Origin: Pseudomonadota bacterium
GTDB taxonomy: Bacteria; Pseudomonadota; Gammaproteobacteria; Burkholderiales; Burkholderiaceae_C
Direction: 5' to 3'
Assembly: GCA_021792835.1 (NCBI GenBank)
Contig: JAJYTY010000014.1
Coordinates: 1-35,175 of the forward strand
DNA length: 35,175 bases
Shown: positions 1 to 35,175 of the stretch, piece by piece
How the letters are laid out: each line of letters opens with the position of its first letter
Position numbering within the stretch: position 1 is the stretch's first letter
The notes under the pieces: generated by a model
What the model saw: only the letters and a program-made list of their open reading frames with translations
Databases searched by the model: none
Told to the model about the DNA's origin: nothing
Position numbers and translations under genes: made by a program

Positions 1-476
1 ACAAGGGCTACGACACGCGCGGCTTCGTCAAGGCGTGCCGCACGATGAACGTCACTCCGCACGTCGCGCAGAACACCAAGCGCACCGGAGGCAGCGCGAT
101 CGATGGCCGCACGACGCGACATGCCGGCTACGCGGTCAGCCAGCGCAAGCGCAAGCGAATCGAGCAGTGCTTCGGCTGGGGCAAGACGATCGGCCCCATC
201 CGCCAGGTCATGGTGCAGGGCCTGGAGAAGGTCGACCAGTTGTTGACCCTGACGATGGCGGCCTACAACCTCACGCGGTTGCGTTCCTTGGCCGCATTGC
301 GTCCGCAGTCGGCGTGCTGAGGATGAAAACCATGGAAATCGCCATCCCGAACACCCACCAGGGCCCGAATCGACCCGGAATTGGGGAAATTGGCCGAAAG
401 CTGCGCACTCACTGAGCATCGCCATGCGATTCCAGCGGTGCGAATTCGTCCGCTCGCCAGGTACTTCAACAGCCTG
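1..476 (+). mobile_element. Right end of an insertion sequence (IS5-type), left part outside the window
   Basis: The stretch holds the 3' end of a transposase gene and then about 150 bases of non-coding DNA. Coding sense for a GGDEF domain resumes abruptly at about 480 (residues SLGLTQYPDD in the downstream gene), which places the element's end near 474–480. Bases 460–474 read ggtacttcaacagcc; its complement begins ggctgttgaa, which resembles the terminal repeats of several IS families. The next bases, 477–480, are CTAA, which fits the YTAR target preference of some IS5-group elements. The left end and any target duplication are not in the window, so the exact boundary is inferred. Confidence 0.6.
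3..320 (+). CDS. IS5-family-like transposase, C-terminal fragment (5' end outside window)
   Basis: The frame is open from the window edge (first full codon at base 3) to a TGA at 318–320 and encodes about 105 residues. It starts inside the catalytic domain with KGYDTRGFVKACR and contains a Y...R-x3-E-x6-K block (RKRIEQCFGWGK), the signature around the catalytic glutamate of DDE transposases. It ends with the NLTRL segment usual for IS5/IS1182-like enzymes. The protein would cut and join the ends of its own element. The other two acidic residues lie upstream of the window, so whether the element is intact cannot be judged. Non-coding IS end follows, then the interrupted regulator gene. Confidence 0.8.
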   Translation, partial: KGYDTRGFVKACRTMNVTPHVAQNTKRTGGSAIDGRTTRHAGYAVSQRKRKRIEQCFGWGKTIGPIRQVMVQGLEKVDQLLTLTMAAYNLTRLRSLAALRPQSAC

Positions 477-2708
477 CTAAGCCTCGGGTTGACCCAGTAT
501 CCGGACGATGATGTTGAGCCCGAGACCCTGCTGCGTCATGCCGATGAGGCGCTGTATACCATCAAGGGACGCAAAGCCACCCGTCAGCATGGGTGGGCGC
601 TGTGGCGCGCGCTGTCGACCCAGGACCAACACGCCGACGACGATACGTTGGTCGTTCCCGCCTATGGGCCTGACGCATCGGTGCTACTGGCCCGTGGTCG
701 TGCGTCCCTGCTGAGCGCCACCGCAGAGTTCGTCACGATCTTTTACGGCACCCTGGCGCAGCAGCCCGCAGCGCAAGTCATTCTTCAGCGTCTCAGCGCC
801 GACGAATTTGCCCATTTGCGCGAGCGCCAAAGGCAACATCTGAACCACATTATTACACCCGATCTTACCGAAGCGGCGCATCGACAGAGCGCGCACCGCC
901 TAGGCCGTATCCATGCCCTGGTTGGGTTGGATCAGGGGGCACTCATCGAGGCGATGCATCTCTATCTGGAGACCTTGAAGCAGGTCCTCGGCAGACTGAA
1001 CCTGAGGCCTTTTGAACGCAATCATTTAGTGAATCTGCTGTCGCGCCGGCTGCTCACAGAGATGGAAGAACAGATCAAGGGCGAGACGGAACTCACGCAG
1101 ACGCGCGAGCACTTGTTGTTGTCCTTGCATGCCCAAAAAACTGCCGCATCAAGCTGGCCTGACTTTATGCGCGCCGTGGTCGATCAACTTGTGACCCTTG
1201 AGGGGTTCCGAGGGGCCGGCGTGGCGCGAACGGATGGCAATGGACGGTTTGTCTTCGAGTACATCGCCGGGGCGTTCGACGCGTATTTGCAGGCCATCGA
1301 TCAACGCCAGATGATGTCGTTGGTCACGGATCCCGACAGGGATTTCGAACAGATTCCCTATTTCCGCGCTTGGCGCAGCGAGCGGATCGAGACAACGTCC
1401 ACTTATGTTGACGATCCCCGCATTGCTCGTCTCAAGGACGCCGCCTATGCGGCGGGCATCCGTAGCAGCGCCGCGGTGCCCCTGAAGGATGCGCAAGGGC
1501 ATGCGTTCGCCGTGCTGATCCTGTTCGGCAGCTACCCCGGTGTGTTCGAGACCTCCTCAGCGCGCACGTTTTTGACGGCCTTGGGTTTGTTGGTGAGCGA
1601 ACTGCAATTTGAGACCTCGCAGGAACAGCACTACGCGCCGGTCTCCGCCGAGCGCCGGCATGTGCTGCGGGACCGCCTGTATCGCGGTGCGTTGGAGTTG
1701 CATTACCAGCCGGTGGTGGATCTGCGCAGCGGCATGCCCGATCTTGTCGAGGCCCTGGCACGCTTGCGACTGGCGGACGGCACACTGACCAGTCCAGCGG
1801 ATTTCCTGCCCGGATTCGGCGTGGCTGAGTTGGTGCGGCTCTTTCGGGATGGATTGCACCAAGCCCTGGCCCAGCTTCAGGCCTGGGAAACGCAAGGGTT
1901 GAAGCTTGTCGTGAGTCTGAATCTGCCGCCAGCCGTGCTGATCCAGCCCGAGTGTGCGATCTGGGTGCGGCAGGCCTTGCTGGAGCACGGCATCGCACCA
2001 TCACGCCTGTGCCTGGAGCTGCTCGAAACCGAAGACGTACGCGATGCCTCCAGGCGCGATCGATCCGTGGCCGCGATCGCCGCGCTCGGGGTGCCCCTGG
2101 TCATGGACGACCTTGGGTCCGGCTACAGCAGTTTGCTGCGTCTGCGCACGTTGCCGTTCTCGGTGGTCAAGATCGATCAGGGTTTGGTGCGAGAAGCGTC
2201 CCGTGATCCCTTGCGGGTCATCGGTTTCATCGGCTCACTGGTGCGCCTGGCGCAAAGCCTGGACTTGCGCGTGGTCGTGGAGGGGTTGGAAAGCCCGGCG
2301 CTGGTCGAAACCGCCGCGATTCTGGGAGCCAATGCCGGTCAAGGTTATGCCTTGGCGCGTCCCATGCCGGCGGCCGAGGTAGGGGCATGGATGCGCGGTT
2401 TCTCGCTGCATCTGGACTCGCGGCAACCCCAAACCGCGCTTGGTGCGTTGGCCGCGCATTGGAGTTGGGAGCATGGCGTGCGGCACGCTGGGGCACGGGC
2501 GATGCATGACGAGGGCACTTGCGCGCTGGGTAGCTTCATCGTGTCGCAGGGACTCACAGGCTCAGACCTGGACATCGCCCACCGGCAGTTGCATCAAGCC
2601 GCTGTCGAACAGGGGACCGATAGTGCCCAGTACAAACTGTGGGCACAGCAGGTGGTGGCTGCGCTGATGGCGATGAGCGATGGGGCCATGGGCGTGACGA
2701 CAGATTGA
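381..2708 (+). CDS. GGDEF(remnant)-globin-GAF-EAL-CZB regulator, truncated at its 5' end by the IS
   Basis: This is a 775-residue frame whose first ~32 codons come from the IS end. Residues 34–70 (SLGLTQYPDD ... HADEALY) are only the tail of a GGDEF domain; the GG(D/E)EF motif is missing. Residues ~85–215 look like a globin-coupled sensor, with a probable proximal haem ligand His-178 in RIHALVGL. A GAF domain covers ~259–410. An EAL domain covers ~430–670 and keeps its key residues (E457 of EAL, N in SLNL, E in LELLE, DD in MDDLGSGYSS, K in VVKID, E in VVVEGLE), so c-di-GMP hydrolysis is plausible. The C-terminus (~690–745) resembles a CZB zinc domain (H693, C714, H734, H738). The intact ancestor was probably a haem-regulated bifunctional c-di-GMP enzyme. 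The ATG at 381 lies inside IS sequence and is only the formal start; expression is uncertain. Confidence 0.8.
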   Translation: MGKLAESCALTEHRHAIPAVRIRPLARYFNSLLSLGLTQYPDDDVEPETLLRHADEALYTIKGRKATRQHGWALWRALSTQDQHADDDTLVVPAYGPDASVLLARGRASLLSATAEFVTIFYGTLAQQPAAQVILQRLSADEFAHLRERQRQHLNHIITPDLTEAAHRQSAHRLGRIHALVGLDQGALIEAMHLYLETLKQVLGRLNLRPFERNHLVNLLSRRLLTEMEEQIKGETELTQTREHLLLSLHAQKTAASSWPDFMRAVVDQLVTLEGFRGAGVARTDGNGRFVFEYIAGAFDAYLQAIDQRQMMSLVTDPDRDFEQIPYFRAWRSERIETTSTYVDDPRIARLKDAAYAAGIRSSAAVPLKDAQGHAFAVLILFGSYPGVFETSSARTFLTALGLLVSELQFETSQEQHYAPVSAERRHVLRDRLYRGALELHYQPVVDLRSGMPDLVEALARLRLADGTLTSPADFLPGFGVAELVRLFRDGLHQALAQLQAWETQGLKLVVSLNLPPAVLIQPECAIWVRQALLEHGIAPSRLCLELLETEDVRDASRRDRSVAAIAALGVPLVMDDLGSGYSSLLRLRTLPFSVVKIDQGLVREASRDPLRVIGFIGSLVRLAQSLDLRVVVEGLESPALVETAAILGANAGQGYALARPMPAAEVGAWMRGFSLHLDSRQPQTALGALAAHWSWEHGVRHAGARAMHDEGTCALGSFIVSQGLTGSDLDIAHRQLHQAAVEQGTDSAQYKLWAQQVVAALMAMSDGAMGVTTD

Positions 2709-2836
2709 GATCGATGAGGTAATGGCCTAGCTACTCGACCGCGACCATCGATGAAGTAGCGTGGTGCGGGGTCTGGAACCATTGCTCCCTTCTCCCCCGC
2801 CTTGGCCGACGATCCAGTTCAATTCATGAAAATCAA

Positions 2837-2864
2837 CCGGTAGATTGATAACATCAAGTACCGG
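2837..2864. repeat. 28-bp near-perfect inverted repeat upstream of the histidine kinase
   Basis: The arms are CCGGTA-GA-TTGAT and ATCAA-G-TACCGG around an AAC centre, giving 11 pairs with a small asymmetric bulge. It lies 90 bp before the kinase start. There is no T run after it, so it is more likely an operator or an mRNA structure than a terminator. Two smaller hairpins follow: GGGGC/GCCCC at 2885–2900 and GGGG-gct-CCCC at about 2916–2925. Apart from these I see nothing convincing in 2709–2953. Confidence 0.5.
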
Positions 2865-2953
2865 CTGGAAGGGGACGTGCTGTCGGGGCAGACCCGCCCC
2901 CGCGCGTGGACCAAGGGGGCTCCCCATGGCTTCTGAAGTATGAGGAGGAACCC

Positions 2954-4669
2954 ATGCGTCCTTCTTCTCTGCGACCGCTCCTGGCGTGCCTTGGCGTGCT
3001 CGTGCTTGGCGTGTCCGCGACCGCGCTGGTCTGGCACGATGCGGCTGCCGCACGAGAGAAGGAGGAAATCTCTCGTTTCGATGCTTTGACCAAGCGAGTC
3101 ACAGCCGAACTGTCCCGCCGAGTGGGCATCTTCCAGTATGGGCTGCGGGGAGCTCGCGGTGCGGTGATCAGCGCCGGGATCAACACCACGACCCGGGCGG
3201 ACTTTCTACGCTACAGCCAATCCCGGGACGTTGCGAAGGAGTTCCCGGGGGCATTGGGTTTCGGCTTCATGCGACTCGGTCCCCGGCAAGCCCGTGCAGG
3301 AGTCGTGGCGTCGGGGCAACGAGGCGACTTGCACGGCTTGCTGTCGCAGGGTTCTGACGGGCGTGCCACCGACCCGATTGTCATCCGCTTTTTCCAGCCG
3401 GCCGCTGCTGCCCCGCATGCGATCGGTCTGGACATTGCGCGGCAAGCGAGCCTTCGGCAAGCCGCCATGCAAGCCATCCGCGACGGCGTTGCAACGCTGT
3501 CGGGGCCCATCAACCTTAGCCAACTCGGCGCGGGCAGCGCACGTGGCCTCGTGTTCCTGCTCCCCGTATATCGCCCCGGAAGCGACTGGGGCACGCCGCA
3601 AGAGCGCATGCGGGCCGCAGCCGGCCTTGCGTACGCGCCGCTCCTGATCGACCGCATACTCGACGACGTTCCCCCTTTCCGGACCGAGTTGGCGGCGGCG
3701 GTCTACGACCTCAGTCCGCGAGGCGTGCGCAAGCCGCTTTTCGTGTCGACGCTGGCCGCTCTTCCGCCCGCGGATGGACTGACCAGGCGCATCGGCCTGA
3801 ATCTCTATGGCAGTCACTGGCTGGTGAATCTCAAGGCCACACCAGCCTTTGTGCGGAACTTGAATCTCCCGTCACCCCGGCGGTCGGCGGCTGCGGTCGG
3901 CGCAAGCTTTGCCCTGCTGGCGAGCCTGACCTACGTGATCCTGCTGAACGCTCAGCAGCGGCGCAGGGCCGCCCTGCGCGATTCGAGTCTGGCCGCGATC
4001 GTCAAAGGCGCCAGCGATGCCATCATCGGCAAAGACCTTCGAGGAGAGATCACCAGCTGGAACCCTGCTGCAACCGGAATCTTCGGGTACGCCGAGGAGG
4101 AAGCCATAGGGCGTACCGTGGCCGAACTGATCGTTCCGCCGGATCGACGAGACGAAGAGACATCGATCCTCGAGCAGCTTCGTCGCGGGCAGCCCGTGGC
4201 GAGGTTCATCACGCAGCGCTCCCGACGCGACGGCAGTCTGGTTGACGTCTCCGTGACGGTGTCGCCCGTTCGCGACGCGCACGGCACGGTCGTCGGCGCC
4301 GCCAAGACCGTTCGTGACGTCACGCAGGAGATTCATGCGCGCAGACGTCTGGCGGAACTCAATAGCACGCTCGAGGCGCAGGTGAGCGAGCGTACTGCGC
4401 AGCTCGCCGCCAACGAACGATTCCTCCAATCGGTCATCGATCAGATGCCTGGGCTGGTTGGATACTGGGACACGAACCTGCGCTGCCGCTTTGCCAACAG
4501 GTCCTACGAGGATTGGTTCGGCCGATCCAGGCAGGAGATCGTTCAGATTTCAAGTCGGGAGCTGTTGGGCGACGATCTGTTTCGGCAGAGCGAACCCTTC
4601 ATCCGCGGCGCGCTGCGAGGCGAGAGCCGCACGATGAGCGGACCATCACGAAGCCGGACGGCACGGTGA
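2954..4669 (+). CDS. CHASE-PAS-PAS sensor half of a hybrid histidine kinase (frameshifted gene, part 1)
   Basis: The start at 2954 is set by a strong AGGAGG at 2943–2948; an in-frame ATG at 2906 has none. The protein has an N-terminal membrane segment (~5–27) and a periplasmic CHASE-type sensor domain (~60–300). A second membrane segment (~312–332, ASFALLASLTYVILL) precedes one complete PAS domain (~344–460), a short coiled coil and the first half of a second PAS domain. The frame breaks in that PAS at about 4636 and then runs through out-of-frame residues to a TGA at 4667–4669. The sense continues in the next entry: inserting one G after 4636 would restore ...RTM-ERTITKPDG... and a protein of about 1352 residues. 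As it stands this half has sensors but no kinase domain. It could be a real inactivating mutation or a sequencing error. Confidence 0.8.
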   Translation: MRPSSLRPLLACLGVLVLGVSATALVWHDAAAAREKEEISRFDALTKRVTAELSRRVGIFQYGLRGARGAVISAGINTTTRADFLRYSQSRDVAKEFPGALGFGFMRLGPRQARAGVVASGQRGDLHGLLSQGSDGRATDPIVIRFFQPAAAAPHAIGLDIARQASLRQAAMQAIRDGVATLSGPINLSQLGAGSARGLVFLLPVYRPGSDWGTPQERMRAAAGLAYAPLLIDRILDDVPPFRTELAAAVYDLSPRGVRKPLFVSTLAALPPADGLTRRIGLNLYGSHWLVNLKATPAFVRNLNLPSPRRSAAAVGASFALLASLTYVILLNAQQRRRAALRDSSLAAIVKGASDAIIGKDLRGEITSWNPAATGIFGYAEEEAIGRTVAELIVPPDRRDEETSILEQLRRGQPVARFITQRSRRDGSLVDVSVTVSPVRDAHGTVVGAAKTVRDVTQEIHARRRLAELNSTLEAQVSERTAQLAANERFLQSVIDQMPGLVGYWDTNLRCRFANRSYEDWFGRSRQEIVQISSRELLGDDLFRQSEPFIRGALRGESRTMSGPSRSRTAR

Positions 4670-7011
4670 TGCATACCTTGGTCCACTTCCTGCCCGATCT
4701 CGAGCAAGGTCTCGTGCGCGGCTACATCGTCGTGGCCACCGACATCAGCCAGATCAAGCATGCCGAGGAGGCGCTGATCGAGGCGAAACTGAAGGCCGAG
4801 GACGCAACCGCGGCGAAGAGCGCCTTTCTGGCCACGATGAGTCACGAGATCCGCACGCCGATGAACGCGATCATCGGGCTGTGCTACTTGCTCGAGCGGC
4901 AGGACCTGCGCCCGGTGACCCGGGAAATGGTGAGCAAGATTCACGGTGCCAGCCGTGCCCTGCTCGGGATCATCAACGATATCCTTGACTTCTCCAAGAT
5001 CGAGGCCCACAGGCTCGACCTCGAGGACGTCCCGTTCCGGCTTGGCGAAGTGCTGGACAACCTGGCCAGCATCATGTCTGCGTCTCTGGGCAGCAAGCCC
5101 CTCGAGCTTGTCGTGTCCCCGGCCCCGGCAGGCGCGGACTTCCTTCGCGGCGATGGCCTGCGCCTTGGCCAGGTGCTGACCAACCTCGCAAGCAACGCGA
5201 TCAAGTTCACGGCACAGGGGGAAGTGAGCGTGCACGTGGAAAAATTGCCGGCCGCGACCACCGACAGGGTCCTGCTGCGCTTCAGCGTGCGCGATACCGG
5301 AATCGGCATAGCAGAGGACAAGCAGCGCGCCATCTTCCAGGCCTTCAGCCAGGCGGATAGTTCCACGACGCGCAGCTATGGAGGCACGGGACTGGGTCTG
5401 GCCATCAGCAGTCGTCTCGTCGACTTGATGGGTGGCGAACTCATCGTTGAGAGCGAGCCCGGAAAGGGAAGCACTTTCAGCTTTGTTCTCCCCTTCCAGC
5501 GTAGCGAACCCGCGCAAGCAGCGATCCCGGAAATGGCCCACCTGCGCGTGCTTGTCGCCGACGATCACCCAACCGCGCGCGACGCCCTGCGCGATACGGT
5601 CACGAGCCTGGGCTGGTACGCCGACGCGGTGGCGTCCGGAATGCAGGCCGTCGCCCAGGCGAGCGCACCAGCAGCCCCTTCCTACGACGTAGTGTTGCTC
5701 GATTGGCGCATGCCGGGCCTCGACGGCCTGCAAACGGCAGCGAGGATCCGTCAGCTAGGTAGCCAGGAACACGCTCCGATCCTCGCCATGGTGACCGCCT
5801 TCGACAGGGAGGAGCTTCGTCGCCAGAACGGGAGCGAATCGGTCGACGTGATCCTCAACAAGCCTGTTACGAGCTCCAGCCTGTACAACGCCGTCCTCGA
5901 GGCGAAGCGCCGACTGGGCCAATTTCGCATGGCGACGAGCCCGCCCGCCCAATTGCGTCGTCTGGATGGGCTTCGCCTGCTGATCGTGGATGACAGTGAT
6001 ATCAACCGGGACGTCGCAAAGGGCATCCTGAGCGCCGAAGGTGCGGCGATCGAACTAGCCGAGGACGGCAAGGCCGCTCTGGATATCCTCTTGCGCGAAC
6101 CCGGCGAATTTGATGCGGTGCTGATGGACATGCAGATGCCGGTCATGGACGGCTACGAGGCCACACGACATATACGCGCGAACCAGACGTTGATGCGCTT
6201 GCCGATCATTGCGCTGACGGCGGGCGCCTTCAGGAGCCAGCGCGATCAGGCGCTGGTCGCCGGGGTCGATGCCTTCGTCGCAAAGCCCTTCGAAGTCGAC
6301 GAGTTGATCCATGCGGTCGTACAGCTCGTGCGTGGCCGCGGGGTGCCGGTCGGCGAATCGAAGAACGCGCCGTCCTCCTCGAATGGGTTGGAACCGACCA
6401 CGGAACGTGGCGGCAACGCCAGCCCGGAGCCGCCAGCGCAGATCCTCGACGTCCAACGCGGCCTGCGCGTATGGGGCAGCGCCGATGCGCTTTGTGGTTC
6501 CTTGCGCAAATTCGTTGCGATTCACGGCGATGCCGTGGCAGGCATGCGAACGGCGACGCCTGAAGCGGCATCCAGGCTGGCTCACCGATTGAAGGGAGCG
6601 GCCGCGCAACTGGGAGTGGATGCGGTGGCCGGCATTGCCGCGCGGGCCGAACATCGACTGGCCGGACCGGGCGACGCGTCCGAGATCCTCGATCAGCTCG
6701 AACTGGCAATGCGCGCCGCAATCGCCGCCATCGAGAGCTACGCCGCCGGCGTGCGAGATGCAAAGCCTCAGCGCTCCGAAGCAGACGTCGTCCCGGCCGA
6801 GGACCTTGCGGCCAGGGTGTTGCGATTGCTGCAAACCCTGGACGACGGAGATGTCCGCGCGGCCGAGGCGGTGGTGGAGGCGCTTGCGAGCGCGTTGCCG
6901 GCCGAGCAGCTCTCGTCACTTCGAGCGGCCCTGGCCAACTACGACGTGCGTGCTGCCGAGTCCGCTGTGCGGACGATGGCCAGAGCGTGCAACATCAACC
7001 TGGATGGCTAG
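4669..7011 (+). CDS. HisKA-HATPase-REC-REC-HPt half of the hybrid histidine kinase (frameshifted gene, part 2)
   Basis: The correct frame is open from about 4636. The first ATG in it is at 4669 and overlaps the stop of part 1 as TGATG, so re-initiation is conceivable. It starts with the end of the broken PAS domain. The dimerisation/phosphoacceptor helix has SHEIRTP (His at 4843), and the ATPase domain has N, G1 (DTGIGI) and G2 (GGTGLGLAI) boxes. Two receiver domains follow, with Asp in LLDWRMPG (5701) and in LMDMQMP (6127). A C-terminal HPt domain has [12 protein letters not shown] (His at 6583). Every catalytic site of a His-Asp-His-Asp phosphorelay is present, so this half looks conserved. 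The REC-HD-GYP gene begins two bases after the stop and is the probable phosphoryl acceptor. Confidence 0.8.
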
Positions 7012-7013
7012 CC

Positions 7014-8030
7014 ATGGCTACTGGTTCGATCCTGATTGTTGACGACGAGCCGCTGAATCTGGACGCGCTGCGGCAAGTGTTGGAGCCCGACTACCAGCTA
7101 AGGTTCGCGCGCACCGGGGGCGAAGCCCTGGAGGCGGCTGCCAGGCACTGTCCAGCGCTGATCCTGATGGACATCCAGATGCCTGAGATGGATGGATACA
7201 GATCCTGTCTGGCGCTCAAGGCGAACGATTCCACGGCGAACATTCCGGTGATCTTCGTCACCAGCCTGGGCGACGCATGGGACGAAGCCAAGGGCTTCGA
7301 ATGCGGAGCGGTGGACTACATCGTCAAGCCCATTTCTCCGCCTGTCGTTCGCGCCCGCGTCAAGACACATCTATCCCTGGTTCGGGCGACACAACTCGAG
7401 CAGAGTTATCACGACGCACTCTACATGCTCGGCAAGGCGGGCCACTACAACGATCTAGACACGGGCATGCACATCTGGCGCATGGCAGCATACGCACGGG
7501 CCATCGCCGAGGCGGTCGGCTGGTCCGCTGACGACTGTGTCAACCTGGAACTCGCCGCGCCCATGCACGACACGGGAAAGATCGGGATCCCGGAAGGCAT
7601 TCTGCGCAAGCCCGGCAGGCTGAGCGAAAGCGAGTGGACCGTGATGAAGAATCACACGCGCATCGGACATGACATCTTGCGCATGGGGCATTCGCCTGTC
7701 TTCGCGCTCGCGGCCGAAGTTGCGCTGCGCCACCACGAGAAATGGGATGGCAGCGGGTACCCCGACGGGCTCGCAGGGGAGGCCATTCCCGAATCCGCGC
7801 GCATCGTGGCCGTCGCCGACGTGTTCGATGCGTTGATGACCAAGCGACCCTACAAGGAGGCCTGGCCTCTCGCCGAGGTCATCGCTGCGGTGCACGATGG
7901 TGCCGGCGCGCACTTCGAACCGCGACTCGTCGAGGCATTCCATTCGATTCTGCCGAGGATCCAGGATCTGAAGGCTCTCTGGGATGCGCGAGAGTCCCAC
8001 GCCTCAGGGGAGGCGGCCAATGGGGGCTGA
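7014..8030 (+). CDS. REC-HD-GYP response regulator, probable c-di-GMP phosphodiesterase
   Basis: The 338-residue protein begins with a receiver domain (MATGSILIVDDEPLN; phospho-acceptor Asp-53 in LILMDIQMPEMDG). It ends with an HD-GYP domain that has the metal-binding His185-Asp186 pair (HDTGKIGIP) and the GYP motif at 248–250 (HHEKWDGSGYP). Such proteins hydrolyse c-di-GMP, usually to GMP, when their receiver is phosphorylated. I chose the ATG at 7014 because it directly follows the kinase stop at 7011 and begins right at the receiver. An in-frame ATG at 6987 would add nine residues and overlap the kinase. No strong Shine-Dalgarno is visible, so translation is probably coupled to the kinase. 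Intact, with no missing key residues. Confidence 0.9.
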   Translation: MATGSILIVDDEPLNLDALRQVLEPDYQLRFARTGGEALEAAARHCPALILMDIQMPEMDGYRSCLALKANDSTANIPVIFVTSLGDAWDEAKGFECGAVDYIVKPISPPVVRARVKTHLSLVRATQLEQSYHDALYMLGKAGHYNDLDTGMHIWRMAAYARAIAEAVGWSADDCVNLELAAPMHDTGKIGIPEGILRKPGRLSESEWTVMKNHTRIGHDILRMGHSPVFALAAEVALRHHEKWDGSGYPDGLAGEAIPESARIVAVADVFDALMTKRPYKEAWPLAEVIAAVHDGAGAHFEPRLVEAFHSILPRIQDLKALWDARESHASGEAANGG

Positions 8031-8156
8031 TGCTGATGTTGATGCCGCTTGGCGCCGGGGGCTTCGTTGACCAAATGATTTCCGGCTGCATCGTTTTAGT
8101 TTTAGGTTTGTCCGATGCCTGCCCGCGCGTAGACGACGTCACGCGGTCCTCGGTGT

Positions 8157-8168
8157 GAGGGTACCCTC
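8157..8168. repeat. Perfect 12-bp palindrome GAGGGTACCCTC
   Basis: The palindrome lies between the HD-GYP gene and the cobalamin riboswitch. It could be a protein-binding site or part of a weak transcription end, but no T run follows. The rest of 8031–8226 shows an AT-richer patch (8090–8110) and nothing that I can name. No confident promoter was found, although the riboswitch transcript must start somewhere before 8227. Confidence 0.35.
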
Positions 8169-8226
8169 GGGGCCTGCGGTTCGACTTGCGCTGAGAGTTT
8201 CGGTCGCGAGCGGCTATCATGAGAGG

Positions 8227-8461
8227 GTTGGTGCTCGCTCGGCCCTAGGTTCGAAGAGTTCAACGGGAATCAGGGAGGGCTTCGGCGCGGGATATCCGTT
8301 CGCGCTGGAGCCCCAACCTGAGCTGCCCCCGCAACGGTAAGCGCAAGCGGGCCTCGTCGCCCGCAGCTCCTGCAACGAGCCACTGGATGAGTCCTGCTGC
8401 AAGTAGGGCGTGTCCGGGAAGGCAGCAGGGGTGTCTTGCGCCAGCCCGGATACCGGCCAAC
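8227..8461 (+). promoter_or_regulatory. Cobalamin riboswitch (adenosylcobalamin-binding leader of the cob operon)
   Basis: The conserved blocks appear in order. They are the AACGGGAATCAGGGA region at 8261–8276, the core GCTGCCCCCGCAACGGTAAG at about 8321–8341, and a B12 box, GCCAGCCCGGATACCGGCC, at 8440–8458. The closing helix pairs GTTGG (8227–8231) with CCAAC (8457–8461). Between core and B12 box is the usual variable arm, ending in a GC-rich stem (TGCTGC...GCAGCA). This RNA binds cobalamins and normally shuts down expression of biosynthesis or uptake genes. It lies 140 bases before cobU and should control the whole run of overlapping cob genes. Confidence 0.93.
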
Positions 8462-8466
8462 GAGGC

Positions 8467-8490
8467 GGCGCGCCCTATCAGCGGCGCGCC
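8467..8490 (+). promoter_or_regulatory. GC-rich hairpin after the riboswitch, probably part of its expression platform
   Basis: Two copies of GGCGCGCC (8467–8474 and 8483–8490) can pair across an 8-base loop. They start five bases after the aptamer and end directly before an AGGAGG (8491–8496). No U run follows, so a rho-independent terminator is unlikely. Control of ribosome access is the better guess. The exact switch between structures cannot be read by eye. Confidence 0.45.
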
Positions 8491-8499
8491 AGGAGGTGC

Positions 8500-8613
8500 A
8501 TGCCCGCGGGGAGGCGGGGGCACGACTCGATCGGCGTAGTCGCCATGCTGCATGTTGGATCTCGATCCGGGTTTCTCCCCGTCCTAGCGGGGCGCTTGCC
8601 GTGCACGAACTGA
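8500..8613 (+). CDS. Possible 37-residue leader ORF overlapping the cobU start
   Basis: An AGGAGG (8491–8496) precedes an ATG at 8500 at a short three-base spacing. The frame encodes a 37-residue peptide with no recognisable domain, starting MPAGRRGHDS and ending GRLPCTN. Its stop, TGA at 8611–8613, lies 13 bases into cobU, whose GTG is at 8601. If translated, it could carry ribosomes across the hairpin at 8577–8592 and couple cobU expression to riboswitch control. There is no sign of conserved sequence, so it may be a chance frame. Confidence 0.3.
   Translation: MPAGRRGHDSIGVVAMLHVGSRSGFLPVLAGRLPCTN
8577..8592 (+). promoter_or_regulatory. Hairpin over the likely cobU ribosome-binding site
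   Basis: CCCCG (8577–8581) can pair with CGGGG (8588–8592) over a TCCTAG loop. The CGGGG arm is the only Shine-Dalgarno-like run before the cobU GTG, eight bases away, so this stem would hide it. That fits translational control under the riboswitch, but it is inference from pairing alone. Confidence 0.35.
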
Positions 8614-9149
8614 TCCTGGGCGGTCGCCGCAGCGGAAAATCCCGTTGCGCGGAGACCCGCGCGGCCGAATGGCTGCGCGTCCCGGGGCGCGACGCCTTGC
8701 TCATCGTGACGGCGATTCCCGGAGATGAGGAAATGCGCCGGCGCATCGAGCGTCATCAGGCCGAGCGCGCACTTCGCCTGCCCGCCCTGCGCACCCTGGA
8801 GGTCCCCGACGATCTCGCGCAGGCCCTGCGCGCGCACAGCGCCGCGCGGACCCTGCTCGTGGTCGATTGCCTGACCCTGTGGCTGACCCAGTTGCTGATG
8901 CCACCGAGCGGCCTCCTGGCCGATGCGGCCTCTTGCGAGCGCGATGTCGACGGGGTGGTCGACGCATTGCGTGAGGTCGAGGGGCCGGTGGTGCTGGTTT
9001 CCAACGAGATCGGCCTCGGCGTGTCGCCGCTGCAACGCGAGACGCGGCAATTCCTGGACATGCTGGGCGAACTGCACCAGCGCATCGCGGCGCTGTGCGA
9101 GCGGGTGACCTTGATGGTGGCCGGGCTCGAATGCCGGGTGAAACCATGA
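8601..9149 (+). CDS. cobU: Adenosylcobinamide kinase / adenosylcobinamide-phosphate guanylyltransferase
   Basis: The 182-residue protein (usual length ~180) phosphorylates adenosylcobinamide and then adds GMP, giving the GDP-activated intermediate used by CobS. The P-loop GGRRSGKS lies at residues 7–14. The RHQAER block with His-52 falls in the region of the guanylylated histidine of this family, and VSNEIGLGVSP is the conserved C-terminal signature. The GTG at 8601 is chosen because the family begins right at HELILGGRRSGKS; the open frame upstream is riboswitch leader and has no coding character. It is the first gene of the riboswitch-led operon and shares an ATGA with cobB. Confidence 0.95.
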   Translation: MHELILGGRRSGKSRCAETRAAEWLRVPGRDALLIVTAIPGDEEMRRRIERHQAERALRLPALRTLEVPDDLAQALRAHSAARTLLVVDCLTLWLTQLLMPPSGLLADAASCERDVDGVVDALREVEGPVVLVSNEIGLGVSPLQRETRQFLDMLGELHQRIAALCERVTLMVAGLECRVKP

Positions 9150-10459
9150 GCGGCGAGCAGGTCGTGACATGCCCGGCGATGCTGATCGCCGCACCGGCCT
9201 CTGGGCAGGGCAAGACCACCGTGACCGCGGCGATCGCGCACTGGCACCGCGCCCAGGGACGGCGGGTGCGGGTGTTCAAGAGCGGCCCGGACTTTCTCGA
9301 CCCGATGGTGCTGGAGTGGGCCAGCGGAGTCGAGGTGCGACAACTCGACTTGTGGATGGGCGGCGCGGAGCATTGCGCGGCGCTGCTCGCCACCGCCGCG
9401 CAGCAGGCGGACCTGATCCTCGTCGAAGGCGTCATGGGCTTGCACGACGGCACACCGTCGTGCGCGGATCTGGCGCTGCACTTCGATCTCCCGGTGCTCG
9501 CGGTGATCGACGCCCAGGCCATGGCCCAGACCTTCGGCGCGGTCGTCCACGGGCTGGCGACCTACCGCCCCGGTCTTCGACTGGCCGGCGCGCTGGCCAA
9601 CCGTGTCGGCAGTCCTGGCCACGCACGCATGCTGCGCGACAGCCTGCCGCCGGGCATCGCGTGGCATGGCTTTCTGGCTCGCGGACTGGATTACACGATG
9701 CCGTCGCGCCACCTGGGGCTGGTCCAGGCGGCCGAGGTGCGGGACCTGGGCAAACGCATCGCCGCCGCGGCGGACGCGCTCAGCGCGCACGGACCCTTGC
9801 CCATGCCGCCCGCGACCTGCTTTCGCGCCCCGTCGGTCTCGACACCACGTGCGCCCGGTCGTGAGCTCGATGGCCTGGGCATCGCCGTCGCGCGCGATGC
9901 GGCGTTTTCCTTCCTGTACCGGGCGAACCTGGACACGCTGGTCGAACTGGGCGCTCGACTGGAATTTTTCTCGCCCCTGGCAGACGAGCCTGTTCCGCCT
10001 TGCGTGCAGGCCCTGTACCTGCCAGGCGGCTACCCCGAACTGCATTTGCAAGAGCTGTCCGCGGCCCGGTCGTTCGGCGAATCGGTGCGCGCCCACCACG
10101 CGGCCGGATACCCCATCGTCGCCGAGTGCGGGGGCATGCTCGCGCTGCTGGACTCGCTGGCCGACGCGAGCGGGCGCCGCGCGCCCATGCTGGGCCTGCT
10201 GCCGGGGGCCGCCGAGTTGACCGACGGGCTGGTCAACCTGGGAATGCACGCGCTGCGGCTGGCGGAAGGGGAGATTCGCGGACACACCTTCCATCACGCG
10301 CGCTTGCACACCCGGCTGGAGCCGGCGCACCAGACGCTGCCGCAGCGCGACCATGGACAGCCCGAGGCGGTATTTCGCGTCGGGCGCCTGGTCGCGTCCT
10401 TTTTCCACATGTACTTTCCCAGCAACCCCTTGGCCGTGGCGGGACTGTTTCGGCCCTGA
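9146..10459 (+). CDS. cobB: Cobyrinate / hydrogenobyrinate a,c-diamide synthase
   Basis: The 437-residue glutamine-dependent amidase converts side chains a and c of the corrin ring to amides, using ATP. The N-terminal P-loop is at residues 17–24 (PASGQGKT). The C-terminal class-I-type glutaminase domain has its nucleophile Cys-328 (AECGGML) and a downstream His-421 (FFHMYF). In the oxygen-dependent route the substrate is hydrogenobyrinate, whose diamide product is the substrate of CobN. The start at 9146 overlaps the cobU stop as ATGA; an ATG at 9095 in the same frame would run deep into cobU. Length and motifs match CobB/CbiA. Confidence 0.95.
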
Positions 10460-10478
10460 TGAGCTGCGCATCTATCGC

Positions 10479-11048
10479 ATGGACATCGAGACTCCACCTA
10501 CAGCGCGGGACACCCCCAAGCCCCAGGGTGAACGGCGTGGCCTGGTCATCGTGCATACCGGCAAGGGCAAGGGCAAGAGCACCGCGGCCTTCGGGCTGGC
10601 GTTGCGCGCGTTCGGACGCGGCAAGACCGTGAAGGTCTACCAGTTCATGAAGGTTCCCTCGGCCCGTTTCGGGGAGCACCGCCTGTTCGAGAACCTGGGC
10701 ATTCCCATCGAGGGCCTCGGCGACGGGTTCAGCTGGAAAAGCCGGGACCTGGAGCACTCCGCCGAGCTGGCACGCGCGGGATGGGCGCGCGCCGAGGCCA
10801 CGCTGCTCGCCGGGGAGCATTTCATGGTCGTGCTCGACGAGATCATGTATCCGCTGCGCTATGGCTGGCTGCCCCTCGAGCCCGTCCTGACATGCCTGCG
10901 GCAGCGCCCGCCCCATGTCCACGTGGTGCTCACCGGGCGCAATGCCCCCGAGGAGCTCGTCGAGCTGGCCGATACCGTCACCGAGATGACCCTGGTCAAA
11001 CACCATTTCCAGGCCGGGGTGCCGGCCCAGCGCGGAATCGAGGACTGA
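10479..11048 (+). CDS. cobO: Cob(I)yrinic acid a,c-diamide adenosyltransferase
   Basis: The 189-residue CobO/BtuR-type enzyme transfers the 5'-deoxyadenosyl group of ATP to Co(I) corrinoids. It has the family P-loop GKGKGKS at residues 28–34. The conserved C-terminus reads [16 protein letters not shown]. The ATG at 10479 leaves a 19-base gap after cobB and gives the expected short N-terminal extension before the P-loop; no strong ribosome-binding site is visible. It needs a reduced corrinoid, and no dedicated CobR-type reductase gene is present in the window. Confidence 0.95.
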
Positions 11049-11122
11049 ACGGCCACGCTGCGCGCCGAGAGACTCGTTCGCCCCCCCCACAGCGCCAACG
11101 CCCCGAACGGACAGGACCCACC

Positions 11123-12181
11123 ATGCACATTCGCAAGATCCCCGCCACCATCGTCACGGGCTTTCTTGGCAGCGGCAAGACCACGTTGCTGCGCCATTTG
11201 CTGCAAAACGCCGAGGGACGTCGCATCGCCGTCATCGTCAACGAGTTCGGCGAAATGGGAGTGGACGGAGAGCTGTTGCGCGCCTGCGGAATCGGCTGCG
11301 ATGAAACGGGGGCATCGGATGGGCGCTTGTTCGAGCTGGCCAACGGCTGCCTGTGCTGCACGGTGCAGGAGGAGTTCGCGCCGGTGATGGAGCAGCTGGC
11401 GGCGAGGCGGGAGCAAATCGATCATCTGCTGATCGAGACCAGCGGCCTGGCGCTTCCCAAGCCCCTGGTACAGGCCTTCCAGTGGCCCGCGCTGCGCAAC
11501 GCCTTCACCGTGGACGCGGTGATCGCGGTAGTGGACGCACCGGCCGTGTCGCAAGGCAGGTTCGCGGACGACCCGCAGGCCGTGGACGCGCAGCGCAGGG
11601 CCGACGACAACCTGGATCACGAGTCCCCGCTGGCCGAATTGTTCGAGGACCAGTTGGCGAGCGCCGACCTGGTGATCGTGCACAAGACCGACGCCATCGA
11701 CGCCGATGCGTTGCAGCAGGTTTTCGATGTCGTGCGCCGACACACGGGCACCGGAGTCAAGCAGCTGACGGCCCAGCACGGCCGCGTCGATCCGGAGCTG
11801 CTGCTGGGGCTGGGTCGGGCGGTGGAGGACTCCATCGATCAGCGCAGGACGCACCACGACGACGAGCAGGACCACGATCACGACGCCTTCGACTCGATCA
11901 GCCTGCAGGTGCAGGCCGACGATCGCGGGCGCCTGCTGGCGGCATTGCGGGACCTGGTCGAGCGCCACGAAATCTATCGCGCCAAGGGCTTCGTGGCACT
12001 GCCGGGAGCCGCGATGCGTCTCGTGGTGCAGGGCGTGGGGGCCCGCTTCGACAGTTATTTCGACCGCGCTTGGGGGGCACAGGAGCCGCGCGAATCCCGC
12101 ATCGTGTTCATCGGTCGTGACTTGCAGCACGCCGCGCTGCAGTCGCAATTGCGCCGGGCGCTGACCGGAGAGGGCCTGTGA
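11123..12181 (+). CDS. cobW: CobW-type GTPase, putative metal chaperone
   Basis: The 352-residue COG0523 family G3E GTPase has a P-loop GFLGSGKTT (13–21) and the metal-binding C76-L-C78-C79 motif in NGCLCC. A histidine/aspartate-rich stretch (THHDDEQDHDHD) precedes the C-terminal CobW domain. Family members bind and deliver metals; CobW in B12 operons is thought to supply Co(II). Its place directly before cobN fits cobalt delivery to the chelatase. It follows a 74-base gap containing a C8 run, the longest gap among the early genes. The start is the ATG at 11123, which begins the family sequence (HIRKIPATIVTGFLG). Confidence 0.93.
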   Translation: MHIRKIPATIVTGFLGSGKTTLLRHLLQNAEGRRIAVIVNEFGEMGVDGELLRACGIGCDETGASDGRLFELANGCLCCTVQEEFAPVMEQLAARREQIDHLLIETSGLALPKPLVQAFQWPALRNAFTVDAVIAVVDAPAVSQGRFADDPQAVDAQRRADDNLDHESPLAELFEDQLASADLVIVHKTDAIDADALQQVFDVVRRHTGTGVKQLTAQHGRVDPELLLGLGRAVEDSIDQRRTHHDDEQDHDHDAFDSISLQVQADDRGRLLAALRDLVERHEIYRAKGFVALPGAAMRLVVQGVGARFDSYFDRAWGAQEPRESRIVFIGRDLQHAALQSQLRRALTGEGL

Positions 12182-12245
12182 GCCCCCGGCTGCTGCCGGA
12201 CAGCCGCTGCATGCGCCCGGCGTCGAGGCCTGCGCGGAATCGGCC

Positions 12246-15200
12246 ATGCACCTGCTGAGTACGCGCCCCGGCGGGCATGTGGAGGACGGCGGACAGGGAG
12301 TCGTGCGCGTGGCGCAGACTCCGGCGCAGGTGGTCGTACTGAGCGCCGCAGACACCACCCTCGGGCTGCTGGCCGAGGCGGTGCGGGAGCTCGGCCCGGA
12401 CTACCCCAGCGTGCGCCTGGCCAACCTCATGTGGCTGCGCCAGCCGGCCTCCGTGGACCTGTATGTCGAGGATGTGCTGCGTCAAGCCAGGGTCGTGGTC
12501 ATCGACCACCTGGGAGCTCCGAGCGACTGGGCCTACGTGGTCGAGCGCGCGATGTCGCTGGCGCGCGAGCGGGGCCAGTGGCTGGCCATGTTTTCCGGCG
12601 AGTCCAGCGAGGACCAGCAGTTGTTGTTGCGTAGCACAGCGCCGGAGCACGAATGCCGGCAGTTGTGGCGCTACCTGCGAGAGGGTGGCGCAGACAACGC
12701 GCGCGGATTCTTTGCCCTGATCGGCCAGGCGGCCTTCGGCCTCGGCACGCGGCCGCCTCCGCCGGCGCCGCTGTCCTCGACCTTGCCGTACTCGGCGCCC
12801 GGCCTTTCAGCGCCCGCCGGCGCGCAGGCGCCGGCCGTACTGCTGGTGTTCTACCGCGCCCACGTGCAGGCAGGCAACACGGCGGTGTTCGACGCCATGC
12901 TCGGCGCGTTGACCTCGGCCGGCATGCATGCGCTGGCACTCGCCGTCGATTCGCTCAAGAATCCGGCCAGCCTGGCTGCCGTGCAGACCCTGTGCCGACA
13001 GCAAGGCGTGAGCGTGGTGCTCAACGCGACCCATTTCGCGCTGGCCCAGCAGGACCCCCAAGGCTCGCAGAGCCAGGCCCTGGGGGGCGATGCTGTGGTG
13101 CTGCAGCTCATCACCGCGGGTCGCGAGCGAGAGCAATGGGAGGTGGATCCCCACGGGCTGGCGCCGCGCGACCTGGCGATGCAGGTGGTACTGCCGGAGA
13201 TCGACGGGCGCGTCCTGACCCGCGCCATCAGTTTCAAGGGCGTCTCCTGGCGCTGTGAGCGCACCGAACTCGACGTCGTGCGCTACCAGCCCGAGCCCGA
13301 GCGCATGGCGTTTGTCGCCGAGTTGGCCCGGCGTTGGTGCCTGCTGCGCGACAAGCCGAACGCGGCCAAGCGTATTGGTCTGGTCCTGGCCAATTACCCC
13401 GTCGACGATTCGCGCATCGCCAACGGCGTCGGCCTGGACACGCTGGCGTCGACGGTGGATGTGCTGCACGCGCTGCGCGGTGCGGGCTACGCCACCGGCG
13501 ACGCGCTGCCCGAGCACGGCGACGAACTGGTCGCACGGTTGCTGCGGGGCGTCACCAACGACTCCGCGTGCAACCCCTCCCGGCCGGCCCTGCAGAGTCT
13601 TTCGCTGGCCGACTATCGAGACTGGTTCGAGCAGTTGCCGCGGGCCAATCGCGACGCTGTCGAACGGCAATGGGGCGGGCCCGAGGACGACCCGGCGCTG
13701 CGCAACGGGCGTTTCCCGATCACCGGACTGCGCCTGGGCGGCGTGTTCGTCGGCATCCAGCCTGCGCGGGTGCGCGAGCTGGCCGACGTGAGCGCCACCT
13801 ACCACGACGCCGAAATGGCGCCGCCGCATCACTACCTGGCCTTCTACGCCTGGTTGCGCCGGGTGTTCCGCGTGGACGCGCTGGTGCACGTGGGGACCCA
13901 CGGCAACCTGGAATGGCTGCCGGGCAAGAGCGTGGCGCTGAGCGCGCAGTGCTGGCCCGATGCCGTGCTCGGGCCGCTGCCCCATGTCTATCCCTTCATC
14001 GTCAACGACCCGGGCGAGGGCAGCCAGGCCAAGCGCCGCAGCCAGGCCGTGATCATCGACCATCTGATGCCTGCGCTGACCCGTGCTGAGACCTACGGAC
14101 CGCTGCAGCAGCTCGAGCGCCTGATGGACGAGTACTACGGCGCGCTGACCCTCGACCCGGCGCGCGCCAGGCGACTGCGCGACGACATTGTGCAGCGCCT
14201 GTACCAGCATGGGTTGCGGCAGGAGTTGCAAGGTGGCTCGGCAGCCCAAGACGACACGCCAGACGGCCTGCTGCAGCGCCTCGACGCGTATTTGTGCGAA
14301 ATCAAGGAATCGCAGATCCGCGACGGCCTGCATGTGCTGGGCCGCTCGCCGAGCGGCCCAGCACGGGTCGATACCTTGCTGGCGCTGGCCCGGCTGCGCC
14401 GAGGGCCGGGCGGAGGCCAGCAGAGCCTGCTGTGCGCATTGGCGCATGACCTTCAGCTCGACGCGAGCGATGCCGCATTCGACCCCCTGGCCCCGGACTG
14501 GGCTGCGCCGTGGACCGGCCCTCGACCGGCGGTGCTGCAGGCCATGGGATCCCAGCCCTGGCGCCATGCGGGACATACGCTCGAGCGCCTGCAGGTGCTG
14601 GCCACCAAGCTCGTCGAGGGTTATGTCGTGGCCGCGGAACCCGAACGGCACGGCGACCGCGACCCGCCCCCGGCGTGGCTGCCAGCGATCGACGGCTGGC
14701 CGCGCACGGCGCATGTCCTGCAGGACATGCGCGAGACCCTTCTGCCGCGCCTGGACGCCTGTGGACCGCAGGAGATGACCCAGCTGCTACGTGCGCTGGA
14801 GGGACGCTTCGTGCCCCCGGGCCCCAGCGGTGCGGCCTCGCGCGGGCGTCCGGACGTTCTGCCCACCGGGCGCAATTTCTATTCGGTGGACACCCGTGCC
14901 GTGCCGACGCCCACCGCGTATGCGATGGGGGCGGCGGCGGCCGAGCGACTGATCGAGCGGCATCTGCAGGATCACGGCGCGATGCCCGGCGCGGTCGGCC
15001 TCTCGATGTGGGGCACCAGCACGATGCGCACCGGGGGCGAGGACATGGCCCAGGCCTTCGCATTGCTGGGGGTGCGGCCGAAATGGGACGAAGGCAGTGG
15101 GCGCGTGGTCGATATCGAGGTGTTGCCGATGGCCATGCGCAACCGCCCGCGTGTCGATGTGACCCTGCGGGTTTCGGGATTCTTCCGGGACGCCTTTCCC

Positions 15201-16085
15201 AACTTGATCGACTTGTTCGACACCGCTGTGCGCGCGGTGGCGCAGCTCGGCGAAGCCGACGAGCCGGACGAGGTCAACCCCATCCGCGCCAGGGTGTTGC
15301 GCGAGCGCGATCGCGCCAGCCAGGCCGGCGTGGCGGGGGAGCGAGCACTGCGCCAGGCCACCTGGCGGGTTTTCGGGCCGCGTGCGGGAAGTTATGACGT
15401 CGGCGTGCAGGCGCTGGTCGAGAGCGGGCGCTGGCAGCAGCGCGATGACCTTGCCCGGGCCTACCTGGACAGCAGTGGGTTCGCTTACGGCCAGGGCGAA
15501 CACGGGGCCGCTGCCAGCGGCTCGCTGCAAGATCGCCTGGCCGGCATGGACGCCATCGTGCACAACCAGGACAACGCCGAATACGATCTGCTCGACTCGG
15601 CGGACCATGCCCAGTTCCAGGGCGGCATGTCGGCCGCGGTCGAGGCGCTGCGCGGCTCAGCGCCGGCCCTCTATCACGGTGACCTCAGCGTGCCGGGCGC
15701 GCCGCGCGTTCGTAGTCTGCGCGAGCAGATCGCCCGTGTGGTGCGCGCGCGCGCCGTCAACCCCAAGTGGCTCGAAGGGATCCGCCGTCATGGCTACCGC
15801 GGCGGCGCCGAGATCGCCGCCACGGTCGACCACCTCTTCGCCTTCGACGCGACCACCGGCCAGGTGGACGACCACCAGTACGCGCTGCTCGCCGACGCCT
15901 ATGTCCACGATCGCGCGACCCGCGAGTTCCTGCAGCGCCACAATCCCGGCGCATTGCGCCGGATCGGCGAGCGTCTGCTGGAAGCCATGCAGCGTGGACT
16001 TTGGAAACAGCCGGGCTCCCAGCGCGAGCGCATCGAGCAGGAGTTGCTGGCGCTGGAACAGCGTATCGAGGACCAGGAACCGTGA
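12246..16085 (+). CDS. cobN: Aerobic cobaltochelatase large subunit
   Basis: The 1279-residue CobN/BchH-type subunit binds hydrogenobyrinate a,c-diamide and inserts Co(II) with ATP supplied by AAA+ partners. Length matches the family (~1250). The typical core HVGTHGNLEWLPGKSVALS, with NDPGEGSQAKRR shortly after, is present, as are the later MWGTSTMRTGGED and NPKWLEGIRRHGYRGG blocks. The start at 12246 leaves a 64-base gap after cobW. The GTG at 12178 overlapping the cobW stop is in another frame. Its partners here are the ChlI-like and VWA frames that follow, not CobS/CobT of the alphaproteobacterial type. Confidence 0.95.
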   Translation: MHLLSTRPGGHVEDGGQGVVRVAQTPAQVVVLSAADTTLGLLAEAVRELGPDYPSVRLANLMWLRQPASVDLYVEDVLRQARVVVIDHLGAPSDWAYVVERAMSLARERGQWLAMFSGESSEDQQLLLRSTAPEHECRQLWRYLREGGADNARGFFALIGQAAFGLGTRPPPPAPLSSTLPYSAPGLSAPAGAQAPAVLLVFYRAHVQAGNTAVFDAMLGALTSAGMHALALAVDSLKNPASLAAVQTLCRQQGVSVVLNATHFALAQQDPQGSQSQALGGDAVVLQLITAGREREQWEVDPHGLAPRDLAMQVVLPEIDGRVLTRAISFKGVSWRCERTELDVVRYQPEPERMAFVAELARRWCLLRDKPNAAKRIGLVLANYPVDDSRIANGVGLDTLASTVDVLHALRGAGYATGDALPEHGDELVARLLRGVTNDSACNPSRPALQSLSLADYRDWFEQLPRANRDAVERQWGGPEDDPALRNGRFPITGLRLGGVFVGIQPARVRELADVSATYHDAEMAPPHHYLAFYAWLRRVFRVDALVHVGTHGNLEWLPGKSVALSAQCWPDAVLGPLPHVYPFIVNDPGEGSQAKRRSQAVIIDHLMPALTRAETYGPLQQLERLMDEYYGALTLDPARARRLRDDIVQRLYQHGLRQELQGGSAAQDDTPDGLLQRLDAYLCEIKESQIRDGLHVLGRSPSGPARVDTLLALARLRRGPGGGQQSLLCALAHDLQLDASDAAFDPLAPDWAAPWTGPRPAVLQAMGSQPWRHAGHTLERLQVLATKLVEGYVVAAEPERHGDRDPPPAWLPAIDGWPRTAHVLQDMRETLLPRLDACGPQEMTQLLRALEGRFVPPGPSGAASRGRPDVLPTGRNFYSVDTRAVPTPTAYAMGAAAAERLIERHLQDHGAMPGAVGLSMWGTSTMRTGGEDMAQAFALLGVRPKWDEGSGRVVDIEVLPMAMRNRPRVDVTLRVSGFFRDAFPNLIDLFDTAVRAVAQLGEADEPDEVNPIRARVLRERDRASQAGVAGERALRQATWRVFGPRAGSYDVGVQALVESGRWQQRDDLARAYLDSSGFAYGQGEHGAAASGSLQDRLAGMDAIVHNQDNAEYDLLDSADHAQFQGGMSAAVEALRGSAPALYHGDLSVPGAPRVRSLREQIARVVRARAVNPKWLEGIRRHGYRGGAEIAATVDHLFAFDATTGQVDDHQYALLADAYVHDRATREFLQRHNPGALRRIGERLLEAMQRGLWKQPGSQRERIEQELLALEQRIEDQEP

Positions 16086-17215
16086 GCACTTTTTCGAACG
16101 AATTGCCGAGTCCCGTCGTGTCGACCTCGCAGCCTGTGTCAGCGCCCCTGGAGGCGTTTCCCTTCAGTGCCCTGGTCGGGCAACAGAGCCTGCAGCACGC
16201 GCTGCTGCTGGCGGCCGTCGATCCGGGTATCGGCGGAGTGCTGATCAGCGGGCCGCGGGGCACGGCCAAATCCACCGCGGCTCGTGCGCTGGCTGCGCTG
16301 CTGCCGCCCGGAGCACAGGGACAGCCCGCCCCGTTCGCCACCTTGCCGCTGGCCGCCAGCATGGAACAACTTGTCGGCACGCTGAGCGTGGAGCATGCCT
16401 TGCGCGAGGGACGGGTGTGTTTTTCACCCGGCCTGCTCGCACGAGCGCATGGCGGCGTGCTGTACGTCGACGAAGTCAATCTTTTGCACGATTCGCTGGT
16501 CGATGCCTTGCTGGACGCTGCCGCCAGCGGCGTCCACAGCATCGAGCGTGACGGGATCTCCCACCGACATGCGGCGTGCTTCGTGCTGCTGGGCACGATG
16601 AACCCGGAGGAGGGGGAGCTTCGACCCCAGTTGCTGGATCGCTTCGGACTCTCGGTCACCCTGCCCAATCCCGCGGACCTTGAGCAACGCGTGGCCATCC
16701 TGCGGGCGCGCCTGGAGTTCGATGAACGGCCGCTCGAGCTGGTCGCCCGACATGCTTCCGACCAGGCACGCATCGCCGAGTCGATTGTGCTGGCGCGTCG
16801 CCTGCTCGCGCGCATCGCCTGGCCCGAATCCGTGGTACAGCACGCGGCAACACGCGCCCTCGCGGCCGGGGTCGACGGGGTTCGCGCGGACCTTGTCATG
16901 CTGCGAGCCGCGCGCGCGCTGGCAGCCCTCGGCGGAGGGGTCGAGGTGATGCCCGAGCATGTCGACGCCGTCGCCGAGCTCGCGCTGGCGCATCGGCGAA
17001 CGCAAGCTCAGGAAGGCAGCGCTGGTGCCGCCGCGCCGCAAGCGAGTTCGATCACCGGACAAGCCGAGCCGCTCGGCGCAGCGCCTGCCGCTTCGTGGCA
17101 GCCACTGCCGGGTTCGAACGCCGACGCCGACGCCAACTGGGGAGCCCAGGCGCCGGTGCCGACGGCCATGGCTCGCGTGATGCCGGCGGGGGGCTGGCCA
17201 GGAAAAAAAGCATGA
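16082..17215 (+). CDS. ChlI/BchI-like AAA+ ATPase, cobaltochelatase small subunit; also N-terminal part of a predicted ChlD-like fusion
   Basis: The 377-residue protein has a Walker A at 57–64 (GPRGTAKS), a Walker B around D130–E131 (VLYVDEVNLL), the arginine-rich LLDRFGL sensor region and a helical lid. It belongs to the Mg-chelatase I-subunit family and should power CobN. The GTG at 16082 overlaps the cobN stop (GTGA) and is the only start near the family N-terminus. The last ~70 residues are a low-complexity linker rich in Ala, Gly and Pro, as in ChlD proteins. The frame ends WPGKKA-stop immediately after an A7 run. A -1 slip there leads into the VWA frame, so this sequence is probably used twice: alone as subunit I, and fused as subunit D. 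Confidence 0.92.
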   Translation: MSTFSNELPSPVVSTSQPVSAPLEAFPFSALVGQQSLQHALLLAAVDPGIGGVLISGPRGTAKSTAARALAALLPPGAQGQPAPFATLPLAASMEQLVGTLSVEHALREGRVCFSPGLLARAHGGVLYVDEVNLLHDSLVDALLDAAASGVHSIERDGISHRHAACFVLLGTMNPEEGELRPQLLDRFGLSVTLPNPADLEQRVAILRARLEFDERPLELVARHASDQARIAESIVLARRLLARIAWPESVVQHAATRALAAGVDGVRADLVMLRAARALAALGGGVEVMPEHVDAVAELALAHRRTQAQEGSAGAAAPQASSITGQAEPLGAAPAASWQPLPGSNADADANWGAQAPVPTAMARVMPAGGWPGKKA

Positions 17216-17263
17216 GCCACCACGCCCGAACCCGGCTCCTCGGCCGTGACGGTGCGCGGTGGC
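17188..17263 (+). other. Predicted -1 programmed ribosomal frameshift signal joining the AAA+ and VWA frames
   Basis: In the ChlI frame the codons read GGA AAA AAA GCA TGA, so the heptamer A_AAA_AAA lies at 17203–17209. Six bases later a stem can form: GCCACC-A-CGC (17216–17225) with GCG-C-GGTGGC (17254–17263), nine pairs with one A·C mismatch. A G6 run (17188–17193) nine bases upstream could act as a Shine-Dalgarno-like stimulator. A -1 slip reads on as KK-SMSHHARTR and gives a 609-residue AAA+-linker-VWA protein, close to ChlD length. Such frameshifting is known for chlD genes next to cobN; the assignment here is by pattern. Confidence 0.75.
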
Positions 17264-17910
17264 ACAACCCAGGCTCCCGGCTCGAGGACCCCGGCCTGCG
17301 CACCCGCGAGCGCCTGCCCCGCGGGCGCTCGATCTCATGGTTGCCGAGTTTGCTGCGCAAGGGCGCTGGTCCGCTGCGGCATTCCCATCTGTGCTGGCGC
17401 GAACCGTCGGCGCGGGCTGCGCGCCTGCACCTGATCGTGCTCGACACTTCGGGATCCATGCGACGCAGGGGCCAGCTCGAGTTGGCCAAGGGGCACGCTG
17501 CGATGCTCATCGAACAGGCCGCGTGCACTGGCGACGACGTGGCGGTATTGAGCTTCGGAGGGCAGGGCGTGCACCTTCTGCTCGCCCCGCGCCCCGCACG
17601 GCGCTCCGGCGGCGAGCGGATCCGACCCCTGGGCGGCGGCGGCGGTACGCCGCTGGCACAAGCCCTGGCGCAGGCCCAGGCGCTGCTGCTGCGTGCGGCG
17701 CGTCGCTGCGGCGACGCGGACGGCTCGCGCAGCTGTCTGTGGCTGCTTACCGACGGCCGAACCCTGGAGCAGCCTGCAGCTCCTGCAGCCGCCGGGCGGA
17801 TCGTCGTCGTCGACTTCGACCAGGCCCCCGTGCGCCTCGGCCGCTGCCCGCAACGGGCGGTGCGGTGGGGAGCTGAATATCGCAAGCCCATCCTGCCCCG
17901 CGAATCATGA
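17212..17910 (+). CDS. VWA-domain chelatase component (ChlD-like C-terminal part)
   Basis: The frame encodes 232 residues from the ATG at 17212. It has a complete MIDAS metal site for a von Willebrand A fold: D78-T-S-G-S-M, T146 in GGGTPLA and D181 in LLTDGR. This corresponds to the C-terminal third of Mg-chelatase subunit D, which couples the AAA+ ring to the large subunit. Its ATG overlaps the stop of the AAA+ gene (ATGA), so it could be made separately by re-initiation. The slippery A7 and stem-loop at this junction make a fused D subunit more likely. The ATG lies directly after the slip site, and no good ribosome-binding site is seen apart from the A-rich run AGGAAAAAAA. Confidence 0.88.
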   Translation: MSHHARTRLLGRDGARWHNPGSRLEDPGLRTRERLPRGRSISWLPSLLRKGAGPLRHSHLCWREPSARAARLHLIVLDTSGSMRRRGQLELAKGHAAMLIEQAACTGDDVAVLSFGGQGVHLLLAPRPARRSGGERIRPLGGGGGTPLAQALAQAQALLLRAARRCGDADGSRSCLWLLTDGRTLEQPAAPAAAGRIVVVDFDQAPVRLGRCPQRAVRWGAEYRKPILPRES

Positions 17911-18323
17911 ACCCCACCGAAGCCGAACCGGACCTTTCCCGGGCGCATCCCTCGGACTTGCTGATCTGCATCACCTGCCGCCCCCAGGGCGTGTCGCGCG
18001 AAGTCCCGGCCGCCGGGCAGACCCTGCTCGACCAGGCCGTGGCCTTGTGCTCCGCGGGCGACGCTGCCGTCGTGCGGGTGAGACCGGTGGCCTGCATGAA
18101 TGGCTGCGAGCACGCGTGCACCGCGGCGCTGCAGGCCCCCGGCAAGACCACTTATTTTTTCGGGGGGCTCGAGCCCCATGCCGAGACCGCGGCACAACTG
18201 CTCGACTGCGCGCGCCTGCACGCGTGCCGAGCGGACGGCCTGATGGCCCGCAACGAAAGGCCGGAGCGTTTGCGCGGGACCTTGCTGGCCAAGCTGCCGG
18301 CCTACGACACGGCGCGGGGCTGA
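17907..18323 (+). CDS. DUF1636 family protein, possible iron-sulphur or metal-binding partner
   Basis: The 138-residue soluble protein matches the DUF1636 pattern: an N-terminal CITCRPQG (C21, C24) and a CMNGCEHAC cluster (C63, C67, C71), with a further C48. The layout recalls thioredoxin-fold 2Fe-2S ferredoxins. The family is often found in B12 gene clusters and its function is not established. It overlaps the VWA frame as ATGA and precedes cbiB by five bases, so it is clearly part of the operon. A role in cobalt handling or in electron supply for corrinoid reduction is only a guess from context. Confidence 0.8.
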   Translation: MNPTEAEPDLSRAHPSDLLICITCRPQGVSREVPAAGQTLLDQAVALCSAGDAAVVRVRPVACMNGCEHACTAALQAPGKTTYFFGGLEPHAETAAQLLDCARLHACRADGLMARNERPERLRGTLLAKLPAYDTARG

Positions 18324-18328
18324 GCATC

Positions 18329-19231
18329 ATGCATCGGATGTTTGCCGCCGCCCTGGTGATCGCCTGGACCCTGGACGCATGGTTCGGCGAGGCCCCGAAC
18401 AGCGTCCACCCCGTGGCCTGGCTGGGGCGGGTGCTCGGCCCCATGGGGCGGCGCCTGTGCAGTTGGCAGCCTATGGCGGCCCTGGCGGGCGGCACGCTGG
18501 CCTGGCTGGCGATCGCCGCTGCGCTGGCCGGGACCAGCTACTGGCTGCAGCGCGAACTGGAGGCCTGGCCGTGGTGGCTTGGCGCTCTCGCGATGGGCTG
18601 CCTGCTCAAGCCGTGTTTCGCGTGGCGCATGCTGCGCGACGAGGTCGCCGCGGTGGAGCAGGCCTTGGGCCAGTCCTTGCAGGCCGGGCGCGAACGCGTG
18701 GCGCGATTGGCCAGCCGCGACGTGAGCCGGCTGCAGGCTTGCGAGGTGCGTGAGACGGCCATCGAGACCCTGGCGGAAAACCTCAACGATTCGGTGCTTG
18801 CCCCCTTGCTGTGGTTCTCGCTGGCCGGCTTGCCCGGTGCCGTGGTCTACCGCTTCGCCAACACCGCCGATGCCATGTGGGGCTACCGCGGGCGTTACGA
18901 ATGGGCTGGCAAGTTCGCGGCTCGCGCCGACGACCTGCTTTCGTGGCTGCCGGCGCGCCTGAGCGCCGCGCTGCTGTGCCCTTCGCCGCGCCGCTGGGCG
19001 GAGATGCGGCGGCAGGCCGCGCTCACACCGTCTCCCAATGGTGGCTGGCCGATGGGTGCGATGGCCCTGCGCCTGGGCGTCAGCTTGCGCAAGCCCGGGG
19101 TCTATGCCCTGAACGAGCAGGCCGGATCGCCCGAGCCGCGACACACTGCGCTGGCACTGCGCATCGCCACGCGAGCGGCCTGGCTGGGCATGCTGGCCGC
19201 CTTGCTGACTTGCGCGTGGAGTGGAACATGA
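18329..19231 (+). CDS. cbiB: Adenosylcobinamide-phosphate synthase (CbiB; CobD in Pseudomonas naming)
   Basis: The 300-residue inner-membrane protein attaches aminopropanol phosphate (or aminopropanol) to the f side chain of adenosylcobyric acid. It has four or more hydrophobic segments (for example FAAALVIAWTLDAWFG and TLAWLAIAAALAGT). Family motifs include HPVAWLGR, RDVSRLQACEVRETAIETLAEN and NTADAMWGYRGRYEWAGKFAARADD. The ATG at 18329 starts exactly at the family N-terminus. The stop overlaps the next gene as ATGA, and that gene makes the aminopropanol phosphate it uses. Confidence 0.95.
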   Translation: MHRMFAAALVIAWTLDAWFGEAPNSVHPVAWLGRVLGPMGRRLCSWQPMAALAGGTLAWLAIAAALAGTSYWLQRELEAWPWWLGALAMGCLLKPCFAWRMLRDEVAAVEQALGQSLQAGRERVARLASRDVSRLQACEVRETAIETLAENLNDSVLAPLLWFSLAGLPGAVVYRFANTADAMWGYRGRYEWAGKFAARADDLLSWLPARLSAALLCPSPRRWAEMRRQAALTPSPNGGWPMGAMALRLGVSLRKPGVYALNEQAGSPEPRHTALALRIATRAAWLGMLAALLTCAWSGT

Positions 19232-20259
19232 GCGAGCCGGCCGAACGCGTGCACGGCGGCCCGGACGCGCGGGGTCGCGCGCGCTGGGATTTCTCCACCA
19301 ACGTCAATGCCGCGGGGCCCTGTCCGCAGGCCATGCAGGCCCTGGCCCGGGCCGATGCCACGAGCTACCCCGACCCCGCCTACCACGACCTGCGCGAGCG
19401 TCTGGCGGCCCGGCATGCGGTGAGCCCGCGACGCATCCTGCTGGCGGCCAGCGCCAGCGAATTCATCCAGCGGGTCACCGCCGTCGGCCAGCGCCTTGCA
19501 CCGGGCGCCGTGCAGGTGCCTGCGAGAGCCTACGGAGACTATGCGCTGGCGGCACGAGCCTGCGCGCGCGCGCTGCTGGTCGACCCCGCAGAGCGCGCCA
19601 CCCTGCGTTGGTGCGCCGACCCGAGCAGTCCACTGGGTCAGGACGCGCCGCCGATGGGCGATGCCGCCGAGGTACCGACGGTGCTCGACCTCGCCTACGC
19701 TCCACTGCGCCTTTACGGCTCGTCCGCGTGGGATGGCGAGGCCGGCAGGGCCGTGTTCCGGCTGTACAGCCCGAACAAGGCGCTGGGTCTGCCCGGCATA
19801 CGCGGCGCCTATGCGATCGCTCCCGAGGTTGCGCAGTGGCCGGTGGATGACTGGTGCCGCGCGCTGCGTGCTGCGGAACCCTCGTGGCCGCTGGGTGCGC
19901 ACGCGCTGGCGGTGCTCGAATGCTGGACCGAGCCCTCCACGCAGGCGTGGCTCGACTGCGCGCGAAGCACCTTGCGTGCGTGGGTGGCCGAACTGCGCCA
20001 GGGGCTCGATGCGCTGGGCCTGCAGCCGGCGTCCAGCGTCACTCCGTTCCTGTGCGCCCGCGTCGGGCCGGGGGCCACGCCGCGGGCGTTGCGGGAGCAC
20101 GGCCTGGCGGTACGCGACGCCACCTCCTTCGGCATGCCGGGCTGGATGCGCCTGTCCGCGCAGCCACCGCTGGCCCTGCGCGCCTTGTTCGACACCCTGG
20201 GCCGGTTGCTGCACGCAGCCGCGCCGACCTCTCCCTCGCCAGAAGTTCAAGCTCCATGA
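19228..20259 (+). CDS. cobD: L-threonine-O-3-phosphate decarboxylase, aminotransferase fold
   Basis: The 343-residue class I/II PLP enzyme has the FSTNVNAAGPCP N-terminus typical of the CobD/CobC family and the PLP lysine K184 in SPNKALGLPG. A C-terminal arginine-containing MPGWMRLS closes the active site. It makes (R)-1-aminopropan-2-ol phosphate for CbiB. The length is close to the usual ~330–360. The start overlaps the cbiB stop and its own stop overlaps cobT, both as ATGA. The gene is called cobC in Pseudomonas naming. No threonine kinase (PduX or BluE) is seen nearby to supply its substrate. Confidence 0.92.
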   Translation: MSEPAERVHGGPDARGRARWDFSTNVNAAGPCPQAMQALARADATSYPDPAYHDLRERLAARHAVSPRRILLAASASEFIQRVTAVGQRLAPGAVQVPARAYGDYALAARACARALLVDPAERATLRWCADPSSPLGQDAPPMGDAAEVPTVLDLAYAPLRLYGSSAWDGEAGRAVFRLYSPNKALGLPGIRGAYAIAPEVAQWPVDDWCRALRAAEPSWPLGAHALAVLECWTEPSTQAWLDCARSTLRAWVAELRQGLDALGLQPASSVTPFLCARVGPGATPRALREHGLAVRDATSFGMPGWMRLSAQPPLALRALFDTLGRLLHAAAPTSPSPEVQAP

Positions 20260-21314
20260 TCCCGACCATTCCCGAGTTCGACAACACCGCGTTGCGCGGC
20301 AAGCTGCAGGCGCGCATCGACGGCAAGACCAAGCCAGTGGGCTCGCTGGGACGCCTGGAGGCGCTGGCCGTGCAGCTGGGTTGCATTCTCGACAGCCTGG
20401 ATCCGCAACTCGTGCAGCCGCAACTGGTGGTGTTCGCGGCAGACCACGGCCTGGCCGCGCATGGCGTGTCGGCCTATCCCAGCGACGTCACCTGGCAGAT
20501 GGTGGAAAACTTCCTCGCCGGGGGTGCCGCGGTCAGCGTGCTGGCGCGCCAGCACGGCCTGGCCTTGAGCGTGGTCGACGCCGGCGTGCGTCACGATTTC
20601 GCTCCCCGCGCAGGCCTGCTGCAGCGCAAGATTGCCGCCGGCACCGCCGACGCGCTCGACGGTCCGGCGATGAGCGCGGCGCAATGCGCGGCGTCGATTG
20701 GCGCCGGGCGCGAACTGCTGCGCGAGCTGCCGGGCAATGTCCTGCTTCTGGGCGAGATGGGCATCGGCAATACCTCGGCGGCGTCGCTGCTGCTGGCGCG
20801 GCTCGCGCAACAACCCATCGAAGCGTGCGTCGGGCGAGGAACCGGGCTGGACGATGCCGGGCTGCAGCGCAAGCTCGAAGTCCTGCGGCAGGTGCTCGCG
20901 CGTCATCCGCAGGCGGTCGAGCCGCTGCAGGCCCTGGCGGCGTTCGGCGGATTCGAGATCGCGATGATGACCGGGGCGGTGTTGCAGGCCGCCTTGGAGC
21001 GCAGGGTCATCGTGGTCGACGGTTTCATCACGGCCAGCGCGGTGCTGGTGGCTTCGCGCCTGCAGCCGCACGTGTTGTCGCGCTGCGTGTTCGCGCATCG
21101 TTCCGATGAAACCGGGCATGGACGGATGCTGCAGGCGCTGGGCGCGCAGCCGCTGCTCGATCTGTCGCTGCGTCTGGGCGAGGGCTCGGGGGCTGCCCTG
21201 GCCTGGCCTTTGCTCGAGTCGGCATGCCGTCTGCTGGGCGAAATGGCAAGTTTCGATTCCGCCGGGGTCAGCCAGCGCACCGGTGCCGACGACGAGGGGG
21301 TCGCGACGCGATGA
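20256..21314 (+). CDS. cobT: Nicotinate-nucleotide–dimethylbenzimidazole phosphoribosyltransferase
   Basis: The 352-residue enzyme makes alpha-ribazole phosphate from nicotinate mononucleotide and the lower-ligand base. Family motifs are KPVGSLGRLE near the N-terminus, FAADHGLAAHGVSAYP, GEMGIGNTSAAS, and the catalytic Glu-309 in LGEGSGAAL. It joins the BluB product (5,6-dimethylbenzimidazole) to the nucleotide loop. It is linked by ATGA overlaps to cobD before it and cobS after it. Confidence 0.96.
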   Translation: MIPTIPEFDNTALRGKLQARIDGKTKPVGSLGRLEALAVQLGCILDSLDPQLVQPQLVVFAADHGLAAHGVSAYPSDVTWQMVENFLAGGAAVSVLARQHGLALSVVDAGVRHDFAPRAGLLQRKIAAGTADALDGPAMSAAQCAASIGAGRELLRELPGNVLLLGEMGIGNTSAASLLLARLAQQPIEACVGRGTGLDDAGLQRKLEVLRQVLARHPQAVEPLQALAAFGGFEIAMMTGAVLQAALERRVIVVDGFITASAVLVASRLQPHVLSRCVFAHRSDETGHGRMLQALGAQPLLDLSLRLGEGSGAALAWPLLESACRLLGEMASFDSAGVSQRTGADDEGVATR

Positions 21315-22141
21315 AACGGCAGCTTCGCCTGATCCTGCTCGCACTGCAGTTCCTGACGCGTCTGCCGCTGCCGGCGGACCCCGACTTCGAGCCTTCCCGC
21401 CTGCGCGCGTGCGCCGGCTATTTTCCGTTGGCGGGAGCCGTGATCGGTGCCTGGGCGGGGCTCGTGCTGATGTTCGCGCTGCGCGTGTGGCCGCCGCTAG
21501 TGGCCGCCGCGCTCAGCCTGGCCGCCACCGTCTGGCTGACCGGGGCATTGCACGAGGACGGCCTGGCGGACTCCGCCGACGCCCTGGGTTCGCGCGTGAG
21601 CCGCGAGCGTGCGCTGGAGATCATGAAGGACTCGCGCATCGGCAGCTATGCGGCGGTCGCCGTGGGGCTGGCGCTGGTGTTGCGCGTGGCCTGCATGGCC
21701 GAGCTGGCACGGCCGGCAGGCGCGACCGCCTGGGCGGCGCTGGCGCTGATCGCCTCGCACGCGCAGTCGCGCGCCGCGCCGGTATGGATCATGCGGCGGC
21801 TTCCCTACGCCGCCGATGCGGGCCGCGCCAAGGCCGCGCCCCTGGCGCAAAGGGTGCGCGGTGCCACCGCGTTCGCGGCCTTGGCGTGGGGCTGCGCCCT
21901 GAGCGTGGGAAGCGCGCTCGCGGCGGCCCGACTGGCTGGCTGTTCCTGGGGCGATGCGCTGGGCCTGGCTGGCAGCGGGCTCGCCGCCGTGGCGGCAGCC
22001 ACGCTGCTCGCCGAGCGCTGGCTGCATGCGCGCCTCGGTGGCTTCACCGGCGACACCCTGGGCGCCGTGCAGCAAGTGGCCGAGATGGTGGGGTTGCTGG
22101 TCTGGCTGGCCTGGCTGCCCGCCGGCCCGATTCGATCATGA
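21311..22141 (+). CDS. cobS: Adenosylcobinamide-GDP ribazoletransferase (cobalamin synthase)
   Basis: The 276-residue integral membrane enzyme joins adenosylcobinamide-GDP and alpha-ribazole (phosphate). It shows the family sequence ALQFLTRLPLP at the N-terminus, then the acidic metal-binding HEDGLADSADAL and the EIMKDSRIGSYAA motif, with several hydrophobic helices. The start at 21311 overlaps cobT (ATGA). This is the last condensation step apart from removal of the phosphate by CobC, whose gene follows with another 4-base overlap. Confidence 0.95.
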   Translation: MKRQLRLILLALQFLTRLPLPADPDFEPSRLRACAGYFPLAGAVIGAWAGLVLMFALRVWPPLVAAALSLAATVWLTGALHEDGLADSADALGSRVSRERALEIMKDSRIGSYAAVAVGLALVLRVACMAELARPAGATAWAALALIASHAQSRAAPVWIMRRLPYAADAGRAKAAPLAQRVRGATAFAALAWGCALSVGSALAAARLAGCSWGDALGLAGSGLAAVAAATLLAERWLHARLGGFTGDTLGAVQQVAEMVGLLVWLAWLPAGPIRS

Positions 22142-22734
22142 CCCGCGCGCAAGCCGAGCTCTGGGTCTGGCGCCATCCCCGTGTCGAGGGGGCCGACCAG
22201 CGCTGCATCGGGCGGGCCGACCCCGCCCCGGACCCGCGGCGCGCACGGCGCCTGGCCGATCGCATCCGTCGCACCGCGCGCCGCCACGGGCTGGCGAGGT
22301 ACGTGGTGAGCTCGCCATCGCGGCGCTGCGCCGCGGTCGCGCGCTGGCTCAGGCGCTGGGGCTGGCGCCACGAGCGCTTCGAGGCTCTGCTGGAGATGGA
22401 TTTCGGCGATTGGGAGGGCCGAGCCTGGAGCGACATCGGACGCGAGCCCGTCGAGGCGTGGTGCGCCGACTTCCTGCGTCACCGGCCCGGCGGCGGGGAA
22501 AGCCTGGTGGACATGCTTGCCCGCGTCGGCGCCTGGCAGGCCCCGCCGGGCACGGTCGTGGTCGCGCACGCGGGCTGGATGCTGGCGCGGCGCTGGCTGG
22601 AGCGAGATGGCGGCCTTCCCGAGCACGCCGGGCAGTGGCCGGCGGCGCCCCGACACGGCGAGCTGTGGCTCTTGCCCGCCGCCTGCCTGCCGCTGCCCGC
22701 GCCTGCACAACCGGAGCCCGCACATGGCGCGTAG
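22138..22734 (+). CDS. cobC: Alpha-ribazole-phosphate phosphatase, histidine phosphatase superfamily
   Basis: The 198-residue protein of the phosphoglycerate-mutase fold has the catalytic histidine in WRHPRV, SSPSRRCAAVA with the conserved arginines, the acid/base glutamate in LLEMDFGDWEG and the second histidine in VVAHAGW. The first motif is RHP where RHG is usual, but the catalytic residues are present. It probably removes the 5'-phosphate from adenosylcobalamin phosphate or alpha-ribazole phosphate. The start overlaps cobS (ATGA). The stop lies 11 bases inside cobQ. Confidence 0.85.
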   Translation: MTRAQAELWVWRHPRVEGADQRCIGRADPAPDPRRARRLADRIRRTARRHGLARYVVSSPSRRCAAVARWLRRWGWRHERFEALLEMDFGDWEGRAWSDIGREPVEAWCADFLRHRPGGGESLVDMLARVGAWQAPPGTVVVAHAGWMLARRWLERDGGLPEHAGQWPAAPRHGELWLLPAACLPLPAPAQPEPAHGA

Positions 22735-24214
22735 CCTGATGGTCTGGGGTACCAGCAGTGGCGCCGGCAAGAGCCTGCTGTGCACGGCCATTTGCCGCTG
22801 GGCGTCGCGGCGCGGCATCGACGTGGCCCCGTTCAAGGCGCAGAACATGAGCAACAACGCGCGGGTCGTCCCCGGGCCGCGGGGCGAGCATGGCGAGATC
22901 GGCGCGGCTCAGTACTTCCAGGCGCTGGCCGCGAGCGTGCAGCCGACCGTGGACATGAACCCGGTGCTGCTCAAGCCGGAGCGCGACACCGCAAGCCAGG
23001 TCGTGCTGCAAGGCGGCGTGCGCCATGATCTTTCCCGCCTGGCGTGGCGCGAGCGCAGCAGCATCCTGGCCGTCGCGGCGCGGGAGAGTTTCCTGCGGGT
23101 GCTCGACAGACATGCGGTGGTGGTGATCGAAGGGGCCGGCTCGCCGGCCGAGATCAACCTGGCCGAACACGATTACGTCAACCTGGGTACCGCGCGCTGG
23201 GCGCAAGCGGCGGGCACGCTGCACAGCCTGCTGGTCAGCGACATCGACCGCGGAGGAGCCTTCGCGCACCTGTACGGCACCTGGGCGCTGCTGCCGCCCG
23301 AGTTGCGCGACACCCTGCGTGGTTTCGTGCTCAACAAGTTTCGCGGAGATCCCGGGCTGCTCAGCCCCGGCCCGGAGTCGCTGCGCGAGCGCACGGGGGT
23401 TCCGGTGGTGGCCGTGCTGCCCATGCGCCGCGGCCACGGCCTGCCGGAGGAAGACGCCTTGTTCGACGCCTCGCCCACGCCGGCGCGGGGACCGGTGCGC
23501 CAGCGCGTGGCCGTGGTCGCGTATCCGCGCATGAGCAACGCCGACGAGTTCCAGCCCTTGCGTCACGTGCCTGGCCTGCAGCTGCTGTGGGCGCGTGACG
23601 AGGCCGATCTGGAGCACGCCGACTGGATCGTGCTGCCCGGTTCCAAGCAGGTCAGCGGGGACTTGCGCTGGCTGCGCGAGCGCGGGCTGGATATCTGCAT
23701 CGCTCGACACGCGCGCCAGGGCAGGCGTGTGCTGGGTATCTGCGCGGGCCTGCAGATGCTCGGGGCCGAGTTGCACGATCCCCAAGGCCTGGACGGCGAA
23801 CCCGGATCGAGCGAGGGGCTGGGCCTGCTGCCCCTCCGCACACGCTACGCGGCGCCCAAGCGGGTACTGCGCGTGCGCGCCCGATTCGCCGGGCTGCGGC
23901 CGCCCTGGCAGGCGCTCGACCATGTCGAGGTGACGGGCTACGAGATTCGCAACGGAGTCACCGATCCCCGCGCCACCAGCACGCCCGACGCCGACGTCGA
24001 GGTGGTGCTGCGCGACGACGTCGGCACGGCCATCGGCTGGCAGCGCGGGCCGGTACTGGGGGTGTACGCGCACGGGCTGTTCGAATCCCAGGCAGTGATG
24101 CAAGGCCTGTTCGATTCCCAGGTGCCCACGCTGGATACGGCGTTCGACGCCCTGGCCGACCTGGCCCAGGCTTGCTTCGCGCCCGACACCCTGGAGCGTT
24201 GGTTGCAACCATGA
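22724..24214 (+). CDS. cobQ: Cobyric acid synthase
   Basis: The 496-residue glutamine-dependent enzyme amidates side chains b, d, e and g of adenosylcobyrinate a,c-diamide. The N-terminal dethiobiotin-synthetase-like domain has the P-loop GTSSGAGKS and the CobQ signature FKAQNMSNNA. The C-terminal glutaminase domain has Cys-340 (GICAGLQML) and His-450 (YAHGLFE). The ATG at 22724 gives the exact family N-terminus (MARSLMVWGTSSGAGKS) and overlaps cobC by 11 bases. Length is normal. Confidence 0.96.
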   Translation: MARSLMVWGTSSGAGKSLLCTAICRWASRRGIDVAPFKAQNMSNNARVVPGPRGEHGEIGAAQYFQALAASVQPTVDMNPVLLKPERDTASQVVLQGGVRHDLSRLAWRERSSILAVAARESFLRVLDRHAVVVIEGAGSPAEINLAEHDYVNLGTARWAQAAGTLHSLLVSDIDRGGAFAHLYGTWALLPPELRDTLRGFVLNKFRGDPGLLSPGPESLRERTGVPVVAVLPMRRGHGLPEEDALFDASPTPARGPVRQRVAVVAYPRMSNADEFQPLRHVPGLQLLWARDEADLEHADWIVLPGSKQVSGDLRWLRERGLDICIARHARQGRRVLGICAGLQMLGAELHDPQGLDGEPGSSEGLGLLPLRTRYAAPKRVLRVRARFAGLRPPWQALDHVEVTGYEIRNGVTDPRATSTPDADVEVVLRDDVGTAIGWQRGPVLGVYAHGLFESQAVMQGLFDSQVPTLDTAFDALADLAQACFAPDTLERWLQP

Positions 24215-25401
24215 GACATTCGCCCGCCACGAAGTCGAAGGAACGGCGCCCGGCGCCGAAGGGCTGGTGTCCCGGCGCGCATCGAGCCATGGCCTGTGGC
24301 GACGGCCTGCTGTTGCGTGTGCGCCCGCGCCTGGCGCGTCTGAGCCAGGCGCAAGCCCTGGGCCTGTGCGAGCTGGCGCAGAGCCTGGGATCAGGCTATC
24401 TGGATCTGAGCAATCGCGCGAGCCTGCAGCTGCGAGCCATCCCGCCACGGCATCACGCCCGCGCCGTGGAGACCTTGTGTCAGCTCGGATTGCTCGATGC
24501 CGATCCGCTGCTGGAAGCGCGCCCTCCGGTGCTCGTGCAACCATGCTGGAGCAGCGGCGACGCCAGCGAGCGCATCGCCACCGAACTGATCTCCCGTCTG
24601 GGCGAGTTGCCGGGTCTGTCCGCCAAGTTCGGCTTTGCCGTCGATGCCGGCCCCGCGCCGCTGCTGGCCGGGGCCTCGGCGGACGTGCGCATCGAGCGAG
24701 GTGTGTCGGGGGCGTTGATCGTGCGCGCCGACGGGGCCGAGCGCGGCATGCAGGTCGAGCCGGGGCAGGCCGTCGGCGTCGCGCTGCGGCTGGCGCGGTG
24801 GTTTGCCGACAGCGCGACGACCTCGGGGGCCAGGCGCATGCGTGAGCATTTGCGCAGCCAGGCTTTGCCCGCAGACTTCCCGCTGCAGCAGCCCGCGGCG
24901 CCCGCTGGCGAGGGTCCGCTTCCCGGGACCTGCGCCCTCGGCGCCGTGTACGGCGTCGCCTTCGGACAATTGCACGCTCCGGAGCTGGCCGATCTGCTGC
25001 GGCGCACCCGCGCCGAGGCCTTGCGCGTGACGCCGTTTCGCAGCCTGATCCTGGAGGGCGCCGAGTTCGTCGAGGCGCCGGCGTTCGTCAGCCGTGCGGA
25101 CGATGCGCTGCTTGGGGTGGATGCCTGTCCGGGCGCACCGACGTGCGCGTCGGCCACGGTGCCGACGCGCCCGCTGGCCCGCGAGATCGCCAGCCGCATG
25201 CAGGCGGTCGCGCCCGAGCAGCGCCCGAGTCTGCACGTGTCGGGTTGCGCCAAGGGTTGCGCGCGTGCAAGTGCCGCGGACGTCACGCTGGTGGGACATG
25301 ACGGCGCCTTCGATGTGGTGCTTCGCGGCCGTGCCTGGGATGCGCCGTCGAGCGCCGGGCGTAGCGTCGAGGAGCTGCGCGCCTCGTACTGGAGTTCTTG
25401 A
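24211..25401 (+). CDS. cobG: Precorrin-3B synthase (oxygen-dependent)
   Basis: The 396-residue protein belongs to the sulphite/nitrite reductase-like family. Four cysteines for a 4Fe-4S cluster are at C306, C312, C346 and C350 (CPGAPTC and SGCAKGC). The N-terminal ferredoxin-reductase-like half begins around KGWCPGAHRAM. CobG uses oxygen to make precorrin-3B before ring contraction and marks the aerobic route; the alternative enzyme CobZ is not seen. It is shorter than typical nitrite reductases, as expected for CobG. The start overlaps cobQ (ATGA). Confidence 0.92.
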   Translation: MRHSPATKSKERRPAPKGWCPGAHRAMACGDGLLLRVRPRLARLSQAQALGLCELAQSLGSGYLDLSNRASLQLRAIPPRHHARAVETLCQLGLLDADPLLEARPPVLVQPCWSSGDASERIATELISRLGELPGLSAKFGFAVDAGPAPLLAGASADVRIERGVSGALIVRADGAERGMQVEPGQAVGVALRLARWFADSATTSGARRMREHLRSQALPADFPLQQPAAPAGEGPLPGTCALGAVYGVAFGQLHAPELADLLRRTRAEALRVTPFRSLILEGAEFVEAPAFVSRADDALLGVDACPGAPTCASATVPTRPLAREIASRMQAVAPEQRPSLHVSGCAKGCARASAADVTLVGHDGAFDVVLRGRAWDAPSSAGRSVEELRASYWSS

Positions 25402-26027
25402 TGTATTTCTACGAAACCGATGCCGCGGAAATCTATCGCCGCTCGTTCGCGACGATTCGCGCCGAAGCCGACCTGGCCCGCTTCACGCCCGAGGAGGAAC
25501 CGCTGGTCGTTCGCATGATCCACGCCTGCGGGCTGGTCGGGCTGGAGGCCCATGTACGCTTCTCGGCCGGCTTCGCCGCCACGGCGCGCGCCGCACTGCA
25601 AAGCGGCGCGCCCATCCTCTGCGACGCCCGCATGGTCAGCGAGGGCGTGACGCGCTCGCGCCTGCCACGCGGCAACGAGGTGATCTGCACCCTGCACGAC
25701 CCTCGGGTCGACGAACTGGCTCGCGCTCTGCGCACCACGCGTTCGGCTGCCGCGCTGGAACTCTGGCGCCCGCACATGGCCGGCGCCGTCGTCGTCATCG
25801 GCAACGCTCCGACCGCGCTGTTTCAACTGCTCGCCATGCTCGAACATTCCTCCTGTCCCCGCCCCTCGGCGATCATCGGCTGCCCGGTCGGGTTCATCGG
25901 CGCAGCCGAGTCCAAGCAGGCCCTGTGGGAGGCGCAGCCAGCGCCGGTCTGCACCGTGCTCGGTCGGCTCGGCGGAAGCGCGGTCGCGGTAGCGGTGATC
26001 AATGCCCTGGGAGGGCCCGCTGAATGA
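25401..26027 (+). CDS. cobH: Precorrin-8X methylmutase
   Basis: The 208-residue enzyme moves the C-11 methyl group to C-12, giving hydrogenobyrinate. The conserved blocks are RMIHACGLV (with the catalytic histidine), CDARMVSEGVTRSRLP, IGNAPTALF and GCPVGFIGAAESKQAL. The ATG at 25401 overlaps the cobG stop as TGATG; a TTG three bases earlier is possible but less likely. The stop overlaps cobI as ATGA. Confidence 0.96.
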   Translation: MYFYETDAAEIYRRSFATIRAEADLARFTPEEEPLVVRMIHACGLVGLEAHVRFSAGFAATARAALQSGAPILCDARMVSEGVTRSRLPRGNEVICTLHDPRVDELARALRTTRSAAALELWRPHMAGAVVVIGNAPTALFQLLAMLEHSSCPRPSAIIGCPVGFIGAAESKQALWEAQPAPVCTVLGRLGGSAVAVAVINALGGPAE

Positions 26028-26755
26028 ACGCGCTCGGTACCCTGTATGGGTTGGGCCTCGGACCCGGCGACCCGGAGTTGATGAGCTTGCGCGCCCACCG
26101 CCTGCTGGGCAAGGCGCGCCATGTGGCGTACTTTCGCAAGGCGGGGCGTCCGGGGCAGGCCCGGCGCATCGTCGAGGGTCTGCTGGCCCCCGGAGCGCTC
26201 GAGCACCCGATGGAGTATCCCGTGACCACCGAGATCGCCCTCGACGATCCCGCCTACAACCTGGCCCTGTCGGGCTTCTACGCGGAGTGCGCTGCGCGCC
26301 TGCGGGCGCTGTCCGACGCGGGCCACGACGTGGTCGTGCTCTGCGAGGGAGATCCGTTCTTCTACGGCTCGTTCATGCACCTGTACACGCGCCTGGCCGA
26401 CACCCATCCGGTGGAGGTGGTGCCAGCGGTCACCGGCATGTCGGGCGCCTGGACGGTCACCGGACAGCCGATGACCTGGGGCGACGACGTGCTCACGGTA
26501 TTGATGGGCACCTTGCCCGAGCCCAGGCTCGTGCGGCACATGCGCGACAGCGACGCACTGGTCGTCATGAAGATCGGCCGCCACATCGACAAGGTCCGAC
26601 GCGCGCTGGAAACTGCGGGGCGCCTGGAACAGGCATGGCTGGTCGAGTTCGCCACCATGCCGGCGCAAAAGCTCATGCGCCTGCGCGACGTGCAAGGCCG
26701 GGTGACACCGTATTTCTCGACCGTGCTGGTGCACGGCCAGGGGCGCCGACCATGA
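26024..26755 (+). CDS. cobI: Precorrin-2 C20-methyltransferase
   Basis: The 243-residue tetrapyrrole methylase uses S-adenosylmethionine to methylate C-20 of precorrin-2. It has the N-terminal glycine-rich YGLGLGPGDPELMSLRA and the central CEGDPFFYGSFMHLY motif that distinguishes CobI/CbiL from other methylases of this family. MPAQKLMRL is near the C-terminus. It is joined to cobH and cobA by 4-base overlaps. Confidence 0.95.
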   Translation: MNALGTLYGLGLGPGDPELMSLRAHRLLGKARHVAYFRKAGRPGQARRIVEGLLAPGALEHPMEYPVTTEIALDDPAYNLALSGFYAECAARLRALSDAGHDVVVLCEGDPFFYGSFMHLYTRLADTHPVEVVPAVTGMSGAWTVTGQPMTWGDDVLTVLMGTLPEPRLVRHMRDSDALVVMKIGRHIDKVRRALETAGRLEQAWLVEFATMPAQKLMRLRDVQGRVTPYFSTVLVHGQGRRP

Positions 26756-27594
26756 GCCGCCGCCCCAGTACCGTGCCCGGGCCGGGCAGCGTCACCCTGG
26801 TCGGCGCCGGACCGGGAGATCCCGATCTTCTGACCCTGCAGGCGGTCAAGGCGATCCGTCGCGCCAGCGTACTGCTGGTCGACGATCTGGTCGGGCCCGA
26901 GGTGCTGCGCCATGCTCGGGCCGGCGCGCGGGTGGTGCACGTGGGCAAGCGGGGAGGGTGCAAGAGCACGTCCCAGGCCTTCATTCACCGGCTGATGTTG
27001 CGCCAGGCCCGTCAGGGACACATCGTGGTGCGACTCAAGGGTGGCGACCCCTTCGTGTTCGGACGCGCGGGCGAGGAAATGCAGTTCCTGAGGGCTGCCG
27101 GCATCCCGGTGCACGTCGTGCATGGCATCTCGTCGGGACTGGCCGCGGCCAGCGCGCTGGGCGTGTCCTGGACCCATCGCGACCACGCCCACGGCGTGAT
27201 GCTGCTCACCGGCCACGGTGGGGAAGCGGCCGACGGGCTGCACTGGCCCACGCTGGGGGCGGCCGCCGCCCAGGGCTTGACCCTGGTGGTGTACATGGCA
27301 GTGCGGCGCCTGGAGGAGATCCAGACCGGCCTGCTCGCCAGCCTGCCCGCCGGCACCCCGACGGCGTTGGTGCAGGACGCCACCACGCCGCGCGAGCGCC
27401 GCCTGATCAGCACCCTGGGCGCGATGGTGGCGGACGCCCGCGGCCAGGGCATCGGCAGTCCGGCTATCCTGATCGTCGGAGACGTGCTCAGGACGGTTCC
27501 GGCGCCTGCGCCGCACCGCGCGGGCGAGGTGCGTGAGGTGGGCGGACTCGCCGGCGCCCCGGCCTGCGCGAGCCACGAGGGAGCGCCGTCGTGA
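26752..27594 (+). CDS. cobA: Uroporphyrinogen-III C-methyltransferase
   Basis: The 280-residue stand-alone SUMT methylates uroporphyrinogen III at C-2 and C-7 to give precorrin-2, the committed step. The motifs are LVGAGPGDPDLLTLQA, GKRGGCKSTSQ and VRLKGGDPFVFGRAGEE. It lacks the CysG dehydrogenase/chelatase half, so it is the B12-type enzyme rather than the sirohaem one. The start overlaps cobI (ATGA). The C-terminal ~30 residues are a variable tail. Confidence 0.95.
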   Translation: MSRRPSTVPGPGSVTLVGAGPGDPDLLTLQAVKAIRRASVLLVDDLVGPEVLRHARAGARVVHVGKRGGCKSTSQAFIHRLMLRQARQGHIVVRLKGGDPFVFGRAGEEMQFLRAAGIPVHVVHGISSGLAAASALGVSWTHRDHAHGVMLLTGHGGEAADGLHWPTLGAAAAQGLTLVVYMAVRRLEEIQTGLLASLPAGTPTALVQDATTPRERRLISTLGAMVADARGQGIGSPAILIVGDVLRTVPAPAPHRAGEVREVGGLAGAPACASHEGAPS

Positions 27595-28400
27595 CGCCGT
27601 ATTCGGGGCTCGCGGGTTCCAGCTCGCCCGCCGGCTGGCTCGCCGTCGCGGGGCTGGGCCCAGGCGGGGCGCAATGGGTGACTCCGGAAGTCAGCCAGGC
27701 CCTTGCCGAAGCCACCGACATCGTCGGCTATCGGAGCTATGTCGCGCGCGTCGAGCCGCGCCCCGGAGTGGTGCTTCATACCAGCGACAACGGCGACGAA
27801 CTGGCGCGCGCCGCCCACGCGCTGCGCCTGGCCGAGCAGGGCCGGCGCGTGGTGGTGGTGTCGTCGGGGGACCCCGGCGTGTTCGCCATGGCCGCGGCTG
27901 TCTTCGAGGCCCTCGAGCAAGGCCCGCTGGCGTGGCGTGCGCTGGACCTGCGCGTGCTGCCGGGAGTCAGTGCCATGCTGGCAGCGGCGGCGCAGGTCGG
28001 GGCGCCGCTGGGGCATGATTTCTGTGCCATCAACCTCTCGGACAACCTCAAGCCCTGGGATCTGCTCGAGCACCGTCTGCGACTCGCGTTGCAGGGCGAC
28101 TTCGTGGTCGCGCTGTACAACCCGCGTTCGCAGGCTCGCCCGCATGGCTTCGCGCGCGCGCTGGAGCTGCTGCGCGGGACCTGCGGCGAAGCCGAGTCCG
28201 CGCGGCGTCCGCTGGTGTTCGCGCGCTGCGTGTGCACGCCGCAGCAGCACCTGCGGGTCGTCACGCTGAGCCAGGCACGCCCGGAGATGGCCGATATGCG
28301 CACCCTGGTGATCGTCGGCTCCAGCCAGAGCCGCCTGATCGAGCGCGACGGCGTGCCCTGGGTCTACGCCCCGCGCTCGGCGCCGAGGGCAGGCCGATGA
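27591..28400 (+). CDS. cobJ: Precorrin-3B C17-methyltransferase (ring contraction)
   Basis: The 269-residue methylase methylates C-17 and triggers ring contraction, giving precorrin-4. Family blocks are VAGLGPGGAQWVTPEV, DIVGYRSYV, VSSGDPGVFAMAA, LGHDFCAINLSDNLKPWD and LYNPRS. It starts with GTG at 27591, overlapping the cobA stop as GTGA. Its 3' end overlaps the convergent cobK gene by 37 bases, so the two messages would be partly antisense. Confidence 0.95.
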   Translation: MTPYSGLAGSSSPAGWLAVAGLGPGGAQWVTPEVSQALAEATDIVGYRSYVARVEPRPGVVLHTSDNGDELARAAHALRLAEQGRRVVVVSSGDPGVFAMAAAVFEALEQGPLAWRALDLRVLPGVSAMLAAAAQVGAPLGHDFCAINLSDNLKPWDLLEHRLRLALQGDFVVALYNPRSQARPHGFARALELLRGTCGEAESARRPLVFARCVCTPQQHLRVVTLSQARPEMADMRTLVIVGSSQSRLIERDGVPWVYAPRSAPRAGR

Positions 28401-29137
28401 AGCGCGCCTCGGTCCAGCCAGTCGAGTACCTGTCCCACGTCGGTCACCTCGGCGCGCGCCGGCAAGACCGGTCGCGCCACCATGAGCACCGGCACGCCCA
28501 GCAGGCGCGCGGCGTCCAGCTTGGCACGCGCCCCGTCGCCGCCGGAGTTCTTGCACACGATCAGATCCACCCGATGTTCGCGCAGCAGCGCCGTATCACC
28601 CTCCAGGTCGAAGGGTCCGCGCGAGACGATGACGCTGCAGCGAGGCAGCACGGGCGGGCTTGGCGGGGGATCGACCAGCCGGAGGACGTAGTGATGCTGC
28701 GGGCGCGCGGCGAACGCTGCCAGATGCAGGCGACCGAGCGCCAGCAGGATGCGCCGTGGACTGCCATCGAGTGCGGCCACGGCGGCGGCGATATCCGGGA
28801 CCTCACGCCAGCGGTCCCCATCCCGCGGGCGCCAGGGCGGCCGTGTCAGCGCCAGCAGCGCGACCTGTGCACGTTCGCAGGCCGTGATCGCATGCGAGCT
28901 CATGGTCGCCGCGAAGGGATGGGTCGCATCAACGACGTGGGTCACCGCGTGTTCGCGCAGGTATGCCACCAGCCCCTCGACACCTCCGAAACCGCCGCAG
29001 CGCATCGGGATCGGCTGCTGGCGGGGCTGCGCCACGCGTCCCGCGTAGGACAGCACGGCGCGCTCGCCGCGGCGGGCCAGCTCCAGGGCCAGCGCACTGG
29101 CTTGCAGCGTGCCGCCGAGAACAAGGACATTTCGCAT
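28364..29137 (-). CDS. cobK: Precorrin-6A reductase, inverted inside the operon
   Basis: The 257-residue NADPH-dependent enzyme reduces precorrin-6A to precorrin-6B. It starts RNVLVLGGTLQASALALE (nucleotide-binding start) and carries VDATHPFAATMSSHAI and the later CKNSGGDGARAKLDAA block. It is the only gene of the corrin-ring set on the minus strand. The ATG at 29135–29137 begins at the family N-terminus and shares the palindrome CATG with the cobL start on the other strand, so no intergenic space exists. An in-frame ATG at 29170 would add 11 residues inside cobL. Its promoter, if any, must lie within cobL; no strong ribosome-binding site is visible. Confidence 0.93.
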   Translation of the reverse strand: MRNVLVLGGTLQASALALELARRGERAVLSYAGRVAQPRQQPIPMRCGGFGGVEGLVAYLREHAVTHVVDATHPFAATMSSHAITACERAQVALLALTRPPWRPRDGDRWREVPDIAAAVAALDGSPRRILLALGRLHLAAFAARPQHHYVLRLVDPPPSPPVLPRCSVIVSRGPFDLEGDTALLREHRVDLIVCKNSGGDGARAKLDAARLLGVPVLMVARPVLPARAEVTDVGQVLDWLDRGALHRPALGAERGA

Positions 29138-30344
29138 GGATGAGGATTTTCCGTCGTCATGGCTGACCATTGTCGGTCTTGGCGAAGACGGAATCGCGGG
29201 TTTGTCGGACGCCGCGAGGGCCGCGCTGGCACAGGCCGAGGTGGTCGCCGGAAGCTCACGCCACCTCGGCATGCTGCCCCAGCTGTCGTGCCAGCGACTG
29301 CTCTGGCCAGCGCCCTTCGCCGACGGCATCGCCCCCTTGCTCGCGCTACGCGGGCGTCGCGTGGTCATGCTGGCCTCGGGGGACCCCTTCTGGTTCGGTG
29401 CAGGCAGCAGCGTGGTGCGTCATCTGCAAACGCACGAGTGGCGCGCGCTGCCTGCCGCTTCGACGTTCAGCCTGGCGGCCGCGCGCCTGGGTTGGCCCCT
29501 CGAGCACGTGAGCTGCCTGGGCCTGCACGCGAGCCCCCTGGAGCGGCTGAGGCCGCTGTTGAGCAAGGGCGCACACCTGCTGGTGCTGTTGCGAGATGGG
29601 GCGGCCGTGGCGGCGCTCGCCCGCTACCTGGTCGATTCGGGCTTCGGCGCCACCACCCTGCATGTCCTGGAGGCCCTCGGTGGCCCGCGCGAGCGGCGGC
29701 GCAGCGTCCGGGCCGAGCAGTTCGCGCTCGACGACGTGATCCACCCCGTGGCCGTGGGGGTGGATGTGTTCGGCCAGGGCTGGTCGTTGCCGCGCAGCCC
29801 GGGGCTGCCCGACGAGGCATTCCTGCACGACGGGCAGATCACCAAGCAGCGGGTACGCGCGCTGGCGCTGTGTGCCCTGGCTCCGCGCCCGGGCGAACTG
29901 CTCTGGGACATCGGGGCGGGCTCGGGCTCGGTTTCGATCGAATGGCTGCTCGCCCACCCCTCGTGCGAAGCGGTGGGCATCGAGGCGGATGCGTCGCGCG
30001 CGTCGCGCACCCTGGACAACGCGCGGCGCCTCGGCGTGGATCGACTGCGCCTGGTCCAGGGCAGGGCGCCGCAAGCGCTGCGAGGCCTTGCCGCACCCGA
30101 CGCGGTGTTCATCGGCGGCGGTCTGTGCGAGTCCTTGCTGCAGGATCTGTGGGCCACGCTTCCTGCTGGCTGCCGGGTGGTCGCGCACGCCGTGACTCTG
30201 GAGTCGGAGGCGCTTCTCGGCGCCTGGCATGCGCGCGCCGGGGGAAGCCTGCTGCGCGTCGAGCTGGCGGAGGCCGCAGCGTTAGGAACGCGGCGCGCCT
30301 GGAAGGCGGCCTACCCGATCGTGCAGTGGAGCACGACCCGATGA
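29136..30344 (+). CDS. cobL: Precorrin-6Y C5,15-methyltransferase (decarboxylating)
   Basis: The 402-residue bifunctional enzyme has a CbiE-type methylase domain (~1–205, TIVGLGEDGIAGLSDAAR and LASGDPFWFGAGS) and a CbiT-type domain (~225–400, LWDIGAGSGSVSIEW). It methylates C-5 and C-15 and removes the acetate carboxyl at C-12. The ATG at 29136 has an AAGGA at 29123–29127 with good spacing and overlaps the cobK start codon head to head. An ATG at 29109 in the same frame would lie wholly inside cobK. Confidence 0.95.
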   Translation: MDEDFPSSWLTIVGLGEDGIAGLSDAARAALAQAEVVAGSSRHLGMLPQLSCQRLLWPAPFADGIAPLLALRGRRVVMLASGDPFWFGAGSSVVRHLQTHEWRALPAASTFSLAAARLGWPLEHVSCLGLHASPLERLRPLLSKGAHLLVLLRDGAAVAALARYLVDSGFGATTLHVLEALGGPRERRRSVRAEQFALDDVIHPVAVGVDVFGQGWSLPRSPGLPDEAFLHDGQITKQRVRALALCALAPRPGELLWDIGAGSGSVSIEWLLAHPSCEAVGIEADASRASRTLDNARRLGVDRLRLVQGRAPQALRGLAAPDAVFIGGGLCESLLQDLWATLPAGCRVVAHAVTLESEALLGAWHARAGGSLLRVELAEAAALGTRRAWKAAYPIVQWSTTR

Positions 30345-30763
30345 TCGTCGCCGGCCTGGGACTGCGCGGCGCGGCGACCGTGGCGTCGCTGCGCGACGCG
30401 TTGGAACGCGCCTTCGACGCGGCCGAGGCCTGCGAGGTCCGCCTCGTCAGGCGCGTGCACCTGCTGGCCACCGCGCAGGACAAGCTCGGCAGTCCTTGTC
30501 TCGACCAACTGGCCGTCGAACTCGGCGTTTCACTGCGGGGCGTGCGACGTGAGCTGCTGGAACGCACGCCTACCCTTACCGACAACCCGGTGGTGCGCCA
30601 GCTGCGGGGTGGCACGAGCGTGGCGGAGGCCGCGGCGTTGGCCGCGGCCCTGCTGTGCGGCGCAACGCAGCCGCGGCTGCTGGGGCCTCGCGCAATCTCC
30701 ACCGATGCCCTGACCACCTGCGCGCTCGCCGTCTTCGAGCACCCTGGAGGACTCCTCTCATGA
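30341..30763 (+). CDS. cobE: Cobalamin biosynthesis protein CobE (CbiG C-terminal-like)
   Basis: The 140-residue protein matches the CbiG C-terminal/CobE domain: [20 protein letters not shown] at the start, an AT-rich-in-Ala middle, and [11 protein letters not shown] before the C-terminal TTCALAVFE. CobE lies in aerobic B12 operons, but its exact role is unclear; related CbiG opens the delta-lactone in the anaerobic path. Both ends overlap neighbours by four bases (cobL before, cobM after). Confidence 0.88.
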
Positions 30764-31557
30764 CCGTTCACTTCATCGGCGCCGGTCCTGGCGCCCCCGA
30801 TCTGCTGACCCTGCGTGGACGCGACCTGATCGCCCGCTGCCCGGTGTGCCTGTATGCCGGCTCGCTGGTGCCGCGAGAGATCCTCACGCATTGCCCGCCC
30901 GGTGCCCGCCTGGTCGATACCGCGCCACTGGACCTGGACGCCATCGTCCACGAGATGACGCTCGCGCACGCGGTAGGTCAGGATGTGGCCAGGCTGCACT
31001 CCGGCGACCTCTCGGTATGGTCGGCGATGGCCGAGCAGTTGCGTCGTCTGCGCGCGCTGGGGATCGAGTATTCCGTGACTCCCGGGGTACCTTCGTTCGC
31101 CGCCGCCGCGGCGGCGCTGGGCGCCGAGCTGACCCTGCCCGGGGTGGTTCAGTCGGTGGTGCTCACGCGCACCTCGGGGCGGGCGTCGCCGATGCCGTTC
31201 GCGGAAAATCTGGAGGCCTTTGCCGCGACCGGGGCCACCCTGGCCGTACACCTCTCGATCCACAGGCTGGCAGAAGTGGTGCAGCGCCTCACGCCGGCCT
31301 ACGGTGCCGATTGCCCGGTTGCCGTGGTCTACCGTGCCAGCTGGCCCGACGAGCGCGTGGTGCGCGCCACACTGTCCACGATCGATGGTCGCCTCGGTGA
31401 ACATCCCGAGCGTACCGCGCTGATCCTGGTCGGCGCGGCATTGGGCTGCGACGGTTTCGCCGAAAGCTGTCTCTACGCCAGCGACTACGATCGGCGATTC
31501 CGGCGCTCGGCCACGCCCGCCTCGGCCATGGACACGGACACGACGCCGCGAAGCTGA
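30760..31557 (+). CDS. cobM: Precorrin-4 C11-methyltransferase
   Basis: The 265-residue tetrapyrrole methylase has [18 protein letters not shown], the CobM/CbiF-specific [20 protein letters not shown], and [21 protein letters not shown]. It methylates C-11 of precorrin-4 to precorrin-5. The start overlaps cobE as ATGA. A 43-base gap separates it from cobF. Confidence 0.95.
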
Positions 31558-31600
31558 AGGCGCGGGCGCACCCACGCGACGATTTCCCGCATCGCCCCTC

Positions 31601-32371
31601 ATGATCGAGCTCTCCCTGATCGGCATCGGCAGCGGTGCCGCTGACCATCCCACTCTGCAGGCGCTGACCGCGCTTCGGAGCGCGCAACTGATACTGCTTC
31701 CTCGCAAGGGAGCCGAGAAAGCCGAACTGGCGGAGTTGCGCCGCGCGCTGTGCGCACGGTACGTCGAGGACGCGACCCGCGTGGTCGAGTTCGACATGCC
31801 GGCGCGTGACGCCGAGGCCCCTGATTACCTCGGCGCGGTGACATCGTGGCACGCACAGATCGCGGACATCTGGAAGCACATGATCTTGCGTCATCTGCCC
31901 GCCGGGGGACGAGTGGCCCTGATGGTCTGGGGGGACCCTGCGCTGTACGACTCCAGCCTGCGCATCGCCGAGCGTCTGCGCAGCTCCGGCATGGACCTGC
32001 GCATGCAGATGATCCCCGGCTTGAGCAGCCTGCAACTGCTGACGGCGGCGCACCTCGTGCCGCTCAATACTCTGGGCGGGGAGGTCCTGATCACCACCGG
32101 GCGCCGGCTGCGCGCGCGCGGCTGGCCGCGCGACGTCGACACCGTGGTGGTCATGCTCGACGGTAGCTGTGCCTTTCGCGAACTGGAGCCGTCGGGCCTG
32201 TGGATCTATTGGGGCGCCTACCTGGGCATGCCGCAGCAAGTGCTCCTGTCGGGAGCCCTGGCGCAAAGCGCAGAGCCCATCGTGCAGCAGCGCGAGCAAG
32301 CGCGCGCTGAACATGGTTGGATCCTGGACATCTACCTGCTGCGCAGACTCGATGGGCAAGACGAGAACTGA
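31601..32371 (+). CDS. cobF: Precorrin-6A synthase (deacetylating)
   Basis: The 256-residue CobF methylates C-1 of precorrin-5 and releases the acetyl group, a step found only in the oxygen-dependent route. Conserved features are LSLIGIGSGAADHPTLQA, MVWGDPALYDSSLRIAERL and PGLSSLQLL, with WIYWGAYLGMPQQ near the C-terminus. The ATG at 31601 fits the family start; no strong ribosome-binding site is visible. It ends the plus-strand run and faces bluB with only three bases between the stops. Confidence 0.94.
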   Translation: MIELSLIGIGSGAADHPTLQALTALRSAQLILLPRKGAEKAELAELRRALCARYVEDATRVVEFDMPARDAEAPDYLGAVTSWHAQIADIWKHMILRHLPAGGRVALMVWGDPALYDSSLRIAERLRSSGMDLRMQMIPGLSSLQLLTAAHLVPLNTLGGEVLITTGRRLRARGWPRDVDTVVVMLDGSCAFRELEPSGLWIYWGAYLGMPQQVLLSGALAQSAEPIVQQREQARAEHGWILDIYLLRRLDGQDEN

Positions 32372-32374
32372 GGG

Positions 32375-33022
32375 CTACTCGGCTGGCCAGCGATCCTCGA
32401 ACACCATGTTGGCCAACTGCTCGCGCGATTTCCAGCCCTCGGATTCGAGCATCGGGCGAGGATAGAACGCATCCACCCTGCCCAGGCACAGGATCGCCAC
32501 TGGGCGGCTGTCCTCCGGCATGCCCAGCAGCTCGCGCAGCGCCTGCGGGTCGAACATGGATACCCACCCCATGCCGACATTTTCCGCCCGCGCGGCCAGC
32601 CACATGTTCTGGATCGCGCAGGCGACCGAGGCCAGGTCCATGTCCGGCATCGTGCGTCGCCCGAAGACGTGCCGCTCGCGCCGGTCACACAGCGCGGCGA
32701 CCAGGACCTCGGCACACTCGCGCAGCCCCTCGACCTTGAGGCGAAGAAACTCAGCCTGGCGCTCGCCCAGCGCCTTGGCGGTTTCGAGCCTCTCGGCCTC
32801 GACCAGCGCGAGCATGCGTTCGCGCGTCTTTGCCGATTTTACGCGAATGAAACGCCAAGGTTGCATGTAACCGACGCTCGGGGCGAAGTGCGCTGCCTGG
32901 AGCAGACGCATCACCAAGGCCTCGTCGAGCGGTTCGCTGCGGAAATGGCGCATGTCGCGCCGCTCCGCGATGACCCGGTACACGGTATCGATCTCAGCTG
33001 GAGTAAACGTAGGCGTCGGCAT
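32375..33022 (-). CDS. bluB: 5,6-dimethylbenzimidazole synthase
   Basis: The 215-residue flavin-destructase of the nitroreductase fold converts FMNH2 and oxygen to the lower ligand of B12. It has RRDMRHFRSEPL near the N-terminus, APSVGYMQPWRFI, the VACAIQNMWLAARAENVGMGWVSMF block and a GWKSREQLANMVFEDRW C-terminus. The ATG at 33020–33022 matches the family start; the frame runs 26 codons further upstream without family character. It is transcribed towards cobF, so it is outside the riboswitch message. A 10-bp palindrome GGAGCGCTCC (33066–33075) lies 44 bp upstream. Confidence 0.94.
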   Translation of the reverse strand: MPTPTFTPAEIDTVYRVIAERRDMRHFRSEPLDEALVMRLLQAAHFAPSVGYMQPWRFIRVKSAKTRERMLALVEAERLETAKALGERQAEFLRLKVEGLRECAEVLVAALCDRRERHVFGRRTMPDMDLASVACAIQNMWLAARAENVGMGWVSMFDPQALRELLGMPEDSRPVAILCLGRVDAFYPRPMLESEGWKSREQLANMVFEDRWPAE

Positions 33023-33111
33023 GTAGATCAGCGTGCGAGAACGTTGCGAATTGGCGTTCCGGCCTGGAGCGCTCCGGGTAGCCCGGCGAGGGCGCCGCAT
33101 CGTGCAAGTAG

Positions 33112-33420
33112 GTGAAACTGACCGTGGACTTCAACGCCTGCCGCTCGGTCGTGGTGGCCGGCAACAGCGGCCAACATATTCTCAAGCCGGTGCTTAATCT
33201 TACCGACGACGAAGAATCCGGATCCATTTCAGGCTACCTCCCGCCCTCTGAGGCAGGCGCTGTGGTGATGGCCGAGGACAGCCAGGGGCATATCCTCAAG
33301 ACCACGGTGGCTGCCGCTGCTTCCGGCAACTCCGGCGCAGCCTGCTTAACGCTGTCTCAGCTGCCGGCCAGCAGCAAGGGGTACGACGTGGTCATCACCC
33401 CGCCGGCCCCCTCCGACGCA
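33112..33420 (+). pseudogene. Fragment of a DUF4382-type secreted protein
   Basis: The frame starts GTG AAA CTG directly after an in-frame TAG. It shows the back half of a DUF4382 domain and the following carboxypeptidase-like repeat: VKLTVDFNACRSVVVAGNSG, LKPVLNL, SGSISGYLPP and PASSKGYDVVIT. The usual lipoprotein signal and the N-terminal half of the domain are missing, and after about 33400 the frame drifts into Pro/Arg-rich sequence. The truncated domain marks this as a remnant. Function is unknown. Confidence 0.6.
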
Positions 33421-33422
33421 GG

Positions 33423-33640
33423 TCGCCCCAACCCGAACTTCCGACCGCTTCGCCGGCCGTTGCCAGCGACTCGGCAAGCAGCCCGAACTTCACACAAGCT
33501 ACAAGTGCGCCGACCATCTCCATCAGCGCCTACAACTCTGCGGGCGCCACTGGCAGCACGATGATCATGACGAACGCTTCGTTCACACTGTCGGGCAGTG
33601 GGGAAGCACTTTCTACGCCGACCATTGACTGCCCCCGAGC
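33423..33640 (+). pseudogene. Unrecognised Ser/Thr/Ala-rich remnant
   Basis: In a different frame from the DUF4382 fragment, this stretch reads as a Ser/Thr/Ala-rich sequence (SPQPELPTASPAVASDS, APTISISAYNSAGATG, MTNASFTLSGSGEAL). It looks like part of a secreted protein, perhaps the frameshifted continuation of the fragment before it. I recognise no domain. From 33641 to 33795 I see nothing clear. Confidence 0.25.
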
Positions 33641-33795
33641 CGGCGGGAGGCCAATTGCCCACGCCATCGCAGGTGTCTGGACGCTATCCGTGCCGGGGCC
33701 TCTCGAGGGCACGCTCGTTTCGCGGAGGGAGTATGCAGTTCCGGATGCGCAGCCGAGGCATGCAAGGTTCCTTTGAGACTTCTGCGCCCGGGGCC

Positions 33796-33990
33796 ATGAG
33801 CCGGTTAACACCGATCCCAATGACCGTCTCGGTCACCGCGGTGGGCATGCTTCTGCAGGCGATCCGCTCCCATCCTCCGGGGCAGGAGATTCAAGGACTG
33901 ATGGCTATCGTGATCCTCGGCGGCCTGTTCATCTTGATCGGATTGACTCCCGTGGATCTTGCTGTCCTGGCTCGCGTCTCGCATGGATCC
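33796..33990 (+). pseudogene. C-terminal fragment of a heavy-metal RND efflux pump (CzcA/CusA type)
   Basis: About 64 residues match the end of the RND permease, with SRLTPIPMTVSVTAVGMLL (compare the R-P-V-L-M-T block), GQEIQGLMAIVILGGLF and a last hydrophobic helix. The pump would export metal ions from the periplasm in a CBA complex. More than 900 residues are missing, and the frame runs on into unrelated sequence to a stop at 34119. It is clearly a relic. Confidence 0.55.
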
Positions 33991-34022
33991 CCCAGGGCGT
34001 GCCAAGGTCCAACTCCCCTGGA

Positions 34023-34037
34023 ACGCCCCCGGGGCGT
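34023..34037 (-). terminator. Possible stem-loop terminator after the barrel-protein fragment
   Basis: ACGCCCC and GGGGCGT form a perfect inverted repeat around a single base, starting four bases beyond the minus-strand stop at 34041–34043. No T run follows on the minus strand, so this is a stem-loop at a gene end rather than a standard rho-independent terminator. Confidence 0.35.
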
Positions 34038-34040
34038 CGC

Positions 34041-34715
34041 TCAGATCGCGGTCCAGACGTACAGGTACAAGCTGTTGTTGCCGCTCGCGCCTTGCGATGA
34101 ACCGGCGAACTTGTTGTAGGTCGTGTATTGCAACCCGAGGCGCAGGTACTTCTCCGGATCGGCCCAGCTCTTGCCGAAGGGGTTCCAGTCGAACTCCCAC
34201 ACGACGCCGCTGGTCTCCGGGTTGGAGTTGGTGTAGCCTTTGTTCCCCGAGTACAGCACGGCATCGCTGCTGCCTGTCGTGTCGAAGAACTGGATGGTCG
34301 CTCCGTAGGTATTCTGGTACCAGTAGGCAGTATTGATGTTGGGGAAGTTCAGCGTGTTGCTCGCATTGTTGCTTCCGTTGCCCACATACTCGGCGCTGTA
34401 GCCCTGCTTCTCGCGCATGTACAGGCCATTGACCGTCACGGAGTTGGTCCCGCCGTCGATGTACTGATAGCTGGCGTCGACGCCGTAGTCCTTGAACTCG
34501 TTGGTGTCCGTTCTGACCCCGTCGTTGACCTTGGTGTTCATGCCGATCAGGCCGACTTCATAGTTCGACAGACCGCTGCTCGTCGAATAGTTGATGCGCC
34601 AGTAGGGGTTGTAGCCGTACACCGCGTCCGCTCCGCCGCCCTGCAACTGCTGGTTCCACCAGTTGGAGATGCCGTGGTAGAGGCCGCCCTCGAAGTACCA
34701 GTGGTTGTCCGGGGC
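34041..34715 (-). pseudogene. Outer-membrane beta-barrel protein, C-terminal part, N-terminus lost
   Basis: About 225 residues rich in Tyr, Asn, Gly and Ser show alternating barrel-type strands, for example DNHWYFEGGLYHGISNWW, YGYNPYWRINYST, KYLRLGLQYTTYNKF and the terminal LYLYVWTAI. The C-terminus matches a type of barrel protein often found beside multihaem cytochromes in betaproteobacteria and sometimes misnamed as cytochrome c. The formal start (TTG at 34646) is arbitrary, because the sense continues upstream to about 34715. There it meets LysR sequence, so the N-terminal half has been removed. It is probably not functional. Confidence 0.6.
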
Positions 34716-34957
34716 TTGACGTACGCGAGCGCGGCGAGCGGGTGCCCCTTCGCGACGACCAGAACCCGCTCATAGGCGAACACCGGCTCGAACATCAATC
34801 CGGGCTTGAACAGCGGGTCGGGCGTGACCAGCACGTCGATCTCGTATCCGAACAGCGCGCCGATGCCTCCAACCTGGAATCTCTGCTTCACATCCACGTC
34901 CACGCCCGGCCACGCCGCCAGATAGGGCGAGACAGTACGAAGCAGCGCGCCAGCTCC
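34709..34957 (-). pseudogene. MetR-like LysR regulator, effector-domain fragment
   Basis: About 80 residues match the effector-binding domain of MetR-type LysR regulators: VSPYLAAWPGVDVDVKQRF, GALFGYEIDVLVTPDPLF and KPGLMFEPVFAYERVLVVA. The DNA-binding N-terminus and the rest of the domain are missing. At its 3' end (about 34709–34720) it joins the barrel-protein frame. At its 5' end (about 34955) it gives way to another unrelated frame. MetR controls methionine synthesis genes, and the match is by motif only. Confidence 0.6.
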
Positions 34958-35175
34958 TCGCTGCTGGGGCGTTCATCGAAGAAAGGAGCGATGCGCAGCT
35001 CACCTACCGGATTCGCCTCGGCAGCGGCTCCACACCATTCCCCGGCTGGCTCGTCCAGCAGTTCCTTGCCCACCAAGTCATACGGCCGAGCTGCCGGGTA
35101 AGCGGAAGAACGCGCTTTGTGGCAACAGCCGTGTGAGCTGCGGTGGCGTTCGCAGCCAGAGCGCTGCGGACGCCA
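34955..35175 (-). pseudogene. Unrecognised open frame running to the window edge
   Basis: A minus-strand frame without stops runs from the window edge to about 34955, with coherent-looking residues YDLVGKELLDEPAGEW and ELRIAPFFDERPSSEELAR. It then goes out of phase with the LysR fragment. I do not recognise the family. It may be a real gene end or another relic. Confidence 0.25.

Follow-up and report, generated by a model that had tools for sequence, protein, structure and literature searches.

A -1 programmed frameshift directly downstream of cobN very probably makes the locus studied here a frameshifted chlD-type gene, one that would yield a ChlI-like and a ChlD-like AAA+ partner for CobN. 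The locus lies in a window, by which we mean the whole stretch of 35,175 bases that was analysed. This proposal of the earlier note is favoured by the slip run, by the relation of the two frames, which is -1 in 95 of 95 distinct junctions, and by a stem found after the stop in 92 of these 95.

Organization of the locus

The frameshift locus lies in an aerobic B12 cluster on the forward strand, upstream of which lies a cobalamin riboswitch at 8227-8461 (Rfam RF00174, 59 bits, gathering threshold 31.5). The gene directly upstream of the locus, at 12246-16085, is cobN, which encodes the large cobaltochelatase subunit of 1279 aa (TIGR02257, 1477.9 bits, cut-off 822.05) and is the only CobN match in a search of the source genome. 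An adjacent cobN in a B12 producer, the setting by which fs-chlD genes are recognised, is found here. The stop of cobN and the GTG start of the ChlI-like frame at 16082 share four nucleotides (GTGA). The frame-0 ChlI-like AAA+ protein of 377 aa (16082-17215, ending in TGA) matches Pfam Mg_chelatase and AAA_lid_2, and a motif scan found Walker A GPRGTAKS, DEVNLL, and LLDRF all within it. The -1 frame continues from 17209 to 17910 with a linker and a VWA domain (Pfam VWA_2) and has 233 codons past the slip, or 232 aa if its start is the ATG at 17212; the MIDAS residues of this domain (DxSxS, T, D) are invariant in the seven-protein alignment A2. It is followed by a DUF1636 gene (17907-18323, PF07845) whose start overlaps the VWA stop as ATGA. 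Within one family model, TIGR02442, the two frames cover consecutive regions, positions 84-317 being the best stretch of the frame-0 product and positions 468-583 being matched by the VWA frame, and neither piece alone reaches the cut-off of the model. When the source genome, which is 95.27% complete, was searched with TIGR02030 at 1e-40 the only match was that of the window, and thus no separate gene for a ChlI-type small subunit was found in that search.

Slip site and reading frames

The slip site is A_AAA_AAA at 17203-17209, and it is identified by direct reading, by conservation, and by its rarity in the background. The local sequence reads GGA AAA AAA GCA TGA in frame 0, the heptamer with what follows it being A AAA AAA GCA TGA, so that the frame-0 stop is at 17213-17215 and its last base is the sixth base after the heptamer. 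By arithmetic on the sequence, a -1 slip would give a product of 376 + 233 = 609 residues joined as GKK/SMSHH. The frame-0 stop, the 377-residue ChlI-like product, and the predicted 609-residue -1 fusion described in the earlier note can all be read directly. The A7 is the sole A/T run of at least 7 in the window, and the flanks of the 94 relatives contain 32 such runs in 988,740 bases.

The junction set comprised 95 distinct split-frame junctions, namely the window and 94 relatives, and its loci were picked by similarity of the VWA protein and not by the A-run. For the named loci the top 80 of 414 were taken, to which 9 of 12 plasmid hits were added, and hence the counts describe the closer relatives. 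Left out of the 95 were L002, L003, L060, and L061 (the window locus or a close copy), L083 and L124 (the same stretches as L017 and L026, respectively), L039 (its AAA+ match is about 1.2 kb off and was taken as spurious), and L042 and L107 (loci that lack an AAA+ match). L001 and L044-L059 lie outside the frame-relation analysis behind the 95, and L005, L006, L040, L041, and L043 gave no VWA match at the limit of the frame-relation script. The irregular L023 (Cupriavidus), in which an A6 run is present and the AAA+ and VWA matches share a frame but are separated by a stop, was set aside; counting it, 95 of 96 junctions have the regular A-run, spacing, and -1 position of the VWA frame.

Among the 95 junctions the A-run is 7 long in 88, 6 in 4, and 8 in 3, and it ends 3-4 bases ahead of the frame-0 stop in every one of them. 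Conservation of the A run above background, for which the earlier note had asked, is borne out: 91 of the junctions have 7 or 8 A's immediately ahead of the stop and the other four have 6, and homologues that keep both frames without the A run, which that note would have counted against frameshifting, did not occur among these split-frame junctions. The stretch from the run to MIDAS is open in the -1 frame in 95/95, in the +1 frame in 51, and in frame 0 past its stop in 44, and the open VWA frame of L017 and L080 begins precisely at the slip codons. Fused single-frame homologues numbered 16 in the first listing (including L041 and L043) and 14 in the count of linker A-runs. None of the 14 linkers had an A-run of at least 6, although A5 runs were present in four, and on this ground a hidden slip site making a short product in these fused homologues was rejected.

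Downstream stem-loop

A stem-loop at 17216-17263, supported by folding and covariation, begins directly after the stop. Its outer helix, 17216-17225 with 17254-17263, is present as had been claimed, with nine pairs and one A.C mismatch. It forms the outer helix of the minimum free energy fold of 17210-17275, whose energy of -30.2 kcal/mol (z = -1.86) was equalled or bettered by 9 of 200 shuffles. It is still predicted in the longer stretch 17170-17290, but there the total energy is nothing unusual for sequence so rich in GC (z = -0.20, equalled or bettered by 73 of 200 shuffles). Because the energy of the longer fold is ordinary, energy alone proves little for the stem, and folding energy was rejected as a weak proof of it.

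The alignment of homologous loci, which the earlier note had named as a check, shows that the stem covaries. Of the alignment cells of the stem, 86.7% were paired compared to 31-48% when slid and 75.4% when shuffled, and double-change cells numbered 117 compared to 45.6 in shuffles, with none of 500 shuffles reaching either value; double changes occurred in 7 of the 10 stem pairs, which was reached by 29 of 500 shuffles, and this shuffle control ignores the relatedness of the sequences. RNAfold predicted an outer stem located at the stop for 92/95 junctions, compared to 1270 of the 3513 windows that served as controls. For the whole alignment A3, RNAalifold produced no consensus structure (0 pairs), which counts against the stem; perhaps this happens because several 3' arms are misaligned.

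A second candidate stimulator is a G-rich Shine-Dalgarno-like element at 17188-17193; the region from 5 to 20 nt ahead of the run gives an anti-SD duplex of -9.4 kcal/mol. A duplex of -6 or lower was found in 45 of the 95 junctions compared to 7.9% of 2659 control stretches, but these bases also code for a G-W-P peptide that is common to many relatives, so that the enrichment does not settle a stimulatory role.

A very probable explanation of how the locus works is that the majority of ribosomes would stay in frame 0 as far as the stop at 17215 and make the ChlI-like small subunit, and that a fraction would move back one base on A_AAA_AAA, enter the VWA frame, and give the 609-aa ChlD-like medium subunit. 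The slip would be aided by the stem right after the stop and perhaps also by the upstream G-rich element. The two products, which would have the AAA+ domain in common and be translated from a single mRNA, would be both AAA+ partners of CobN, supplied by one locus for the step at which aerobic B12 synthesis inserts cobalt. That slippage takes place in the source organism, at whatever rate, and that its products work with CobN is what we infer.

Re-initiation and other explanations

The -1 frame ATG at 17212-17214 lies over the frame-0 TGA (ATGA, 17212-17215), and AGGA at 17200-17203, 8 nt before it, is by its position a candidate re-initiation SD (anti-SD duplex -4.3 kcal/mol). These would permit VWA expression without slipping, and it could be argued that translation only restarts at this ATG after the TGA, giving separate ChlI-like and VWA proteins and no fusion. 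Such coupling is the style of the cluster, since a possible start overlaps the previous stop by 4 nt in 11 of the 13 listed cluster junctions, including the chlI/VWA junction, in a list for which starts were picked by eye, cbiB to cobD was left out, and the cobQ start as entered, among the 2 without overlap, is no start codon. However, a start conserved at the previous stop, as in a coupled pair, was not found, because a start such as that of the window overlaps the stop in 10/95 junctions, and between -12 and +30 relative to the stop the VWA frame of 82/95 contains no ATG, GTG, or TTG. On the tree this trait changes five times and the A-run is kept throughout. Coupling alone also leaves unexplained the A-run, the stem, and the -1 frame that is open ahead of the first start, and we consider it improbable. 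The earlier suggestion of re-initiation at 17212 thus holds as far as the ATG and AGGA are present and fit the 4-base overlaps of the cluster, but not as a conserved feature.

Frameshifting and re-initiation may also act together, giving the fusion, the ChlI-like protein, and a stand-alone VWA protein, which is compatible with the frameshift explanation; we regard this as a minority possibility. The parts of the frameshift signal do occur in the window together with the ATG and AGGA, and as the ATG fits the overlaps common in the cluster an extra free VWA product from 17212 is possible in the source lineage. Elsewhere, 61/95 junctions have no ATG between the run and MIDAS, but all 95 have some ATG, GTG, or TTG there in the VWA frame, so that a stand-alone VWA start is possible anywhere. 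What speaks against both acting together is that the start at the stop is sporadic in relatives and that we know of no role for a free VWA protein. The co-occurrence has a precedent, since frameshift and re-initiation together are reported for seven fs-gene clusters in the portion of PMC3711429 covered here.

The same paper states that poly-A runs can also slip in transcription, naming n > 7, and transcriptional rather than ribosomal slippage could therefore give the -1 reading. However, the run is 7 or even 6 long in nearly all junctions, and the covarying stem keeps a constant position behind the stop, which, from what is known of such signals, points to ribosomal shifting; we consider transcriptional slippage very unlikely. 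That the locus is an ordinary chlD split by decay or by a sequencing error might be supposed from the existence of the fused homologues; the same kind of junction is found in G022 and in 94 other distinct loci, so that a sequencing error was rejected, and we give this explanation practically no weight. Frameshifting at the A-run remains the preferred reading.

CobS/CobT-like genes in the genome

CobS and CobT are the AAA+ partners of CobN in CobNST, the same role that is expected of the products of the source locus. The AAA+ protein of the window differs from CobS in lacking a TIGR01650 match at E <= 0.001, and a CobS/CobT-like pair sits elsewhere in the genome: a genome search found a CobS-like gene of 510.1 bits (cut-off 558.55) and CobT pieces of 44.1 and 26.1 bits (cut-off 26.1) at two contig ends. 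The setting of bacteria lacking CobS/CobT, to which the arrangement had been assigned, therefore does not apply, and the genome may offer a medium subunit other than the fusion. As CobS-like matches of at least 500 bits occurred in 4 of the 12 split-frame genomes that were searched, the absence of CobS/CobT is no strict feature of the set. A bolder and rather doubtful proposal is that one 16-base stretch, AGGAAAAAAAGCATGA, would serve as slip site, SD/start, and stop for three proteins (ChlI-like, ChlD-like fusion, and free VWA), and that, with the CobS/CobT-like pair, two sets of AAA+ partners might vie for CobN, which is present once and was acquired horizontally.

Relation to known systems

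The frameshift mechanism for chlD genes is already known, and the source locus adds one clear case and a comparative test. In the parts covered here, the fs-chlD or frameshifted 'magnesium chelatase' cluster is described by Antonov et al. 2013 (PMC3711429) and Kuznetsov 2022 (PMC9227772) and reviewed by Atkins 2016 (PMC5009743). The likeness extends to overlapping AAA+/VWA frames, the -1 direction, an A_AAA_AAR slip site, a downstream structure, and a proposed service to CobN in B12 producers; the source locus differs in the ATG over the stop and in a genome that also has CobS/CobT-like genes. In E. coli, A7, A9, and A11 cassettes of the fs-chlD family gave 10, 40, and 63% frameshifting, respectively, the 10% being that of A_AAA_AAA (PMC3711429). 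With its candidate SD-like element, A-rich slip site, and predicted hairpin, the locus would resemble the three-part signal type of dnaX gamma/tau as described there, whereas in dnaX the shift leads to the short product and here it would lead to the long one. As for the single-ORF putative cobaltochelatases of TIGR02442, the 14 fused homologues examined have one open frame and no linker A-run of at least 6, whereas the window has split frames with A7. Antonov 2020 (msaa081) reportedly treats the fs-chlD cluster as well. Covariation of the stem over the 95 junctions was not met in the portions of the fs-chlD literature covered, and it may be in Antonov 2020.

The slip run and the covarying stem persist over the 95 junctions and a start codon overlapping the stop turns up only sporadically, which sets frameshifting apart from re-initiation as the conserved mechanism. 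CobS/CobT-like genes in a genome do not exclude a frameshifting chlD. In addition, public annotation may hide the medium subunit as a short VWA protein, as on a Methylibium plasmid where it is listed as a short 'VWA domain-containing protein'.

The split chelatase locus

The coordinates that the earlier note had given for the ChlI-like/VWA locus proved correct on direct reading of the sequence. The ChlI-like AAA+ protein (377 aa) runs from a GTG at 16082 to a stop at 17215 and ends in WPGKKA, the heptamer A_AAA_AAA (17203-17209) lies immediately ahead of this frame-0 stop, and a -1 frame with a VWA domain runs on to 17910. Pfam matched Mg_chelatase and AAA_lid_2 on the ChlI-like frame and VWA_2 on the -1 frame. 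TIGR02442 (NCBIfam, 641 positions) was matched in order by the two frames, the best stretches being 84-317 for the first and 468-583 for the second, with scores of 374.3 bits for the AAA+ frame and 64.5 bits for the VWA frame, both below the whole-protein cut-off of 779.45. At the level of sequence, these ordered matches are the pattern of one protein split in two. The MIDAS residues did not vary across a seven-protein alignment. In a motif scan of the split-frame set, which comprises the window and 94 distinct junctions from relatives, 93 of 95 had Walker A, 93 had the DE-N-L motif and 91 had L-DRF; Walker A is missing from L075 and L086, whose AAA+ protein is partial (192 and 28 residues, respectively).

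It is well supported that the window locus joins the known frameshifted chlD family, and the kind itself is not new. A passage in Antonov et al. (2013, PMC3711429) describes a magnesium-chelatase -1 cluster of 23 fs-genes in six genera, and another reports frameshifting in E. coli of 10% for A7, 40% for A9 and 63% for A11. According to passages in Atkins (2016, PMC5009743), A_AAA_AAR is under strong purifying selection, and the potential for structure is strong while its sequence is not strongly conserved. In Kuznetsov (2022, PMC9227772), fs-chlD genes are described as the source of the small and medium subunits for CobN, and PMC8651126 cites this idea with respect to archaeal viruses and their hosts.

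Genomic setting and relatives

An aerobic cobalamin cluster with its riboswitch occupies 8227-33100, the riboswitch (8227-8461) lying ahead of the B12 genes, and cobN is immediately 5' of the ChlI-like gene with a 4-nt overlap. By profile matches the window genes cover the greater part of the aerobic B12 pathway, including CobW, CobN, CobB, CobQ, CobG, CobH, CobI, CobJ, CobM, CobF, a CobL-type CbiE-CbiT fusion, precorrin-6A reductase and BluB. Of the 13 gene junctions listed, 11, with the AAA+/VWA one among them, show a possible start that overlaps the preceding stop by 4 nt.

The window's genome (G000) has a single CobN match and, at 1e-40, a single ChlI-type gene, both in the window. It also has a CobS-like gene of 510.1 bits, below the curated cut-off of 558.55. 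Two contig ends hold CobT-like pieces, and one such piece scored 227 bits against TIGR01651 (cut-off 759.05); the domains found were CobS_N, CobT and CobT_C. The loci behind this orphan CobS-type gene, which in G000 is accompanied by CobT-like pieces, are L058 (G000:C8), L059 (G000:C140) and L051-L056. A CobS-like gene of at least 500 bits was present in 4 of 12 split-frame genomes tested (G000, G022, G522 and G547). Of 16 further genomes from the genus, 6 carried such a gene, whereas a CobN match was found in none of the 16. From this distribution, the orphan CobS/CobT-like pair is probably older than the acquired B12 island. Single-ORF ChlD-type genes were seen at L009, L010, L012 and L015 (G404, G319, G233 and G312), and a search of these four genomes found neither a second ChlI-type gene nor a CobS-like match above 40 bits.

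With G000 counted, the VWA gene was matched at E <= 1e-10 in 11 of 369 genomes of the class sample and 20 of 399 of the order sample; the loci named from the scan of genome contigs are the best 80 of 414. Within the genus a close copy was present in 2 of 25 genomes, G000 itself and G022, which is classed as another species; a third match, in G021, was weak (5.2e-4), and no close copy was found in the other 23 genomes sampled. The G022 copy (L060, G022:C33) is 98.5% identical to window positions 8248-27513 across 19.3 kb. Plasmid records gave 12 matches, and the plasmids of Methylibium sp. T29 and T29-B carry a similar cluster (a 12.5-kb query aligned over 80% of its length at 74.9% DNA identity). 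The high identity to another species, the lack of a close VWA copy in 23 congeners and the similar plasmid cluster make the cluster shared with G022 look like a recent horizontal transfer. A quick protein tree without bootstrap placed the window on a long branch within a mainly Comamonadaceae group.

Conservation of the A-run and the stem

The A-run is 7 bases long in 88 of the 95 junctions, 6 in four and 8 in three, and it ends three bases from the frame-0 stop in 91 and four bases in the remaining 4; this stop is TGA in 80, TAG in 14 and TAA in one. Runs of at least seven A or T are rare in the background (32 per 988,740 flank bases), the window has none besides the slip-site A7, and no A-run of at least 6 was found in the linkers of 14 fused homologues. 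L023, at about 2793-2900 of a Cupriavidus sp. EM10 plasmid locus, was set aside as irregular: a stop is 5' of its A6 run and the VWA is in frame with the AAA+ match, which reflects either an assembly indel or a different arrangement.

A 10-pair helix directly 3' of the stop was scored on the MAFFT junction alignment. It was paired in 86.7% of cells compared to a shuffled mean of 75.4 and 31-48% for slid versions, with 117 double-change cells against 45.6 shuffled and 24 further pair types against 16.4; none of these three values was reached in 500 shuffles, a control that ignores the kinship of the sequences. Double changes touch 7 of the 10 helix pairs, a count that stands out less, with 29 of 500 shuffles reaching it. 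Double changes were mostly in columns 38-89 (41 cells), 35-92 (32), 40-87 (17) and 39-88 (15); pairs 32-95, 33-94 and 36-91 are nearly invariant, and pairing is absent at 37-90 in 36 of the 95, at 39-88 in 44 and at 40-87 in 25. RNAfold, applied to each sequence with criteria that we set (at least 5 pairs, a span of at least 31 nt, at most 2 nt from the stop), gave an outer stem at the stop in 92 of 95 compared to 1270 of 3513 control windows. The misses were L007, with a shorter 8-pair hairpin at the stop instead, L028 and L140. RNAalifold predicted no structure on the same alignment.

Frameshifting or re-initiation

The earlier note had proposed that a -1 slip yields a 609-residue ChlD-like fusion, with re-initiation at the ATG at 17212, which overlaps the TGA ending at 17215, as a mechanism that may compete. 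From the A-run to the MIDAS motif the -1 frame is open in all 95 junctions, compared to 51 for the +1 frame and 44 for frame 0 past its stop, and the slip codons are precisely where the VWA frame opens in L017 and L080. Between -12 and +30 of the stop, 82 of 95 VWA frames are without ATG, GTG or TTG; a start codon overlaps the frame-0 stop in 10, the window included, a trait that requires five changes on the protein tree. The open -1 frame, the sporadic start at the stop and the lack of an A-run in fused homologues argue, on comparison of the sequences, that the conserved element across the junctions is the frameshift signal. Downstream VWA starts are possible, because every junction carries some ATG, GTG or TTG ahead of the MIDAS motif (ATG in 34), and the AGGA eight bases 5' of the VWA ATG, together with the frequent ATGA-type overlaps of the cluster, makes a free VWA product possible in the window lineage. 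An SD-like element of -6 kcal/mol or lower lies 5-20 nt 5' of the A-run in 45 of 95 junctions compared to 7.9% of 2659 controls (-9.4 kcal/mol in the window), but its bases also encode a G-W-P peptide common to many relatives.

Public annotations place the VWA start 87, 132 and 30 nt past the AAA+ stop in L018, L020 and L025, respectively, and 135 nt past it in the Methylibium plasmid locus L017 (8139-8684). The L017 annotation thereby omits the linker that a frameshift would supply.
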